64,000 nt of DNA from Candidatus Eisenbacteria bacterium (GCA_016867495.1 VGJL01000004.1:1-64000), one strand, 5' to 3'; shown: positions 1 to 64,000, numbered from the stretch's first letter. Numbers and translations are program-made. Notes: generated by a model not told the origin, from the sequence alone.

Positions 1-1
1 C

Positions 2-688
2 CCTCGGCCCGGAGACAGGCTCGAGCTCCTCCTCCGTCTCGAGGGGCGCGACTACATCGATCGGGAGTCGGGGATACCTTCCTCGATCGAGCGCGCGGTC
101 CAGGCGCGCTACGAGCTTCGGGAGAGGGCCGCGGCGCGTCCCTATCTCGAGCAGAGGATCGAATGGCAGGACTACGACAGATCCTCGGGGATCTTCCAGG
201 ACAGCAGGAGCTGGGGCGGCGAGATTGGAATCGACCTGCTGGCCGGCCGGTTCGGCGGGCGGGCCGCGCGCGGGGGGCGGGACTCGGGACCCGAGTGGAG
301 AACGCGTCTGGCCGTGTCCTTCGATCTCCAGACCCCGGATGACGACTCTTCGGACAGCCTCTCCGCCGGGGCAGACTACGGAGAATACGGAGGGATCCTG
401 GGGATCGTGCGGGAGGGAGGCGAGCGCTTCTGGCTCGACCTGTCCATCGGGGCGGGACGCAGGGACTACGCACGAGGCGGGGGGACGACCCTGGCGTTCG
501 AGGGATTGAACTTCAGTCTCGCGACGACCGACTACGACTACGTCCGGGCGTCGCTGATCGCGCAGTGGACGCCGATCGCCCGGATCGAGCAGGAGATCTT
601 CGTGCAGTGGGACGAGGAAGTCCATGACGCGAAAGAGGACGACTTCCGCCTCTGGATCGTCAGCTACTCCATCGCCCGCCGCTTCTGA
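2..688 (+). CDS. C-terminal part of an outer-membrane beta-barrel-like protein (5' end outside window)
   Basis: The frame is open from the first bases of the window to the TGA at 686-688, about 228 residues, so the start lies upstream. The sequence alternates short polar and hydrophobic/aromatic stretches separated by charged turns, for example the strands around FWLDLSIGAG and YVRASLIAQW. It ends in the aromatic-terminated SYSIARRF, as expected of barrel proteins assembled by the BAM machinery. No named family is recognised. No gene is coupled to it downstream; the next start is about 100 nt away. The role (outer-membrane protein) is an inference from strand pattern and C-terminus only. Confidence 0.55.
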   Translation, partial: PRPGDRLELLLRLEGRDYIDRESGIPSSIERAVQARYELRERAAARPYLEQRIEWQDYDRSSGIFQDSRSWGGEIGIDLLAGRFGGRAARGGRDSGPEWRTRLAVSFDLQTPDDDSSDSLSAGADYGEYGGILGIVREGGERFWLDLSIGAGRRDYARGGGTTLAFEGLNFSLATTDYDYVRASLIAQWTPIARIEQEIFVQWDEEVHDAKEDDFRLWIVSYSIARRF

Positions 689-785
689 GACGCCCGAGCG
701 CGCAGACGCCCAAACTCGTCTGGCATGACGCCTTCCTCGGTCCTAAGCTATGCGCGTCTCATGCGGAGGTCCGTGCCGGGGGTCC

Positions 786-1727
786 ATGATGGCCAGAAGA
801 AAGCGCTCGCTCTTCCACAACGCCGGGATCAAGCTCCTCGCCCTCATCATGGCGCTGGCCGTCTACATCCACGTCTTCTCCGCTCAAGATCGCGAGATGG
901 TCCTTCGCGTTCCGCTCCAGATCGCTCCGATTCCCGGGGACCTCGCCTTGACGGGGGAAGTGCCCGCGGTGGCCCGGATCCGCGTGCGCGCCTCGGGCAA
1001 GGATCTGCTCAAGCTGCGCACGCGGCGCTTCCCTCTCAGGGTCGCCCTCGAGTCGCCCCGCGTGGGCGCGCTCCAGCGGCCGCTCTTCGGCTCCGACGTC
1101 GTGCTGCCCCACGGCGTCAAGGCCGCGCGGATCGAGGTGCTCGAGCCGGATCTGCTTCATCTTCAGATCGAGAAGAGCAGGACGCGCCAGCTTCCGATCG
1201 CGGTCCGCCTGGAGGGCGAGCTTCCCTCCGATCGCGCGATGGTCCGCCGCCCGGTTCCCGAGCCGGCGGCGGTGCGGGCGACAGGGCCGGAGTCGATCCT
1301 GGCCGCGCTCGATTCGCTCCACACGGCCCCTCTCTCCGTCGAGGGTTGGCGCGGCGACACCGAGAAGGATGTCCGGCTCGCGCCGCCGAGCGGGATTTCC
1401 GTGGAACCCGGTTCCATCCGACTCCTGATCGAGATCGAGGAGCGGGAGGAACGGATGGTCGGCCCGCTGGGGATCAGGATCGATGCGATTGCCCCGGCCA
1501 GAGCGGCCTCCATCGATCCCGAGTCGGTCATGGTCTTCTTGAGCGGGGCCGTCTCCGTCGTGAAACAGGTCGACCCGCATGCCCTCGATGTCGTTGCCAG
1601 GGTGCGGCGCCCGGTTCCCCACGCGCAGAAGGTTCCACTGGCCGCCGCCCTCTCCCGCCAGGCCTCCCCCGTCCTCATGCGGATCCGGTGCAGGCCCGAC
1701 AGCGCCGTCGTCGTCCTTCAGAGATAG
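786..1727 (+). CDS. YbbR/CdaR-like domain protein
   Basis: A 313-residue protein with a basic N-terminus (MMARRKRS), one membrane segment (about residues 12-30, LLALIMALAVYIHVFS) and then extracellular YbbR-type repeats. Clues are the opening LKLLALIMAL-like anchor, the VPLQIAPIPGDLAL strand and the RIRVRASGKDLLKL repeat signature. In Firmicutes such proteins (CdaR) regulate the diadenylate cyclase CdaA and sit beside it. No cyclase gene is present within this window, so regulation of c-di-AMP is not supported here. The start was placed at the double ATG 786/789, just after a GGGGGT stretch, because the preceding in-frame residues do not belong to the membrane anchor. Confidence 0.75.
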   Translation: MMARRKRSLFHNAGIKLLALIMALAVYIHVFSAQDREMVLRVPLQIAPIPGDLALTGEVPAVARIRVRASGKDLLKLRTRRFPLRVALESPRVGALQRPLFGSDVVLPHGVKAARIEVLEPDLLHLQIEKSRTRQLPIAVRLEGELPSDRAMVRRPVPEPAAVRATGPESILAALDSLHTAPLSVEGWRGDTEKDVRLAPPSGISVEPGSIRLLIEIEEREERMVGPLGIRIDAIAPARAASIDPESVMVFLSGAVSVVKQVDPHALDVVARVRRPVPHAQKVPLAAALSRQASPVLMRIRCRPDSAVVVLQR

Positions 1728-1812
1728 GGGGAGGGGAGAGGCCGCGGCGGACTCCGGCCGGGCAAACCACGAATCAGATGCAGGTTACTGATTGGGGGCG
1801 CGCTTTTTCGCC

Positions 1813-1841
1813 TTGACACCCCTGGGGGCCGTTGCTAGCTT
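1813..1841 (+). promoter_or_regulatory. Sigma-70-like promoter for HU gene
   Basis: TTGACA (1813-1818) and TAGCTT (1836-1841) are separated by 17 nt. The HU start lies about 100 nt downstream behind an AGGAGGG ribosome binding site (1927-1933). The leader contains a tandem GCTTGCAGT repeat just after the -10. Confidence 0.65.
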
Positions 1842-1939
1842 GCAGTCGCTTGCAGTTCAGCAACTCCGCATGTTCGTTGAGCTTATCTGCGCGAATGGCC
1901 TGCGGGCGAAGGAAGGGAAGATCCTTAGGAGGGATGCAG

Positions 1940-2224
1940 ATGACAAAGGCTGACCTCGTCGACGAGATCGCCGATCGCACCGGTCTTACGAAGAAGGATG
2001 TGGCGGAGACGGTGGACGAGTTCCTCGAGGCCGTCTCGCGCGCCCTCGTCCAGGGCAAGCACATCGAGATCAGAGGATTCGGCACCTTCAAGGTGAAGGA
2101 TCGCCGTCCTCGGATCGCCCGCAATCCGCGAACGGGCGCGCAAGTCCAGGTGCCCCCGCGAAAGGTGCCGGTCTTCAAGGTCTCCAAGGAGCTGAAGGAC
2201 AAGGTCGCCGGCCCGTCCCAGTAG
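1940..2224 (+). CDS. HU-family DNA-binding protein
   Basis: A 94-residue HU/IHF protein. It shows MTKADLVDEIADRTGL, the GTFKV beta-arm entry (FGTFKVKDR) and the ARNPRTG loop typical of HU arms, followed by the closing helix VSKELKDKV. HU dimers bend and compact DNA in the nucleoid. The ATG at 1940 was chosen over the one at 1934 because AGGAGGG at 1927-1933 gives it a normal 6-nt spacing. The gene stands first after its own promoter and is followed within 5 nt by rsmI. Confidence 0.95.
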   Translation: MTKADLVDEIADRTGLTKKDVAETVDEFLEAVSRALVQGKHIEIRGFGTFKVKDRRPRIARNPRTGAQVQVPPRKVPVFKVSKELKDKVAGPSQ

Positions 2225-2228
2225 TCCC

Positions 2229-3059
2229 GTGGGTCGCGAGAGGGCTGGGGGCGGCAGCGGCCCAACCAGCCTGAAGAGGGACCCGGGACACGGTGCCGGC
2301 CCGGGCACGCTTTTTCTCATCGCCACGCCTATCGGCAATCTGGAGGACATCACCCTTCGGGCCCTGCGCGTTCTCCAGGAAGTGGACTGGATCGCCGCCG
2401 AGGACACGCGGCGCACAGCGATCCTCCTGCGCCGCCACGGCATCGACTGCCGCCTCTTCTCCCATCACGCGCACTCCGAGCATCGAAGCGCGCCGGGGCT
2501 CGTCTCGAGACTCATGGCGGGAGAGAGCGGCGCCCTCGTCACCGACGCCGGGACGCCGGCGATCTCCGATCCCGGCTTCCATCTCGCCCGCGCGGCCAGG
2601 CGGGCGGGGATCCGCGTCGAGGTGATTCCTGGGCCCTCGGCGATCCTCGCAGCCCTTCTTGCGAGCGGGCTTCCCGCCGACCGCTTCGCGTTCTGGGGAT
2701 ATCCTCCCCCGCGGGAGGGGGCGCGGAGGCGGTTCATCGAGTCCGCCATGAGCCAGGGCTGCACGATCGTTGTCTTCGAGGCGCCCCATCGCGTTCTACG
2801 ATGCATGGAGGCGATCGCCGCGATCGATCCGGAAAGGGAGGTCGCGATCTGCCGCGAGATGACAAAGAAGTTCGAGCAGATCGATCGGGGCGCCGCGCGC
2901 GATCTCCTTGAACGCGCGGGCAGAGGCCCTCAGCGAGGGGAGTTCACTCTCGTGATCGCCGCCGGACGGACGAAGGGCGGCACAACCGCGGCGGACGCGG
3001 ACGCCGGATCGGGCGGCGATGCGGGATCGTCCACGCCAGACGCGGAGCGGAGGAGATAG
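2229..3059 (+). CDS. rsmI: 16S rRNA (cytidine-1402 2'-O)-methyltransferase RsmI
   Basis: A 276-residue tetrapyrrole-methylase-fold protein carrying the RsmI signatures LIATPIGNLEDITLRAL, AEDTRRT, VTDAGTPAISDPG and IPGPSA. RsmI uses SAM to methylate the ribose of C1402 in the 16S decoding centre. The GTG at 2229 is the only usable start in frame before the first conserved strand. It adds an unusual 26-residue Gly/Arg-rich N-terminal extension. The gene lies 4 nt after HU, and its stop overlaps the ribosome binding site of the next gene. Confidence 0.95.
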   Translation: MGRERAGGGSGPTSLKRDPGHGAGPGTLFLIATPIGNLEDITLRALRVLQEVDWIAAEDTRRTAILLRRHGIDCRLFSHHAHSEHRSAPGLVSRLMAGESGALVTDAGTPAISDPGFHLARAARRAGIRVEVIPGPSAILAALLASGLPADRFAFWGYPPPREGARRRFIESAMSQGCTIVVFEAPHRVLRCMEAIAAIDPEREVAICREMTKKFEQIDRGAARDLLERAGRGPQRGEFTLVIAAGRTKGGTTAADADAGSGGDAGSSTPDAERRR

Positions 3060-3060
3060 G

Positions 3061-3675
3061 ATGGGCGGCTCCATCAAGAGCAGCGTGCGCGCGATGGCGG
3101 CCCCCCTCGGAGCCGTCCTGGCGAGAGCCGGCGTGTCGGCCAACGGCGTCACCCTCGCGGGGCTCGTCCTGGCCGGCATCACCGGCGCGATGCTGGCCGG
3201 CGGCCGATGGGGATTGGGCCTGCTCTTCTTCCTCGCGAGCTCCCTCTGCGACCTCCTCGACGGGGCCGTCGCGCGCGCCCGCGGCGCGAGCGGCTCCCCG
3301 CTGGGCGCGGCCCTCGACTCGACGGCCGATCGGTACGGCGAGGCGCTCGTCCTGGGCGGCGTCCTGATCGACGCGCATCTCCGGAGCGGGGCGGGGGAGA
3401 TCTACACTTGGATCTGGGTCCTTGCGCTGACGGGATCGTTCCTGACGTCCTATGTCCGCGCGCGCGCGGAGGGGCTCGGCCTTCGATGCGAGGTCGGACT
3501 GATGGAGCGGCCCGCGCGTCTCGCCCTGATCGGGATCCTCTGTCTCATCGGTCCGCGGGCCGGCATCTGGACGCTCACCCTGCTCGCCCTGGGAGGCCAC
3601 ATCACTTTCGTTCAGAGGCTGCTGCACGTGCGCCGCGAGTCGATGCGGCCGGCCCGCGATCGGGAGGGACATTGA
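3061..3675 (+). CDS. CDP-alcohol phosphatidyltransferase family protein
   Basis: A 204-residue integral membrane enzyme. The catalytic CDP-alcohol phosphotransferase motif is visible as DLLDGAVAR...GAALDSTADR, giving the conserved four acidic residues with one extra residue in the central spacer. Family members transfer a phosphatidyl group from CDP-diacylglycerol to an alcohol; the acceptor cannot be told from sequence. Start ATG 3061 follows a GGAGGAG site embedded in the end of rsmI. The stop codon overlaps the TTG start of tmk, so the two are translationally coupled. A second, unrelated-context member is at 19438-20397. Confidence 0.85.
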   Translation: MGGSIKSSVRAMAAPLGAVLARAGVSANGVTLAGLVLAGITGAMLAGGRWGLGLLFFLASSLCDLLDGAVARARGASGSPLGAALDSTADRYGEALVLGGVLIDAHLRSGAGEIYTWIWVLALTGSFLTSYVRARAEGLGLRCEVGLMERPARLALIGILCLIGPRAGIWTLTLLALGGHITFVQRLLHVRRESMRPARDREGH

Positions 3676-4358
3676 AGGCGTCGCGGCGCTCCGCGAATCT
3701 CCCCCGCTTGAGGAATCTCCCCGGGCTCTTTCTTACATTCGAGGGAATCGAGGGATCGGGGAAGTCGACGCAGGTCGAGATGCTCGCCGCGAGGCTCCTC
3801 GCGGACGGATGGACCGTGCGCGTCGTGCGCGAGCCCGGCGGGACCGCCCTTGGAGAGGATCTCAGGCGCACGCTTCTTGCGCAGGCGGAGGAGCCGATCG
3901 ATTCGAGGGCGGAGCTGCTCCTCTATCTGGCCTCGCGCGCCCAGCTCGTGGAGCGGATCGCCATCCCGGCCTTGCGGAGTGGGGCTCTCGTCCTTGCGGA
4001 TCGTTTCGGCGACGCCTCGGTCGCCTATCAGGGCGCGGGGAGGGGACTCGGCGAGGCGCGCGTGCGCTCGCTCGTCCGCTTCGCGACCGGCGGCCTGGTT
4101 CCGGACCGCACCTACCTGCTCGACCTTCCGCCCGAGGAGGGCCTGCCGCGAGCGCGCGCCCGGGGCGCTCTCGATCGCCTCGAGGGCGAGGACATCCGGT
4201 TCCACAGGGCTGTTCGCCGCTCCTACCGGGGGATCGCCTCCCGCGAGCCCTCCCGCGTTCTCCTGCTCGACGGCAGGGTCCCCGCGGACCGGATCGCCGA
4301 GCGGATTCTTCGCGACGCCCGCTCTCTCCTTCCTTTTCTCCGCCGATCCGATCTGTGA
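3672..4358 (+). CDS. tmk: Thymidylate kinase
   Basis: A 228-residue dTMP kinase making dTDP. The P-loop is FEGIEGSGKSTQ, followed by the DRF/DR(Y/F)-type motif in LADRFGDASVAYQG and the conserved REPGGT loop. The N-terminus carries about 18 extra basic residues before the P-loop strand. The start is TTG 3672, which overlaps the TGA of the upstream phosphatidyltransferase and is preceded by GGGAGG. No in-frame ATG lies between it and the P-loop. Confidence 0.93.
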   Translation: MKASRRSANLPRLRNLPGLFLTFEGIEGSGKSTQVEMLAARLLADGWTVRVVREPGGTALGEDLRRTLLAQAEEPIDSRAELLLYLASRAQLVERIAIPALRSGALVLADRFGDASVAYQGAGRGLGEARVRSLVRFATGGLVPDRTYLLDLPPEEGLPRARARGALDRLEGEDIRFHRAVRRSYRGIASREPSRVLLLDGRVPADRIAERILRDARSLLPFLRRSDL

Positions 4359-4438
4359 TCCTGAAGAGGGAAGGACTCCGTCCGCCGGCTGCGCTCGATT
4401 GGACTTGACTGGATCCGACCCTCGCGGGAGGTGCCCCC

Positions 4439-5668
4439 ATGCGTGCCTATCTGGATCTCTGGACCGGCCTGTCAGGCGACATGATGGTCGGCGCCCTCTT
4501 GGACGCGGGCTGGAGCGAGGAGCAGATGCGCTCGACCTTCTCCTCCCTCGGCCTCCCCGAGGCGAGGATCGAGGTCGAGGCCCGTTCCCAGCGGGGGATC
4601 CGGGGCCTCGGGATCCGCGTGGAGACTGCGGATGAGCCGCCCGAGCGCTCCTTCGCCGACATACGCCGGATCATCGGCACCTCGCGTCTCGATGCCGGGG
4701 TGCGCGAGCGCAGCCTGCGGCTCCTGCATCGCCTGGCGGTCGTGGAGGGGCGGATCCACGGCGTGGACCCCGAGGAGGTCCACTTCCATGAGCTCGGCGG
4801 CGTCGACTCGATCGCCGACATCGTCCTTTCTGTCGCGGGTCTGGAAGGGCTCGGCATCGAGCATCTGGCCTGTGGGAGCGTCCCTCTGAGCCGCGGGGAA
4901 GTCTCGACCGACCACGGCCTGCTCCCCGTCCCCGCCCCCGCGACGCTGGCGCTCCTCGAGGGGCTGCCGGTCCGGTGGCTGCCGATCGAGGGAGAGTGGC
5001 TCACCCCCACCGGGGCGCTTCTCCTCTCCGGGTTGGTCAATTCGTTCGGTCCGCCCGCCGACATGGTCCTGCGCCGGATCGGGATCGGCGCGGGCACGAG
5101 GCGATCGGAGGATCGCGCGAACATCGTCCGCATCCTGGTGGGCGATCCCGCCGAGCCGTCCCTGGGAGGAGAGGGGGGAGCCTGCGGCGAGGAGCGACTG
5201 GGCTGGGTCTCGATCCTCGAGACGAATCTTGACGATCAGGATCCTCGCCAGGTCGAGGAGGTCGCCCGGCGGCTCGAGGAGGCGGGGGCCCTCGATGTCC
5301 TCAGGATCAGCGCCCTCATGAAGAAGGGGCGAGCGGGGACCCTGCTGACGGTCCTGTGCGATCCGTCGAAGGAGGCTGAGCTGGGAGACCTGCTTCTGAC
5401 ACAGAGCACGACGCTGGGGATCAGAATCCGCAGGGAGCCCAGGAGGGAGCTCCAACGGTGGATATCGGTGGTCGAGACGGAGTACGGGAGCGTCCGCCTC
5501 AAGTGGAGCCGGCCCGGAGGGCGTCCGCGAGCGGTGGCGGAGTTCGAGGATCTCCGCGCGAGGGCCCGCGCCGCGAACGTGCCGGTCTGGGTCGTCGAGC
5601 GGGCCGCCCTCGGGGCCGCGCAGGCCGCCCCTCCGTTTCCGGATGCCCCCCAACTGTTTTCCGACTGA
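4439..5668 (+). CDS. larC: Nickel-pincer cofactor biosynthesis protein LarC
   Basis: A 409-residue full-length LarC. Family marks are the N-terminal LDLWTGLSGDMMVGALLDAGW, VHFHELGGVDSIADI, the PVPAPATLALLEG segment and TPTGALLL. LarC uses CTP to insert nickel into the pyridinium bis-thiocarboxylate ligand that activates LarA-type racemases. LarB, LarE or LarA are not present within this window, so either they are elsewhere or cofactor precursor is acquired otherwise. Start ATG 4439 lies behind GGGAGGTG. Confidence 0.92.
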   Translation: MRAYLDLWTGLSGDMMVGALLDAGWSEEQMRSTFSSLGLPEARIEVEARSQRGIRGLGIRVETADEPPERSFADIRRIIGTSRLDAGVRERSLRLLHRLAVVEGRIHGVDPEEVHFHELGGVDSIADIVLSVAGLEGLGIEHLACGSVPLSRGEVSTDHGLLPVPAPATLALLEGLPVRWLPIEGEWLTPTGALLLSGLVNSFGPPADMVLRRIGIGAGTRRSEDRANIVRILVGDPAEPSLGGEGGACGEERLGWVSILETNLDDQDPRQVEEVARRLEEAGALDVLRISALMKKGRAGTLLTVLCDPSKEAELGDLLLTQSTTLGIRIRREPRRELQRWISVVETEYGSVRLKWSRPGGRPRAVAEFEDLRARARAANVPVWVVERAALGAAQAAPPFPDAPQLFSD

Positions 5669-6148
5669 GCAGTTGACACCCCGCGCGTCCGTTCCTATAC
5701 TGTTGGCAGGCTGACCTACCAGACTGGGCTTTGAGGACATCGCGGAACTGGCTTCTGAGGCGAGAAGGGTCCCCCATCCGATTGCTTGCGGAGTTCGGCT
5801 GTCTGAGGCCGGCTCCCGGGAGATGTATAGCTAAATCGCTCACGGCGGGACTGTTCGCGTGTTCCGCCCGGCAAGGGTTCGAGGCTGTTGAGTCTGTCGC
5901 GCTTGCCCTGGTTGGGAGGGCCGGTGCAGACGAGCGAGGGAGGTGATGCGGATCCCAACTGCCGCGCCCGGGGATGCGCGGCGGCTCGAGCCGTCCATGC
6001 GAGAGAGCGGCGGCGGCGAGATCTCGATCCCCCGATCCGTACGGATAGTCACTTGGATTGGTCGCCGCGAGGGACCGGCAACAAGGGCTGCAGCATGGAG
6101 CCGGAAGTCCCCCCGGAGGACCCAAAAGAGAGACGGAGGCTCGTTATC
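5669..6148 (+). other. Long 5' leader without a convincing gene
   Basis: About 480 nt separates larC from the next start. It holds the promoter above and a hairpin GGCGGGAC (5844-5851) / GTTCCGCC (5861-5868) with one wobble pair. The rest is GC-rich sequence with no recognised riboswitch. Short reading frames here lack family features and good ribosome binding sites. The ribosome binding site GGAGG at 5' end of the next gene is at 6135-6139. Confidence 0.5.
5673..5701 (+). promoter_or_regulatory. Near-consensus sigma-70 promoter
   Basis: TTGACA (5673-5678), 17-nt spacer, TATACT (5696-5701). It is the best promoter in the window and lies 5 nt after larC. Predicted transcription starts near 5708, giving a leader of about 440 nt before the large secreted-protein gene. 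Confidence 0.8.
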
Positions 6149-9100
6149 ATGAGGATGACTCTTCCCATCCTGATCGGGCTCTTGATTGTGACGGCGGCCG
6201 TCGCGGTCGCCGACAACCCGGGTCAGCAGGCTCTGAAGTATGAGCTGGGACTGATGCCTGGGCAGCTTCACAACGATCTCATGATCAGGGACAATGCAGG
6301 AATGAGGGCCGACACCACCTGGTGGGGCGGCCACACATGGATCTCCGGGGAGTACTACGCGTCTCCCTACCTGAACGCCAGGGTGGACGCGGTCTACAGC
6401 TTCGATCGCGGCACCGGGCCGAACAACCCGCCCGCCCCCTACATCCACAACGGCCAGGGATGGAAGGCCGTCGACCTGACGGCCAACTCGGTCCAGTACT
6501 GGCGGGTGATCGACGAGAACTTGGACCTTGGCGAGGGCGTGGTCGCGCCGCTCGTCGCCGGCGTCTACTCCCTCTGGTTCGGCGTGAACCAGCCTGAGGC
6601 CGATCAGCTCTGCTGGCAGTGCGGCGCGGGCTACGGCAACGACTACTGCCAGAGGGTGACCTCGCCGAACATCGCCTACAACGGCACGGCCAACATCAGC
6701 CTCGAGATGCTCTACTGGAACGACAACGAGGAGTGCTACGACGGGACGACGATCTACCTGAAGCGCGCCGACAGCGTCGAGCTCTCGATGAACCAGCACA
6801 CGGGCGGCTGCCCCGCGAACCCGGGCTGGGAGACGCAGGGCAAGGGATTCACCGGCCGGATCGGCGTCGACACGCTGACCTGGACCGTCGTTCCCGAGCT
6901 GTGGGTCAGCCCCTCCTACGGCACCGCGGAGATCGGCGCGGCCCAGAACATCAACTTCATCATCGAGTTCATCTCTGACGGCGGTCTGTCCAACGAGGAC
7001 TGCCGCGGCGACTTCCTCCTCGGTGGCTTCGCCTGCGACAATATCGAGTACAAGGTCAACGGCGCCGTGAGCCAGTCGTGGAACTTCGAGGACAACACCT
7101 TGCAGGGCTGGACCCGCGGATTCTGCCTCCCGGTCGGCGCCTACGGCGGCATCTGGGACTTGAGCCTCTTCGAGATCCTCGATCCGTGCGCCTGCAGGCT
7201 CGAGAACAACATCCTCGCTCTTGCCGTCGAGGAGCAGGGGGAGTGGGTCCACCCCTACGGCCAGCATGTGAACCTGATGGGGCCGATCTGCAACTTCGCC
7301 AACACCGATCTCAAGACGATCTTCATGGAGTTCGACATGTACGCGGAGATGCCTCGCGAGAACGGAGTCCTGATCCGTCCGTGCTGGCAGTACTACCCGT
7401 ACCTGTGCGAGATCACCCAGACGATCCAGTGGTCTCCGATCGTCGGGCAGGACGCCTTCAACTACTTCGGAACCGACCCGGTCTGCTCGACCTGGCGCTA
7501 CGGCGCGACGACGGTCAACAGCGGAGTCCCTGTTCCGAACAGCGCGGAGCAGGTCATTCCGATCATCGAGCTTCTGGGCAACTGCGACACCTTCGCCATC
7601 ACGAACTGCAGCGGCGTCACCAACTACACGCCTCTGTTCGACAACATCGTTGTCGGCGTGACGGGTGCAGCGAACGCTCCGTCCATCTCTTCCGACAACG
7701 GAACGCTCTTCCAGGACATCGGCAGCATGCCGTCGATCAACTTCGACGTGCGCGCCCCCGGCCCTGCGAACGTGACCGTCGACAAGTGGATGGACAACCA
7801 GGCCAAGAGAGACAAGCTCGGAGACTCGCTCTTGATCATCGGCCCGGATCCGGGAACCGACGTCAACAAGCGGTGGAACGCGAAGCTCTGGTGGCGTGTC
7901 GCCCGCAGGGGCGCCTTCCAGTCGGATTTCGCCGGCGGCTCGCAGACGGCCTACAAGACCTGGAAGGACAGGGTCGCGGACGGCAAGTTGATCGACCGGC
8001 CATACCGTCCGGAGTTCACCTGGGGCCAGATGGACTCGAACCAGGTGGGTGTCATCCCGCAGAAGAACCGGCTCATCTCCCACTTCCGCGAGGACGACGA
8101 CGACTACGTCGCGCCCGAGTCGAACCCGCTGAACGAGATGCTGCTCGATGACATCTTCTACCCGGGCACCCAGATCCAGTACTTCATCACGGCCAGCTAC
8201 AACAACTTCCCGAATGAGAGGTACTTCTATCCGGATACGCTGGGCGGCAACTACTTCGAGTTCGAGATCCTCCCTGGTGTGCGCACGGCCAACGTGCCCA
8301 ACTGCGGCGGCTCGGGCTTCAACTTCTGCGCCTTCCATCCGGCGACGCTCTACATCGACTTCTTCAACCGCGGCAGCCAGTTCTTCATCGAGAACGCCTT
8401 GGCCACCCTGCTCAACGACAAGGCTCCGTGCCTGATCGAGGACGGGTGCCCGATTCCCCCCGATCGGAACTGGGACCGCTACGACTACTCCGATGGATCG
8501 TCGAACTGGAACGCCCCGTTCGCTCGCGGCCTTGTGGCCGGCAGCACCAACGGGATGACGCTGAACCAGATCCTGGGTTACAGGACGATCATCGGCAACA
8601 CGGGGACCTACAGCGAGGGAGCCACGCAGGAAGAGGACTATCTCCTCTTCGATCAGTGGCTGACGGAGCCGAACTGCGGCGCGAATCAGAACTCGCAGCT
8701 CTTCGTCTACAACGGAGACAAGTGCGGCGAGATCCTGATGGCGCTGCCGACCTTCGGCGTGCCGTTCCTCAACAACACGCTCGGCGCCCAGCTGCTCTGC
8801 GACGCGTTCAACGGCTACACGACCGACCCGGAGTGCGCGCCCGAGGACAACTCCTACTGCTTGCAGCTGCTTCCGGTCGGTGGCGGGCCGTTCGGCACGA
8901 TCGTGGCTGTCGACGCCTATGGCAGCTACTGCCCGAACCTGTACGGATTCAACGTCTACACTCCGATCAACGGAGGCGTGGGCAACAGAGTCTATACGGG
9001 CGAGGACGGCGGCAAGAGCATGCAGTACGAGCAGGTCGTCCGCACGTCGGGGCCTGACTACAACACGCACAAGTACAAGACGGTCATCGACGGCGTGAGC

Positions 9101-9619
9101 TGGCACCACATGACGCTGCGGGATCCCCTCGGCACGGGAGAAGGCAAGTGTCCGAGGGACACGCCCGATATCGTCGCCGGGTCTCTCGCCGAGATCCAGG
9201 CGGCCATGTGCTGGGGCCACAACATCACCGACCCCAACAACTACCGGCAGCTGCCGCGCCTGACGAGCGCCAAGGACCTCGGGCAGTGCCAGGCCACCTG
9301 GTCGCTCCCGGCCGGCGTGGATGACGCGGCTCAGGGCTCCTTCGTCAACCGTCTCTTCCAGAACCAGCCCAACCCGTTCAACCCGAGGACGTTGATCAGC
9401 TTCAGCCTGGCCCAGAGCGGCCCGGTTGATATCTCGGTCTTCGACGTGAACGGAAGGCTCGTCCGGAAGCTGGTGGACGGCACGAAGGAGGCCGGCCCTC
9501 ACTCTGTCTACTGGGACGGCACGAACGACCAGGGTCACCGGGTCGGCTCGGGCGTCTACTGGAGCCAGATGAAGGTGGGTTCCTGGGCTTCCACCAAGAA
9601 GCTGCTCTACGTGAAGTAG
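6149..9619 (+). CDS. Large secreted protein with C-terminal FlgD-like sorting/Ig domain
   Basis: A 1156-residue exported protein. Residues 1-20 (MRMTLPILIGLLIVTAAVAV) form a signal peptide ending near VADN. The long middle part is rich in Cys, Asn and aromatic residues and is not assigned to a family. It contains lectin/jelly-roll-like stretches such as WNFEDNTLQGWTRGF. The last ~95 residues are a FlgD-type Ig domain: FQNQPNPFNPRT, VDISVFDVNGRLVRKL and GSGVYWSQ. Such domains end many FCB-group secreted proteins and are thought to serve surface sorting. Start ATG 6149 is supported by GGAGG at 6135-6139 and by the signal peptide; the reading frame happens to stay open upstream. Its own strong promoter and hairpin terminator make it a single-gene unit. 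Confidence 0.85.
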   Translation: MRMTLPILIGLLIVTAAVAVADNPGQQALKYELGLMPGQLHNDLMIRDNAGMRADTTWWGGHTWISGEYYASPYLNARVDAVYSFDRGTGPNNPPAPYIHNGQGWKAVDLTANSVQYWRVIDENLDLGEGVVAPLVAGVYSLWFGVNQPEADQLCWQCGAGYGNDYCQRVTSPNIAYNGTANISLEMLYWNDNEECYDGTTIYLKRADSVELSMNQHTGGCPANPGWETQGKGFTGRIGVDTLTWTVVPELWVSPSYGTAEIGAAQNINFIIEFISDGGLSNEDCRGDFLLGGFACDNIEYKVNGAVSQSWNFEDNTLQGWTRGFCLPVGAYGGIWDLSLFEILDPCACRLENNILALAVEEQGEWVHPYGQHVNLMGPICNFANTDLKTIFMEFDMYAEMPRENGVLIRPCWQYYPYLCEITQTIQWSPIVGQDAFNYFGTDPVCSTWRYGATTVNSGVPVPNSAEQVIPIIELLGNCDTFAITNCSGVTNYTPLFDNIVVGVTGAANAPSISSDNGTLFQDIGSMPSINFDVRAPGPANVTVDKWMDNQAKRDKLGDSLLIIGPDPGTDVNKRWNAKLWWRVARRGAFQSDFAGGSQTAYKTWKDRVADGKLIDRPYRPEFTWGQMDSNQVGVIPQKNRLISHFREDDDDYVAPESNPLNEMLLDDIFYPGTQIQYFITASYNNFPNERYFYPDTLGGNYFEFEILPGVRTANVPNCGGSGFNFCAFHPATLYIDFFNRGSQFFIENALATLLNDKAPCLIEDGCPIPPDRNWDRYDYSDGSSNWNAPFARGLVAGSTNGMTLNQILGYRTIIGNTGTYSEGATQEEDYLLFDQWLTEPNCGANQNSQLFVYNGDKCGEILMALPTFGVPFLNNTLGAQLLCDAFNGYTTDPECAPEDNSYCLQLLPVGGGPFGTIVAVDAYGSYCPNLYGFNVYTPINGGVGNRVYTGEDGGKSMQYEQVVRTSGPDYNTHKYKTVIDGVSWHHMTLRDPLGTGEGKCPRDTPDIVAGSLAEIQAAMCWGHNITDPNNYRQLPRLTSAKDLGQCQATWSLPAGVDDAAQGSFVNRLFQNQPNPFNPRTLISFSLAQSGPVDISVFDVNGRLVRKLVDGTKEAGPHSVYWDGTNDQGHRVGSGVYWSQMKVGSWASTKKLLYVK

Positions 9620-9651
9620 GAATCGCGCCCTATCGAGGGCTCGGATCCGCG

Positions 9652-9679
9652 GAGGCCTCCGGCGAAAGCCGGGGGCCTC
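9652..9679 (+). terminator. Hairpin terminator after the large secreted-protein gene
   Basis: A 12-bp stem with one G-T pair and a GAAA tetraloop, beginning GAGGCC and closing GGCCTC. It starts 32 nt after the stop codon. No long T-run follows, only TCTCT. Confidence 0.65.
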
Positions 9680-9697
9680 TCTGCGGCTGGTCGCGCG

Positions 9698-9726
9698 TTG
9701 ACAATCTGGCGCGGGGCATCTAGCGT
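9698..9726 (+). promoter_or_regulatory. Sigma-70-like promoter close to the start codon
   Basis: TTGACA (9698-9703), 17 nt, TAGCGT (9721-9726). The ATG at 9735 is only 8 nt after the -10, so the transcript would be leaderless or the true start is the ATG at 9762. Confidence 0.65.
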
Positions 9727-9734
9727 CGCGACTC

Positions 9735-10700
9735 ATGACAGGATGTGGTCGAGCGGGGGCGATGATCTTCGCGGTTCTCTTTCTGGCCGCGGCCGGCAAG
9801 TCGGCCGCCGATCCGAGGGAGGCCGCCGTCGGCTCCGCGATCGCCCGCGCTTCCGCCTGGCTCGACGGCGTGCAAGTCGCGCCCTTTCTCTATGGGGCCA
9901 CCTCTTTCCGCCTCTTCGCCATGGAGATCGAGGCCCGCCACCGCCTCTGGCTCGCGGCGCGAGGGGAGTCCTCCCGGAAAAGCGAACTGGATCAGCAGAT
10001 CAGGGGCCGCCTTGCGCAGGCGCTCGACGCCGAGAAGCTCCGCGAGGTTCTGACGGGAGAGGACGGAGCCCTCTGTTTCACGGAGATGGCCGTGCTCGCC
10101 AAGCGGTGCCGCGACCACGGCCTCGATCCGGCCCCGTTCGGATCGGCCCTGGACGCCAACCTCGATCGCCTGAGGGCGGATGTGGATCGGCTCCCTCCGT
10201 CCCTCCAGGTTCTTCACGCGGTTTACCTCCCGGCGGCCGGGATCGATCTCGGTCTCGATGCCGCGCAACTGCGCAGGAAGGGGATGATCGCGGGCCGACC
10301 GGCCGAGGCCGATCTCACGCTCGCGGAGATCTACTACCTGACGCACGAGATCTTCGCCCACACCGACTATGGCGCCCTCCCTCTCACGGGTTTCTCGGAA
10401 GGGGAGGAACGCTTCCTCAGCCGCGCCCTCTCTTTCTTCGCGATCGTTTACGGCTCCGTGAACAATCTCGACATCCTCTCGGAGATACTGATCTGCATGG
10501 CCTCGGCGGGCCTCGCGGATGGCTGGGCTTACGAAGAGGGGATCCGGGTGCTCGTGGAGCGCCAGAATCAGGACGGGAGCTTCGGTGGCCCGGATCCGAG
10601 GAGTCTGGGCCGCCCCCTGCTGCCCACCGACTTCCTGCACGCCACCATGAACGGGCTGGGGTGCCTTCTCCTCGATTCCGCCGGCCGCCGAGGCCCCTGA
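9735..10700 (+). CDS. Exported alpha-helical protein, DUF6895-like
   Basis: A 321-residue protein beginning with a probable signal sequence (AMIFAVLFLAAAGKSAADP). The rest is predicted all-helical. It contains AEIYYLTHEIFAHTDYG and RQNQDGSFGGP, the latter resembling the QDGSFG turns of alpha/alpha-toroid proteins. The pattern recalls the DUF6895 family, whose function is not established; that assignment is from memory of motifs. The ATG at 9735 is 8 nt from the -10 box, so translation could be leaderless. A downstream start at 9762 (MIFAVLF) would remove the only N-terminal charge. Confidence 0.6.
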   Translation: MTGCGRAGAMIFAVLFLAAAGKSAADPREAAVGSAIARASAWLDGVQVAPFLYGATSFRLFAMEIEARHRLWLAARGESSRKSELDQQIRGRLAQALDAEKLREVLTGEDGALCFTEMAVLAKRCRDHGLDPAPFGSALDANLDRLRADVDRLPPSLQVLHAVYLPAAGIDLGLDAAQLRRKGMIAGRPAEADLTLAEIYYLTHEIFAHTDYGALPLTGFSEGEERFLSRALSFFAIVYGSVNNLDILSEILICMASAGLADGWAYEEGIRVLVERQNQDGSFGGPDPRSLGRPLLPTDFLHATMNGLGCLLLDSAGRRGP

Positions 10701-10720
10701 AGAACCGGCCAGGGCCGGGG

Positions 10721-10750
10721 TTGACACCCCTTCCCGGAGGGCCCTACCAT
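10721..10750 (+). promoter_or_regulatory. Sigma-70-like promoter
   Basis: TTGACA (10721-10726), 18 nt, TACCAT (10745-10750). It decides the start of the next gene: the first in-frame ATG (10749) overlaps the -10 and cannot be used, so the ATG at 10791 is preferred. Confidence 0.65.
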
Positions 10751-10790
10751 GGGCATCGGCAGGGGGTTGGTCTTGGGGCTTGGGGGTGGT

Positions 10791-12401
10791 ATGTCCGCTC
10801 GCCGTGTGCCTACCGGCGCTCGAATAGTTCAGACGATCCAGTTCGGCCTTTCGATGGGCGTGGTCCTCGCCTCGCTCTGGGGTCTTCTTGGCGGCTGCCG
10901 CGAGCAATCCACGGTTCCGATCGACCGGAATCTGGCGCCGGAGACCTTTCTGACGTCCGCTCCGGGGGACAGCCAGACCGCCTTCTATCGGGTGGCCCTG
11001 CACTGGGCCGGCGTGGACCGGGACGGGACCGTTTCACAGTTCGATGTCGCAGTCACCGACTCCCTCCCCGGCGAAGAGATCCTCTGGCGGAGGACGGCCA
11101 GAAGCGACAGCCTTGTCGTCTTCCGAGTGGAGGAGACGAGGGAGGTTCTCGGCCATCGGTTCTACGTCCGCGCTGTCGACAACGAGGGTAGGGTCGATCC
11201 GACGCCCGCGTGGATTTTCTTCGGATCCCGAAACAACGTCGCGCCCGAGGTCGACTGGCTTCGAGCGATCGCCTATGAGCCGATCTCCGGGGCGACGAAG
11301 GGCCTGACCTCGGAGAACCAGAACTCTCCCACCGACACGATCCCGACGGGGTGGGGCGTGAGGTTCGCGTGGGACGGGAGCGACGGCGATGTGGCCGTGG
11401 CGCCGGACGGGCGGATCATCCAGGTGGGGCGTGTCGACCGCTACTTCCACCGCATGCTGCCGGTAGAGTCCGGCTACCTGCCGCCCGGCGGGAGCCTCGC
11501 CGACACCGCGGCGGAGTATCCCCCCGACTTCTTCCTGAGAATCCCGAAGGGGAATGTCTATGTGATGCAGGTCAAGGCGATGGACGACGGCGGCCTGACG
11601 GGAAGCGGCGCCATCACTCGGTCCTTCGTCTGGAATCGAGACCCTATCACGCGGATCCAGAGATGCGCCTCGCCAGGAAGCGACTATGAGCGCACCTGTT
11701 TCACGTCGAGGGGACAGACCTTCTTTTCGGGAGATACCTTGCCGTTGGGGAGACTGAACGATGATCTGCCGAGCCTCTCAACGACCGCGACCGCCTTCGA
11801 TCCGGACCCGATCGACGGCGACTCGTCGGTCGCCTCGATGGAATGGCGATCGGGGTCGGGGGCAGTCTTCTCGTCCTGGTTGGAGTACGAGGGTGGAGGA
11901 GCGCCCATCGAACTCTCGGGCCTGAGAACGGGCGACTACATCATGATGGTCCGCGCGGTCGACCGGCTGGACCGGCTGGAAGGGACTCCGGACAGCCTCC
12001 GCTTCTCGGTGAACCTGAAGCCGGTCTTCGTGCTGGAACGCGACGGCTTCAGCCAGACGCCCCGCAACGGCGATGTGTTCCGCCTCTCGGATCTGGCGCA
12101 AGGCCTCGCCTGCCGCTTCCTGGTGGAGAACCCCGATGGCGATCCCGCCGAGAAGATCGGCTACGGCATCCGCTTCGAGACTCCGCTGGAGCGGGAGGCC
12201 TCCAACTCCTTCGAGCAGGTGCTGAACCCCGATGTGGCCTACGACATCACGAACGCGAAGCCGCGGGGCGGACAGAGGGAGTTCATCGTCGGAGACTACA
12301 AGCTCTTCGTCGAGGCGAAGGACAACGCCCAGGCCGGAGGGGACACGCGGGGGGGCAGGGCGAATCGGCGCGAAGTCCGCTTCCGAGTGATTCCTGATTG
12401 A
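10791..12401 (+). CDS. Lipoprotein with Ig/fibronectin-like repeats, unknown function
   Basis: A 536-residue protein with a basic N-terminus, a hydrophobic stretch and a lipobox LLGGC, indicating lipid anchoring. The exported part has recurring beta-sandwich-like units such as VALHWAGVDRDGTVSQFDVAV and FYVRAVDNEGRVDPTPAWIFF. The phrase RAVDNE recurs in the next gene, so the two lipoproteins are related in style. No enzyme motif is seen. It is the first gene of a run (lipoprotein, lipoprotein, WD40-FlgD protein) with short gaps, which suggests one operon acting at the cell surface. Confidence 0.7.
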   Translation: MSARRVPTGARIVQTIQFGLSMGVVLASLWGLLGGCREQSTVPIDRNLAPETFLTSAPGDSQTAFYRVALHWAGVDRDGTVSQFDVAVTDSLPGEEILWRRTARSDSLVVFRVEETREVLGHRFYVRAVDNEGRVDPTPAWIFFGSRNNVAPEVDWLRAIAYEPISGATKGLTSENQNSPTDTIPTGWGVRFAWDGSDGDVAVAPDGRIIQVGRVDRYFHRMLPVESGYLPPGGSLADTAAEYPPDFFLRIPKGNVYVMQVKAMDDGGLTGSGAITRSFVWNRDPITRIQRCASPGSDYERTCFTSRGQTFFSGDTLPLGRLNDDLPSLSTTATAFDPDPIDGDSSVASMEWRSGSGAVFSSWLEYEGGGAPIELSGLRTGDYIMMVRAVDRLDRLEGTPDSLRFSVNLKPVFVLERDGFSQTPRNGDVFRLSDLAQGLACRFLVENPDGDPAEKIGYGIRFETPLEREASNSFEQVLNPDVAYDITNAKPRGGQREFIVGDYKLFVEAKDNAQAGGDTRGGRANRREVRFRVIPD

Positions 12402-12436
12402 CGCGGTCACGGGGTCGGTACAGAGGAGATCCTCCC

Positions 12437-14665
12437 ATGAAGCAGCGATGGCTGTTGGTCCCGATTCTTCTGGCGTGCGCGGGGTGTCTGCTCATCCCCG
12501 ATGACCAGGAGACCGGCACGCGCGTGCCGAACATCCGCCCTCTGGTCAGGATCACCGCCGGCGCCGCAACCGCCGACTCAGCGGGCGTGGACTACAAGGT
12601 CAACTTCCAGTGGCGGGGAGCGGATCAGGATGGCATGGTGATCCGCTTCCAGTACGCGACCGACGACACGACGACCGAGGCGGCCTGGACCGACACGACC
12701 GCTTTCGGCGCCCTTCTGAGATTCCCTGCCGGGCAAAAGGACCCCAGGGATGTCGCCCAGACGTTCTCGGACTGGCACACCTTCTACATCCGCGCCGTCG
12801 ACAACGAGTATGCCGTCAGCTCCATCGACAAGAGGCAGTTCAACGCCCGGACGATCGCCCCTCTGACGAGGATCACGTTCCCGAGGCTGGCGGCCGCGTC
12901 GGGGAACCTGGTGCGCACGTTCAACGTCGAGTGGGAGGGGGAGGATCTCGACAGCTCCGCCCCCGAGAAGACGCCCGCCCACTACGAGTACAAGCTGATC
13001 AAGCTGGCCTCCGGGTTCATCGAAGACGCGGCCATCGTCGACTCGCTCCTGCTCAGGCCCAACGCCTTCCTGGACACCCTGAGGGCCGGGGACAAGACTC
13101 GATGGATCCGCGTCAGCGGCGAGCAGAGGGAGCTTCTCCTGAGGGACCTTCCCCTCACCCAATCGAGCGAGGTCTTCGTCTTCTCGATCCGCGCCGTCGA
13201 CGAGGCCGGGGCGGTCGAACCGGTGCTCGAGCGCGGCGAGAACTGGATCATCTTCCATGTCCAGGACATCCGCAGCCAACCCTATGTGACCGTGACGGAG
13301 CGTTCGCTCGGTAGGCACGTGTTCCCCAGGGACGGCGAGGTCTGGTACATCGAGGTTCCCAGCGACACTCCGGTCCGGTTCCGATGGTCGGGAGACGCGG
13401 ACTACTACGGAAGCAAGGCCGGGGATGTGAACTACGGGATGGATGTGCCGGACCCGCAGGATGACAGGTACCGCGATCCCAGGGGAATCGGCGGCTGGAT
13501 AGGGTGGGGGAAGTACACGGGCGTCGTCACGCCGCTCATCTTCCCGGCGACCGAGAGCGGCCAGCAGCACGTCTTCTACATCCGCATGATGGATGCCGGG
13601 GGTTTGAGAAGCTCGGAGAGGCTGTGCACGATCGTCATGACGGTCGTCGCCTTCACCTTCTCCCGTCCCGCGCTTCTGGTCGACGACGCGAAGGTGGCAT
13701 ACGGTCTCGGTCCGGTGAACCAGGACGCGGTCCACGACGCCTTCATCGACAAGTTCATCGGCCGCATACGGGACTTCACCGGCGGCGAGCTTGATGTGCG
13801 AAGCATGTACGCGCCGAGGGGTCAATACAACGAGGGGCTCAACCCGACGGTGAACCGGGCTCTGAAGTTGAGCGACATGGCGCTCTACTCGACGATCCTC
13901 TGGAGCTTCAACTTCGCCGGCGGCGAGACGAGCGGGATCTGGTTCCATGAACGCGAGGCGGCGTCGGGCCAGTCCGGAGACGACAAGAGGATGCTGTCCT
14001 CCTACCTTGCCGCCGGGGGGAAGCTCTTCCTATTCGGGGGGCGCCCGATCTCGGCGATCATCAGCCGCGTGCAAGGGGCGGCCGGGGGAGACTACCCCAA
14101 GCTACCGCCGCAGGCCGGGGTATCGAACGCGAACTTCACCGAGACCTCCTTCATCTGGCGGTTCCTGCACGTCCGGAACATGGTGGTCGGGATCGATCCT
14201 CTCGACTGCACCAACTCCCCCCCGAACGATCACCAGTCCTGGCGCGACGGCCTGACGCGGTGCGTGTCCAGAAACCCCGCCTACCCCGATCTGTACATCG
14301 ACCCGGCGAAATTCAACGGGGAGGTGCTCTCCGGCTGTGAGATGACCCCCAAGCCCCCCACGGGGGGACTGCGCGACTACGAGGGGATCCTCTTCGACCG
14401 CCGGTACTCCCCGTTCTACCCCGAGGCCGGCCTGGACACTCTCTATACGAGCGAGACCTACAACTGGATCGGCGGGCCGCCTTCCTACTGGGGCGGCTCT
14501 GTCATCGCGCAGCGGTACGAGTCGACGCAGGTCGATACCCTTCGCGGCAATGCGCAGGGAAGGGTGGTCCTCTTCCTGTTCCAGCCTTACCCGTTCTATG
14601 AAGGACCGGCCGTAGACGCTGGAACCGCGGCGATCAACTGGCTCATCAAGGGCCAGGACTACTAG
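12437..14665 (+). CDS. Large lipoprotein with Ig-like N-terminal repeats
   Basis: A 742-residue protein with signal MKQRWLLVPILLACAGC; either LLAC or CAGC could serve as lipobox. The first ~450 residues carry units like VNFQWRGADQDGMVIRFQYA and FYIRAVDNEYAVSSIDKRQF. A second part begins at PALLVDDAKVAYGLGPVNQDAV, a start seen in Rossmann-like amidotransferase-type domains of other surface proteins. That part also contains LAAGGKLFLFGGRP. No catalytic residues can be named. Start ATG 12437 follows GAGGAG. It lies 35 nt after the preceding lipoprotein gene and 30 nt before the WD40 gene. Confidence 0.7.
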   Translation: MKQRWLLVPILLACAGCLLIPDDQETGTRVPNIRPLVRITAGAATADSAGVDYKVNFQWRGADQDGMVIRFQYATDDTTTEAAWTDTTAFGALLRFPAGQKDPRDVAQTFSDWHTFYIRAVDNEYAVSSIDKRQFNARTIAPLTRITFPRLAAASGNLVRTFNVEWEGEDLDSSAPEKTPAHYEYKLIKLASGFIEDAAIVDSLLLRPNAFLDTLRAGDKTRWIRVSGEQRELLLRDLPLTQSSEVFVFSIRAVDEAGAVEPVLERGENWIIFHVQDIRSQPYVTVTERSLGRHVFPRDGEVWYIEVPSDTPVRFRWSGDADYYGSKAGDVNYGMDVPDPQDDRYRDPRGIGGWIGWGKYTGVVTPLIFPATESGQQHVFYIRMMDAGGLRSSERLCTIVMTVVAFTFSRPALLVDDAKVAYGLGPVNQDAVHDAFIDKFIGRIRDFTGGELDVRSMYAPRGQYNEGLNPTVNRALKLSDMALYSTILWSFNFAGGETSGIWFHEREAASGQSGDDKRMLSSYLAAGGKLFLFGGRPISAIISRVQGAAGGDYPKLPPQAGVSNANFTETSFIWRFLHVRNMVVGIDPLDCTNSPPNDHQSWRDGLTRCVSRNPAYPDLYIDPAKFNGEVLSGCEMTPKPPTGGLRDYEGILFDRRYSPFYPEAGLDTLYTSETYNWIGGPPSYWGGSVIAQRYESTQVDTLRGNAQGRVVLFLFQPYPFYEGPAVDAGTAAINWLIKGQDY

Positions 14666-14695
14666 GAAGCCCCGGCGATGTGGGGAGGAGTGGGG

Positions 14696-16477
14696 ATGAC
14701 GTCTGTTGCACGAGGGTTCGTCGTGGCTTGCATGCCGTTGGTCCTGATCGCCTGCATGGCGGGCGCGCAGAGAGCGTCCTTCTCCGGCCCGCCCGTCCTC
14801 GATGACCGCAAGATCAGCTGGAGCTGGACCCCGCTCGAGGGGAAGGACCCGTACTTCCTCGGAAACACGGTGCTCGACTCCCTGAAGACGCTGGCAGGAC
14901 CCGTGTCCGGCCGGCCCCTCCGGCTGTTGCGGGCGATGTACAACGGAGACAACGTCTGCGGCGTCTATGAAGGGGATGACCGGATCTTCATCTGGAACGC
15001 TCTGACCGGAGTCGTCCATGCCACGCTTGGCGCGCCGCCCGATTCCCTCCTCGATCTCGACGTGCACCCCAGCGATCAGCTCCTTGTGGGCGGGATGAGG
15101 GACGGAAGGATCGCCTTCTGGAATCTGACGGTGGGAACGACGCCGGAGGTCTACACGGGCCACGAAGGACGCTGCCGGAAGGTCCGCTTCTACGGAGCGG
15201 GGAACAACACTCGCGATCAGAGATTCGCGAGCGGCGGGGAGGATCGGAAGCTCAGGATATGGCTCGCGCCCGGAACCCCGAGCGTGGCGATTGACGCGGA
15301 GCCGGTCGTGACCCTGGACGGCACCAGCGACGGGGCGACGATCGCGACCGGAGACGGAAACGGCGTCATCAGGATCTACCGCTTCCTGCAGAACCAGTGG
15401 ACGATCGATCGCCGGATCGACGCGCACCAGGGCGCGGTCACCGCGATTCGCTTCTGCAGGGATCATTCCCGCATGTTCTCCGCGGACGCTCTGGGCAATC
15501 TGAAGGGCTGGGAGACTCGGAGTTGGAAGGAGACCTTCGATGTCCAGCTCGATCGGATCGAGAGTCCGGTCATCGGAGTCAGGGATCCCGACGGAGCGCT
15601 CGCCTACGCGCTCGACGGCGAGGGTTTTTTCCAGGTCTTCGATGGGGAGGACGGGAAGCCATACCGGAGCAGGGACCTGGTGAGGGAAGGGCGGGCTTAC
15701 GGCCGCGCGGTCGGCGACCTGGGCCGGCGCGTCTTCGTCGGCCTCGCCGACGGCTCCGTCCGCACCTATCGGGCGGGATTCTGCGCTCCGTCCGGGACCA
15801 ACCCGGAATGCTTCGGCGGCTACATGGTCTATCGGAGCCCGACGCCCTTCCCGGAGCACGCCGTTCTGCTCCGCAGGTACGGCTTTGGAGACTCGACCTG
15901 GAGCTTCGTTGGTCTCGAGCGGTCGTTCGTCGACCCCGACTCGATGATCGCCCGCGGAGGCAATCTGGATGAGCCTCTACCGGGACCGCACAACGGATTG
16001 CCCTTCTATTACAGCATCGTCGACTACAAGCTGGTCTACCTCAACGGATCGATCTTCGATGTCGGCAACGACCCCGAGTCGATCCGGGCCGGCTTCTTCC
16101 GCGTGGAGCCGCTGGGGGATCCGACCCCCGTGGAGGCCCATCCTTCCGCCTGGAGCGCGCCACCCCTGCTCGACAGAGTGATTGTCGTCCCGAACCCCTA
16201 CGAGGCGGGGCGCGTGCCCTGGGATGCGCAGCTCGGCGAGCATGTCGACTTCATGAACCTCCCCGGGCGGGCGACGATCAAGCTCTTCACTACTGCCGGA
16301 GACCACCTGCGGACCCTCGAGCACGGCGCGGGCGCATTCGGCGAATCGTCGAGCAGGGAGTCCTGGGACCTGCGGAACCATCGCGGCGAGAAGGTTGCGA
16401 GCGGCGTCTACATCTACCACATCACGACTCCCGCGAGCAAGGAGGAGGCCCAGGGCTACTTCATCGTGGTCCGCTAG
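14696..16477 (+). CDS. Secreted WD40-repeat protein with C-terminal FlgD-like domain
   Basis: A 593-residue exported protein. After a signal sequence (FVVACMPLVLIACMAGA) come WD40-type blades, with motifs such as DDRIFIWNALTGVVHATL, DGRIAFWNLTVG, DRKLRIWLAPG and LGNLKGWETRSWK, spanning about residues 80-370. The C-terminal ~110 residues form a FlgD-like domain: VIVVPNPYEAG, IKLFTTAGDHLRTLEH and VASGVYIYHI. The ATG at 14696 was chosen over 14678 because GGGGAGGAG lies at the right spacing before it. It closes the lipoprotein run, and no obvious terminator hairpin follows. Confidence 0.8.
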   Translation: MTSVARGFVVACMPLVLIACMAGAQRASFSGPPVLDDRKISWSWTPLEGKDPYFLGNTVLDSLKTLAGPVSGRPLRLLRAMYNGDNVCGVYEGDDRIFIWNALTGVVHATLGAPPDSLLDLDVHPSDQLLVGGMRDGRIAFWNLTVGTTPEVYTGHEGRCRKVRFYGAGNNTRDQRFASGGEDRKLRIWLAPGTPSVAIDAEPVVTLDGTSDGATIATGDGNGVIRIYRFLQNQWTIDRRIDAHQGAVTAIRFCRDHSRMFSADALGNLKGWETRSWKETFDVQLDRIESPVIGVRDPDGALAYALDGEGFFQVFDGEDGKPYRSRDLVREGRAYGRAVGDLGRRVFVGLADGSVRTYRAGFCAPSGTNPECFGGYMVYRSPTPFPEHAVLLRRYGFGDSTWSFVGLERSFVDPDSMIARGGNLDEPLPGPHNGLPFYYSIVDYKLVYLNGSIFDVGNDPESIRAGFFRVEPLGDPTPVEAHPSAWSAPPLLDRVIVVPNPYEAGRVPWDAQLGEHVDFMNLPGRATIKLFTTAGDHLRTLEHGAGAFGESSSRESWDLRNHRGEKVASGVYIYHITTPASKEEAQGYFIVVR

Positions 16478-16632
16478 AGCGGGTTGACCACATCTCAGAG
16501 GCTCGCTTGGCGCGTCCGCGCGGATGAGCTGTGTCGCGTTCCCAATCGCGACCCAAACCGTCTAAGATGGGCGGATCGCCCTGAATCCCACGAAGACCAG
16601 CAGGCAATGTCAGTCGGCAACAGGGGACAATC

Positions 16633-19428
16633 ATGACAGACAAGTACGTGTACCGATTCGGCGGCGGCGCAACCGAGGGTAGCGGAGAGATGCGCGACCT
16701 GCTCGGCGGCAAAGGAGCGGGGCTCGCGGAGATGACTGCGGCCGACCTTCCCGTGCCTCCCGGCTTCACGATCGTCACGACCGCCTGCGGGCTCTACGCC
16801 GCGGGGAGAGGCAAGCTCCCCCCCGAGGTGGCGGAGCAGCAGGAGGCCGCGCTCAGGTGGCTCGAGGGGCTGCTGGGCCGCGGGCTGGGCGATCCCGAGA
16901 ATCCGCTGCTCATCTCGGTCCGTTCGGGCGCCAAGTTCTCCATGCCCGGGATGATGGACACGATCCTGAACCTCGGCCTCAATGATCGATCAGTCGAGGG
17001 GCTGGCCGCCAGAACCGGGAACAGGAGGTTCGCCTTCGACTCGTACCGCCGGTTTCTCCAGATGTTCGGAAGCGTCGTGCTGGGAGTCGAGAAGGACGCC
17101 TTCGAGCATCTCCTCGCGCGCTTCAAGGAAGAGAAGGGCGCCAAGATCGACCTCGATCTGTCGGCCGGCCGTCTCGAGGAAGTCGCGGGCCTCTTCAAGG
17201 GGCTGATCCGTGAGCGGACCAGAGACGACTTCCCTCAGGATCCCCGCAAGCAGCTCGACATGGCGCGCGACGCCGTCTTCCGCTCCTGGAACAACGACCG
17301 GGCCGTCTTCTACCGCAAGCAGAACGGCATCCCCGACGATCTGGGGACGGCGGTGAACGTTCAGGCGATGGTTTTCGGAAACATGGGCCCGCGCTCGGCG
17401 ACAGGCGTAGGCTTCACGCGCGATCCGGCGACCGGGGCGGCCGAGTTCTACGGCGAGTATCTGATGAACGCCCAGGGGGAGGATGTCGTCGCCGGGATCC
17501 GCACCCCGGAGCCGATCCGCACGCTCGAGGAGCAGCTTCCGGAGAGCTACGCCCAGCTTCGCAGGTTCACCGACCACCTGGAGAAGCACTACCGCGACGT
17601 CCAGGACTTCGAGTTCACCGTCGAGGAAGGGAAGCTCTACATGCTTCAGACCCGGCGGGGCCAGAGGACGGCGCAGGCCGCGGTTCGCATCGCCGTCGAC
17701 ATGGTCCGGGAAGGTCTGATCACGAAGGAGGAGGCCCTCATGCGCGTCGAGCCGGCGCAGCTCGACCAGCTCCTCCACCCGCGCATCGACCCGTCGGCGA
17801 AGGTTGTGGTTCTCGCGCGCGGGCTGGCTGCCTCGCCCGGAGCGGCCGTCGGATCGATCGTCTTCACCTCCGAGGAGGCGGTCGAGGCCCAGAGGCGGGG
17901 CGAGAAGGTCATCCTCGTCCGGTCGGAGACCAATCCGGACGACATCCATGGGATGGACGCCGCGGCGGGAATCCTGACGGCGACCGGAGGGATGACGAGC
18001 CACGCGGCGGTGGTCGCGCGCGGCATGGGGAAGTGCTGCGTCGCCGGCTGCTCCGCGCTGCGCATGGATGAGGAAGCCGGATCTCTCGAAATCGGAACGC
18101 GCCGGCTCGGGAGGGGGGACACGATCAGTCTGAACGGTTCCACCGGCGAGGTGCTCGACGGCGCGGTGCCGACTCTGGAGGCGGAGGTCGCCGACGAGTT
18201 CCGGGTTTTCATGGAATGGGCGGATCAGACGCGGAAGCTCGCCGTGAGGGCGAACGCCGACATCCCGCGGGACGCCCAGCAGGCGCGCAAGTTCGGAGCG
18301 CAGGGAATCGGGCTCTGCAGAACGGAGCACATGTTCTTCGCGACCGAGCGTCTCCCTCACGTGCAGCAGATGATCCTCTTCGCGCCGATCGCGAAGCGAT
18401 TGCAGGCGGAAATGCGCCGCCTCGAGAAGGAAGTCTCCGAGGCCGGATCCGCGAAGGCGGAGACCCAGACGAAGCTCGCCGCGACGAGAAAGGAGCTCGA
18501 GGAGCCTCAGAGGAAGCTCGATGAGGCGCTGGCGAAGATCCTCCCCTTGCAGCGCGACGACTTCTACGGCCTGCTCAAGGCTATGGAAGGCCTGCCCGTC
18601 ACGATCCGCACGCTGGATCCTCCCCTGCACGAGTTCCTGCCGAGGCGGGAGGAGCTTCTGGTCGAGATCGCGCGGATGGAGGAGAGAAAGGAATCCGGCC
18701 CGGAGCTGGAGAGGAAGAGAACGCTCCTGAAGCACGTCGAGGAGCTTCACGAGTTCAACCCGATGCTGGGGCATCGAGGCTGCAGGCTGGGAATCGCCTA
18801 TCCCGAGATCACGGCCATGCAGACGCGCGCCATCATGGAAGCCTCCTGCCGCCTCCGGAAGGAAGGAGTCGCGGCGCATCCGGAGATCATGATCCCGTTG
18901 GTTGGGGATGTGCGCGAGTTCCTGCACCAGGCCGCGATCGTCAGAGAGACCGCCCAGGCGGTGCAGGAGCGCGAAGGGGTCGAGGTCGACTATCTCGTCG
19001 GCACCATGGTCGAGGTCCCCCGCGCGGCCCTGACCGCCTCGGAAGTCGCGAGGGAGGCCGAGTTCTTCTCCTTCGGGACGAACGATCTGACGCAGATGAC
19101 ATACGGCTACTCCCGCGACGACGCGGGGAAGTTCCTCCGCGAGTATCTCGAGCTCGGCGTCCTCGACAGGGATCCGTTCGTCAGCATCGATCAGGCCGGC
19201 GTCGGCCAGCTCGTCGCCATGGCGACGGAGAGGGGGCGCGCCGCACGGCCGGGTCTGAAGGTCGGAATCTGCGGGGAACATGGAGGCGATCCCGCCTCGG
19301 TCGACTTCTTCTCGCGGGTCGGCCTCGACTACGTGAGTTGCTCGCCGTTTCGCGTGCCGATCGCGAGGCTCGCGGCGGCGCAGGCGGCCCTGCGCGCCCG
19401 CGGCGTCGCTGAGACCCGGACGGCCTGA
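16633..19428 (+). CDS. ppdK: Pyruvate, phosphate dikinase
   Basis: A 931-residue enzyme interconverting pyruvate + ATP + Pi and PEP + AMP + PPi. It has the ATP-grasp N-terminal domain (GGKGAGLAEM, SVRSGAKFSMPGMMDT), the phosphohistidine domain with GGMTSHAAVVARG (catalytic His457) and the PEP/pyruvate barrel (LDPPLHEFLP, ELHEFNPMLGHRGCRL, ICGEHGGDP). Usual length is about 870-900. The excess is mostly a charged coiled-coil insert at about residues 590-640, between HMFFATERLPH and LPLQRDDF, plus a smaller helical insert after the LHEFLP motif. It stands alone, with the next gene 9 nt downstream beginning with TTG. Confidence 0.97.
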   Translation: MTDKYVYRFGGGATEGSGEMRDLLGGKGAGLAEMTAADLPVPPGFTIVTTACGLYAAGRGKLPPEVAEQQEAALRWLEGLLGRGLGDPENPLLISVRSGAKFSMPGMMDTILNLGLNDRSVEGLAARTGNRRFAFDSYRRFLQMFGSVVLGVEKDAFEHLLARFKEEKGAKIDLDLSAGRLEEVAGLFKGLIRERTRDDFPQDPRKQLDMARDAVFRSWNNDRAVFYRKQNGIPDDLGTAVNVQAMVFGNMGPRSATGVGFTRDPATGAAEFYGEYLMNAQGEDVVAGIRTPEPIRTLEEQLPESYAQLRRFTDHLEKHYRDVQDFEFTVEEGKLYMLQTRRGQRTAQAAVRIAVDMVREGLITKEEALMRVEPAQLDQLLHPRIDPSAKVVVLARGLAASPGAAVGSIVFTSEEAVEAQRRGEKVILVRSETNPDDIHGMDAAAGILTATGGMTSHAAVVARGMGKCCVAGCSALRMDEEAGSLEIGTRRLGRGDTISLNGSTGEVLDGAVPTLEAEVADEFRVFMEWADQTRKLAVRANADIPRDAQQARKFGAQGIGLCRTEHMFFATERLPHVQQMILFAPIAKRLQAEMRRLEKEVSEAGSAKAETQTKLAATRKELEEPQRKLDEALAKILPLQRDDFYGLLKAMEGLPVTIRTLDPPLHEFLPRREELLVEIARMEERKESGPELERKRTLLKHVEELHEFNPMLGHRGCRLGIAYPEITAMQTRAIMEASCRLRKEGVAAHPEIMIPLVGDVREFLHQAAIVRETAQAVQEREGVEVDYLVGTMVEVPRAALTASEVAREAEFFSFGTNDLTQMTYGYSRDDAGKFLREYLELGVLDRDPFVSIDQAGVGQLVAMATERGRAARPGLKVGICGEHGGDPASVDFFSRVGLDYVSCSPFRVPIARLAAAQAALRARGVAETRTA

Positions 19429-19437
19429 CGGAGGACC

Positions 19438-20397
19438 TTGAAGGAGCGGCGCGAACGGACGGCCCTCGAGCGGATCCTCGGGCATCTCGGAGTCGCGCAA
19501 CTCACGCACTTCGTCTGGGAACGAGGCCGGGTCGGCTTCCATCAGAACCCCGAGGGGATGCGGGACGTCGTCCGGACGGGATTCCTGATCACGGGGCTCG
19601 CCTGGGCCGCGGCGATCTGCGTGACGCTCCCCCTTGGAATGGAGGGACTCCTTCCTCTCCTTCTGGTCACCGGGGTCTGGATCGCCGCCGCGACCGGGCT
19701 TCTCCTGCTCAACATCGGGTTCCTTTCGACCCTCTCGGGAGAGCCGGTCCATCGCCTCGGCGCGGCGAATCTGATCACGCTGGCCAGGATCTCGACCCTG
19801 CCGCTCCTCTCGGCGCTGATCCTGCAGGGACGATGGACGGCCGCCCTGGTCGCGTATCTGGCGATCGCCTTCTCCGACGTCGCCGATGGGATTATCGCGC
19901 GCCGCCGCCACGAGGAGACGAGGCTCGGCTTCATCCTCGATCCGTTCGGCGACATCCTCTTCCAGGTTGTCGTGTTCATGAGCCTCTGGAGCTGCGGTCG
20001 CGTCGGCTCGGGGACGGTGGCGGCCGCGCTGGTCCGCTACGGCCTCCTTCTCTTCGGCTGCCTCGCCCTGTATTTCCTGATGGGGAGGGTCTGGATCCGT
20101 CCGACGCCGTTCGGCCGGGCGACCGGCGTGGCTCTCGGCGCGGGGACGGTTCTTCTGCTCTACGGACCGATCAGCGGGTGGGAGCGGGACTCGCTCCGGC
20201 TCGTCGAGCGGGGCATCACGATCCTCTTCATCGCGGGGGCGATCCAGGTCCTGATGATCGGCTGGGCGAACATCAGGCGCCCGGCGGCGAGCGGCCATGG
20301 AGACTGGCGCAAGTGGGGGCTGAAGCTCGCGAGGCCCGGTCCGGGAGAGAGCGCTGCCTCTCGCGGGGATCACGAGGGAGTCGAGGAGGAACGATGA
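19438..20397 (+). CDS. CDP-alcohol phosphatidyltransferase family protein (second copy)
   Basis: A 319-residue membrane protein with about six hydrophobic segments. It carries a perfect catalytic signature, DVADGIIARRR...LGFILDPFGD (DG-x2-AR-x8-G-x3-D-x3-D). The acceptor alcohol is unknown. An N-terminal amphipathic stretch of ~45 residues precedes the first membrane segment. Start TTG 19438 lies close behind GGAGG (19430-19434). The TGA overlaps an ATG at 20394 that opens a tiny frame. The next large gene, encoding a VWA protein, starts about 100 nt later, suggesting a shared transcript. Confidence 0.85.
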   Translation: MKERRERTALERILGHLGVAQLTHFVWERGRVGFHQNPEGMRDVVRTGFLITGLAWAAAICVTLPLGMEGLLPLLLVTGVWIAAATGLLLLNIGFLSTLSGEPVHRLGAANLITLARISTLPLLSALILQGRWTAALVAYLAIAFSDVADGIIARRRHEETRLGFILDPFGDILFQVVVFMSLWSCGRVGSGTVAAALVRYGLLLFGCLALYFLMGRVWIRPTPFGRATGVALGAGTVLLLYGPISGWERDSLRLVERGITILFIAGAIQVLMIGWANIRRPAASGHGDWRKWGLKLARPGPGESAASRGDHEGVEEER

Positions 20398-20480
20398 TGC
20401 GCGGTCCACGATCCGATGAACCCGGCTTCCTGAAGCCCCTGTCGCAGCGCGAGGAACCCTCGGGTTCGCCCGGGGTGTAG
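20394..20480 (+). CDS. Possible 28-residue small protein or leader peptide
   Basis: An ATG overlapping the upstream TGA (ATGA) follows a strong GGAGGA site and opens a 28-codon frame rich in Pro, Gly, Ser and charged residues. It ends 18 nt before the VWA-protein start. No homology is claimed. It may only couple translation between the two flanking genes. Confidence 0.25.
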   Translation: MMRGPRSDEPGFLKPLSQREEPSGSPGV

Positions 20481-20498
20481 GGGCGGAGGATCGGCACG

Positions 20499-22724
20499 AT
20501 GCAGCAGCTATCGCTCGAGTTCCTGTCTCCGCAGCGCAACCTCTGGCTCCTACTGGTGCCGGTGGGGGTAGCTCTCGCCGTCTGGGCCTACTACCGCACC
20601 GTGGCGCCGCTCGAGCGCCCGTCGCGCACCGTCCTCCAGATTCTCCGCGGGCTCGCGATCCTGATCGTCCTCTTCGCTCTCGCAGAGCCGGTGCTCACGA
20701 TCGTGCTTCCCGACCCCGGCAAACCGCGGATCGCTCTGCTCATCGACGGCTCCGCAAGCATGGCTCTGCCCGGCTCCGGGCCGGCCGCAGGGAGCAGGGC
20801 GGAGCGCGCGCGGGACCTCGCGCGCGAGATCGCCGATCGCCTCGGCTCCGACTTCCGCGTCGACCAGTACGCCTTCGATTCCGCTCTCGCCCCGCGTGAG
20901 AGGGATGCGCCGGCAAGGAGCGCGGGGAACACGGCGATCGGGGATGCTCTCGATGCGCTCGCCTCGAGGGAGGGCGGCCGTCCGCTTGGCGGCGCGATCC
21001 TGCTCAGCGACGGGATGAACACGGTCGGATCCGATCCTGTGGGAGCCGCGCGCAACGCGGGAGTACCCGTTTTCCCGGTGATGATCGGCGGATCGCTCGG
21101 CGCGCCGGATGTGCGCGTTCTCAGGATCAGAACGAACGCCGTCGCTTTCTCGGGCGAGCCGGTCCCCGTCGAGGTCGAGATCGCGAGCACTGGCCAGGAC
21201 GGTCGCGCCCTCGATCTGGAGGTGGTCGATCAAGGAAAGGTCCTCGCGACCGGGCGGGTCACGGTCGGCAGAGGCGAGGATCTGGAGCAGTCGGTTCGCC
21301 TCGATGTGCGCCCGCAGGCGCCGGGGCTGCGCAAGTGGGATGTCCGTCTTGTCGGCGCGCAGGACGCGATCCCCGAGAACGACAGTCGATCGGTCGCTCT
21401 GCGCGTTCTCGAGCGCAAGACCCGCGTCTTGCTCCTCGAGGGGCGCCTCGACTGGGACCACGCGTTCCTGAGGCGGGTTCTGGCCTCGGACAGCACCTTC
21501 GGCTATCGGTTTCTTCTCGCCGATCGCGCGGGCCGCTGGCTGCCCGATCGCCCAGGAGCGCCACCGCCGCAGATCGGAGATCTGCGCGACTACGCGGCCG
21601 TGGTTCTGGGCGACGCTCCCGCGTCGGCGCTTGGCGCGGGATTCCACGCGGCCCTGGCCCGATACGTGGAGCAGGGCGGCGGTCTCCTCGTCCTGGGTGG
21701 ACGGGCGGGCCTCGCCCGCCTTCGTGGGACGCCTCTGGAACCCCTCCTGCCGGCGGACGTCATTCCGGGAATCGATCAGGAGCGGCCGCTCGCCGCGAGG
21801 CTCACGACGGCCGGCCTGACCCATCCGATCACGGCTGTGGAGGAGAGTCCCGCGCGGGCCGAGGCTGTCTGGTCCTCCTTGCCGCCGGTTTGGCCGAGTC
21901 CCGATCGCGTGCGCACCAGGGCCGGCGGCGTCACTCTCCTCGAGTTCGCCGCCGCCAAGGGCGGGGAGCCCGCGCTCGTCGCGGGCTTCGCCGGCCAAGG
22001 CAAGGTCGCGTTGCTCGCCTCGCACGATTTCTGGAGATGGGGATTCCTTCCGAGCGGCACGGCGGCGGGGGGAGAAGCGGATCTCTTCGGGCAGTTCGCG
22101 CTCCGCCTCATTCGCTGGCTCGCGGAGCCGACCCTGCGTGATCGATTCCTCGCCGAGCCGGCGCGGGGCGTGTTCCAGAATGGGGAAGCGCCCGAATTCG
22201 CGGCGCGCGTCTGGGACGAGCGATACGCCCCCGTTCCCGACGCGAGGGTCACGATCCGGGTTGTGCCCGCTTCCGATGCGAGCGGCGGAGTCGGAGACTC
22301 GTCCGCCCATCCCACCCGGGCGCGGGTCGTCGATCTGCGGCCGAAGGGCCTCGAGGGGACATTCGCCGGGAAGGTCGACCCGCTTCAGCCGGGAGCCTAT
22401 CGATTCACTGCGGAGGCCGTGAGCGCCGACGGCCTGCGGCAGCTCGGCCGCATCGAGTCGGCTTTCTGGGTCGATCAGAACGGGCCCGAGCATGTCCGTC
22501 TCCGCTCCGATCCCGGGACGCTCGATCAAATCGCGCGCGCGAGCGGCGGGACGGCCGTCGACGAGGATGGCTTGGCCGCCTTGCTGGCCCGGCTTCCCGG
22601 CACGATCCGCAAGGTCGGCCGCGTCCGCGAGATCGAGATGTGGAATCAGCTCGCCGTCTTCCTCGCCTTCATCCTCGTCCTCTCCGTGGAGTGGTTCCTG
22701 CGAAGGAGGAGAGGGCTGGCGTAA
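20499..22724 (+). CDS. VWA-domain membrane protein (BatA-like N-terminus)
   Basis: A 741-residue protein. Two N-terminal membrane segments (about 14-32 and 45-65) follow the LEFLSPQRNLWLLLVPVG opening seen in BatA-type proteins. A von Willebrand factor A domain follows with the MIDAS motif DGSASM (about residues 84-89) and GGAILLSDGMNT. The middle part has a GATase-like segment (VEQGGGLLVLGGRAGL). Beta-rich repeats follow, then a C-terminal membrane helix (LAVFLAFILVLSVEWFL) with a basic tail. No ligand or partner can be assigned from sequence. Start ATG 20499 has GGAGGA upstream. Confidence 0.75.
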   Translation: MQQLSLEFLSPQRNLWLLLVPVGVALAVWAYYRTVAPLERPSRTVLQILRGLAILIVLFALAEPVLTIVLPDPGKPRIALLIDGSASMALPGSGPAAGSRAERARDLAREIADRLGSDFRVDQYAFDSALAPRERDAPARSAGNTAIGDALDALASREGGRPLGGAILLSDGMNTVGSDPVGAARNAGVPVFPVMIGGSLGAPDVRVLRIRTNAVAFSGEPVPVEVEIASTGQDGRALDLEVVDQGKVLATGRVTVGRGEDLEQSVRLDVRPQAPGLRKWDVRLVGAQDAIPENDSRSVALRVLERKTRVLLLEGRLDWDHAFLRRVLASDSTFGYRFLLADRAGRWLPDRPGAPPPQIGDLRDYAAVVLGDAPASALGAGFHAALARYVEQGGGLLVLGGRAGLARLRGTPLEPLLPADVIPGIDQERPLAARLTTAGLTHPITAVEESPARAEAVWSSLPPVWPSPDRVRTRAGGVTLLEFAAAKGGEPALVAGFAGQGKVALLASHDFWRWGFLPSGTAAGGEADLFGQFALRLIRWLAEPTLRDRFLAEPARGVFQNGEAPEFAARVWDERYAPVPDARVTIRVVPASDASGGVGDSSAHPTRARVVDLRPKGLEGTFAGKVDPLQPGAYRFTAEAVSADGLRQLGRIESAFWVDQNGPEHVRLRSDPGTLDQIARASGGTAVDEDGLAALLARLPGTIRKVGRVREIEMWNQLAVFLAFILVLSVEWFLRRRRGLA

Positions 22725-22740
22725 CCGCTGGAATAGAATC

Positions 22741-22762
22741 GGGGCGCGCGTTTGAGCGCCCC
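22741..22762. terminator. Hairpin between convergent genes
   Basis: GGGGCGC (22741-22747) pairs with GGGCGCC-like GCGCCCC (22756-22762) across an 8-nt loop. It sits between the stops of the VWA gene and the methyltransferase gene, so it may serve both. No T-run is present. Confidence 0.5.
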
Positions 22763-22780
22763 ACCGCGCTCACGCGGCTG

Positions 22781-23593
22781 TCACTTGGTCAGAATCAGGA
22801 TCGCGATGTCGCAGGTGTACATCTTGGTCTTGTGCCTGAACTGCCGCGGCTCGAGCTTCCTGATCAGCAGAGGCGCGAGGAAAGGGGCGAGGGGCTGGAA
22901 GAGGACGCGCCGGACATACCACGGGATTCGCTGATTCCCATAGAGCAGATTGTGCGCATTGAATCCCGGTTCTCCGAAGTAGTCCGTGCTGAGCAATCGG
23001 AGACCGCTCGGCTCCACAAGCCGACTCCGCAGGTTGTCGTCGTTGTAGTAGCGCTGGTAGAACTCCTCAGACTCATGCTGGCCCGTCACATAGACCTTCC
23101 GGCGGTAGTACTTGGGTTCGTCCCGGTAGGGGTCATAGGGGACGGAGATCGCGAGCAGACCGTTCTTCGCGAGCAGGCGAGCTAGCTCTCGCATGACGGG
23201 GCCTTCGTCGACGATGTGCTCCAACACGCTGATCGCCGCGATCTTCGTGAAGTGCCCATCCGGGAACGGAAGCTCTCCGGCATCGCGGGTATGAAAGGAG
23301 AGCTTCCCCTCATGGGCGAGCTTCAGGGCGTGCGGCACCTTCCGCATCATCGCCATCTGCTTCTTCTCGAAGTTCGGTTCCGGGTCGACAGCCGTGACGG
23401 AGCAACCGTGGCGCATTGCGAGCAATGCCGGGAAGGGTGAGTATCTGCTGCCGATGTCGAGGACCCTATCGTCGGAAGCGAGGCGAAGGCGCCTTACGAC
23501 CTCGGGATACTCGACGCAACGCGCGTAGGGCATCCCTTGGCTCAGGGCGACAGGCCCCAGTCTGGAAAGAAAGCGATAGTAGTCCCACTTCAT
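22781..23593 (-). CDS. SAM-dependent methyltransferase (class I, type-11-like)
   Basis: A 270-residue protein with the Rossmann SAM-binding motif VLDIGSRYSPFPAL, the acidic strand end VTAVDPEP, the DAGELPFPDGHF motif and VLEHIVDEG. The C-terminal part (LLYGNQRIPWYVRRVLFQPLAPFLAPL) has a membrane-proximal hydrophobic character. The substrate is unknown. The sequence is less GC-rich than the housekeeping genes, and it begins the accessory patch that includes a transposase, so recent acquisition is plausible. It lies 55 nt downstream of the beta-helix gene on the same strand and may be cotranscribed with it. Confidence 0.85.
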   Translation of the reverse strand: MKWDYYRFLSRLGPVALSQGMPYARCVEYPEVVRRLRLASDDRVLDIGSRYSPFPALLAMRHGCSVTAVDPEPNFEKKQMAMMRKVPHALKLAHEGKLSFHTRDAGELPFPDGHFTKIAAISVLEHIVDEGPVMRELARLLAKNGLLAISVPYDPYRDEPKYYRRKVYVTGQHESEEFYQRYYNDDNLRSRLVEPSGLRLLSTDYFGEPGFNAHNLLYGNQRIPWYVRRVLFQPLAPFLAPLLIRKLEPRQFRHKTKMYTCDIAILILTK

Positions 23594-23648
23594 CCGATCA
23601 TCCCCTCGACAATGCCCAGATAGTAGGGGCTGCCGGCTGCCGTGGCGA

Positions 23649-24719
23649 CTAGCGAAATGCCGCCTTGACCTCTCCCCAGGTGACCCGCCGGGTGGCGGTA
23701 GGGCCGCAACCCACGCCCAATGCGCCGATCAGGCCGCAGCCAGGGTTGTTCCCGGGCGCGCACGGGGAGTTGCCGTTGAGAGAGTAGTCGCCGCCTGCGG
23801 GATCGCAGAATAGGGGATCGGCATGAATGTTCCCCCGCAGACCAAGCTGTTCCGCAATGCAGCCGACCCAGTCGCCGCCGGCATTCCCATAGACGGCGCA
23901 GCAATCGAGCATGGCGCTTGTCCCCGGTTCGCAATGAACGCCGGATCCCTCACCGCTGAACGCTACGATCGTATTGGAGATAGATACGGAAGCGACATTC
24001 CTGAGGCCGATCCCGCCCCCTGCGACACACCGGTTGCCGTAGAATGTGCAGTTCTCCAGCGATGCGTTGGAGTAGTTGTGACAGTGAAAACCCCCGCCTC
24101 TCCATGTGGCCGAGTTGCCGGCGAAGAGGCAGTCGCGTAGGGTGGCGTACGAGTAGTTGCCGCAGTGCATACCACCCCCGTGTCCTGTTCCTGTCGCGTT
24201 ATCGGCGGTGTTTTCAATGAACAGGCAGCCAGACACCAGAGGCGCGCAGTAGGACATGCAGGCGACTCCGCCGCCGGCGTAGCCGGACCAGTTGTCCGCG
24301 AACACGCAGTCGATCAATGTGGGATCAGATCCATCCAGTATGTAGACTCCGCCTCCGTACTCCGCGGCGCGACCGTTTCTGACCATCAGTCGCTCCAGTA
24401 TGGCGAGGGGTCCCTCGCCCGATTGGAAGATGAAACCACGACCTTGACTCTGGCAGTCCACAACACATGCGTGTGCGATTCCCCCCTGGGACCGTATGGT
24501 GATCGATTTCCCCAGGTAGTCGATGTCACGGTTGCCGACACCCGTGAACACCCCGTTGGTCAACTCGATCGTATCCCCGTGATTGGCTGCGTCCACCGCA
24601 GCCTGGATCGTAGCGTAGTCGCCTGAACCCTCGGGATTCACGACATAGGTCGCGGCGGCAACCGTGGCGGGCAGAAGCACGATTGAAACAAGAACGGAAA
24701 GCACTGGAAGCGATCTCAT
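23649..24719 (-). CDS. Secreted right-handed parallel beta-helix protein with TWG C-terminal tail
   Basis: A 356-residue protein. Residues 1-23 are a signal peptide (VLVSIVLLPATVAAA). Then come YVVNPEGSGDYATIQAAVDAA, the standard entry to pectate-lyase-like helices, and repeated turns such as GGGVYILDGSDPTLIDCVF, GGGMHCGNYSYATLRDCLF and GGGFHCHNYSNASLENCTF. The protein ends RRVTWGEVKAAFR, matching the tail of the LTD protein at 39432-40055. It has no FlgD domain. RBS AGGAGG stands 6 nt before the ATG, and a TACAAT -10 box lies at 24766-24771 on the same strand. Confidence 0.85.
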   Translation of the reverse strand: MRSLPVLSVLVSIVLLPATVAAATYVVNPEGSGDYATIQAAVDAANHGDTIELTNGVFTGVGNRDIDYLGKSITIRSQGGIAHACVVDCQSQGRGFIFQSGEGPLAILERLMVRNGRAAEYGGGVYILDGSDPTLIDCVFADNWSGYAGGGVACMSYCAPLVSGCLFIENTADNATGTGHGGGMHCGNYSYATLRDCLFAGNSATWRGGGFHCHNYSNASLENCTFYGNRCVAGGGIGLRNVASVSISNTIVAFSGEGSGVHCEPGTSAMLDCCAVYGNAGGDWVGCIAEQLGLRGNIHADPLFCDPAGGDYSLNGNSPCAPGNNPGCGLIGALGVGCGPTATRRVTWGEVKAAFR

Positions 24720-25039
24720 GGTTTACCTCCTGGATCCGCGGATGGGGATTCTCCTTGCCGGGGCAATTGTACCCCATTCGGGCGCAGGTATGCGGGGGAG
24801 AAGTGCTCGCGGCAGCGATTCCGCAGAAGCTGCTGGCGGAGGGTTGGCAGTGCTCTGAAGCTGACGTGGGAGCAGTCGGATGGTTGGGTCGCCGGGGTAT
24901 CTTGGGTGGGCAGGGCTGTTTCGTAGTGCGTGTGGGACGGAGATTGGCGTTCGGGAGGTGGGTCGAGCCTGCGAGGTGGCGATGGGGCCAACTCGAAGCG
25001 GGCAGTTTCAGGGTAGGAGAGACTGGTGGGGCGGCGATT
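24720..25039. other. 320-nt intergenic stretch left of the transposase gene
   Basis: This holds the leftward ribosome binding site and TACAAT -10 (24766-24771) of the beta-helix gene. The rest shows no gene, and I could not find the terminal inverted repeat expected for the left end of an insertion sequence. Confidence 0.45.
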
Positions 25040-26122
25040 TCACGGTGGCAGGGGCCAAGGCTCAACAGGAGCGCAGTGGTGCAGATCCGCAGCGATGAGG
25101 CTTGCCCAATGCAGACACGTGTGCCGGACTCGCAATGCGGGTTTGATCTGCCTGCTGACGAAGGCGTGGAAGAGGTTATGAGCCATCATGACCATGAGCC
25201 AGAAGACCTGAACCGCCTTAGGGTGGTGATGGAACAGGTGATCAGCGTGCCAGTGCTCGACGAGCTCGTTGAAGCCCTCGTTCTCGATGGCCCAGCGGCG
25301 ATGCGCGAGAGCTACAAGCCGAGGGGTGGCGACCCGTGACGGGGACAGGGTAGTGACCCAGACCCAGTCGGCTACCCGGGTTTGGAGGCATCCGTTGGCC
25401 TGTGCGTGCCAGGTTGTTGTCTCCAGGCTACGAACGACACGCACCGGGCGCTTCATTGCCTCCCACGAGGTAAAGCCATCCAGATCCCACATGAGTCGCT
25501 CGGTGGAGCCCTCCTGCTCTCGGATCGGTGGGATCGCGGCGAACAGAGACAAGGCGTCTTGGAGAAGATCCCGTCGATCGTCTTTCAGAACAGCGACCAC
25601 ATCCTTGCCCCGCTCGATCGCGGTCCGGAAGAACTCGGCGCGCGCATAGAGGCCATCTACCAGCACGATGTCGAAGGCGCGAGGAAGGCGGGCGGCCACT
25701 CGCAGGAACAGGCGCAGCGCAGCAGCAACCTCATCCTCATGAGGCAGCTGGGGTTCCATGTCGAGTAGGAAGCTCACCTCGCCGACCTGCAGCTGCGCCA
25801 TGACCGAACGATGGTAGTACTGAACGTGCTCCTGCCCCCCGATCGTGATCTTGCGCTGCAAGCAGCCGGGACAGTGCCGCCGGTAGCTGGCGGAGGACTC
25901 GTGCCCGTCGATAATCAGCGAGATCGACTCCCCGTGGGATCGGGCCAGAACCTTGTTGCGCCGGAAACGAGAATAGAGGCCATAGAGGACCTCTCGCAGC
26001 CCGGGCAACTCTAGCTGAGCGCAAACCCGCCCGATGGTGTCCGCGGAGGGAGACGCTTGGCCAAGCCATCGCTTCCAAAACGAGTAGCGCCTTGTCTGCT
26101 CGAGTGCGTGCAGGCTGGCCAT
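25040..26122 (-). CDS. DDE-type transposase, probably 5'-truncated
   Basis: About 360 residues from the ATG at 26122. Likely catalytic acidic residues sit in LIIDGHES, LVDGLYA and RRWAIENEGFNEL, in the order expected of IS4-like DDE transposases. A Cys-bearing RHCPGCL follows the first Asp, as in a set of related transposases. The family also has a helical N-terminus, of which only part (AFWARMASLHALEQ) can be read here, and the ATG at 26122 has no ribosome binding site. The frame continues upstream only through sequence that is the antisense of a response-regulator remnant. The exact IS family is uncertain. Confidence 0.7.
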   Translation of the reverse strand: MASLHALEQTRRYSFWKRWLGQASPSADTIGRVCAQLELPGLREVLYGLYSRFRRNKVLARSHGESISLIIDGHESSASYRRHCPGCLQRKITIGGQEHVQYYHRSVMAQLQVGEVSFLLDMEPQLPHEDEVAAALRLFLRVAARLPRAFDIVLVDGLYARAEFFRTAIERGKDVVAVLKDDRRDLLQDALSLFAAIPPIREQEGSTERLMWDLDGFTSWEAMKRPVRVVRSLETTTWHAQANGCLQTRVADWVWVTTLSPSRVATPRLVALAHRRWAIENEGFNELVEHWHADHLFHHHPKAVQVFWLMVMMAHNLFHAFVSRQIKPALRVRHTCLHWASLIAADLHHCAPVEPWPLPP

Positions 26123-26134
26123 GCGCGCCCAGAA

Positions 26135-26455
26135 GGCAAGAGCGGCTACCGCGTTCTGACGGCCGGCAGCGGCCTCGAGGCCCTGAACCTCTGCAACGCC
26201 GCATCGCCGGGCATCGTAGTCCTGGACCTCCGCATGCCAGGGCTCGGTGGCCTGGACACGGCCAGGGAGATCTCGAGGCTCTACCCCGAGATCCCCGTGA
26301 TCATCCACACCGCCAGCGAAGGGCTCCTGCGGTTCGACCTGAACCGCATACCGGCTCGTGCCTTCGTGGCGAAGTCGGAGAATCTCGAGGGGCTGAGAGC
26401 TGCGATCGCCCAGGTGCTGCTGCAGCGCGATCGTCGCCAGAGTCGGCCCGCATGA
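26135..26455 (+). pseudogene. Response-regulator receiver domain remnant lacking its N-terminus
   Basis: The frame reads GYRVLTAGSGLEALNLC, IVVLDLRMPGLGGLDTAREI (phosphoacceptor Asp in LDLRMPG), VIIHTAS and AFVAKSENLEGLRAAI: a typical receiver domain from its second helix to its last helix. The first strand and the acidic pair that bind Mg2+ are missing, because upstream sequence is the 5' end of the leftward transposase. The lost part is not found on the other side of the transposase, so the insertion was accompanied by deletion. No start codon or partner kinase is visible. Confidence 0.7.
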
Positions 26456-26508
26456 TCCGTTGTCCGGTTCCATGCCCTTCATCGCAAGCAGCACAATGAG
26501 AGGCTCGT

Positions 26509-27016
26509 GTGCGAAAACTCAGCTCGGTCGTGCTGACATGCCTGACCCTGACGATGGCCCTGTTGCCTCTCCTGTGGTGGCAAGAAGACTGTGAGGCCCA
26601 CAAGGGAAGCCCCATCGGCCGGGGCCGAACAGCCCGAAACACGCCAACCGGTCACGGCTCCCGAGCGCGTGGAGGCCGTCTCCTTTGAGGAGGTCTACTT
26701 CGATTTCGACACGTACGTGTTGCGACCGGATGCTCTGGCGACTCTCTCTCGGCATGCCAGGACTCTGTCGGAGCGGACGGATCTGACCCTCCTCGTGGAG
26801 GGGCACTGCGACGAGCGCGGCAGCGTCGAGTACAACCTGGCTCTGGGCGAGAAACGGGCGCGCGCCGTTGTCGAATACCTGACGGGCTACGGTGTGGCAG
26901 CCGGTCGCCTCGCGGTGGTAAACTACGAGGAGGAGAGACCAGTGGACCGAGGGCACAGCGAGTCGGCATGGGCTCGCAACCGGAGGGCTGCGTTTGCGAT
27001 CACTGGGCAGCGCTGA
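26509..27016 (+). pseudogene. pal: Peptidoglycan-associated lipoprotein (Pal/OmpA-like) with frameshift at the lipobox
   Basis: The GTG at 26509 opens a lipoprotein signal sequence (MRKLSSVVLTCLTLTMALLP) that in its own frame runs into WWQEDC and stops. Near 26563-26572 the adjacent +1 frame reads LSCGGKKTVRPT, a proper lipobox. It continues into a complete OmpA/Pal domain: VYFDFDTYVLRPDA, LLVEGHCDERGSVEYNLALGEKRA and the closing NRRAAF. Pal binds peptidoglycan and links the outer membrane to Tol. So one gene is split by a single-nucleotide-type indel in a CCTCTCC run. It may be a sequencing error, a real mutation or, less likely, programmed shifting. Treat the product as one lipoprotein of about 168 residues. 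Confidence 0.75.
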
Positions 27017-27049
27017 GGCGCGACCCTTCACTTCGGCAGGGCAGAACGC

Positions 27050-29425
27050 ATGGAGCGACGGAGCACGGCGGGTTTCCTGCAGGTGACGTCAGCGCTCATG
27101 GCGATGGCGTTCCTCGCCATGCTGGCCGGTTCCGTGGAAGCCTCGTCGGAGCACGCAATCACTCCCGTGGGGTCTGCCGTCCCAAAACCACAAGCATCGT
27201 GGGCGGTGCGGTCCGCGGCCGGCTGGCTTGACGCCGCCTGGGCCTTTCGCCGAGAGATCAGGATCGACAACGGAAGCGGCGAGGTCGCTTTGGCCGACTA
27301 CGCGGTTCGTTTGCAGGGCGACCTGATTCCACTCGCGGCGGCGGAGCGTGCCGGCGTGCGCTTCACAGATGCGGATGGAGTGACGCTCCTGGATCACTGG
27401 GTAGAGGGTGGCGTCTCAGGGGCTCCTGCCGCCTTCTGGATCAGTGTGCCAGTCATTCCTGCGGGGCTGCAGCACTCGATCTACGTCTACTATGGGAATG
27501 ATAGAGCGCAAAGCACGTCGAACGCCCCGCAGGTCTTTCTCTTCTTCGATGACTTCGAAGGCAATCGATCCTATCCGACGATGTTCGGCACAATGCGTGG
27601 CAAGCCATGGAACAAGCACGATGTGAATCCGATTCTCTCGAAATCGCTCGTCGGGTGGGACTCCTACGGCCTGCGGGATCCGATGCTCATGCTGGACGGA
27701 CGGGGCCGGCTTGCCACTGACGATGGGCAGTACGTGATGTACTACCGCGGCAACGAGTATGATCCGCAGTTCCTTGAGTCTGGCGACCACATCAAGCGGC
27801 AGATCGGAAGGGCGGTGTCGACGGACGGCATCAACTGGATCAAGGACCAGGACAACAACCCGGTCTTGCGGCTTGGCGAATCCGGGAGCTGGGATGATGG
27901 TTTCATCGGAAGTGCCTGGGCAATCAAGAACGGCGACCTGGATTACAGGCTCTACTATGACGGCTACGATGGCGCAAAGTCCGGCATCGGCCTCGCAACA
28001 TCCCTCGATGGAGTGAGATGGACGAAGTGGTCCGAGAACCCTCTCCTGCGGGCCAGAGACTGGGCAGGGATCGACGACAGCGCTGCGGTCGTCGCCATTG
28101 TCAGCGTGCTCAAGAGAGATCGGGGAGACTATGGCCTGTTTGTCGAGGTTGGTCCGCCTGCGAGGGCCATATACGGCGCGTTGTCGGAGGACGGGATCCA
28201 CTTCACTCCCCTGAACGAGGGTCGGGCGCTGCTCACGGGCAGCCCAGGGGAGTGGGACTACCTGCAGGTAGCCAATCCGAAGGTCGTCGAGGTTTCCGCG
28301 GGCAAGTACATCATGGGCTACAATGGGCGCGGCGGACTGATGCACCAGCTTGGATTTGCCACAAGCACGGATCTGGTCCACTGGGAGAGGTATGCGGAGA
28401 ACCCTGTGATGTTTCTGGGCAGGTCAGGTGCGTGGGACGGTGGACGAGTGGAGAACGCATTCATCGCCAAGGATGACCTAGGCACGGACACCGTCAGGAT
28501 GTGGTTCTTCGGATGCCCTACTACGCATGGAGTGCGAGACTGTGCGATCGGCTACGCGGTGGCTCCGCAGTACGGCACCGCGGGCCCGCTGGGATGGTGG
28601 GCCGTCTACGGCGCCCCAGAAGCATCTTCGGATCGGGTCTTGTCGGGAAGAACCGCCATAAGGATGGACGGCAGCGATCGCGACTGCATCAGGAGATTCC
28701 AGAACCATCTGGGTTCCTTCACGGTGCAGTTCCATCACTTCTATGAGACCGGCCATGGCCGGGCAAGCGAAGTCCGGATAATCGACGGTGCCACGGTCGG
28801 AATCAGCATGAAGTACGAGGGTGGCCATCTGCATTACCAGGAAGGCGACTCATGGATCGATCTCGGGCCCGTCGCACCGCGCGAATGGCACAAGATCGAA
28901 ATCGCCGCCGACACCAGGGGAAACAGGGTCGCCATCTACATCGACGGGGTGCGCGCCGGAGTGCATCGGCCTGCCTCAGCGACGATATCCGGTCTCACCT
29001 ATCTGGAGATGGTTGGCGCATCAGGAAGCGCCTACTACGTGGAGGATGTCTCGGTGCGCAACCTGATTCTGCCAGAGCCAACAACAGCGGTCGGCCCTGA
29101 AGTCAGCATGTCAGCCTGGGCTGGCGTGGGCTCGGTATCCGCCTGGGCCAGTCCTTCGATCGAGATTGTCAGCCCCAATCCCGCGTCGACCAGGTTGGCC
29201 TTCCGCTACGTCCTGCCAAGGGAAGGCGAAGTTCGCCTCACGGTCCTCGACGCGGCTGGTCGCAGGGTGAGGACTCTGCTGGATGGGCATGCCGATGCAG
29301 GGATGAGCACATTGCTTTGGGATTGTCGCGACGATGGGAGAAGGGTCCTGCCCTCCGGTATCTACTGGGTTCTCCTTCAGTGCAACGACGGCCAGAGGGT
29401 GCGGAAGCTGGCCATCGTCCGGTGA
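27050..29425 (+). CDS. Secreted DUF2341 / five-bladed-propeller / lectin-like / FlgD-domain protein
   Basis: A 791-residue modular protein. A signal peptide is at about 8-28. A DUF2341 domain follows (WAFRREIRIDNGSGEVALADYAVRL to IYVYYGND). A beta-propeller resembling GH32/43/130 families spans about 180-500, with repeats like GRAVSTDGINWIKDQDNNPVL, GLATSLDGVRWTKWSENPLL and GFATSTDLVHWERYAENPVM. A concanavalin-like domain (YEGGHLHYQEGDSWIDLG...YIDGVRAGVHRP) and a C-terminal FlgD-like domain (SPNPASTRLAFRYVLPREGEVRLTV...LPSGIYWVLL) follow. Glycan binding or hydrolysis is a fold-level inference; catalytic residues were not verified. It starts 33 nt after pal. Confidence 0.8.
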   Translation: MERRSTAGFLQVTSALMAMAFLAMLAGSVEASSEHAITPVGSAVPKPQASWAVRSAAGWLDAAWAFRREIRIDNGSGEVALADYAVRLQGDLIPLAAAERAGVRFTDADGVTLLDHWVEGGVSGAPAAFWISVPVIPAGLQHSIYVYYGNDRAQSTSNAPQVFLFFDDFEGNRSYPTMFGTMRGKPWNKHDVNPILSKSLVGWDSYGLRDPMLMLDGRGRLATDDGQYVMYYRGNEYDPQFLESGDHIKRQIGRAVSTDGINWIKDQDNNPVLRLGESGSWDDGFIGSAWAIKNGDLDYRLYYDGYDGAKSGIGLATSLDGVRWTKWSENPLLRARDWAGIDDSAAVVAIVSVLKRDRGDYGLFVEVGPPARAIYGALSEDGIHFTPLNEGRALLTGSPGEWDYLQVANPKVVEVSAGKYIMGYNGRGGLMHQLGFATSTDLVHWERYAENPVMFLGRSGAWDGGRVENAFIAKDDLGTDTVRMWFFGCPTTHGVRDCAIGYAVAPQYGTAGPLGWWAVYGAPEASSDRVLSGRTAIRMDGSDRDCIRRFQNHLGSFTVQFHHFYETGHGRASEVRIIDGATVGISMKYEGGHLHYQEGDSWIDLGPVAPREWHKIEIAADTRGNRVAIYIDGVRAGVHRPASATISGLTYLEMVGASGSAYYVEDVSVRNLILPEPTTAVGPEVSMSAWAGVGSVSAWASPSIEIVSPNPASTRLAFRYVLPREGEVRLTVLDAAGRRVRTLLDGHADAGMSTLLWDCRDDGRRVLPSGIYWVLLQCNDGQRVRKLAIVR

Positions 29426-29514
29426 GGATCTCCGGCTAGGCACGTAGGCGCCAGTCGCGAAGATCAGCTTCCTGTCGCTCCCGTGGCACATCTATTGCCT
29501 CGGGATTCCACCTC

Positions 29515-31212
29515 ATGGATCCCTCTTCGATGCTCGCCCGCGGGGTCGCCTGCCGGTTCTCCCTGCGGCGGGCGATGCTCGGCCTTCACATATGCCTTGC
29601 ACTTCTCGCTCTCGCTTGGAAGCCCGCGACCCCCGCGATCGTCATCAACGAGATCCTCTACGACCCCGCAGGGTCGGACAGCGGGCGCGAATTCGTCGAG
29701 CTCGCGAACACCGGCCCCTTCGCCGCGTCGCTCGAGGACCTCGCTCTCGAAGCGGGCAACGGCGGCCGCGCGAATGACTGGAAGGTGATCTGGAGGGGCG
29801 GGGCTGATCGATGGATCCGGCCGGGGGGGCTCTATCGGATCGGTCTCGATGGGCCGGGGGACGGAGAGCCCGCTGAATTCAACATCCAGAACGGACCCGA
29901 CGCGCTTCGGCTCGTGAAGCAGGGTTTCGTCCTGGATCTCGTGGGGTGGGGGGACCACCTTCACGCGGAGTACTACGAGGCGCATCCGACGCCGCTCGCG
30001 CGATCCGGGCGCTCCCTGGCGCGGGCGGTCGATGGTGTCGACACCGACGACAACCTCGTCGACTTCGCCGTCGCGCAGCCGACGCCCGGGCGGCCGAACC
30101 GTCCGCTCGATGACTGGGCCGTCCGTTTCTCGACGCCGAGCCCCGAGCTTCCGCGTCCGGGGGATCGGATCACCGTCGCTCTTCTGCTGGACAATCGAGG
30201 TGTCGAGACGCGGACTCCTCCTCTCACGGAAGTGATCGAAGGCAGGCGCTCGATTCTTGTCGGTTGGACCTCGGTCGTGGAGCCGGGTAGCTCGGCCGAG
30301 GAGACGCTTCTGCTGGACGCGCCGGCGGACACGGGCCGCGCGACCTGGCTCGCCCGCATTCTCCAGCGCGATCAGGTTCCCGAGAACGACTCCGACTCGC
30401 TCCGTCTCCGTGTCGGCCATGGCCCGGTCCGCATCGTCGAGATCCTCGCCTCTCCCCTGGTCGGCCAGCCGGAGTGGATCGAGCTTCGCGCGGACGGCCC
30501 CGCCGGACGTCTCATCGCCGGCCTCGTTCTCGATGCTCATGGCCGGCGCATCGAGCTTGCGCCGCGGCGGATCGACGCGGAGACCCGCATCGGGTTGGTC
30601 GTCGAGGATTCGGCGGCGATGCGCACGCAGTTCCCGAACCTCTCCCCCTCCACGATCTGGAGTCACAAGGGCGCCTGGCCCCGATTGCGCAATGGCGGGC
30701 GGGGGGGCGGAATCTCCGATTCGCTCAGACTGATCGGCTCCGACGGCCTTGTCTGCGAGATCGCGTTGCCCGGCCCTGCCCCGGGGCGCGGCGTCTCTCT
30801 CGAGCGCCTGGCGGCGGACCTGCCGGAGGGGCCCGGTTGTTGGGTTCCTTGCGGAGAGCCAGGCGGATCGACCCCGGGCCGGGATTCCGAGGCCTCCGCC
30901 TCGCGCCTCGCCGGGGAGGCCTTCGCGGTCCGCCCCCGCGCCGTCCGCCCGGGAGAATCCGTCTGCACCTTCGAGGGGAGCGTCGGCTCGCGACCGGGCG
31001 AGGTGAGGCTCGACCTGTTCGATCTGAGCGGTCGCCCCATCCGCTGCCTCTTGCGGGATCTCTGGGCTGCGGGACAGGTCGTCGCGACCTGGAACGGCAA
31101 GGACGAGATGGATCGCGCTGTCGCGCCCGGACTCTATGTGGCCGTCCTCGAGATCGCGCGCGGGTCCGGGGACGTCGAGCGCCATCGCGTCGCGGTGGCC
31201 GTGGCGCCGTGA
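29515..31212 (+). CDS. Secreted lamin-tail-domain protein with FlgD-like C-terminus
   Basis: A 565-residue protein. After an N-terminal signal region (LGLHICLALLALAW) comes an LTD domain starting IVINEILYDPAGSDSGREFVEL. A CARDB-like beta-sandwich follows (VALLLDNRGVETRTPPLTEVIEG). A second, weaker LTD-like unit follows (VRIVEILASPLVGQPEWIELRADG). The end is FlgD-like (GEVRLDLFDLSGRPIRCL...APGLYVAVLEIA). It is the first of three genes joined by GTGA start/stop overlaps, so its product likely works with the two following envelope proteins. Confidence 0.75.
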   Translation: MDPSSMLARGVACRFSLRRAMLGLHICLALLALAWKPATPAIVINEILYDPAGSDSGREFVELANTGPFAASLEDLALEAGNGGRANDWKVIWRGGADRWIRPGGLYRIGLDGPGDGEPAEFNIQNGPDALRLVKQGFVLDLVGWGDHLHAEYYEAHPTPLARSGRSLARAVDGVDTDDNLVDFAVAQPTPGRPNRPLDDWAVRFSTPSPELPRPGDRITVALLLDNRGVETRTPPLTEVIEGRRSILVGWTSVVEPGSSAEETLLLDAPADTGRATWLARILQRDQVPENDSDSLRLRVGHGPVRIVEILASPLVGQPEWIELRADGPAGRLIAGLVLDAHGRRIELAPRRIDAETRIGLVVEDSAAMRTQFPNLSPSTIWSHKGAWPRLRNGGRGGGISDSLRLIGSDGLVCEIALPGPAPGRGVSLERLAADLPEGPGCWVPCGEPGGSTPGRDSEASASRLAGEAFAVRPRAVRPGESVCTFEGSVGSRPGEVRLDLFDLSGRPIRCLLRDLWAAGQVVATWNGKDEMDRAVAPGLYVAVLEIARGSGDVERHRVAVAVAP

Positions 31213-31976
31213 GAGTCTCGATCGCGGTGCCGCTCTCCCTCCTCCTCGCATGCGGGGGAGGCGCCGCATCGGCGGCCTTCGAGTGCCTCCCCGGGCCCGC
31301 CAGAGGCGGACTATCGGACTGGCTCTGGGATCCTGCCGGGCCGCGGAGGGGCTTCGCCGGTTGCGCAGCATTCGGAAGCCCCGCCGCCATACCCGACCTC
31401 GGATGGAGCTGGGCCGAGATCCGGTTCGGGACCGGGAGGCGCGGCCTCCGGAGCGGTCTCTACTTCCTGCGCTTCGCGGACGTCTACCGTGAATCGGTTG
31501 CCGGTCTTGTCCTTGACCACGGCAGATTCTCGATCGGCGCGCGGCGTTGGGAGGTCCTCTGGGACGACGACGCTCTTGCGGATCTTCCGGCTAAGCGCCA
31601 TGGATGGACCGCTTGCGCCGAGGCCAGGGCGAGCTGGAAGCGCGCCGTCCTCCGTCTGGCGGGGGAGGGGGTCGCCCTCGGCCGGCCGGACGCGGCCGCC
31701 CCGCCTCCTCGCTCCTCTTTTGATCTCGACCTGGGGCTCGGCGGCGGCATCCGCGCCGGGGCCGCCGGATTCCGCACGAGAGACGGCTCCGGATGGATCG
31801 GGCGGGCGTCCTTCGCTCCCCTGCAGGTGGTCACCCTGCGGCAGGAAGTCGTGTGGCCGGGAAACGCCCTGCGATCCGAGATCGAGATGCGGGTCGGACG
31901 GATCGGAACCGATCTGTGGATCGAGCCATCGACCGCTCTCGGCCCGCGCGTCGGCGTGCGCTGTTCCTTCCAGTGA
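31209..31976 (+). CDS. Exported protein of unknown function, possible lipoprotein
   Basis: A 255-residue protein starting at GTG 31209, which overlaps the TGA of the LTD gene (GTGA). The N-terminus VRVSIAVPLSLLLACGGG has a lipobox-like LLAC. The rest is beta-rich with alternating patterns (YFLRFADVYRES, AGLVLDHGRFSIGARRWEVLW), including LGGGIRAGAAGFRTRDGSGWIGRASFAPLQVVTLRQEVVW read in segments. It resembles part of a small barrel, but no family is recognised. It is translationally coupled on both sides. Confidence 0.6.
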   Translation: MRVSIAVPLSLLLACGGGAASAAFECLPGPARGGLSDWLWDPAGPRRGFAGCAAFGSPAAIPDLGWSWAEIRFGTGRRGLRSGLYFLRFADVYRESVAGLVLDHGRFSIGARRWEVLWDDDALADLPAKRHGWTACAEARASWKRAVLRLAGEGVALGRPDAAAPPPRSSFDLDLGLGGGIRAGAAGFRTRDGSGWIGRASFAPLQVVTLRQEVVWPGNALRSEIEMRVGRIGTDLWIEPSTALGPRVGVRCSFQ

Positions 31977-33634
31977 GACCAGGAGGTCCTGCCCTCATCC
32001 GGCTCCTCGGGGCCATCATCGTCGGAGTCCTCATCCTCGCCGTCGCGGCACGCTGGAGCGCTCGCCCCGCGCGCGCGCATGCCCGATCCGGCGATCTTCG
32101 ACGCGAGGCGCCGGCGACTGACTCCGAAACCGGGATCGGATTGCAGGAGGAGCTGCGGATCGATCTCAGCGATCAGGATCCCGATCGTCTCGACGATCTG
32201 CCCGGCATCCTCGATCTGGAGACCGACGCCCTGAGCGGCGTCGCCGGGCCCGGTTCGGAGAGCCTGGGAGATCGTCTTCGCGCCTCGGGGATCGACCCGC
32301 GCCGGCTCAGGGAGTGGGCACCCTACCTCCGGGTCTCTTCCTCAGGGGACACGCGGGCATCGTGGCTCATTCGATCGACACATCGAGTCTCCGGATCTGC
32401 GATGACCTCGTCGCAGACGCACCTGCGCGGCGAGCGGTCGCCGCTCCGCCTGGAGATCGTCGTGCGGCATCAGGCGAGCCGGTCCTCGGCGGCCTCCGCC
32501 CGCGACGCGGCGTACGGAGCTGCTCCCGAGGCGCGCCTCTCCTGCCGTCTGAACGACCACTCGGTCCTCTGGGGCGGATCCCTGGCGGGAGGACTCGTGG
32601 GTCCGGATCCATGGGATGATCCCCTCCGCCGATGGCAGGCTCCGGTTCCCTTCACATCTGCGGTTCGAGTCTCGCCGAAACGCACGGCGCGCGGCCTCCT
32701 TTTCCAAGGCAAGCCGCTCAGCGCCGGCGCATGGAGCGATGAGAATGCCGGAATCGGCGCGGCCGTCTCGTGCGAGATCGCCTCGGCCGGCGGATGGCTC
32801 GGCTATTCCGAGAAGCTCGGAAGGGGATGTGGAGCGAGGCTCGCCGCCCGGGGAGTCGCCCTCGCCGGCTCCGCCAGCCTGCCGTCGGGGCATGCCCCCG
32901 TGCTCGCGCTGGGGCTTTCCTCTGAGCGATCGAGGGCGCGGCTGGCTGGGGCATGGTCGCTCGGCGATCGGGCGGACGGACGGACAGGCCTCGTGGAGGG
33001 GAGGCTGACCCGATCGATCGGCTCGATGGAGTCGCGGATCGAGGTCGCCGCCCGCGGGAGCGCAGATGGACGAGCGGGGCAGACCCGCTGGACCTCGAGC
33101 CTCCGAGGGCCCCTCCTTCCAGGGTTTCTCATCGCCGAGATCTCGCGCGGCGGCACGACCCTCAACCTCCGTGGAACGTGGGAGCGCTCCTGGACCGACG
33201 ATCGCTCTCGATCGATCGCTTCCCCCCGCTCGGAATCCGACGCAGTCGGATCGGGCGACTCGATCCTCACAGGGCGCGGAATCCCGATCGCCGGGCGGGC
33301 TCCGCAGCGGATCTCGGCCATCAAGCTCCAGCTTCGAGCGACCCGCGATCGGGCGAGGAGCGGGGTTCTCCTCGGCGCGGGCGGCCAGGCGGTCGCGGGG
33401 GGGTGCAGACTCCACGCGTCGGTCTTCGGGCGCACATCAACGGTGGTCGGATGGCCGGGCTCAGCGGGCGGGACGACGCCCATGCCGTGGCTCTGTCGGC
33501 TGGAGATCCGGATCCCGGGCCGCGCGGGCGGCATCAGGCTGGCGGCGTCTCTTCCCCTCGCCTTCAAGCATCGCGCGCGCACGGGACCACCCATCTTCGA
33601 CCTCTCGATCGAGCAGCGCCAGGAGCGCAGGTGA
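31973..33634 (+). CDS. Membrane-anchored or barrel-like envelope protein with a HhH-like segment
   Basis: A 553-residue protein starting at GTG 31973, overlapping the previous stop. Residues 9-27 (IRLLGAIIVGVLILAVAA) form a membrane or signal segment. A region about 60-110 (RIDLSDQDPDRLDDLPGIL, then GIDPRRLREWAPYL) resembles the helix-hairpin-helix repeats of ComEA-type proteins; this is a weak match. The remaining ~430 residues are Gly/Ser/Arg-rich, with alternating strands suggestive of an outer-membrane barrel. No function is assigned. It ends the three-gene coupled operon, and a new promoter follows at 33683. Confidence 0.55.
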   Translation: MRPGGPALIRLLGAIIVGVLILAVAARWSARPARAHARSGDLRREAPATDSETGIGLQEELRIDLSDQDPDRLDDLPGILDLETDALSGVAGPGSESLGDRLRASGIDPRRLREWAPYLRVSSSGDTRASWLIRSTHRVSGSAMTSSQTHLRGERSPLRLEIVVRHQASRSSAASARDAAYGAAPEARLSCRLNDHSVLWGGSLAGGLVGPDPWDDPLRRWQAPVPFTSAVRVSPKRTARGLLFQGKPLSAGAWSDENAGIGAAVSCEIASAGGWLGYSEKLGRGCGARLAARGVALAGSASLPSGHAPVLALGLSSERSRARLAGAWSLGDRADGRTGLVEGRLTRSIGSMESRIEVAARGSADGRAGQTRWTSSLRGPLLPGFLIAEISRGGTTLNLRGTWERSWTDDRSRSIASPRSESDAVGSGDSILTGRGIPIAGRAPQRISAIKLQLRATRDRARSGVLLGAGGQAVAGGCRLHASVFGRTSTVVGWPGSAGGTTPMPWLCRLEIRIPGRAGGIRLAASLPLAFKHRARTGPPIFDLSIEQRQERR

Positions 33635-33682
33635 CGCGCTCGATCGGATGGCGATCCGACCGGGGGAGCTTCCCGCCGCGGG

Positions 33683-33711
33683 TTGACTTCGCGATCGGGC
33701 GCGAATAGCCT
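33683..33711 (+). promoter_or_regulatory. Sigma-70-like promoter for the GIY-YIG gene
   Basis: TTGACT (33683-33688), 17 nt, TAGCCT (33706-33711). The start codon GTG 33784 is about 66 nt beyond the predicted transcription start. Confidence 0.65.
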
Positions 33712-33783
33712 CGAGTCCGTACGAATGAACGATTCGCATGGATCACCGCGGGCGCTCCGTCATTCCAAACCTCGAGGGCCCGC

Positions 33784-35181
33784 GTGAGTAGTCGCGGAGA
33801 CCTGCGCGACTCGCTTCACCGCGGCATGCTCGCGTCGGGCCGCGGCTGGTCCTCCGAGGAGATCGCGCGCGCCGCGCTCAAGATCGTATCGCGCGCGGCG
33901 CAGGCCGATCGGATCGTCGAGGGCATGCTCGAGGGGGATCCGCGTTTCAGCAGGGAAGGGTCCCTGTGGTCTGCGCTCGCCGTCCCGAAACCTCCTCTGG
34001 CAAGTCTCTCCTTCGTCCTGGTGGACGCTCCGCCCGCTGTCATGAAGAGCGAACCGGTTCCCCTCTTCCTCCGTCTCTACGATCCCGGCTCGGGCGCTCG
34101 GGGAGAGATCATCAAGATCGCCCCTGACGGATCGGGGCTGGAGCGGGGAGGCGGCGCCATCGAAGAGCGCCTGGCGGCCAGCCTCACGGCGGGCGCGGCG
34201 CGCCGGCAGCTCCATCGGCTGGAGCGGTCGCACGCGCTTCGGGCTTCTTCCGACCGGCTTCTCGATCTCGCCCTGCTATCGCGCCGCCTTGGTCTCGCCC
34301 TACCCGACGCGCGCCGCGCCTGCCCCGATCCATCGATCGAGGAGAGGCTCCACGCATGCGGGAACGCCCTCGAGAGAATCCTCGCCGTCGCGGGCGAGCG
34401 CACTCTCGAGCAGATCGAGGCCGACCTCGGGTCCGAGAGCGCCAACGTCGCCGTCGACTTCTCCTCCTTCCGCTTCGGAAGGGAAGTCCTTGATTTCCTC
34501 CCGGCCCGGCCCGGCGTCTATCGATTCTACGGAGAGGACGGGAAGCTGCTCTACATCGGCAAGTCCCGCGATCTGTCGCGCAGGGTCTCGAGCTACTTCT
34601 GTCCGCTCGCGCCCGATCACGCGCGGCGCGCCAGGCTCCTCGCGGAGATCCGGGATCTCGAGTGGGAGACGACGCCATCGGAACTGGAGGCGCTCCTGAT
34701 CGAGGGAGAGACGATCCGCGCGCAGAGGCCCTCCTACAACATGCAGGTCGAGATCCATCCCTCAGGGGAATTGGTGCCCCATCCCGAGAGGGATCTCCTC
34801 TTCGTCCTCTGTGAGGGGGATCCCGACGAGGTCTCGGTCTTCTCCGTCCGCGATGGAGCCGCGCGGGGGCGCGCCCGCCTACCGCGGGGTCCGGCGGAGG
34901 AGGCCGAGCGCGGCGCCCTTGTCCTGGCCGGCTCCTGGCTCGAGGACGCCTTCGATGCGGCATCGGGCTGGACGCCGATTCCGGAGCCCGAGGCGATCCT
35001 CGTCTTGCGCTATCTCCGCCTCCACGGAGACGAGATCGACCGGGTGCGCGCCTCCGACCACACAAGCCCGATCCAGGCCGCGGAGAGCCTGGCGCGCCTG
35101 GCCCTCCGCGAACGGCCGGCGTGGGATCCCTGGACCCTGCGCCCGGCCTCCGATCGCGACGGGGAGCGTTCCCGCGGCTGA
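33784..35181 (+). CDS. GIY-YIG nuclease-domain protein (UvrC N-terminal-like)
   Basis: A 465-residue protein. The GIY-YIG motif stands at about residues 243-270 (PGVYRFYGEDGKLLYIGKS, then the catalytic-type Arg in DLSRRVSSYF). It is followed by ELEALLIEGETIRAQRPSYN with the conserved Glu, as in UvrC and Cho nucleases. The N-terminal ~220 residues have a winged-helix-like opening (EEIARAALKIVSRAAQADRIVEGML) and helical segments of unknown role. The C-terminal ~170 residues are also unassigned. It lacks the UvrC-specific UVR and RNase-H parts, so it is not UvrC itself. Many relatives are fused to a DnaQ exonuclease; here no exonuclease motif is seen. Confidence 0.75.
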   Translation: MSSRGDLRDSLHRGMLASGRGWSSEEIARAALKIVSRAAQADRIVEGMLEGDPRFSREGSLWSALAVPKPPLASLSFVLVDAPPAVMKSEPVPLFLRLYDPGSGARGEIIKIAPDGSGLERGGGAIEERLAASLTAGAARRQLHRLERSHALRASSDRLLDLALLSRRLGLALPDARRACPDPSIEERLHACGNALERILAVAGERTLEQIEADLGSESANVAVDFSSFRFGREVLDFLPARPGVYRFYGEDGKLLYIGKSRDLSRRVSSYFCPLAPDHARRARLLAEIRDLEWETTPSELEALLIEGETIRAQRPSYNMQVEIHPSGELVPHPERDLLFVLCEGDPDEVSVFSVRDGAARGRARLPRGPAEEAERGALVLAGSWLEDAFDAASGWTPIPEPEAILVLRYLRLHGDEIDRVRASDHTSPIQAAESLARLALRERPAWDPWTLRPASDRDGERSRG

Positions 35182-35491
35182 CGGGTCGGATTGGTCGGCC
35201 ACGGATCGCCGGTCCATGACCCGGAGCGCCCGCTCGCGCCCGTGTCGCTCCGATGGCGTCGGGGCGCCGCCGGCGCCGCGTCGGTTGGGCCGATCGGGGG
35301 CGCATGCTACAATCTCCGGGTGTTGGCGTGGCTCCACGCCGACGCGCAGGTCGGGCGCGCCCCACTTCTCTCCGCGCAGTGCGGGGGGGCGCTGGAGCGC
35401 GGGGATCCGGCGCGGCAGGGCCGCCCGTCGTCCCCGACGGATTGGGGCAGGCCCGCCGGGCGTCGCCCGGGGGTCTGAGGGAGGAGGAGAG
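35182..35491 (+). other. 310-nt intergenic region with promoter and ~170-nt leader
   Basis: It contains the promoter below. The leader is very GC-rich and foldable, with no recognised riboswitch or small gene. The aminotransferase ribosome binding site (GAGGAGGAGAG) lies at its end. Confidence 0.5.
35285..35313 (+). promoter_or_regulatory. Sigma-70-like promoter for the aminotransferase gene
   Basis: TTGGGC (35285-35290), 17 nt, TACAAT (35308-35313). Confidence 0.55.
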
Positions 35492-36658
35492 ATGTTCGCC
35501 AGCAGGATGTCACGCCTCGGCACCGAGACCGCTTTCGAGGTTCTCGCGCGCGCCAAGGAGCTCGAGCGCCAGGGGCGCGATGTCGTCCATCTCGAGATCG
35601 GCGAACCCGATTTCGACACGCCGCGCTTCATCAAGGACGCCGCGATCGAAGCGTTGAACTCGGGATACACGCACTACGGCCCGTCAGCGGGCCTCGTCGA
35701 GGTCCGAGAAGCGATCGCGCGGGTCGTTTCCGAGTCGAGGGGGATCCCGGTCGATGCCACGAACGTGGTCGTGACCCCGGGCGCCAAGCCGATCATCTTC
35801 TTCACGATCCTCGCGGTCCTGGAGGAAGGAGACGAAGCGATCTACCCGAATCCCGGATTCCCGATCTACGAGTCGATGATCAACTTCATCGGCGCCAAGG
35901 CGGTCTCGCTCCCCTTGCGGGAGGAAAGGGATTTCTCGATCGATCTCGACGAGCTGAGGTCCCTCGTGACCGACAGGACGAAGCTCATCATCCTCAACTC
36001 CCCCCACAATCCCACCGGCGGGGTTCTCACCCGACGCGACATGGAAGGGATCGCCGAGATCGTCCGCGACCGCGATCTCTTCGTCCTCTGCGACGAGGTC
36101 TACTGCAAGATCCTCTACGAGGGCGAGCATGTCTCACTGGCGAGCCTGCCCGGCATGCAGGACAGGACGATCATCCTGGACGGCCATTCCAAGACCTACG
36201 CGATGACGGGCTGGCGGCTCGGGTATGGAGTCATGCGCGCGGATCTCGCCGCGCACGTGACGCGCCTCATGACCAACTCCAACTCCTGCACGAACGTCTT
36301 CGTCCAGCGGGCCGGAATGGAGGCCCTCACCGGACCGCAGGACGAGGTGGATGCGATGGTCCGGGAGTTCCGCCGCCGTCGGGATGTGATCGTCGACGGT
36401 CTCAACCGGCTTCCCGGCGTCAGCTGCAAGAAGCCGAAGGGGGCATTCTACGTCTTCCCGAACGTGAAGCAGGTGCCGATGGACACCGCCAAGCTGGCCA
36501 GGGAGCTCCTGGACGTGGCTGGGGTCGCGGCCCTCTCGGGGACCTCGTTCGGAGCGAACGGCAACGGCTATCTCCGCTTCTCCTATGCGAATTCGGTCGA
36601 GAACATCGAGAAGGCGGTTTCCCGCGTCGGGGAGTATCTGGCCAAGCTGAAGGGGTAG
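35492..36658 (+). CDS. PLP-dependent aminotransferase, class I (aspartate aminotransferase-like)
   Basis: A 388-residue fold-type I aminotransferase. Family marks are HLEIGEPDFDTP, NPGFPIYES, NSPHNPTGGVLT, the cofactor-binding CDEVYCKILYEG and SKTYAMTGWRLGY with the Schiff-base lysine at Lys234. The C-terminal LRFSYANSVENIEKA holds the substrate-carboxylate Arg (LRFSYA). The substrate is probably an amino acid/2-oxoacid pair but cannot be fixed. The ATG 35492 directly follows GGGAGGAGGAGAG. Two consecutive hairpins separate it from carbamate kinase, so the two are probably not a simple operon. Confidence 0.92.
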   Translation: MFASRMSRLGTETAFEVLARAKELERQGRDVVHLEIGEPDFDTPRFIKDAAIEALNSGYTHYGPSAGLVEVREAIARVVSESRGIPVDATNVVVTPGAKPIIFFTILAVLEEGDEAIYPNPGFPIYESMINFIGAKAVSLPLREERDFSIDLDELRSLVTDRTKLIILNSPHNPTGGVLTRRDMEGIAEIVRDRDLFVLCDEVYCKILYEGEHVSLASLPGMQDRTIILDGHSKTYAMTGWRLGYGVMRADLAAHVTRLMTNSNSCTNVFVQRAGMEALTGPQDEVDAMVREFRRRRDVIVDGLNRLPGVSCKKPKGAFYVFPNVKQVPMDTAKLARELLDVAGVAALSGTSFGANGNGYLRFSYANSVENIEKAVSRVGEYLAKLKG

Positions 36659-36711
36659 GGCGGCGGAGCCTTTGAGGGCTCAATCGACAAGAAGGCCCGG
36701 TCGAAAAGATG

Positions 36712-36743
36712 GTTGGAGGCGGGCCGATCCACCCGCTTCCAAC
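36712..36743 (+). terminator. Hairpin 1 after the aminotransferase gene
   Basis: GTTGGAGGCGGG (36712-36723) pairs with CCCGCTTCCAAC (36732-36743), 12 bp with one G-T, 8-nt loop. No T-run follows. Confidence 0.5.
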
Positions 36744-36769
36744 TAGCCGAACTCGGATCCCTTCCCAAA

Positions 36770-36795
36770 CCATCCTACCCTCGCGGGTAGGATGG
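36770..36795 (+). promoter_or_regulatory. Perfect hairpin just before the carbamate kinase ribosome binding site
   Basis: CCATCCTACCC (36770-36780) and GGGTAGGATGG (36785-36795) form a perfect 11-bp stem with a TCGC tetraloop, followed by GCATTTTC. It could be the real terminator of the upstream transcript or a 5' element of the arcC mRNA. Confidence 0.55.
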
Positions 36796-36814
36796 GCATT
36801 TTCAGGGAGGAAGG

Positions 36815-37759
36815 ATGACGCGCTCGTTCGTTGTCTCCATCGGGGGCAACGCGCTTCTCCCCGCCGGATCGGCGGGGACCATCGAGGAGCAGTACCGGAT
36901 CACCAGGAAGACGATGGCCCCCATCGTCGATCTGGTGCGAGAGGGTCGTGTCGTCCTGACGCATGGAAACGGTCCCGTTGTCGGCAACATCCTGATCCGC
37001 AACGAAGCCGCCCGCGCGCAGGTTCCTCCGATGCCGCTCGACGTCTGCGGCGCTGACTCCCAGGGCGGCCTCGGCTACATGATCCAGCAGACCCTGCAGA
37101 ATCTCCTGGTGGAGGAGGGTCTCGCGCATCAGGTCGTGACCGTCGTCAGCCAGGTCGTCGTCGATGGGGACGATCCCGGATTCAGGAATCCGAGCAAGCC
37201 GATCGGACCTTTCTATGGCGCCGAGCAGGCGCTGGAGTTCGAGGGGACGAAGGGGTGGCGGATGGTCCAGGACTCCGGGCGCGGCTTTCGGCGCGTCGTC
37301 CCCTCGCCGATGCCGAAGCGGATTGTGGAGATGCCTGCCATCCGCACGCTCTACGACGCCGGACACGTCGTGATCGCCGCCGGGGGCGGAGGGATCCCTG
37401 TCGTCGAGGATCCGGCCGGAATGCTCCACGGCGTCGAGGCCGTGATCGACAAGGATCTCGCGTCCGTGGTTCTCGCGACCGCCCTCGGCGCGCGGTCCTT
37501 GCTCATCATCACCGCCGTCGACGCGGTCGCGATCGACTACGGCAAACCAACGCAGCGCTGGCTATCCAGCCTGACGCCCGAGGATGCGGCGCGACACCTC
37601 GAGGAGGGGCAGTTCCCCGAAGGGAGCATGGGACCGAAGATCAGGGCGGCGATCCGCTTCCTCTCCGAGGGGGGGGGCGAGGTCTGCATCACCAGCCCTT
37701 CGCGCGTGCTCGACGCCCTGGAGGGGCGGGCGGGCACGTGGATCACGCGGACGACCTAG
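36815..37759 (+). CDS. arcC: Carbamate kinase
   Basis: A 314-residue enzyme transferring phosphate between carbamoyl phosphate and ADP. Conserved parts include VSIGGNALLP, LTHGNGPVVGNIL, DVCGADSQGGLGYMIQQ, VIAAGGGGIPVVED, VIDKDLASVVLA and EGSMGPKIRAA. It usually works in arginine-deiminase or related fermentative pathways; no arcA or arcB is nearby. RBS GGGAGGAAGG stands before ATG 36815. Its TAG overlaps the stop codon of the convergent amidohydrolase gene (shared CTAG), leaving no room for a terminator. Confidence 0.95.
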   Translation: MTRSFVVSIGGNALLPAGSAGTIEEQYRITRKTMAPIVDLVREGRVVLTHGNGPVVGNILIRNEAARAQVPPMPLDVCGADSQGGLGYMIQQTLQNLLVEEGLAHQVVTVVSQVVVDGDDPGFRNPSKPIGPFYGAEQALEFEGTKGWRMVQDSGRGFRRVVPSPMPKRIVEMPAIRTLYDAGHVVIAAGGGGIPVVEDPAGMLHGVEAVIDKDLASVVLATALGARSLLIITAVDAVAIDYGKPTQRWLSSLTPEDAARHLEEGQFPEGSMGPKIRAAIRFLSEGGGEVCITSPSRVLDALEGRAGTWITRTT

Positions 37760-39198
37760 CGCGAGGAAGTAGCGACGATCTCGCCTCTTTGGATGACCTG
37801 CGAGACCGTCTCCACGTTGCCGATCTCTTCTAGCGGGTTTGCCTCCAGGATGACGATGTCCGCGTCGCGACCCACGGCGATCGATCCCGCGCGATCGGCG
37901 ATCCCGAGCCACGCCGCGGGATAGATCGTGGCGCCACGGAGGATCTCGGCCGGCTCGATCCCGCAGGCCCGAAGCCTCCGCATCTCGGATGCGGTGCCCG
38001 CCGGATCGGCGCCGTCCTGGCCCACGAGCATCCTGACCCCGCCGGCGGCCAGCTCCCGCACGAAGTGGACGCTCACATCTTCCATGGAGCGCGTCATCCG
38101 CCGGATCCCCTCCAGCATCGGCGGCGGGATCTCCTCGATTCCCTGTCGCTCCTTGCTCTGCTGGATCGCCATCTCTTCCATCGACGCGAAGACCTCGAGA
38201 GTCGGGCAGAGAAAGACCGCCTTCTCGACCATCCTCCGTCCCAGGCTCTGAAGCCTCTCAGGGGAGATCGAGCCGATCCCCATCCCGACCACCTTCATCA
38301 TGAAGGCGCTCCGGGCTCCGGGTTCCGGCGGAGCGGACAGAAGGCTGTCGTGCTCTCTCTTGAGATCGTCTCGCAGGACCGCCGGCCACGGAGCCTTCGC
38401 GTGCTCGATGCTCGTGATCCCAAGCTCGATCGCTTCATCCATCGGGATCCTGTGGAAGAGGGGCGTGCCTGGATCGTGAACGATTCGCAGAGAGAGGGAG
38501 TCGGCGACCCTCACCAGATGGCGGTAGACGTCCCGATCGAGCTTGTTGAAGGTCTTGACCATGCTCGCGCCGCCGCTCGCGAGGGCCGGAAGGAGGCTGT
38601 CGACCGCCTCTCGGGAGTCGATGGCGACCGTGAAGCCCGGGAGCTCGGCGTTGAACTTCTCCCATGTCAGCGGGCTCCGCTCGAGCATCGGCCCGGTGTA
38701 GAAGATCGTGGGGCCGGGGAGATCGCCATCGTCGACGCGGCGTCGCATCTCGGACAGCCGGTCGATCGGGCCCCCGACATCCCTGACATGGAGGATTCCG
38801 CGCTCGACGAATCCCCCGAGCGCGAACCGCAGGCTGTCCTCTCCCTTGGGAAGGAGATGCGCCAGGTGGGTGTGGCAATCGAAGAGGCCGGGGATGGCGA
38901 ACCGGCCCGCGCCGTCGATCTCGCGATCGGCGCCGGAGATTCCGGCGAGGTCTCCTATCCGCGCGATGGTCCTTCCTTCGATCAGGATCTCCTGCGGCGG
39001 CGACATCGATCCGCTCTCAACATCGAAGACGCAGATGTTCCTGATCAACACCGTTCGGGGCGACATGTCAGAGGCCTCGTTTCTCTCGCCTGCGGCGATC
39101 TGCCCGCTCTCGAGCGCCTGTCCGAAGAGAGCGGGTCGGGCACCGGGCCAGAGGATTGCGACGGCGCAGCCGATGCAGAGCATCATCAAGGATCTCAT
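37756..39198 (-). CDS. Exported amidohydrolase (imidazolonepropionase/prolidase-like)
   Basis: A 480-residue metal-dependent hydrolase with a signal sequence (MMLCIGCAVAILWPGARP). Metal ligands can be placed: HTH in LFDCHTHLAHL, Lys in MVKTFNK, His in LRIVHDPGT, His in TSIEHAKAP and Asp in LVGQDGADP. The N-terminal strand IEGRTIARIGDL and the C-terminal GSIAVGRDADIVILEANPL complete the composite beta-sandwich. The natural substrate is unknown; related periplasmic enzymes cleave dipeptides or cyclic amides. The start was set at the ATG 39198 after GGAGG (upstream residues are not conserved in character). It is convergent with arcC, with overlapping stops. Confidence 0.85.
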   Translation of the reverse strand: MRSLMMLCIGCAVAILWPGARPALFGQALESGQIAAGERNEASDMSPRTVLIRNICVFDVESGSMSPPQEILIEGRTIARIGDLAGISGADREIDGAGRFAIPGLFDCHTHLAHLLPKGEDSLRFALGGFVERGILHVRDVGGPIDRLSEMRRRVDDGDLPGPTIFYTGPMLERSPLTWEKFNAELPGFTVAIDSREAVDSLLPALASGGASMVKTFNKLDRDVYRHLVRVADSLSLRIVHDPGTPLFHRIPMDEAIELGITSIEHAKAPWPAVLRDDLKREHDSLLSAPPEPGARSAFMMKVVGMGIGSISPERLQSLGRRMVEKAVFLCPTLEVFASMEEMAIQQSKERQGIEEIPPPMLEGIRRMTRSMEDVSVHFVRELAAGGVRMLVGQDGADPAGTASEMRRLRACGIEPAEILRGATIYPAAWLGIADRAGSIAVGRDADIVILEANPLEEIGNVETVSQVIQRGEIVATSSR

Positions 39199-39431
39199 GG
39201 GCGACCTCCATGCCGGTTCCTCGAGCCGCCCCAGGCCATGATCGCGACGGCTCGATCGACCCTGCTCCACGATGACGGTTGCTCGAGCAACCCTACGCTA
39301 CCACCTTTGCGGTCGGTTCTCACGCCGGGAATCGCTCGCGCGCCGCGGCGCGTCTCTTGCTTCCACGCCGCTCTTCGTCGCCGGCCGTGGGGGCCGGGGA
39401 CGCGCGCCGCCTTCGGCGGCGGGGAGGTGTC

Positions 39432-40055
39432 ATGCGATTCGTCTTGCTTGTCCTGTTCGGGTGCGTCGCCTTGGGTGGGTATGCCGGTCCGGCGAGCTGC
39501 GGTCCGGTCCTGAACGAGGTGATGGCGGATCCCGCGCGGGACTGGGATGGCAGTGGAGCCTACAACTACCGCGATGACGAGTGGGTCGAGATCTACAACC
39601 CCGGTCCCGGCACGCTCACGCTCGACGGATACCTGATCGGCGACGGAGACGGGTCGCCGCTCTACGGGTTCACGGGGACTCTGGCCGCGGGAGGGCACCG
39701 CGTCGTGTACGGAAGCGCCGCGGTGGTCTATCAGCAGGCGCACGGACTGGGCGTCTACGGCCTACGACTGGGGAACGACGGCGACACAGTCACGCTCTTG
39801 CAGGTCGTCGGGTCCGACACGCTGCTCATCGACAGCCGCTCGTACAACACGTACGAGGCCGAGGATGACCGATCCTCCGGCCGCTCTCCCGACGGGTCTT
39901 CGACCTGGGAGATCTTCGACTCTCTCAACCCGTACGGCGGCAGCACCCCGCCGCTCGGAAACGGCCTCCCGCCGACGCCGGGGCAGGCCAACGGGGCCCC
40001 CGCCGTGGCGGCCGTCAGCACGACCTGGGGTCACGTGAGGGCGATCTACAGGTAG
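39432..40055 (+). CDS. Small secreted LTD-domain protein with TWG C-terminal tail
   Basis: A 207-residue protein. The signal peptide MRFVLLVLFGCVALGGYAGPA is followed by an LTD domain: PVLNEVMADPARDWDGSGAY, WVEIYNPGPGTLTLDGYLIGDGDG and a C-terminal GQANGAPA. It ends STTWGHVRAIYR, like the beta-helix protein at 23649-24719, and has no FlgD domain. Start ATG 39432 follows GGGGAGGTG; the frame upstream lacks a ribosome binding site. Role unknown. Confidence 0.8.
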   Translation: MRFVLLVLFGCVALGGYAGPASCGPVLNEVMADPARDWDGSGAYNYRDDEWVEIYNPGPGTLTLDGYLIGDGDGSPLYGFTGTLAAGGHRVVYGSAAVVYQQAHGLGVYGLRLGNDGDTVTLLQVVGSDTLLIDSRSYNTYEAEDDRSSGRSPDGSSTWEIFDSLNPYGGSTPPLGNGLPPTPGQANGAPAVAAVSTTWGHVRAIYR

Positions 40056-40227
40056 CGGGAATCCCGCGCGCCGGCTCCCGCCTCCCCAACCGGTCCTCGA
40101 CCGGGGTTCGGGGTCTCGGGGGCCGGAGCGCGGAGGGGCATGCGAAGTCAGATGCCGGGGGTGAGAGATGTCGGGCGGGGGGGCGTTCTCCGCCCGCGGT
40201 CTGGATCGCGCGCGGGCATGAAAGGGC

Positions 40228-40256
40228 TTGGCGAGGTCAGGGGTATGACATATAGT
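40228..40256 (+). promoter_or_regulatory. Promoter of the RHH/MazF operon
   Basis: TTGGCG (40228-40233), 17 nt, TATAGT (40251-40256). The -10 lies inside the operator palindrome described next, and the predicted transcript starts about 10 nt before the antitoxin start codon. Confidence 0.7.
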
Positions 40257-40262
40257 CATACC
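40242..40262 (+). promoter_or_regulatory. Palindromic operator overlapping the -10 box
   Basis: GGTATGAC (40242-40249) and GTCATACC (40255-40262) form a perfect 8-bp inverted repeat around ATATA. Ribbon-helix-helix antitoxins usually bind such sites to repress their own operon. Confidence 0.75.
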
Positions 40263-40274
40263 AGGAGGCCCGAG

Positions 40275-40517
40275 ATGGCGCGATCCAAGGTGGCGATATC
40301 GATCGACGAGATCACGTTGGAGCGGCTCGACCGCCTGGTCGAGCGCTCCGTCTTCCCCAGTCGCAGTCAGGCGATCCAGATCGCGGTGGAAGAGAAGCTG
40401 GAACGGCTCGAGAGATGCCGGCTCGCGCGCGAGTGCTCCAGGCTCGACCCGAAGTTCGAGAGGGCCCTGGCGGAGGAGGGGATGAGCGAGGATCTATCCG
40501 AGTGGCCCGAGTACTGA
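40275..40517 (+). CDS. Ribbon-helix-helix antitoxin
   Basis: An 80-residue protein starting [22 protein letters not shown]. The short beta-strand followed by two helices is the RHH DNA-binding fold. The motif [21 protein letters not shown] is the second helix. The acidic tail (EDLSEWPEY) is the likely toxin-neutralising part. RBS AGGAGG at 40263-40268 supports ATG 40275. It overlaps the following MazF-like gene by 16 nt, and the operator upstream indicates autoregulation. Confidence 0.85.
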
Positions 40518-40840
40518 GAGGCGAGATCCGGCTGGCAGATCTGAATCCCGTTCGCGGGCACGAGCAGGCCGGCCAGCGACCCGTGCTCGTCCTAAGTCAT
40601 GACGTCTTCAACGAGCGCTCCGGCACCGTCATCGCCGTCGCCCTCACGAGTCAACCGCAGAGAGCGGGCTTCCCGCTCACTCTAGAGCTGAGGGCGAGGA
40701 CTCTTCCCAAGCGATCCTGGGTGAAGATCAGCCAGATTCGAACCCTTTCGGTGGAGCGGATCGGGAGGCGAGTCGGTCGCGCCGCGCCGGAGGAAGTCGC
40801 TCAGGTGGTCGAGGGCCTCCACGAGATCATCGGGGCCTGA
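40502..40840 (+). CDS. MazF/PemK-family endoribonuclease toxin
   Basis: A 112-residue toxin starting at GTG 40502. It shows the MazF core [32 protein letters not shown], the conserved [10 protein letters not shown] strand and the [14 protein letters not shown] region. MazF toxins cut mRNA at short sequences. No ATG is available before the conserved RGEI strand, so the GTG overlapping the antitoxin reading frame is the likely start. Confidence 0.9.
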
Positions 40841-40862
40841 CTGCACGGATGCGCAGAGCGGG

Positions 40863-40884
40863 CGTCTCGGACGCGCCCGAGACG
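40863..40884. terminator. Bidirectional hairpin between convergent genes
   Basis: CGTCTCGG (40863-40870) and CCGAGACG (40877-40884), perfect 8-bp stem with 6-nt loop, between the mazF-like stop and the transporter stop. Confidence 0.6.
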
Positions 40885-40886
40885 GC

Positions 40887-42272
40887 CTAGGCAGACTCCG
40901 CGATCGGCAGCGCCGGCCTCAACTCATCTCCCTCCGGGTGTCGCATCGAGCCGATCGCGGCACGGCTCCGGCGCCACAGCCAGAGGATCTGAAGTCCGTT
41001 CGCGATCACGGTCGTTGCCAGCGCGACGTAGAGGCCGGTGGCTCTCCCCATCCGGATGCCGAGGAAGAGGAGCAGGATGCTCGTCAAGAGATAGACCGCC
41101 ACCGCCTCCGTGACTCCCCTCGTGCGGTGGGTGTGGACGAGAATCCCCTGGTGCCAGCTTTGCCAGACCCCGAAGCACGGCATCAGGATGACGATCCAGA
41201 GCGCGTTCCCGGCAAGGGCGGCGAGGGGCGGCGCCAGCGCCGAGAGCTTCCCGAAGTAGATCGGGGCGAGAGGCGTGGCGGCGACGATGAGCATGAGCGA
41301 CGATGTCGTCGTTCCCAGGATCAAGGCGAAGCGGCGGAGGCTCCTCCGGGCGCCCGGCTCTCCCAGGAGAGCGACGACGACCTCGTTGAAGGCGATCCCC
41401 ACGCTTCGAAGCGTGAAGCCCAGTCCCGAGATGACGGGCCAGACGGCCAGCGAGTCGAGCGCGCGCGGCATGCGGCTGATCGCGGCGCTCCCGATCGGGG
41501 TCGCCGTGAGCGCGATGAGCGGCGTCATCGCGAGAGGAACGTAGAAGTGCAGGAATCGCGAGACGGTCAGCGGCCTCTCGAGAGGCGGCGCCTCTCGCAG
41601 CGGACCCTTCAGGACCGGGCGCACGGTGACTCCGGCGAAGATCGCCTCGCATGTCACCCCGGTCGCGACCGCCGCCGCTCCGACGACGATCCCCGGTATG
41701 TCCCCCACGAGGTAGCCGATCGCGAGGACGAGGCCGTTTGAGCCCAGCCGGACGGCGGTGCCGAGGCCGACCAGATGCGAGCGCCCGAAGCGGATCAGGA
41801 CTCCCTGCTGCAGGCGCCGGTAGGCGATCGCCCAGGTCCAGGGCGTCATGATGATGAGCCCGATGCGGGCAGCGCCCCGGATCTCCTCGGGCGCTCCGAT
41901 CAGCCGTCCCACGACGAGATCGTAGAGGGGCGTCAGCGCGATCAGCAGATGGATCAGAGTGAGGCCGCCTCCCATCCACATCATGAACCGCCGCTGAAGC
42001 CTGTACGATTGCCAGTCCTTGGAGAGAGCGGTCGAAGTGGAGAGGAGCATGATGATCGGGGCTTCCACGATCATCGACAGCGGGAAGACGACGCCGCCGT
42101 AGGCGGCCAGGCTGATCTTCGGGTCCGCGAGGCGGGCCATGATGGCGCTCACAGCCGGCAGCTCGAGCCCCATCAGGATCCAGCTGCCGGCGAGCGGCCA
42201 CCAGGTCCTGAAGACGCGCCGCAGGCTCATGGGGGAGCCGGCCGCGCCCTTCTCTGTCGCGTTCGAGGCCAC
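40887..42272 (-). CDS. ANKH/MATE-like multispanning membrane transporter
   Basis: A 461-residue protein with about twelve hydrophobic segments. The segment LELPAVSAIMARLADPKISLAAYGGVVFPLSMIVEAPIIM and the following STSTALSKDWQSY match, from memory, a bacterial branch of the MOP (MATE-like) superfamily related to vertebrate ANKH. PWTWAIAYRRLQQGVLIRFGRS is a further mark (quoted in parts from one run). The substrate is unknown; export of a small anion or metabolite is possible. It is divergent from the aldo/keto reductase gene with about 120 nt between starts. Confidence 0.7.
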   Translation of the reverse strand: MASNATEKGAAGSPMSLRRVFRTWWPLAGSWILMGLELPAVSAIMARLADPKISLAAYGGVVFPLSMIVEAPIIMLLSTSTALSKDWQSYRLQRRFMMWMGGGLTLIHLLIALTPLYDLVVGRLIGAPEEIRGAARIGLIIMTPWTWAIAYRRLQQGVLIRFGRSHLVGLGTAVRLGSNGLVLAIGYLVGDIPGIVVGAAAVATGVTCEAIFAGVTVRPVLKGPLREAPPLERPLTVSRFLHFYVPLAMTPLIALTATPIGSAAISRMPRALDSLAVWPVISGLGFTLRSVGIAFNEVVVALLGEPGARRSLRRFALILGTTTSSLMLIVAATPLAPIYFGKLSALAPPLAALAGNALWIVILMPCFGVWQSWHQGILVHTHRTRGVTEAVAVYLLTSILLLFLGIRMGRATGLYVALATTVIANGLQILWLWRRSRAAIGSMRHPEGDELRPALPIAESA

Positions 42273-42293
42273 AAGCGATTCTACACCGGTCGC

Positions 42294-42322
42294 TTGACCG
42301 CACGAGAGTCTCTTCCTAGCTT
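42294..42322 (+). promoter_or_regulatory. Sigma-70-like promoter for the aldo/keto reductase gene
   Basis: TTGACC (42294-42299), 17 nt, TAGCTT (42317-42322), the same -10 as at the HU gene. Confidence 0.65.
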
Positions 42323-42395
42323 CGAGTCAATCGGACGCGAGACGGGGGAGGAGTCACCCTCGCGCTCGGCCGTTCGGCCTCGAAAGGAGCAGAGC

Positions 42396-43367
42396 ATGGA
42401 CTACACGCGTCTGGGTAGGACCGGCCTCAGAGTGAGCAGGCTCTGCCTCGGGACGATGAACTTCGGCCCTCACGCGACCGACGCGGAGAGCTTCGCGATC
42501 ATGGACAGGGCCCTCGAGCTCGGGATCAACTTCTTCGACACCGCCAATGTGTACGGATGGCGCAAGGGGGAAGGGGTCACCGAGCAGATCATCGGCCGCT
42601 GGCTCGATCAGCAGGGGGGGCGGCGCGAGAGGATCGTCCTCGCCACCAAGGTCTACGGCTCGATGGGGGATGGGCCGAATGATCGCCGGCTCTCGGCCTA
42701 CCACATCCGGAGCGCCTGCGACGAGAGCCTCCGCAGACTCAAGACCGATCGGATCGACCTCTATCAGATGCACCATGTCGATCGCGATACGCCGTGGGAG
42801 GAGATCTGGGAGGCGATGGAAGGGCTCGTGCGGGCCGGGAAGGTCCTCTATGCCGGAAGCAGCAACTTCGCCGGGTGGAACATCGCCCAGGCTCAGGGGA
42901 TTGCCGCCTCCCGCCGTTTCCTGGGGCTTGTCTCGGAGCAGAGCCTCTACAACCTGAAGGACAGGATGATCGAGCTGGAGGTCATCCCTTCCTGTCGCGC
43001 CCACGGCCTCGGCTTGATCCCATGGAGTCCGCTGGCCGGCGGGCTGCTCGCCGGCGCGCCGGCGCACGCCAGGGACGGGCGTCGCGCATCGGAGGGCGTC
43101 CTCAAGAGCGCGCAGAAGAACGGGCCGCAGCTCGAAGCATATGAAGCCCTCTGCCGCGAGATCGGAGAGCGGCCGGCAGATGTGGCCCTTGCCTGGCTCC
43201 TGCGCAACCCCGCGGTGACCGCCCCCATCATCGGTCCCCGAACGATGGAGCAACTGAACGGGAGCCTGCGCGCATTGGCCCTGTCCCTTCCGGAGGATGC
43301 CGTCAAGCGCCTGGAGGAGATCTGGCCGGGCCCGGGCGGCGAGGCCCCCGAGGCATACGCATGGTGA
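42396..43367 (+). CDS. Aldo/keto reductase
   Basis: A 323-residue NADPH-dependent (beta/alpha)8 oxidoreductase. The catalytic tetrad is visible as Asp and Tyr in FFDTANVYG, Lys in VLATKVYG and His in YQMHHVD. VSRLCLGTMNFG and the cofactor-binding PIIGPRTMEQL complete the family pattern. The substrate is not predictable. ATG 42396 follows AAAGGAG. The stop overlaps the ATG of the next gene by a few bases, so the solenoid-HEAT protein may be coexpressed. Confidence 0.93.
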   Translation: MDYTRLGRTGLRVSRLCLGTMNFGPHATDAESFAIMDRALELGINFFDTANVYGWRKGEGVTEQIIGRWLDQQGGRRERIVLATKVYGSMGDGPNDRRLSAYHIRSACDESLRRLKTDRIDLYQMHHVDRDTPWEEIWEAMEGLVRAGKVLYAGSSNFAGWNIAQAQGIAASRRFLGLVSEQSLYNLKDRMIELEVIPSCRAHGLGLIPWSPLAGGLLAGAPAHARDGRRASEGVLKSAQKNGPQLEAYEALCREIGERPADVALAWLLRNPAVTAPIIGPRTMEQLNGSLRALALSLPEDAVKRLEEIWPGPGGEAPEAYAW

Positions 43368-46300
43368 CGATGCGCGCGCGGTCATGTCCTCTGAGAGCCC
43401 CTGTCCCGCTCTTCATCGCCTGTCTGATGATCTTGGCCGCGAGCGCCGTCGCGGCTGCAGCGCCGGCATCCCAATCGGGCGACGGCGCGCGGATCGAGGG
43501 CCTCGACACGCTCGCGACCCGGACTCTCTTGCGCGCCTTCGATGGCCTCGGAATCGCGCCGGTTGAGCTCGGCTTCGACAAGCTCTATGCGGAGGACGAC
43601 ACCTTCCGCCTCGCGATCGTCGAGGAACTCCTGAACGATCCACTCCGTCTCCCGAGCTGGCAGGCGAGGACGGTCGAGGGAATCCGCCGCATCGTCGACG
43701 GGTGCCGGGACTCCCCGCACCGAATCGGGGCTCTGATCCAGGACCTGGGGGAGATCGGCGAGGCTTCGATCCGCCCGGCCCGGAGCGCGCCCGGAAGTGA
43801 CAATGCCTCCGGCGCGGTTCGAATGCGCCCTCCCGCGAGCCGGCGCCACCACGGGCGATGGGCCGGCGAGTGGGGCCGTCGCTCGGACGACAATCGCGCC
43901 GCGCCGCCGGTCTCGAGGTTCATCGACGGATGCCTCGCGGCCGAGCGGGACCTCGATCGAGCCTTCGCCCGGCTGACCGACCGGGACAGGACGACGATCC
44001 TCCTTCTGGCGCCCGCTTTCTGGGGGGACTGGGAGGATCCCGACTCCCCTGATCGATTGCGCAAGGGCGCGCTCCACCGCGAAGTCGGCTCGCCGATCGA
44101 CACGACGGGAAGAGTGACCGCGGATCCGATCCTCGATGCCGCGACGCGGCTCGATCGTTCGGCGCTGACCCTTGCCGCCTGGGAGTTCGTCAAGGCCTTC
44201 GCGGTTCTCGGCGAGGGGATCGCCGCGGGGCGCTTCGGCGAGGGGACCGCGGCAGGAGGCTCTCCATCGACAGCGGGGCGAGGCCTCCTCGACCGCGTGA
44301 GCGGCAGCGGCCGGAAGATGGAGGGGATCACAGGGAGGGTCCGCGGCGTCCACGACACTCCATGGGGACTGCTCGTCATCGGCGGAGATGGGCCAAATGT
44401 CTACTCGGCCGAGGCCCTCTCGCGGATCGCCTTCCTCATCGAGCCGGGGGGAGACGATGTCTACCGCGGCCGGATCGCTTCGGCCCTCGGCGGGCTGACC
44501 CGGTCCTTCTCGGGGATCTACGACCACGAGGGGAACGACCTCTACGACGCGCACGATCGTCCCTTCGCCCTGGGCGGGGCCGTTCTCGGCGTCGCGGCGC
44601 TCATCGATCGCTCGGGCGACGACGTCTATCGCGGAGATGACGGCGCCCAGGGAGCCGGCTTCTTCGGAGTGGGGCTTCTCTACGACGGCGCCGGCGTAGA
44701 CTTCGTGGAGGGGCGCAACTTCTGCCAGGGGGCGGGAGCCTTCGGCCTCGGGGCGCTCATCTCGAACGGCGCGGCGACGCCGCCTCCCGCGCCGAGCCCC
44801 GAGGAGGATCGCGCCTTCGCCCTGGGAATCGTGAAGGTCCCCGGCACGGGGGCCTTGCCCGTCCGCTACGACGACAACGACATCTATCAGGCCGCGCGGC
44901 AGTCGCAGGGATTCGCCTCGACCTTCGGCGTCGGCCTCCTCCACGACGAGACGGGCAACGATCTCTATCGCGCCGGCGGCCGTTACCTCCACCGCCCGCT
45001 GCGCCCGAACGACTTCCAATCCCTCTCGCAGGGATTCTCGATCGGCTTCCGTCCGCGCGCCGCGGGAGGGATCGGGATCCTGATCGACGAGGAAGGGAAC
45101 GACTTCTACAACGCCGAGATCTACGCGCAGGGGGTGAGCTACTGGTACTCGATCGGCCTGCTGCACGATCGCTGCGGCAACGACCGCTACCACGCCACCC
45201 ACTACGCCCAGGGCGCGGGGGTCCATCTCGCCGTCGGCTCGCTCTGGGACGGCGGAGGCGACGACCAGTACGTCTCGCAGTTCGGCGTGACGCAGGGGAC
45301 CGCCCACGATCTGTCGGTCGGCTTCCTGCTCGACGAGTCGGGGGACGACTACTATGTCGTCGACGGCGGCCAGGGGATGAGCATCACGAACTCCTCCGCC
45401 ATCTTCATCGACGCGATGGGCAACGACCTCTACGCCACGACCGGTGGGGGGCAGGGGACGCTCACATGGGCGCGCGGATTCTGCGGGGCGGGGATCTTCC
45501 TCGATCTCGAGGGGAAGGACACATACCCCGCGCACTCCGGCGGGAAGGACGGCGCCGTCTGGAGCCACGACCTCTACGCCCTGGGGATCGACCTCGATCG
45601 CGACCTGCAGCTTCCCGGGGAGACGACTCCTGACATCGTCCTGACCGCGCAAGACACCGTGCGCTCCGTGAAGGATCTCTTCGCCGAAGCCTCGATCTGG
45701 GAGGTCGGAAGCGCGCGGGAGAAGGTCCGCCGCGCCCGCAAGGCGCTTTCCACGAAGGGGCGCGAGGCGATCGAATACGTCCTGCGGGAGAAGATGGCGA
45801 GCGACGACGGCCTCGAGTACCGGGCGATCCTGGAGGTCGGGCAGACCGACCCCGAGCTGTTCACCCGCCGCATCCTGGCGCGCCTCGACGATCCGAACGG
45901 GCAGGTGCAGCGCAACGTGATCGCGCTGCTGGGAGAGATGACGCGGAAGGAGGGGCGCCTGCCTCTGGAGGGGTTGCTCTCGCGGGCGGAGCAGGAGAAG
46001 AACTGGACGAGAGTCGTCCAGGCGTTGGGGAGGATAGGCGAGCCGGTGTCGGCGCCCGCGATTCGACCCTTCCTTGGCGATCCGTCCGAGCGCAGGAGGA
46101 TCGCCGCCTGCGTCGCGCTCGCATCCATCAAGGACACCCTCTCCGTTTCGGCGATGGCGGCCCTCCTCGATGATCCGCTCCTCACGGTCCGATCGGCCGC
46201 TTCCTCGGCTCTGCAGTCCCTCGGGGCGGCCGCGGTGGCTCCGACGGCCGAAACCCTGGGCGGCGCCGGCGGTGGCCGGCCGGCCGGAGAGTCGGACCCG

Positions 46301-46612
46301 GCGCGCGAGCATCAGATCAGAGTCAAGGTCGAGACGATCGGGAAGATCATGGTCGCGTTGGAGGGCAAGGCGGACGAGCGGAGCCTCCGCGCGCGCCGAC
46401 TCGCCGTCGAGACGCTTCTGGCGGAGATGGATCGGCTGCCGCCTCACGCCCCTGCGACCGCGGCTTCCGCGGGAGCGGCCCGCGCCGCGGCGATAGGCGC
46501 CTTGATGAAGGCCGGCGATGAGAAGACGAAGGAGGCGGTCGCCGCGCGCATGAAGGGCGAGACCGATCCGCTCGTGCTGCGGACGTACGAGATGGCTCTC
46601 TCCAGGGAGTAG
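43361..46612 (+). CDS. Exported protein with ~12 GND-Y/QG solenoid-like repeats and C-terminal HEAT repeats
   Basis: A 1083-residue protein. A signal peptide is at about 10-35 (LFIACLMILAASAVAAAA). A ~320-residue unassigned helical region follows. About residues 363-730 hold about twelve tandem repeats of roughly 23-30 residues with the pattern G-[ND]-D-x-Y, then QG, then a hydrophobic GLLxD strand. Examples are GNDFYNAEIYAQGVSYWYS, GNDRYHATHYAQG and SGDDYYVVDGGQGM. They look like a calcium-binding-type beta-solenoid, but the family is not known to me. The last ~300 residues are helical pairs of HEAT/PBS type (LGRIGEPVSAPAIRPFLGD, ACVALASIKDTLSVSAM). A scaffold role at the envelope is inferred. 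Confidence 0.75.
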   Translation: MVTMRARSCPLRAPVPLFIACLMILAASAVAAAAPASQSGDGARIEGLDTLATRTLLRAFDGLGIAPVELGFDKLYAEDDTFRLAIVEELLNDPLRLPSWQARTVEGIRRIVDGCRDSPHRIGALIQDLGEIGEASIRPARSAPGSDNASGAVRMRPPASRRHHGRWAGEWGRRSDDNRAAPPVSRFIDGCLAAERDLDRAFARLTDRDRTTILLLAPAFWGDWEDPDSPDRLRKGALHREVGSPIDTTGRVTADPILDAATRLDRSALTLAAWEFVKAFAVLGEGIAAGRFGEGTAAGGSPSTAGRGLLDRVSGSGRKMEGITGRVRGVHDTPWGLLVIGGDGPNVYSAEALSRIAFLIEPGGDDVYRGRIASALGGLTRSFSGIYDHEGNDLYDAHDRPFALGGAVLGVAALIDRSGDDVYRGDDGAQGAGFFGVGLLYDGAGVDFVEGRNFCQGAGAFGLGALISNGAATPPPAPSPEEDRAFALGIVKVPGTGALPVRYDDNDIYQAARQSQGFASTFGVGLLHDETGNDLYRAGGRYLHRPLRPNDFQSLSQGFSIGFRPRAAGGIGILIDEEGNDFYNAEIYAQGVSYWYSIGLLHDRCGNDRYHATHYAQGAGVHLAVGSLWDGGGDDQYVSQFGVTQGTAHDLSVGFLLDESGDDYYVVDGGQGMSITNSSAIFIDAMGNDLYATTGGGQGTLTWARGFCGAGIFLDLEGKDTYPAHSGGKDGAVWSHDLYALGIDLDRDLQLPGETTPDIVLTAQDTVRSVKDLFAEASIWEVGSAREKVRRARKALSTKGREAIEYVLREKMASDDGLEYRAILEVGQTDPELFTRRILARLDDPNGQVQRNVIALLGEMTRKEGRLPLEGLLSRAEQEKNWTRVVQALGRIGEPVSAPAIRPFLGDPSERRRIAACVALASIKDTLSVSAMAALLDDPLLTVRSAASSALQSLGAAAVAPTAETLGGAGGGRPAGESDPAREHQIRVKVETIGKIMVALEGKADERSLRARRLAVETLLAEMDRLPPHAPATAASAGAARAAAIGALMKAGDEKTKEAVAARMKGETDPLVLRTYEMALSRE

Positions 46613-46641
46613 GAGGCGCTCTCCGGGATGCTGAATTGACT

Positions 46642-46665
46642 AGGGCGGCCTCTAGCGGCCGCCCT
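46642..46665. terminator. Strong hairpin between solenoid gene and tRNA-Leu
   Basis: AGGGCGGCC (46642-46650) and GGCCGCCCT (46657-46665), perfect 9-bp stem with 6-nt loop, placed between two convergent units. Confidence 0.65.
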
Positions 46666-46674
46666 CTGTCGCTG

Positions 46675-46758
46675 TGCGGAAGGGGGGAGTTGAACCCCCA
46701 CGAGGGAACCCTCACTGGACCCTGAACCCAGCGCGTCTACCAGTTCCGCCACTTCCGC
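46675..46758 (-). tRNA. tRNA-Leu (CAG)
   Basis: An 84-nt class II tRNA on the minus strand. The acceptor stem GCGGAAG pairs with CTTCCGC, and the variable arm is long. The anticodon loop TTCAGGG gives anticodon CAG. The T-loop reads TTCAACT. CCA is not encoded. Confidence 0.95.
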
Positions 46759-46829
46759 AAAACCCTGGGATTCCGGGGCCGAGATGGTATGCTAGGCGCT
46801 CGTCACCATCGAGTCAAGCGGAGGTCAGA

Positions 46830-47318
46830 ATGCCCGCCCCACGCGCCGGCGTGACGCCGGAGGGGATCCAGAAGGTCGTGCAGAATCGGCGGGCCCGGCA
46901 CGACTACTTCATCCTCGAGTCGATCGAGGCGGGAATCGAGCTGCGGGGCACCGAAGTCAAGAGCATCAGGGCGGGGAAGGTGAACCTTGGGGACGCCTAC
47001 GCGCAGGTCATCGGGGACGAGGCGTGGCTGCTGCAGATGCATGTCAGCCCATACGAGCAGGGGAATCGATTCAACCACGACCCCCTGCGCAAGCGAAAGC
47101 TCCTCCTCCACCGCCGTCAGATCCTCCGCCTGCGCCAGCACACGCAGGAGAAGGGGCTGACTTTGATCCCGCTCTCCCTCTACTTCAAGGGCCGGCACCT
47201 GAAGATCGAGCTGGGGCTCGCGAAGGGCAAGCGCTACCACGACCGGCGCGAGGATGTCGCGCGCCGGGACGCGCAGAGGGAGATCGACCGCGCGATGCGG
47301 GGGGACCGTGAGAGGTAG
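46830..47318 (+). CDS. smpB: SsrA-binding protein SmpB
   Basis: A 162-residue RNA-binding protein that delivers tmRNA to stalled ribosomes. It shows NRRARHDYFILESIEAGIEL, GTEVKSIRAGKVNLGDAY and the C-terminal LAKGKRYHDRREDVARRD. Start ATG 46830 follows GGAGG (46820-46824); upstream in-frame sequence is the antisense of tRNA-Leu. Its RNA partner ssrA is 5.4 kb to the right. The GTG start of the next gene lies inside its last codons. Confidence 0.95.
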   Translation: MPAPRAGVTPEGIQKVVQNRRARHDYFILESIEAGIELRGTEVKSIRAGKVNLGDAYAQVIGDEAWLLQMHVSPYEQGNRFNHDPLRKRKLLLHRRQILRLRQHTQEKGLTLIPLSLYFKGRHLKIELGLAKGKRYHDRREDVARRDAQREIDRAMRGDRER

Positions 47319-48789
47319 GCTCGATCTCGGATCCCGTCTCCTCCTGGCGGCGCTCTTCCACGCGCTCCTGTGCATCTCCAGCTCCTCCGCTCTCGCCGCC
47401 CCGGCCTTCATCGACCCCGACTCCGTCGTCATCGTCCTCCCGCAGGACGGCCGGCCGCCGCAAACCGTCCCGATCGTCGATCGGGAGGGCCGCCGCTATC
47501 TTCCCCTGGTCTCCGTGGCGCGCGCCCTCGGCGTTCCCTTCTCGTGGGATCCCTATGCCTACAGGGGTTGGCTCGAGACCGATTCGGTGCGCACCCGTTT
47601 CACATTCGACAGTTCTCTCCTCCTGCACGGCGCGGATCTGGTGCAGATGGACGACGCCGTCTCCTACGATCGTCACGGCGTCCTGATGCCGATCGACTAC
47701 CTCGCCGTGCTCAAGGAGGCCCTGAGCGCGGGCCGGTCGATCTCCTGGAGGAAAGCGGAGGGGAAGTTCGTCTGGGGCAGCTCCTCGCCGCGATTCAGCC
47801 ATGTGCGCCACGCGCAGGTGGGGCATCGCAGCAGCGTCCGCCTGAGCGGCCCCCGCCCGGATCGCAGCATCCTGCTCTGGTCTCCCGTCGCCGGGCTCGA
47901 CGTGCTGTTGGAGGGCGTCGCGCCCCATGCCGAGAGCCTTGTCGTGAGCCCCGCCCGCGGCCTGCTCGACGTGAGAGAGGTGACCGGATGGGGTCGCGGG
48001 AGCCGGATCCACGTGCATGTCGACCCTCGCGCCCTCGGCGCTTCGATGAGCTACGACGAGCGAGAGGGATTCCTCGAGCTGGCCGCGACGACATCCATCG
48101 ATGAGGTCGACCGGGGGAGGTTGCGGCCTCTCCGCCGCGCGGAGATGCCACGATCTGCCGGGGTGGAGGGCCCGATCCTCCTCTCGACCTGGACGGACGC
48201 GACCCGCGATCCGGCCGAGGCGGCCTACGCCCTCGGAGACATCGCCGACAGGATCGCGCGGATCCTGGCCGATACGCTCGGGCTGGAGGCGCTCTACATC
48301 GCCGATGTCGCCGCCCCGGAGGAGTTCGCGGCTCGCGCGAACCGCGCGCGCGCGCGTTGCGCGGTCGCCTTCAAGCTCGACTCCTACGGAACCGGCGCCG
48401 GACAGGTCCAGGTCTGGGCGCCCCTGGCCCGCTTGCGGTGGGAGGCGCTCAGCCAGGATGAGACCGCCCGATCGGCCGCCGCCCGGCTCCTCCTCTGGAG
48501 CGAGACGCCTCTTCTGTCCGCGGGCGCATCGGAGCAGCTCGCGGCGACGATCGCCTCTCACCTCGAGTCGCTTCTCGCGCCCGATGTGGTCGTGCGCGGG
48601 CGCCGTCCCTCCCGCTGGCTCGAGGGATTGACGATGCCCGCGGTGCTCGTCTATCCCGCCCTCACCAACGACCCGATCTCCCTCGAGAGGCTCCTCGATC
48701 CCATGAAGCGGGCCGAGTTCGCCCGCTCGATCGCCTTTGGGATCTCCGAGGCCCTCACGCTCGGGACCTACGAGGAGGTCCGTCTGTGA
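47308..48789 (+). CDS. Amidase_3-like pseudoenzyme (N-acetylmuramoyl-L-alanine amidase fold)
   Basis: A 493-residue exported protein. A signal peptide is at about 10-27. An N-terminal domain like those of copper-amine-oxidase/amidase N-regions follows (VPIVDREGRRYLPLVSVARALGV). The C-terminal part follows the Amidase_3 layout: a segment like the AN..ADLFVSIHAN motif reads ANRARARCAVAFKLDSYG, and the closing PAVLVE-type motif reads MPAVLVYPALTNDP. The zinc-binding His/Glu residues expected at DPGHGG, SIHAN and LVEVG are all absent, so hydrolase activity is unlikely. Start GTG 47308 overlaps smpB. The next start overlaps its stop. Confidence 0.65.
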   Translation: MRGRLDLGSRLLLAALFHALLCISSSSALAAPAFIDPDSVVIVLPQDGRPPQTVPIVDREGRRYLPLVSVARALGVPFSWDPYAYRGWLETDSVRTRFTFDSSLLLHGADLVQMDDAVSYDRHGVLMPIDYLAVLKEALSAGRSISWRKAEGKFVWGSSSPRFSHVRHAQVGHRSSVRLSGPRPDRSILLWSPVAGLDVLLEGVAPHAESLVVSPARGLLDVREVTGWGRGSRIHVHVDPRALGASMSYDEREGFLELAATTSIDEVDRGRLRPLRRAEMPRSAGVEGPILLSTWTDATRDPAEAAYALGDIADRIARILADTLGLEALYIADVAAPEEFAARANRARARCAVAFKLDSYGTGAGQVQVWAPLARLRWEALSQDETARSAAARLLLWSETPLLSAGASEQLAATIASHLESLLAPDVVVRGRRPSRWLEGLTMPAVLVYPALTNDPISLERLLDPMKRAEFARSIAFGISEALTLGTYEEVRL

Positions 48790-49349
48790 GGCGGCTGGGC
48801 TGGATCCTCGCGCTGGCTCTTGTCGTGGCCGGCGGCCTTCTGCTCGTGCGTGGGCTCGCCCGCCTCATCCAGCAGCCGCAGGAGGTCGAGGCGCGCGGCG
48901 TCCCGCCCGGCTCTCCGCTGCGAGCCGTGCGACTCTACTTCGGGGCGACCGACCATGTGGGGCTCGTCTCGGAGGAGAGGGTCATCCTCGATCCCGGGAG
49001 CGTCGAGACGCTCGCCGCGGCCGTAGCGACCGAGGTCCTGGCGGGCCCGACGGACGGAGTGACCGGTTTCTCTTCAGCGACGGCCGTCCGCGCCTTCTAC
49101 CTCACTCCCGACGGCACCGGCTACCTCGATCTTTCGCAGGATGTCCTGAGGCGGTGGCCGCGCGGCGACGGTCTCGAGTGGGTGAGCGTGGGATCGCTCG
49201 TCCGCTCGATCGCCGAGAACGTCCCGGCGGTGCGCGCGGTGCAGATTCTCGTCGAGGGGCGGGTGGTGGAGCGCACCCCGGGCTCGATCCCCCTCGATCT
49301 TCCGCTCGTCCCCGAGGCGTTCGGAACGACGGGCGAGGTGCTACCGTAG
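48786..49349 (+). CDS. GerMN-domain protein
   Basis: A 187-residue protein with an N-terminal membrane anchor (WILALALVVAGGLLLV). A GerMN domain follows (VRLYFGATDHVGLVSEERVI, then VATEVLAGPTDGVTGFSSA, then GYLDLSQDV and NVPAVRAVQILVEGR). GerMN proteins act at the cell wall, and in Bacillus gerM lies beside racE and rph. The same neighbourhood is seen here (amidase-like, GerMN, murI, rph, rdgB). Start GTG 48786 overlaps the upstream TGA. Confidence 0.85.
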   Translation: MRRLGWILALALVVAGGLLLVRGLARLIQQPQEVEARGVPPGSPLRAVRLYFGATDHVGLVSEERVILDPGSVETLAAAVATEVLAGPTDGVTGFSSATAVRAFYLTPDGTGYLDLSQDVLRRWPRGDGLEWVSVGSLVRSIAENVPAVRAVQILVEGRVVERTPGSIPLDLPLVPEAFGTTGEVLP

Positions 49350-49418
49350 TGGGACGATGGCAGCGCGACCCGCTTGGGCGCCGCTCCGAGTCGCTAGATT
49401 CCGTCTAGGGGGATTCCG

Positions 49419-50291
49419 ATGACCGATTCGATGGCCGCTTCACGGGACAGAGGGGAACCGCGCGATCAGCGGGATCTGCCGATCGGCGTCTTCGATTCGG
49501 GGATCGGCGGGCTCACGGTGGTGCGGGAGATCCTCCGCCAGCTGCCCGGCGAGAACGTGGTCTACTTCGGGGACTCCGCGCGCGTCCCCTACGGCGGCAA
49601 GTCGCCCGAGACGGTGACCCGCTTCTCGATCGAGAACACCCACTTCCTCGCGCGGCGCGGCATCAAGTTCCTGGTCGTCGCCTGCAACACGGCGAGCGCG
49701 CTGGCCCTGCCCGTCCTGCAGCGGAGGTTCGATCTGCCGATGATCGGCGTGATCGATCCGGGCGCGCGGGAGGCCGTCCAGAGGACGCGGAACGGGAAGA
49801 TCGGCGTGATCGGGACGACGGGAACCGTCGGCTCGCGCGCCTATGACCGGGCGATCGCCGAGATCGCGCCCGACTGCTCCGTCGAGGCCGCGGCCTGCCC
49901 GCTCTTCGTTCCCCTCGCCGAGGAGGGCTGGACGGAAGGGGAGATCCCCCTGGGCATCGCGAGGACCTACCTCGATCCCCTGCGCGGAAGCGGCGTCGAC
50001 ACGGTGATCCTGGGCTGCACGCACTACCCGCTTCTGCGGGGTGTGATCGCCGATGCGCTCGGCGCGGAGATCCTCCTGATCGATACGGCCGAGGTGACCG
50101 TGGCGGAGGTTCGCCGCCGGCTCGAGGAGCGGGGGCTCCTGCGTCCCCCGGGCGCTGGGGACGGCGAGCGGCATTTCTTCCTGAGCGATGTCCCCGTGCG
50201 TTTCCGCGAGATCGGCGGCAGGTTCCTCGGCGAGCCGATCGACGACCTCGCATGGATCGAGCAGTCGGACATCCCATGGTACGAGAGGTGA
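49419..50291 (+). CDS. murI: Glutamate racemase
   Basis: A 290-residue enzyme making D-glutamate for peptidoglycan. Family signatures: IGVFDSGIGGLTVVRE, YFGDSARVPYGGKS, the two catalytic cysteines in VACNTASA (Cys89) and LGCTHYPLL (Cys200), and VIGTTGTV. The first ~20 residues are a charged extension before the first strand. A TAGATT box at 49395-49400 may be a -10 element without a clear -35. Confidence 0.95.
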   Translation: MTDSMAASRDRGEPRDQRDLPIGVFDSGIGGLTVVREILRQLPGENVVYFGDSARVPYGGKSPETVTRFSIENTHFLARRGIKFLVVACNTASALALPVLQRRFDLPMIGVIDPGAREAVQRTRNGKIGVIGTTGTVGSRAYDRAIAEIAPDCSVEAAACPLFVPLAEEGWTEGEIPLGIARTYLDPLRGSGVDTVILGCTHYPLLRGVIADALGAEILLIDTAEVTVAEVRRRLEERGLLRPPGAGDGERHFFLSDVPVRFREIGGRFLGEPIDDLAWIEQSDIPWYER

Positions 50292-50299
50292 CGGGAGCG

Positions 50300-51106
50300 A
50301 TGGCTACGCCGAGACGGGGCGGGAACCCAGGAAGCGAGCTCGGGGCCGGACGCGAAGGCGCCGGCGCGCGCGCGGACGGTCGCGGAACGCTGCGGATGAG
50401 GCCGATCCGCATCCTGCGCGGCGTCCTGGCGCACGCGGAGGGTTCGGCTCTCATCCGCATCGGCAGGACGCAGGTCCTCTGCGCGGCCAGTGTGGAGGAG
50501 AGGGTCCCGGTCTGGCTGCGAGGCCGCGGGCAGGGGTGGCTCACGGCGGAGTACGGCATGCTCCCCTGCTCGGTTCCCAACCGGGCGCAGCGGGGAAAGA
50601 CCTCCGGACGCTCGTTCGAGATCCAGAGGCTGATCGGAAGGAGCCTGCGGGCGGTGACCGACCTCTCCGTCCTCGGGGATCGCACGATCACGATCGACTG
50701 CGACGTGATCGAGGCCGACGGCGGGACCCGTGTCGCCTCGATCACGGCGGGATGGATCGCCCTCCACGATTGCGTCGAGCGGCTCCGCGAGAAGGGGCTT
50801 CTCAAGAAGGATCCCCTCAAGGACCGCGTGGCGGCCGTCAGCGTGGGGCTCGTCGACGGCGCGGGGATCCTCGATCTCTCCCACTCCGAGGACTCGCGCG
50901 CCCAGGTCGATCTCAACGTCGTCGGCACGGCCGGGGGGCTCCTGGTCGAGGTCCAGGGGGCCGCGGAGGGGGATCCGTTCCGGGAGGAGGATCTGCGGAT
51001 GTTGGTGCGGATCGGCCGGCGCGGCCTGGCGGCGATGCTCCGCGCCCAGGAGAAGGCCCTGGCTCGCCCGCCCTCGCCCGGCGTCGACCTGGTCAAGGCG
51101 CCATGA
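50300..51106 (+). CDS. rph: Ribonuclease PH
   Basis: A 268-residue phosphorolytic 3'-exoribonuclease that trims tRNA 3' ends. Motifs: RADGRGTLRMRPIRI, the phosphate-binding SGRSFEIQRLIGRSLRAV, TITIDCDVIEADGGTR and SEDSRAQVDLNVV. The N-terminus has about 25 extra low-complexity residues. It lies 8 nt after murI, and its TGA overlaps the ATG of rdgB (ATGA), so the three form one operon. Confidence 0.95.
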   Translation: MATPRRGGNPGSELGAGREGAGARADGRGTLRMRPIRILRGVLAHAEGSALIRIGRTQVLCAASVEERVPVWLRGRGQGWLTAEYGMLPCSVPNRAQRGKTSGRSFEIQRLIGRSLRAVTDLSVLGDRTITIDCDVIEADGGTRVASITAGWIALHDCVERLREKGLLKKDPLKDRVAAVSVGLVDGAGILDLSHSEDSRAQVDLNVVGTAGGLLVEVQGAAEGDPFREEDLRMLVRIGRRGLAAMLRAQEKALARPPSPGVDLVKAP

Positions 51107-51702
51107 GGATCGTCCTGGCGACCGCCAACAGGGACAAGGTGCGCGAGCTGCGCCACGCGCTGGAGGGGCTCGCTGTCGAGATCCTGACGCGCGACGACTT
51201 CCCGGGGGTCCCGGATGTGACGGAGGACGGCCGCACGCTCGAGGAGAACGCCCTCAAGAAGGCTCGCGCTCTCTGCGCGGCGACAGGGTTGGTTGCCGTG
51301 GGAGATGACACGGGGCTCGAGGTGGCGGCCCTCGGCGGCGCGCCGGGGGTCTACAGCAGCCGGTTCGCCGGCGCAGGCGCCACCTACGCGGAGAATGTCC
51401 AGAAGCTCCTGCGGGAGATGGACGGGGTGCCGATGGAGCGGCGCGGAGCGCGATTCCGCTGCGTGATCGCCCTCATCGAGCCGAGCGGGGCGGAGATTCT
51501 CGTCGATGGAACCTGCGACGGGACGATCCTGACCGGGCCGCGCGGCGATGGGGGTTTCGGCTACGATCCGATCTTCTCGGTTCCGCCCGAGGGTCGAACC
51601 TTCGCCGAGATGACGATGGAGGAGAAGGACAGGATCAGCCACCGCGGGCGGGCGATGGCATCCATGAGGAGGCTTCTCGCGGAACGCTTCCTGCTTGGCT
51701 AG
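51103..51702 (+). CDS. rdgB: XTP/dITP pyrophosphatase (RdgB/HAM1)
   Basis: A 199-residue house-cleaning enzyme hydrolysing deaminated purine triphosphates. Signatures: VLATANRDKVRELR, EDGRTLEENALKKAR, VGDDTGLEV, GGAPGVYSSRFAG and GFGYDPIF. The start ATG overlaps the stop of rph. It ends six bases before the tRNA-Arg gene, which is read on the opposite strand. Confidence 0.95.
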   Translation: MRIVLATANRDKVRELRHALEGLAVEILTRDDFPGVPDVTEDGRTLEENALKKARALCAATGLVAVGDDTGLEVAALGGAPGVYSSRFAGAGATYAENVQKLLREMDGVPMERRGARFRCVIALIEPSGAEILVDGTCDGTILTGPRGDGGFGYDPIFSVPPEGRTFAEMTMEEKDRISHRGRAMASMRRLLAERFLLG

Positions 51703-51704
51703 GC

Positions 51705-51781
51705 TGGCGCGCCCGGAGGGACTCGAACCCCCGACCCGCGGATTAGAAATCCGCTGCTCTATCCACCTGAGCTACGGGCGC
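51705..51781 (-). tRNA. tRNA-Arg (TCT)
   Basis: A 77-nt minus-strand tRNA including an encoded CCA end (51705-51707). Acceptor GCGCCCG/CGGGCGC, anticodon loop TTTCTAA giving TCT, and T-loop TTCGAGT. Confidence 0.95.
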
Positions 51782-51814
51782 GTGTTGGCGTGGCCGGAGG
51801 CCTGGCAATGGGAA

Positions 51815-51891
51815 TGGGGTGGATGATGGGGCTCGAACCCACGACATCTGGAACCACAATCCAGTGCTCTGCCAATTGAGCTACATCCACC
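51815..51891 (-). tRNA. tRNA-His (GTG)
   Basis: A 77-nt minus-strand tRNA with encoded CCA. The extra G-1 (51891) faces C73, the histidine identity pair. The anticodon loop TTGTGGT gives GTG. Confidence 0.95.
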
Positions 51892-51914
51892 GCCATGTTC
51901 TTGTGGAGAAGCCT

Positions 51915-51988
<74 letters not shown>

Positions 51989-52092
51989 AAAAGGGACTGC
52001 CATGGGGCGCAGAAGGAAGCCTACGGCACCCGGCCCGGGTTGACAAGGGGCTTGGACCGCCGGCCGGATGGGCCGGGAAGGAGCTGGATTCG

Positions 52093-52566
52093 ATGGGAAG
52101 TCTGAACAAGGTCATGCTGATCGGGAACCTCGGGGCCGATCCTGAGATCCGCCGCACCCAGTCGGGGCAGGTCGTCGCCACCCTGCGCCTCGCCACGAAC
52201 GAGAGATGGGGCGACCGCGACGGGAACCAGCAGGAGCGGACCGAATGGCACCGCGTCATCGCCTGGGGCCGGCTTGCGGAGGTCTCAGAGCAGTATCTGC
52301 GGAAGGGGCGCCAGGTCTACGTCGAGGGACGCCTGCAGACGCGCCAGTGGCAGGATCAGGAGGGGAAGACCCGCTATTCGACGGAGGTGGTCGCGCAGAA
52401 CCTCCAGATGCTGGGATCCCGGGGCGCCGGAGGCGAGCCCGACATGGAAAGGGATCGGGGAGCGATGCCGGCCGGGGTGTCGCGGACGGCCGTTCCCGAG
52501 GGGCAGCCCGAGTACGACGATTCCGGCCCTGTCGGCCAGGGGGACGACAGCGACCTTCCGTTCTGA
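52093..52566 (+). CDS. ssb: Single-stranded DNA-binding protein
   Basis: A 157-residue SSB with the OB-fold pattern [25 protein letters not shown]-like [23 protein letters not shown] and [12 protein letters not shown] flexible Gly/Pro/Asp-rich linker ends in the acidic tip DDSDLPF that recruits partner proteins. Start ATG 52093 was chosen at the conserved MGSLNKV. A TTGACA (52040-52045) stands upstream without a convincing -10. Confidence 0.96.
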
Positions 52567-52572
52567 GCCGGT

Positions 52573-52600
52573 CCGCTCCCCTTGACCCCCGGGGGAGCGG
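52573..52600 (+). terminator. ssb terminator hairpin overlapping the next promoter
   Basis: CCGCTCCCC (52573-52581) and GGGGAGCGG (52592-52600), perfect 9-bp stem. The 10-nt loop contains the TTGACC -35 box of the downstream tRNA-Lys promoter. Confidence 0.65.
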
Positions 52601-52610
52601 TATCTACACT
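52582..52610 (+). promoter_or_regulatory. Promoter for tRNA-Lys and possibly tmRNA
   Basis: TTGACC (52582-52587), 17 nt, TACACT (52605-52610). Transcription would begin about 20 nt before tRNA-Lys; tmRNA lies only 14 nt beyond the tRNA and has no separate promoter in the gap. Confidence 0.7.
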
Positions 52611-52636
52611 TGGTTCTTGTCTGTTCGGCTGAACAT

Positions 52637-52712
<76 letters not shown>

Positions 52713-52726
52713 TCTCGATGGAAACT

Positions 52727-53066
52727 GGGGGCGCCTGGTTTCGACGGGGGGAGGGAAGCCAGAACTGCGTGCCGAGCTGTCATGGCCTCGTAAAACCCAT
52801 GGCAACGTTCAACTGCCAACACTGAATTGGCACTAGCCGCCTAGCGGCTACGTCCTCTGCGGTTGTGCCTACTGGGTCGCAGAAGGACGTCGTTACAGAT
52901 GGCTAGTCGCGGAAGCGTCTCGGTACCGCGGCGAAACTAAACGAGGCTGGCCCTGACTGGATCCTGACGGCCGGAGCTTGAGGGGCGAGATACAATAGAC
53001 CGCATACGCACGTAGAGGTTCTCGCAGATCTCCTTTCGGACGCGGGTTCGATTCCCGCCGCCTCCA
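52727..53066 (+). ncRNA. ssrA: tmRNA (ssrA)
   Basis: A one-piece tmRNA of 340 nt. The 5' end GGGGGCG pairs with CGCCTCC at the 3' end (one G-T). The 5' TGGTTTCGACGGGG and the 3' T-arm GGTTCGATTCCC are diagnostic. The likely tag frame is GCC at 52815 to TAG at 52842-52844, encoding ANTELALAA, which fits the AN-x-E-x-ALAA pattern of degradation tags. The CCA end is not encoded. The last 24 nt recur twice to the right as direct repeats, marking this as the insertion target of the adjacent elements. Confidence 0.95.
53043..53066 (+). repeat. Attachment-site core copy 1 (inside tmRNA 3' end)
   Basis: The 24-nt T-arm/acceptor segment ending TTCGATTCCCGCCGCCTCCA. It is identical to 62581-62604 and differs by one base from 61059-61082. 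tRNA and tmRNA 3' ends are classic targets of tyrosine recombinases. Confidence 0.8.
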
Positions 53067-53281
53067 ATTATATGTAGGGCAATAATTTACGGCTGGACGA
53101 TGCTCTGTGCCTCAATAGAGGGTCGTCATACATGCCTGTCGCCGCTCTCTTGTCGGTCGGTCTCCGAGGCCTGATCTGGTTCAAGGGCGTGGGCCATCCG
53201 GAGCGTGAGGAATGCCACCATGCGCTCCTCTTCGGAAGAGGCACGATGCTCGCGTGAGGCGCGGGCAGCGATCCTCACACT

Positions 53282-54700
53282 TCAGCTCACGCGATCGAGG
53301 TAGCCCCGCCTGCCAGAGCAGGTCCGCCCGCCCGGCGCTTTGTGCCTTCTGAGGGTCGCGTTGTTGCTCGTATGGCGAAACTCCTTGCTGCACGCGGGAC
53401 ATCGGAACACGTACGTCGGTCCGACGCGATGCGTCCTGGGAGAGGTCGTCGTCCGCAAGCGCCGAGTCGGCGCTGCGGCATGACGCTGGGGAATCGCAGA
53501 CGGCAGGATCGGCGCGAAGCCGCCGGAGACGAACTCGATCCGGTACCGAGGCGTGAAGGGCTGATCCGTCGGCCGCGCGTTACGGATCTCGGCAGTGTTG
53601 AACGCCTTGATGTGTGTTCCCCCAACCTCCCAGGCGTAGAGGAGGATGTTCCCGGTTCCCGCTTGCCGTAGTGAGTAGGGTTCGACCAGCCGGTCGCGTC
53701 CGTGGTAGGTGAAACGAATGAGAAGCCGGTTCGACCCGGCGAAGCGGATCGCCTCGAGTCCGAGGCCCCGACCCCAGTAGCGGATCCCAGCAGGCGCGAT
53801 CGACTCAAGATCGCCTGGAATGGGCGCCCGAGGGAGTGCAGCGGCGGGAATCGGAACAGGAGTGTCGATCCACTGCAAGGAGGCGGGGACGCCTTCGAGC
53901 ATGCTGTCGATGGGCGGAAGCTGCGGCAGTTGGTGCCGGAGCATGTTCTCCCACTCGGACCTGAGCTCTTCCGCCGTCCGGACATGAGCAACGAGTCGAG
54001 CGGATGTCGGGATCTCAAGTGCCTTCGCCTGGCATTTTCCTCGGAAGAGCTCCCGCGTCCGCTCGAGATTCAGACCGACGTCTTGGTTGTTCAGGACGTA
54101 GACGACGTCATAGAGGTCCCGCGGGCGCGTGCGCTCCTGAAGCGCCCGGGTCTTCTCAGCGAGAAGCTCTTCGAGCGGATAGGCCCGGATGCTCGCCGGA
54201 AGCGGGAGCGTGTCCGGATACGGATGGAAGATCGGAGCGCCGACCGGTTCGCTGAGGAGGGGTTCGTGCGCGGTGAGGTCGAAGAGGATCCGGCGGGGTT
54301 CTCCCGGGAAGGCGAGCGGTCCCTTGTATCCGAGCCGCGCCTTGAAGGTCGCGCGGCCCTGTTTGTCGTGCCTTTCGTCGACGACGATAGTATCCGCGGA
54401 GATCTCGATGCCGCTCTCCTCCGCCACGGCATGGGCGACCTCGCGCAAAACCGTGAGGATCTCGTCCCGCGCGTACGGTGCTTCCGGCCGCAAGGTGAAG
54501 TCGAGATCCTCGGAGAACCGGTACGTTTCGAAGTAACACTTCTTGAGGCAGGTGCCGCCCTTGAACACCCACATCTCGCTGACGACGGGATGGCGTCCCA
54601 AGCCCCAGAGCAGCCAGCCTAGGACGTAGTCCTTCTCGACGACCTCGGGCCGGAGTTGCCACTCGCTCGCCCGATCGAGGATGTCCTGCTTCGTGATCAT
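53282..54700 (-). CDS. abiEii: AbiEii-family nucleotidyltransferase toxin with WYL-like domain and C-terminal zinc finger
   Basis: A 472-residue protein. The N-terminal nucleotidyltransferase has FKGGTCLKKCYF and RFSEDLDF with the catalytic acidic pair. RPRDLYDVVYVL is the second family mark. The middle-to-C part (about 320-400) reads FAGSNRLLIRFTYHGR, VEPYSLRQAGTGNILLYAW, like WYL ligand-binding domains. The end has a C2H2-like CPACSKEFRHTSNNATLRRHK...C finger. AbiEii toxins stop growth during phage infection. The ATG at 54700 overlaps the antitoxin stop (ATGA); longer upstream starts lie within the antitoxin. Confidence 0.85.
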   Translation of the reverse strand: MITKQDILDRASEWQLRPEVVEKDYVLGWLLWGLGRHPVVSEMWVFKGGTCLKKCYFETYRFSEDLDFTLRPEAPYARDEILTVLREVAHAVAEESGIEISADTIVVDERHDKQGRATFKARLGYKGPLAFPGEPRRILFDLTAHEPLLSEPVGAPIFHPYPDTLPLPASIRAYPLEELLAEKTRALQERTRPRDLYDVVYVLNNQDVGLNLERTRELFRGKCQAKALEIPTSARLVAHVRTAEELRSEWENMLRHQLPQLPPIDSMLEGVPASLQWIDTPVPIPAAALPRAPIPGDLESIAPAGIRYWGRGLGLEAIRFAGSNRLLIRFTYHGRDRLVEPYSLRQAGTGNILLYAWEVGGTHIKAFNTAEIRNARPTDQPFTPRYRIEFVSGGFAPILPSAIPQRHAAAPTRRLRTTTSPRTHRVGPTYVFRCPACSKEFRHTSNNATLRRHKAPGGRTCSGRRGYLDRVS

Positions 54701-55536
54701 TCGTCGTCTGATGAGGGGATCGATGCGTTCACCCAGAGTCCCCAACGCTTCAGGAGGCGCCCCTTGCTCCGAATCGACGGATCGAGTCGGATGACGCCAG
54801 TGCTCCGCCGGGCATGGGAGGTCAAGATGAGCGCCGTTTCTGTAGGGAAGAGCCGTTCGAGAAGAAACCCGAATCTCTTGATCCCAGCGGCCCGTGTCGC
54901 GTCACCGAGGTATTCGAGGATCTTCGGGAAGTTCGAGCTCTTCTGTGCGGCGTATGTCTTCAGGATATCGGTGAGGTGCCGGATTCCGCCAGCCCAGGTC
55001 GGATCAACGAGGGCGTCCGCGATCGTCCGCTCACGGTCCGAGACCGGAACCCGAACAGCCCCGCGCCACACCGGCGCGGTTCCGACAACGCGATCCGGGC
55101 GGACTCGGACGAGATGGAACTCCGTGCCGAGAAGACGCGGCGAGCGATTCCGAACGGCGGCGGCGGTCACGACGAAGGTGGACCGGAAGAGCTGTTCGGT
55201 CAGGCCCCAGTGCTCGGCCGCGCTCCAGCCGCCGATGTAGCACGGGGAGAAGAGACGGAGAGCGAGCACCCAGGGGTCGGGCGCGACCACAGCCTCACCG
55301 GCGCTCGACTCAAGCGGCAGGACGTAATAGAGTCCGCGATGCACGCGGGCGAGCCAACCCCGCCGGGCCAGGGCGGCCAGGCGGACGGCCGTGGATCGGC
55401 GGCTCAGGCCGAAGAGCGACGCGGCTTCGTCGACGGTGACAATCCCGCCGACGGCATTCCGAGCCAGGACCGTCAGGACAGCCCTTGCTGACGTGGACTC
55501 GCCCATTGCCTTATTTCGTAACGAGTTAGGTTCCAT
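54697..55536 (-). CDS. abiEi: AbiEi-family antitoxin / transcriptional regulator
   Basis: A 279-residue protein. Its N-terminal winged helix (GGIVTVDEAASLFGLSRRSTAVRLAALARRGWLARVHRGLYYV, read in parts) is the AbiEi antitoxin DNA-binding domain. The C-terminal domain has YIGGWSAAEHWGLTEQ and VPVSDRERTIADALVDP, both typical. It should repress its own operon and neutralise AbiEii. Start ATG 55536 is preferred (MEPNSLRNK); an alternative is 55506. The four-base overlap with abiEii shows one operon. Confidence 0.9.
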   Translation of the reverse strand: MEPNSLRNKAMGESTSARAVLTVLARNAVGGIVTVDEAASLFGLSRRSTAVRLAALARRGWLARVHRGLYYVLPLESSAGEAVVAPDPWVLALRLFSPCYIGGWSAAEHWGLTEQLFRSTFVVTAAAVRNRSPRLLGTEFHLVRVRPDRVVGTAPVWRGAVRVPVSDRERTIADALVDPTWAGGIRHLTDILKTYAAQKSSNFPKILEYLGDATRAAGIKRFGFLLERLFPTETALILTSHARRSTGVIRLDPSIRSKGRLLKRWGLWVNASIPSSDDE

Positions 55537-55792
55537 GGTATGATGCGAATGCCGTTATTCCTCTATTCCAGATACAACTGCACTCGCAGTGTACCCCTGT
55601 GGATCCCCCTGTCAAGACCGTCGGTTCAGAAGATCGCGACGCCGGGACAACGACAAGCGCTGCCCAAGTCCAAGGCCGCCGCGACCACTGCACGGAGCGC
55701 GCGCTGAGAGTCGCGGTCGGCGGTCCGCGCGAGGAGCCGTTCTTCCTGGCGCGCGCCACGCTGCGCTGGAGCGGGCGACAACAGAGAGAAGG
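55537..55792. other. Divergent promoter region of unit 1
   Basis: 256 nt between the abiE operon and the TPR/helicase operon. It is richer in AT near 55500-55570 and contains the short palindrome TAACGAGTTA at 55520-55529, a possible AbiEi site. No clear -35/-10 pair could be assigned to either direction. Confidence 0.4.
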
Positions 55793-57031
55793 ATGATGAA
55801 GAAGATCGAAACCGATGCCGAGGAATGGGTCAAACTGGATCAGCTCATTGCGGAGATCACGGTCCATGCGCAGGGCGACGACGAGCAGTTCCAGGCGTTT
55901 CGGCAGATGCTCGCAGCCCGAATCAGTCTGCCGTCCGACGGGTTCGTCATCGGTGAACCTGTCTCGGTCGTGGGGTTCGAATACGATGGAAACCAGCGGC
56001 GCGGGTTGACGGTGCGGTGCCGGCGCCATGACGGCTCCGAGCATGTCGTGGTGGCATCTGAAGTCATACTTCCCGCAAGCACGGGCGGGGCTCGCTACCT
56101 TGACGCTTACCGGATGTGGATGGGCCTCGATCCGTCGCCTCGCGACGTCGCAACTCCGCCCTTCCGCAAGCGCCAGCACAAGGTCAAGGCGGCCGACATC
56201 GACCTCGGCGGTCCCGTCGAGCTTGTCGTGCTGTCCGTCGCGCAGAACGCGGCGCGTTGCAGGCTCCTGGGCAGCGATCGGGTCATCACGCTGCGCCCGA
56301 GTCGTCGCCTCTGGGATCTCGTTCCCGGCGAAATCGCGGTGGTGAGTCCGCGCAGACAGTGGAGCTACGCCGGTCACCCCTACCTGTCCGGCGAGATCGA
56401 TTCAACGCGACTCGACGCCGCTGCGCTGGGCCTCGTGCCGCTGAAGCTAGAAGACCAGGGCGCCTGGACTCCTGGCGAGGACTACTGGGGTGAGGAGGAT
56501 GAGCCGATCGAGGACTGGGCCAAGCCGATCATCGCCCATGGCCCCAGGCGAGCATTCGAGATGGAACAGGTGGTGCCGGGGAGAGACGAGCACGATTTCG
56601 ACTCCGACCCGATCTGCGAGTCCAACGACCTCAAGGATGCTGGTGATCATGTAGCCGCGCACAAGATCCTCATGGGGCTCTGCTGGGCGGATCTCCGTTG
56701 TCTGGATGCCCATGCACATCTCGGCAACCTGGTCTTCGGCCATGGGCTGGGGGAAGCGATTCGTCACTACGAGGTCGGGTTTCGGATCGGCGAGCTGTCG
56801 CTGGGCCCGAACTTCGATGACCTCCTGCCCTGGGGACATATCGACAACCGACCGTTCCTACGTTGCATGCACGGCTTCGGCCTCTGCCTGTGGCGCCTTG
56901 GCCGATTCGAGGAAGCCGCGCGTATCTTCGACCGGATGCTCTGGCTCAACCCGTCGGACAACCAGGGCGTGCGCTTCCTAATCGACGACGTGGGGAGAAA
57001 GAGGGCCTGGGAAGGCCGGGAAGGGAGGTGA
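55793..57031 (+). CDS. TPR-like protein of the helicase cluster, unknown function
   Basis: A 412-residue protein starting at ATG 55793 or 55796 (GAAGG precedes). The N-terminal part is acidic, then a beta-rich segment follows (VVGFEYDGNQRRGLTVRCRR, VELVVLSVAQNAARCRLLG, LVPGEIAVVSPRRQW). The C-terminal ~120 residues are helical pairs of tetratricopeptide type (AHAHLGNLVFGHGLGEAIRHY, then FLRCMHGFGLCLWRLGRFEEAARIF, read in segments). No enzyme motif is seen. It is followed 40 nt later by the XPB N-domain protein, so it is probably an adaptor for that system. Confidence 0.65.
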   Translation: MMKKIETDAEEWVKLDQLIAEITVHAQGDDEQFQAFRQMLAARISLPSDGFVIGEPVSVVGFEYDGNQRRGLTVRCRRHDGSEHVVVASEVILPASTGGARYLDAYRMWMGLDPSPRDVATPPFRKRQHKVKAADIDLGGPVELVVLSVAQNAARCRLLGSDRVITLRPSRRLWDLVPGEIAVVSPRRQWSYAGHPYLSGEIDSTRLDAAALGLVPLKLEDQGAWTPGEDYWGEEDEPIEDWAKPIIAHGPRRAFEMEQVVPGRDEHDFDSDPICESNDLKDAGDHVAAHKILMGLCWADLRCLDAHAHLGNLVFGHGLGEAIRHYEVGFRIGELSLGPNFDDLLPWGHIDNRPFLRCMHGFGLCLWRLGRFEEAARIFDRMLWLNPSDNQGVRFLIDDVGRKRAWEGREGR

Positions 57032-57070
57032 CCAAGTGGGGAAGAAGTTGATGAGGCTGGGCCCGAAATC

Positions 57071-58981
57071 ATGAAACGATACAACGCTGATGGAGGAATC
57101 CCCACGCTCCAAGTCGCGCTCACTGAGTACATGAACGCGGACGACCTCAGGAAGCTCGCCGCGCTGACCAAACAGAAGCTGCCCACCAGGAAGGGCGACC
57201 TCAGCGACCTCATCTTGCGGCATCTCGGCGGGGAGCGGTTGCGCACAGCCTGGCAATCCCTCGATGAGCTGCAGCGCGCGGCCATCGCCGAAGTTGTGCA
57301 CTCGAGCTCGACCCGGTTCCTCGCCGATCGGTTCCTCGCCAAGTACGGACGAGATCCGAACTGGGGCACCGGCGACAAGTACGGCTACCAGCGCAGCCCG
57401 TCGATGCTGGGCTTCTTCTTCTACGGCAACGGGGTGATGCCGGACGATCTCAAGGCGCGGCTCAAGGCGTTCGTACCTCCCCCTGTCGAGGCCAGAATCA
57501 AGGTGATCGCGGACCTGCCGGCCGCCCACGCCCTTCCGTTCTCCCGGTGGAACCCGAAAACCCATGCCACGGAGAAAGGCACCAAAGAAGTCCCGCTCGC
57601 GGTTCACGAGACCGAGAGAACCGCCCAGCGGGAGCTACTCTCCATCTTGCGGCTCGTTGACGCTGGCAAGGTTTCAGTGAGCGACAAGACGCGTCGTCCC
57701 TCGTCTACGGCAATCGGCATAATCACGAACATCCTCGAGGGTGGCGACTACTACCCACGCCTCCCGGTCAAGGACAAGTGGCACGACGAGAACGCCGGGC
57801 CGATCCGCGCGTTCGCCTGGCCTCTTCTCCTCCAGGCCGGCGGCCTGGCTCAGCTCTCGGGCTCGAAGCTGCAGCTGACGAAGGCAGGCCGAAAGGCGCT
57901 CGCCGAGGCCGCTGCCGAGACGATCCGGACAATCTGGACGAAGTGGGTGGACACGACCATTCTCGACGAGCTGTCACGCATCGATTGCGTCAAGGGCCAG
58001 AGCGGCAAGGGCAAGCGTGGGCTCACGGCCGTATCCGCGCGGAGGGACGCGATCGCCAATGCGCTGGCCGAGTGTCCGGTCGGAGTCTGGATCCTGACCG
58101 ATGAGTTTTGCCGCTTCATGCGAGCCTCGGACAACGATCTCTCGGTGACGCGTAACGCCTGGAACCTCTACATCAGCGAGCCCCAGTATGGTTCGCTGGG
58201 CTATGACAACAGCGCGCGCATTCTGGACGAGCGCTATCTCTATTGTCTCCTCCTGGAGTACGCCGCCACGCTCGGTATGATCGATGTCGCGCTCATTCCG
58301 CTAGTTGGCGCTCGCCGCAACTACGGCAATATGTGGGGCACGGACGGGCTGGCGTACTTCAGTCGCTACGACGGACTGATGTACTTGCGAATCACCCCGC
58401 TCGGCGCCTACTGCCTGGACGTCTCATCGAACTACCAGCCCACGCCTGTCGACGTGAGACCCGTACTGCGGGTGCTGCCCAATCTGGAGGTTGCGGCCAT
58501 CGGTGCGGAGCTCGAACAGAGCGACCGGCTTGCCTTGGATACCTATGCAACCAGAGTGTCGGATCTTGTATGGCGGCTGGACGCCGACAAACTCCTCGCC
58601 GCCACGGAGAAGGGCCGGCCGGTACGTGAGATCCTGGAGTTTCTGATCGCCCGGAACGGCGATGCGGTCCCCGATACGGTCACCCGCTTGCTCGATGATG
58701 TCGCTGACCGAACCTCAAAGATCCATGACCGTGGCCTCGCGCGCCTTGTCGAATGTGCCGATCCCGCACTGGCTGCGCTCATTGCCAACGATTCGCGAAT
58801 GCGAAGGTACTGCATGCGAGCCGGGGATCGACATCTGGTTGTGCCGGCACCTTCGGAGGCGGCATTCAAGCGCGCCCTGCGCGAGCTCGGCTACCTCCTG
58901 GCCCTGGGCGGGGCTCGACCTGCCAAGGACCACCGCCCGAGTTCAGCGGACGACGAGACACCGCAAGCAACTGAGGTCTGA
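57071..58981 (+). CDS. Helicase-associated protein (Helicase_C_3 / XPB-Ssl2 N-terminal-like)
   Basis: A 636-residue protein without ATPase motifs. The start (MNADDLRKLAALTKQKLPTRKGDLSDLILRHLGG, in parts) and the C-terminal ~200 residues match the Helicase_C_3 or XPB/Ssl2 N-terminal-like domain found fused or adjacent to bacterial XPB helicases. The matching C-terminal stretches are RLDADKLLAATEKGRPVREI, LDDVADRTSKIHDRGLARLV and RALRELGYLLAL. The middle has winged-helix-like segments (LLQAGGLAQLSGSKLQLTKAGRKAL). It lies 4 nt before the helicase gene, so a stoichiometric complex with the helicase is likely. Confidence 0.75.
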   Translation: MKRYNADGGIPTLQVALTEYMNADDLRKLAALTKQKLPTRKGDLSDLILRHLGGERLRTAWQSLDELQRAAIAEVVHSSSTRFLADRFLAKYGRDPNWGTGDKYGYQRSPSMLGFFFYGNGVMPDDLKARLKAFVPPPVEARIKVIADLPAAHALPFSRWNPKTHATEKGTKEVPLAVHETERTAQRELLSILRLVDAGKVSVSDKTRRPSSTAIGIITNILEGGDYYPRLPVKDKWHDENAGPIRAFAWPLLLQAGGLAQLSGSKLQLTKAGRKALAEAAAETIRTIWTKWVDTTILDELSRIDCVKGQSGKGKRGLTAVSARRDAIANALAECPVGVWILTDEFCRFMRASDNDLSVTRNAWNLYISEPQYGSLGYDNSARILDERYLYCLLLEYAATLGMIDVALIPLVGARRNYGNMWGTDGLAYFSRYDGLMYLRITPLGAYCLDVSSNYQPTPVDVRPVLRVLPNLEVAAIGAELEQSDRLALDTYATRVSDLVWRLDADKLLAATEKGRPVREILEFLIARNGDAVPDTVTRLLDDVADRTSKIHDRGLARLVECADPALAALIANDSRMRRYCMRAGDRHLVVPAPSEAAFKRALRELGYLLALGGARPAKDHRPSSADDETPQATEV

Positions 58982-58985
58982 CCGC

Positions 58986-60662
58986 GTGGCGCTGTCGCCC
59001 GAAAACGCCCTGATCGTACAGAGTGACCGCAGCGTCCTCCTGGAGGTGCGCACCCCGAGGGCTGAGGACGCCAGGGTAGCGGTTGCTCCCTTTGCCGAGC
59101 TTGTGAAGAGCCCTGAGCATGTCCATACCTACCGCCTCACGCCGCTGTCGATCTGGAACGCCCGCGCGGCGGGGCTCTCCGCCGAGATGATGGTGGCTGC
59201 GTTGCGCGAGCACGCCCGGTACCCGGTGCCTCCGAGCATTGAAGAGGAAATCACCGACCTGGCGGCGCGCTACGGCCGCGTGGTCATCACTCTGGAAGGC
59301 GGGTCGCTGCGATGCACATGCGCGGACGAGGCGACGGCCGAGCTTCTCCGCCGAGATCGAAACGCCGGCCGGTACCTCGCCGACCGCGTGGACGGGACCA
59401 GCTTCCGCGTCGACCTGGGGCAGCGCGGCGCCCTGAAGCAGGCCCTGGTGGTCGCCGGATTCCCGGCCGAGGATCTAGCCGGCTATGTGACCGGAGACAG
59501 CCTCACGATCGCCCTGCGGGAGCGCACGGCCTCCGGCACGTCGTTTGAGGTTCGCGAGTACCAGAGGCGGGCGGCGGAGTTGTTCTATGCGGCGGGTTCC
59601 GAGCGCGGCGGCAGCGGTGTGATCGTCCTTCCCTGCGGCGCTGGCAAGACGATCGTCGGGCTTGCTGCCATGGAATTGGTCGGCCAGACGACGCTCGTGC
59701 TCACAACCAGCCTCACGGCGGTCAAGCAATGGCGGCGGGAGCTGCTCGACAAGACCACCGTTCGTCCGGACGACGTCGCCGACTATACAGGCGAACAGAA
59801 GAACACGGGGCCCGTGACGCTGACCACCTACCAGATGCTCACTTGGCGAGCGGATCGGGAGGACGAGTTCCAACACCTCGAGCTCTTCCGGGCGCGCTCG
59901 TGGGGTCTCATTATCTATGATGAGGTTCATCTGCTGCCGGCTCCGGTGTTCCGCGCGACCGCTGACCTGCAGGCATGCCGGCGGCTGGGGCTCACGGCCA
60001 CGCTCGTGCGAGAGGACGGCCGCGAGGGAGACGTGTTTGCCCTGATCGGACCCAAGCGCTTCGACGTTCCCTGGAGGGATCTCGAACGGCAGGCCTGGAT
60101 CGCCACCGCAACCTGTGTCGAGGAGCGCGTACCCATGAGCGCTGAGCGGCGGATGGAGTACGCCCTTGCGGACAGACGGTCGCAGTTCCGGATCGCTGCC
60201 GAGAACCCGGCCAAGATGGCTCGACTGCATAGACTGCTTGATCGACACAGCGACGGCAGCGTGCTGATCATCGGGGAGTACATAGCGCAGGTTGAGGCCA
60301 TCGCCGAGGAGATCGGATCCCCACTGGTCACGGGCAAGACGCCGCAAGCCGAGCGCGAGCAGATCTATGATCGTTTTCGTCGCAACGAGCTGCACTGCAT
60401 CGTGCTCTCAAAGGTCGGGAACTTCGCCATAGATCTTCCCGACGCCGACGTGCTCATCCAGGTATCAGGCATGTTCGGTTCTCGGCAGGAGGAGGCGCAG
60501 CGGCTCGGTCGCATCCTGCGGCCCAAGGGTGATGGCCGCGCCGTGCACTTCTTCACCCTAGTCTCACGCGATACCCGCGAAGAAGAGTTTGCCCACCACC
60601 GCAAGCTTTTCCTCATCGAGCAGGGCTACTCGTACCAAGTGGTCACCGCCGATGGCGGGTGA
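58986..60662 (+). CDS. XPB-family superfamily 2 DNA helicase
   Basis: A 558-residue helicase. After an N-terminal damage-recognition-like region come Walker A CGAGKT (Lys221), motif Ia TTSLTAVKQW, the DEVH box (Asp312), the LTATLVRED motif with the XPB RED triplet (Arg342-Asp344) and motif VI QRLGRILRPKGDG. XPB unwinds or translocates on DNA in repair; bacterial copies are often chromosomal. Here it sits with its partner inside an island at tmRNA next to AbiE, suggesting a defence or mobile-element role. Start GTG 58986 is the first codon with suitable spacing after the preceding stop. Confidence 0.9.
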   Translation: MALSPENALIVQSDRSVLLEVRTPRAEDARVAVAPFAELVKSPEHVHTYRLTPLSIWNARAAGLSAEMMVAALREHARYPVPPSIEEEITDLAARYGRVVITLEGGSLRCTCADEATAELLRRDRNAGRYLADRVDGTSFRVDLGQRGALKQALVVAGFPAEDLAGYVTGDSLTIALRERTASGTSFEVREYQRRAAELFYAAGSERGGSGVIVLPCGAGKTIVGLAAMELVGQTTLVLTTSLTAVKQWRRELLDKTTVRPDDVADYTGEQKNTGPVTLTTYQMLTWRADREDEFQHLELFRARSWGLIIYDEVHLLPAPVFRATADLQACRRLGLTATLVREDGREGDVFALIGPKRFDVPWRDLERQAWIATATCVEERVPMSAERRMEYALADRRSQFRIAAENPAKMARLHRLLDRHSDGSVLIIGEYIAQVEAIAEEIGSPLVTGKTPQAEREQIYDRFRRNELHCIVLSKVGNFAIDLPDADVLIQVSGMFGSRQEEAQRLGRILRPKGDGRAVHFFTLVSRDTREEEFAHHRKLFLIEQGYSYQVVTADGG

Positions 60663-60896
60663 AGACCGAGAGGCGCACTCCCGCAAGGAGCGCCGCTCCT
60701 TGGTGGTGCCCTGGCCGCAGAGCGCATGATTGCCGAGTCTCGGCTCCTTCCGAGGGCCTTGTTGGAGCATCGAGGCGTCAGGACCTGAAGGCGGCGTGCG
60801 ATGGGCAGTCATTGTCCGGCGGATCAGCATGTTCACGAAGATTCAAGTGGACCCTGGTTTGATCTGGACGGCATGAAGTGGATCAGGCAGGCGGCG
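60663..60896. other. Non-coding spacer before module A
   Basis: About 235 nt between the helicase stop and the first terminal module. No gene or hairpin terminator was recognised. Confidence 0.4.
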
Positions 60897-61082
60897 GGAC
60901 CCTGCCCTGCCGCCTCCAAAATGCCTCCACGACCGGGGGGGACTCGGGGGGACTCCAGGGGATAGAGGGGCAACGGAAAGGCGGCGGTAACTCGTGGTTT
61001 TCGAACCCGATCCGTCCGAACTCGCGCAGCGCCATCCGGTTAGGTTCTTGCCCGTAATCGGCTTCGATTCCCGCCGCCTCCA
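60897..61082 (+). repeat. Terminal module A with attachment-site core copy 2
   Basis: About 186 bp. It opens with CCTGCCCTGCCGCCTCCA (60901-60918), continues with AATGCCTCC and a G-run, and closes with CCGGTTAGGTTCTTGCCCG plus the core (61036-61082). The last 47 nt match module B with three mismatches. The core differs from tmRNA by one base (61062). The opening 18-mer itself ends with the same GCCGCCTCCA as the core. Confidence 0.8.
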
Positions 61083-61094
61083 CATCCCGAAGCG

Positions 61095-62261
61095 TCATGT
61101 CCCGGCGTTCAAAGGGCGCACGCGCTCCAGAAGCTGTACGCACGCGATTGCCCGGACCCGCTCCGCCAAGGGAAACGTGTCCCGCCCCGCGTGAACGATC
61201 TCCAAGCGGTCCAGTTTCAGATCCACCAGTGCGGAACGCATCGACGGGGTGACCTTCGGCGCATCCGTGCGTTTGAATTCGAAACCCAGACGCCGGTTTC
61301 CGCGCACGACTAGAAGGTCCAACTCCGCTCCCGTGTGGGTCCGCCAGAAGAAGCACTCCTCCGGTCGGGCCCCGAGCCGAGCCACCACTTGCTGCAGGCA
61401 GAACCCCTCCCAGGATGCGCCGAGGGCGGGATGCGATTGCAGCTCGTCGCGCCCCCGGATGCCGAGCAGTACGTGGAGCAGCCCCGGGTCAGAGAGATAG
61501 ACCCGGGGCGCCTTGACTTGGCGTTTGCCGAGGTTCTCAAACCACGGCTGGACCTGGCGGACGACGAAAGCCGCCGTCAATAGGTCGAGGTAGCGGCGCA
61601 CCGTGGTGTCCGCCACGCTGAACGCCCGGCCGAACTGAGAGGCATTCCATGGCTGCCCGTGGACATGGGCAAGCATGGACCAGAACCTGCGCAGGGTGAC
61701 TGCCGAGACCCGCAGCCCGAAACCAGGAAGGTCGCGCTCGAGAAAGGTGCGTACGTACTCCTCCCGCCATTCCACCGAACGCGCCTCGGAGGAGGCCAGG
61801 AAGGACCTGGGAAGTCCGCCCCTCAGCCAGAGACGATCCAGGCGGTGTGGGCCGACTTCATCAAGGTCGAAGCCGCCGACCTCGTGGTGGGCAATGCGTC
61901 CCGCCAGAGTCTCTGAGCTCTGCTGCAGGAGCTCAGGAGAGGCACTTCCCAGGACCAGGAATCGCGCCGGAGTCCGCCTCCGATCGGCCAGTACGCGGAG
62001 GACAGGGAAGAGATCGGGGCGATGCTGGATCTCATCCAAGATCACGAGTCCGCGGAGATCCTCCAGTGTGAGCATCGGCTCCGCCAGGCGGGCCGCGACC
62101 CGGGGATCCTCAAGATCCAGGAAGGTGATAGGCCCGCGATGCCTCGCGGCCAGCATGTGTGCCAGGGTGGTCTTGCCTACCTGTCGAGCCCCGAGCAGCG
62201 CCACGACCGGGTGCCGGCTCAGCAAGGACTCAACCTTTGTGAGCTGTCGAGCTCGCTCCAT
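61095..62261 (-). CDS. DUF4143-type AAA+ ATPase (unit 2)
   Basis: A 388-residue protein of the AAA_14/DUF4143 family. It has Walker A LLGARQVGKTTLA (about 23-35), Walker B GLVILDEIQHRPDL, sensor-like FLVLGSAS and a winged-helix segment (FGRAFSVADTTVRRYLDLL). The C-terminal PD-(D/E)XK-like part has FWRTHTGAELDLLV and LGFEFKRTDA. Such proteins are common in bacteria and mobile DNA and have no settled function. An AGGGTG site precedes ATG 62261. It is the only gene of unit 2 and is read toward the tmRNA. Confidence 0.88.
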   Translation of the reverse strand: MERARQLTKVESLLSRHPVVALLGARQVGKTTLAHMLAARHRGPITFLDLEDPRVAARLAEPMLTLEDLRGLVILDEIQHRPDLFPVLRVLADRRRTPARFLVLGSASPELLQQSSETLAGRIAHHEVGGFDLDEVGPHRLDRLWLRGGLPRSFLASSEARSVEWREEYVRTFLERDLPGFGLRVSAVTLRRFWSMLAHVHGQPWNASQFGRAFSVADTTVRRYLDLLTAAFVVRQVQPWFENLGKRQVKAPRVYLSDPGLLHVLLGIRGRDELQSHPALGASWEGFCLQQVVARLGARPEECFFWRTHTGAELDLLVVRGNRRLGFEFKRTDAPKVTPSMRSALVDLKLDRLEIVHAGRDTFPLAERVRAIACVQLLERVRPLNAGT

Positions 62262-62427
62262 GTCACCCTAAGCTACTATGAAAAGTCGGCGGCAGCCACA
62301 GACATTTCATGGTGACTCGCATGTATGACCCAGCGGACCCGCAGCGTCCGCGATCCGAAGTCCGCACTCGCACCTTCCGATCGGTTCGCACGCTTCATCA
62401 AACAGCTACAGCGGGCACCGGGACACG

Positions 62428-62604
62428 GGAACCTGCCCTGCCGCCTCCAGAATGCCTCCGCGACTGGTGGGGGACTCGGGGGACTCGGGGGGAATGACGG
62501 AGGCCGCGGTAACCAACCATTCTACAACCCGATGCGTCCGAAATCGCGCGGCGTCAACCGGTTAGGTTTTTGCCCGCAATCGGGTTCGATTCCCGCCGCC
62601 TCCA
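62428..62604 (+). repeat. Terminal module B with attachment-site core copy 3
   Basis: About 177 bp. The same opening 18-mer is at 62432-62449, followed by AATGCCTCC, a repeated GGGGGACTC stretch and CCGGTTAGGTTTTTGCCCG. The core (62581-62604) is identical to the tmRNA 3' end. It is followed by AAGTCATC, unlike the tmRNA flank. Confidence 0.8.
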
Positions 62605-62664
62605 AAGTCATCTGCTGAGACTCCTCGGAATCAGGTCGGCGCACTCGCGCATGCCCCGGAAGCA

Positions 62665-63861
62665 CTAGAGCGCGGCCCACGGGTGCACGACAAAGCCCTG
62701 CCTCCGATATGCCCGGTCCCCTGCGTAGACCAGGGCTCCCGGCGCGTCCGGTTGACCGCTCAGCTTCCTCCAGTACTCCAGGCCCCGGAAGAAGTCCGAG
62801 GCCACCGTCATCCCCGACTTGATCTCGATCGGCATGAGACTAGGGCCAAGCTCGAGCAAGAGGTCGATCTCATGCCCCGTCGAGTCACGCCAGAAGTAGA
62901 GATCACTCTCTTCTCCCTGGTGCAGCCGATTCTTCAGCAGTTCAGACACGATCAGGCTTTCAAAGACGGCGCCACGGGATGCGTGCCCGTGAAGCTCATC
63001 CGGGGAACGGATTCCGAGGAGGTAGCAGAGCAGGCCCGTGTCGAGGAAGTAGAGCTTGGGGCTCTTGATCATCCGTTTGCTGAAGTTGCGGTGGTGTGGC
63101 CGCAGGATGTGGATCAAGAAGCTCGCCTCCAGGATCGATGTCCACCGGCGAGCCGTGGTGTGCGTGATCCCGCAGTCGGCGCCGAGGGCGGAGAGGTTGA
63201 GGAGTTGCCCGTTGCGTCCGGCACATAGGCGGATGAAACGCCCGAAGATTTCGAGGTCGCCGACGTTGAGAATGCTACGAACATCCCTCTGAACGTAGGT
63301 CTGATAGTAACCTCGCAGCCACTGCCGGGGCTCCAGTCCCTTGTCGTGGATTCTCGGGTAGAATCCCCGGAAGAGCGTTTCCATGAGGTCGGGAACGGGT
63401 CCCCTTCTCTGCCGCGGCACGGTTCGCCCCAGTCGGGATACCGCGAACGGCCTTCTACCGTCCAGCTCCGACATCGAGAACGGAAGGAGATGGAGAATGG
63501 CGCAGCGGCCCGCCAGGGACTGGCTGAGTTTCTCCAGGAGCAGGAAGTTCTGAGAGCCACTCAGGATGAAGCGCCCCGGCTTCTCCTTCTCGTCCACCAG
63601 GGTCTGGATGTAGGAAAAGAGGTCCGGCGCGCGCTGCACTTCGTCCAGGATCACAGACCCGTTGAACTGGTGCAGGAAGCCCCGCGGATCCTCGCGTGCG
63701 AAGCGGCCATCATCAGGGTCCTCGAGCGAGACATACCGGTGACGTGGAAAGGCCGTCCGAGCCAGCGTGGTCTTGCCCGACTGGCGGGGTCCCGTCAGGG
63801 TGACCACGGGGTACTGCTCCGCGGCTCGGTGAAGGATGGGCAAGAGAGAGCGCCGAATCAT
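62665..63861 (-). CDS. DUF4143-type AAA+ ATPase (unit 3)
   Basis: A 398-residue relative of the unit 2 protein. Walker A is LTGPRQSGKTTLA (about 22-34) and Walker B SVILDEVQRAPDLF. FILSGSQNFLLLEKLSQSLAGR is the AAA_14 sensor region (read in parts), YVQRDVRSILNVGDL follows, and the C-terminal PD-(D/E)XK-like part is FWRDSTGHEIDLLLELGP with PIEIKSG. The start at 63861 (MIRRSLLPIL) has GGAGG just upstream; a longer frame lacks one. It is preceded by a perfect palindrome, unlike the unit 2 gene. Function unknown. Confidence 0.88.
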   Translation of the reverse strand: MIRRSLLPILHRAAEQYPVVTLTGPRQSGKTTLARTAFPRHRYVSLEDPDDGRFAREDPRGFLHQFNGSVILDEVQRAPDLFSYIQTLVDEKEKPGRFILSGSQNFLLLEKLSQSLAGRCAILHLLPFSMSELDGRRPFAVSRLGRTVPRQRRGPVPDLMETLFRGFYPRIHDKGLEPRQWLRGYYQTYVQRDVRSILNVGDLEIFGRFIRLCAGRNGQLLNLSALGADCGITHTTARRWTSILEASFLIHILRPHHRNFSKRMIKSPKLYFLDTGLLCYLLGIRSPDELHGHASRGAVFESLIVSELLKNRLHQGEESDLYFWRDSTGHEIDLLLELGPSLMPIEIKSGMTVASDFFRGLEYWRKLSGQPDAPGALVYAGDRAYRRQGFVVHPWAAL

Positions 63862-63883
63862 CGGATCCTCCGTGAAGCGTCCG

Positions 63884-63910
63884 CAGATTGAATTTACGAT
63901 ATTCAATCTG
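63884..63910. promoter_or_regulatory. Perfect 10-bp inverted repeat upstream of the unit 3 ATPase gene
   Basis: CAGATTGAAT (63884-63893) and ATTCAATCTG (63901-63910) around TTACGAT. It lies 23 nt upstream of the ATPase start codon in an AT-rich island, so it is a likely operator or promoter element. Confidence 0.65.
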
Positions 63911-63956
63911 TAAGATCCACTTGCCCGAGTCAAGGACCTTCCGCGACCCGGGACGC

Positions 63957-64000
63957 GGGAACCTGCCCTGCCGCCTCCAGAATGCCTCCACGACCGGGGG
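63957..64000 (+). repeat. Terminal module C, cut by the window end
   Basis: It starts with GGAACCTGCC and the same opening 18-mer (63962-63979), then AATGCCTCCACGACCGGGG as in module A. The attachment core would be expected about 120-150 bp beyond the window. Confidence 0.75.

Follow-up and report, generated by a model that had tools for sequence, protein, structure and literature searches.

The window studied here is the whole stretch of DNA that was analyzed, 64,000 nucleotides from a Candidatus Eisenbacteria bacterium (GCA_016867495.1 VGJL01000004.1:1-64000). Three consecutive genes in this window encode a TPR protein, a Helicase_C_3 protein (HC3) and an XPB helicase, and are accompanied by AbiE genes, a tmRNA gene and a series of boundary elements (Table 1). 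A previous examination of the same DNA without database searches, hereafter the sequence-only reading, had proposed these three open reading frames, with XPB starting 4 nt after HC3, carrying a RED motif and a Walker A lysine (Lys221), and with AbiE facing the trio; gene positions (all three on the plus strand), spacing and motifs were all confirmed, as was the opposite orientation of AbiEi and AbiEii, which span 53282-55536. The TPR and HC3 genes are separated by 39 nt and the HC3 and XPB genes by 4 nt, with the HC3 stop codon ending at 58981 and the GTG start of XPB lying at 58986. Among the pairs compared, divergence at third codon positions exceeded that at the remaining positions two- to threefold for each of the three genes, a sign of purifying selection.

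Table 1. Features of the XPB locus and of the adjoining tmRNA cassettes (nucleotide positions in the window, unless otherwise indicated).
Feature	Position	Strand	Description
tmRNA gene	52727-53066		
tmRNA 3' end, left boundary repeat CGGGTTCGATTCCCGCCGCCTCCA	53043-53066	+	Repeat scan
AbiEii-type nucleotidyltransferase toxin	53282-54745	-	487 aa; PF08843 E 2.1e-39; PADLOC AbiEii 391 bits
AbiEi antitoxin	54697-55536	-	279 aa; PF13338 and PF09407 above cut-off; PADLOC AbiEi 248 bits
TPR protein gene	55793-57031	+	412 aa
TPR protein, domains			CcbP-like, about 14-112; OB/S1-like beta, about 140-206; C-terminal TPRs, about 270-400
HC3 (Helicase_C_3 protein) gene	57071-58981	+	636 aa
XPB (ERCC3/RAD25-type) helicase gene	58986-60662	+	GTG start, 558 aa
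First boundary element	60894-61083		About 190 nt; closes with the tmRNA-3'-end copy at 61059-61082; right end of the cassette with AbiE and the trio
DUF4143/AAA_14 ATPase	61095-62261	-	Content of cassette 2, outside the trio
Second boundary element	62425-62605		Exact tmRNA-3'-end copy at 62581-62604
DUF4143/AAA_14 ATPase	62665-63933	-	Content of cassette 3
Third boundary element	C4:63955-64145		Closes with the tmRNA-3'-end copy at C4:64121-64144, just beyond the window

The helicase is a full-length bacterial XPB, as it matched the NCBIfam model NF045503 (repair_heli_XPB) with 825 bits (cut-off, 610) over residues 8-552. An N-terminal Helicase_C_3 domain (PF13625 at 9-134, E 1.4e-34) is followed by two RecA domains; the Walker A/B, RED and motif VI residues K221, DEVH (312-315), RED (342-344) and Q505/R509 are invariant across 14 bacterial XPBs. 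The protein is 46-56% identical to XPBs of Actinobacteria, Deinococcus and Paenibacillus, and its matches in the PDB include yeast and human XPB. PADLOC also returned PbeA, HmaA and DpdF matches for this helicase, which were rejected as generic helicase-core similarity: that of PbeA reached 70 bits over partial stretches of the helicase core only, falling short of a full-length match, and PADLOC gave no match of the TPR protein or HC3 to the partners of the PbeA system. Likewise, none of the PADLOC models fits the TPR protein or HC3, and XPB matches generic helicase models only.

The sole recognized domain of HC3 is PF13625 (Helicase_C_3), at residues 478-582 (E 3.3e-8) and with 34.0 bits against a cut-off of 34.2, and its N-terminus displays a weak SAP-like match at 10-53. 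The proposed likeness of HC3 to the N-terminus of XPB was upheld by profile comparison with hhalign, in which HC3 aligned with XPB over 133 columns of the XPB N-terminal domain (E 8.5e-7). When HC3 was compared with the XPB partners of actinobacteria, Deinococcus, Paenibacillus and acidobacteria, the alignment covered 334 columns (E 9.9e-15); the window HC3 represents a distinct, well-conserved subfamily of ~600 aa (A2). A structure prediction from an alignment of 2 rows gave a pLDDT of 32 and was discarded, and the PDB sequence matches of HC3, to FtsY and SAP-like fragments, were unconvincing. Profile searches with HC3 and the TPR protein retrieved no nuclease match.

TPR repeats in the first protein of the trio are weakly recognized when the window protein is taken by itself (E 0.016) and are clear in its family (best 4.7e-6). 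AlphaFold on 24 sequences of this family produced a good N-terminal domain (pLDDT mostly >80 over residues 11-110) and a middle domain of moderate quality, and a Foldseek search with the model gave the calcium-binding protein CcbP of Anabaena as best PDB match (3urg, E 2.3e-3, probability 1.00), with OB folds of the eIF5A/S1 type and TPR proteins ranking next. Because no Foldseek match reached E < 0.001, the CcbP assignment leans on standalone relatives that match the Pfam CcbP family. Residues 1-115 of the window protein gave no match to this model (PF11535), and a protein of locus L012 (13854-14246) matched both PF11535 (5.3e-6) and the TPR N-terminal profile (6.7e-13). The N-terminus is probably related to CcbP, both by its predicted fold and through this bridging protein, and calcium binding is a candidate property of the window protein. 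In addition, the gene immediately preceding HC3 is a CcbP gene in plasmids of Rhodococcus opacus and in pBB1 of Cupriavidus necator, and another CcbP gene adjoins a truncated TOTE helicase in genome G001; a CcbP-like domain beside HC3 or an SF2 helicase is thus a recurrent arrangement.

In all XPB loci examined but one, a Helicase_C_3 partner adjoins XPB or lies within about 6 kb of it, the lone exception coming from an incomplete record that ends with XPB. This partner is HC3 itself, directly upstream of XPB, in Verrucomicrobia, a deltaproteobacterium and a Gloeocapsopsis plasmid, and in L098 HC3 is located downstream of XPB. Pairing with a Helicase_C_3 protein, found for nearly every XPB sampled, is the usual arrangement in bacteria. 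Rv0861c/Rv0862c of Mycobacterium tuberculosis may be a pair of the same kind. HC3 is nonetheless not an obligate partner of XPB, since many HC3 genes have no adjoining XPB: at some of these loci the helicase was of the SNF2 type, with a short gene between (L104) or nearby (L102), or of the TOTE type, and at many none was found.

In human TFIIH, the clutch of p52 shares the fold of the XPB N-terminus and pairs with it in a pseudo-symmetric dimer, by which p52 recruits XPB (PMC6422496). Among the bacterial partners, one of 779 aa (L078) matched the Pfam Tfb2 model (p52 family) at E 3.1e-8, just under the cut-off. Matches to Tfb2 were confined to two closely related acidobacterial partners, and fell in the portion overlapping Helicase_C_3; in the search of 12 genomes the E. 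coli and B. subtilis controls also matched at E up to 1, and for this reason only the acidobacterial matches (E 1.5e-5 and 1.4e-4) were used. Neither the HC3 members nor G000 gave a match to this model, so HC3 is not a formal Tfb2 member. Taken on the sequence comparisons, the simplest reading is that HC3 is a p52-like partner of XPB, and there is good support for a mobile translocase resembling p52-XPB.

The sequence-only reading had placed the trio in a mobile unit, and the mapping of cassettes bounded by tmRNA repeats shows that an island-borne location is right, in a unit that also holds AbiE. The last 24 bases of the tmRNA gene recur as direct repeats at 61059-61082 (1 mismatch), 62581-62604 (exact) and C4:64121-64144 (exact), the last of these lying just outside the window as the right boundary of cassette 3. 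Each inner copy closes one of three boundary elements of ~190 nt, which are 74-83% alike. AbiE and TPR-HC3-XPB occupy the cassette at 53067-61082, between tmRNA-3'-end copies, and each of the three cassettes that follow holds a single DUF4143 gene. No phage-type integrase gene was detected on the contig of the trio, and five are present on other contigs of the genome; integrase-less units with flanking attachment-site repeats would resemble the cis-mobilizable elements of other bacteria. In G001, which belongs to the same order and another family, a cassette with a TPR-family gene and a TOTE-type helicase occupies the same place after the tmRNA gene, and its closing element is related to the boundary element (68% over 183 nt). 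A tyrosine recombinase lies beside one repeat of the tmRNA array of G007. Beside TPR genes of other phyla, outside Eisenbacteria, no tmRNA-type repeats were found.

The distribution of the three genes is sparse. XPB is present in 2/47 genomes of the host phylum and a nearly full-length TPR protein in 4/47, and HC3 was detected in 3/199 Acidobacteriota, 1/399 Pseudomonadota and 4/241 Verrucomicrobiota genomes, as well as in 2/199 genomes of the phylum of an Actinobacteria-titled locus. The XPB tree is discordant with the host phylogeny, with the window XPB joining that of the cyanobacterial Gloeocapsopsis plasmid (support 96) and the same-order relative G006 falling in another clade (support 99); plasmid copies exist, and HC3 is present on conjugative plasmids. 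Given this patchy distribution and the discordant tree, XPB is evidently an accessory gene acquired by horizontal transfer. A vertically inherited core locus, one of the findings that the sequence-only reading had named as fatal to its proposal, is at odds with these counts, the tree and the cassette repeats. At the sensitivity used, no relatives of TPR, HC3 or XPB were found in IMG/VR viral contigs; the only good XPB from a phage collection (MT836665) clusters with those of actinobacteria and probably represents bacterial DNA.

The idea of a conserved three-gene system fared less well. One scan of GTDB contigs with the TPR alignment yielded 29 loci (30 with the window), from many phyla and with 53-74% identity, and this check of co-occurrence across genomes placed HC3 or XPB beside the TPR gene in four of the 30, the window included and the only one with all three genes intact. 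In Bradymonadales (L024) the order TPR-HC3-XPB is kept, although HC3 lacks residues 44-365 and XPB stops after 112; in Rokubacteria (L027) the TPR gene is followed by HC3 1-165 joined to XPB 523-556, a junction left by a single deletion across an adjoining HC3-XPB pair; and in another Eisenbacteria locus (L048) the TPR gene accompanies an intact HC3, XPB is missing, and a TOTE helicase lies upstream. HC3-XPB was deleted in two of the three relatives of the trio. Other TPR genes adjoin TOTE helicases (L038, L040), SNF2-type helicases (L046), and DUF4143 or toxin-antitoxin-like genes. The decayed copies in Bradymonadales and Rokubacteria, being in the same order, indicate that the trio has been transferred as a genuine unit, with an order ancestral to the copies of several phyla; it moved as a block, but one that is rare and often broken, in which the TPR gene outlives the HC3-XPB pair. 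An alternative is that there is no three-gene system, the TPR gene being an independent mobile gene that became cargo beside HC3-XPB by chance, with the same-order copies descending from one junction. The 26 TPR loci without HC3 or XPB agree with it, as do the TPR genes left intact in L024 and L027 after loss of the pair, and the HC3-XPB pairs of other loci that have no TPR protein. We consider it unlikely, as the order, intact or as a remnant, recurs in Eisenbacteria, Bradymonadales and Rokubacteria with 59-73% protein identity over most parts, and the standalone CcbP genes before HC3 on the Rhodococcus and Cupriavidus plasmids, set beside the CcbP-like N-terminus of the TPR protein, hint at a functional link.

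We tentatively favor, with a probability of about 0.4, a laterally moved XPB module that acts on foreign DNA, with HC3 as the counterpart of p52 and the TPR protein as an optional adaptor. The C-terminal domain of HC3 and the N-terminal domain of XPB would pair as a pseudo-symmetric clutch dimer, through which HC3 would recruit and gate the dsDNA translocase XPB, and the remainder of HC3, including the SAP-like N-terminus, may contact DNA or other proteins. The CcbP-OB-TPR protein could act in an optional capacity, as adaptor or sensor, next to SF2 helicases of several kinds. Integrase-less cassettes inserted at the tmRNA gene carry the module as cargo, in the window along with AbiE, and the benefit that it most likely brings would be defense, by translocating on or opening incoming DNA. 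This putative defense role is plausible from gene context: AbiE shares the cassette in the window, Wadjet lies beside HC3 in Cupriavidus and Hachiman in Polaromonas, genes for an HsdR-like helicase, an MNT-type nucleotidyltransferase and DUF4143 are found by HC3 in L077, and RES-Xre or BrnT/BrnA genes in Rhodococcus and Gloeocapsopsis, all of them individual examples.

Against a role in conflict, the pairs of L098 and L100 are located among ordinary chromosomal or housekeeping genes. Such neighborhoods, and the stability of the pair in actinobacterial, deinococcal and paenibacillus replicons, would suit an ordinary excision-repair-like translocase spread as fitness cargo, in which XPB would open lesions, HC3 would dock it, and the TPR protein would be unrelated. 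The NCBI family is named DNA repair helicase XPB, and the XPB of M. tuberculosis has both 3'-5' helicase and annealing activities (PMC3353954); nevertheless, the biological role of XPB in bacteria has been called unclear (PMC3353954, PMC13024598), so that repair is carried over from eukaryotes, and beyond those three bacterial groups the genes are rare, have a patchy distribution, and move together with genes of defense and toxin-antitoxin systems. We hold repair to be somewhat doubtful and rank defense slightly ahead of it, the motor mechanism, in which HC3 would dock and gate XPB on DNA, being common to both. The module might instead serve the mobile element, e.g., by opening DNA in excision or integration at the tmRNA gene, in transfer or in replication, as could be expected of genes that lie in a tmRNA-bounded cassette without its own integrase and, in the case of HC3, on conjugative plasmids. 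This is highly improbable, given that the module is missing from neighboring cassettes bounded by these same elements, and is hence unneeded for their movement, and that the G007 array has its tyrosine recombinase and, in the stretch read, no such module.

Firmer and more valuable than the trio is the finding that bacterial XPB is regularly paired with a partner that has a domain resembling the XPB N-terminus and is comparable to p52. A gene that accompanies nearly every sampled bacterial XPB, and that encodes a C-terminal domain homologous to the part of XPB docking onto p52, is a direct candidate for an XPB partner, and makes the question testable. Bacterial XPBs in general might even represent a minimal TFIIH-like XPB-p52 motor, the mobile branch of which, with its CcbP-OB-TPR sensor in integrase-less tmRNA cassettes, would constitute an anti-invader system, although we regard this extension as speculative and rather improbable. 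If the mobile branch does block phages or plasmids, a eukaryotic transcription and repair motor would join the helicases of bacterial immunity.

Among known systems, the p52-XPB (Tfb2-Ssl2) clutch of TFIIH has homologous domains at the XPB N-terminus and the partner C-terminus (PMC6422496), as in the window pair; HC3 differs in giving no Tfb2 match, and its complex with XPB is a predicted one. The XPB pairs of Actinobacteria, Deinococcus and Paenibacillus also combine a full-length XPB with a Helicase_C_3 neighbor within about 6 kb (annotated as DNA repair helicase XPB and helicase-associated domain-containing protein, respectively), whereas the window partner is of subfamily A2 and immediately upstream, with the 4-nt gap, and the pair is cassette cargo along with AbiE and the CcbP-OB-TPR gene. 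Archaeal XPB-Bax1 similarly joins XPB to a dedicated partner gene, but Bax1 is a nuclease that binds the thumb/HD2 of XPB (PMC13024598), unlike HC3 and the TPR protein, which have no nuclease match. TOTE-type AEP primase-helicase conflict modules (PF22548) resemble the locus in that a TPR-family protein lies beside the TOTE helicase in L040/G001, L038 and L048/G033, while the window helicase is an XPB without a primase domain. Finally, AbiE, a type IV toxin-antitoxin system of abortive infection, is represented by AbiEi and AbiEii in the very cassette of the trio, although in a divergent transcription unit, and joint action with the trio would be hypothetical.

At some XPB loci, the pair formed by the helicase and its adjacent or nearby Helicase_C_3 (PF13625) partner is adjoined by an additional gene (L098, L078, L101), and the products of these genes differ in size and domain content (see table). 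An 88-aa ORF was also found between XPB and partner at two acidobacterial loci, which by eye resembles the XPB segment located directly after the Helicase_C_3 domain.

Genes of HC3, the Helicase_C_3 partner type found in the window, also occur beside other ATPases. At L104, the close packing of a SNF2 helicase gene, a gene for a 281-aa protein (no Pfam match, SWIM-like by eye) and an HC3 gene suggests that SNF2 helicases are also served by HC3, and the HC3-ATPase adjacency of L096 recurs in L095. The XPB of MT836665 (L069), a record filed as phage, groups with actinobacterial XPBs, and this record is probably bacterial DNA.

Coordinates of variant genes and gene arrangements
Locus	Coordinates	Feature	Size	Match
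L098	542-2824	extra gene beside pair	760 aa	no Pfam family
L078	5029-6297	extra gene beside pair	422 aa	weak, C-terminus of HC3 profile
L101	4095-6089	extra gene beside pair	664 aa	own Helicase_C_3 domain
L078	8103-8369	ORF between XPB and partner	88 aa	
L079	6170-6436	ORF between XPB and partner	88 aa	
L104	844-6382	SNF2 helicase, 281-aa protein, HC3	996 aa (SNF2)	
L096 (Acidobacteriota)	8589-14076	two tandem HC3 genes, then AAA ATPase		
L048	6836-8230	TPR-family protein		PRiA4_ORF3 (E 1.4e-9)
L119 (G007)	1941-3263	tyrosine recombinase gene		
Window	53043-64000 (to 65905 of contig VGJL01000004.1)	tandem cassettes 3' of tmRNA		

Regarding the TPR family, the L048 member carries its PRiA4_ORF3 domain in place of the CcbP-like N-terminus, and near the TPR gene at five loci from several phyla (L024, L026, L035, L041, L043) there is a DUF6880-related gene, the relation having been established from the L024 copy.

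Each cassette of the window array is closed by a repeat of the tmRNA 3' end, with a boundary element of ~190 nt; cassettes 2-4 contain a single DUF4143 gene apiece and no integrase. Related boundary elements are present in G001, a genome of the same order, and partially in G007, a relative whose own tmRNA array includes a tyrosine recombinase gene ending at a tmRNA-3'-end repeat; this recombinase is a possible source of the activity moving the integrase-less cassettes.

With respect to known defence systems, XPB-less HC3 genes directly adjoin Wadjet (JetABCD) in three Cupriavidus plasmids (L054, L060, L067), and another adjoins Hachiman on Polaromonas pPNAP01 (L055).
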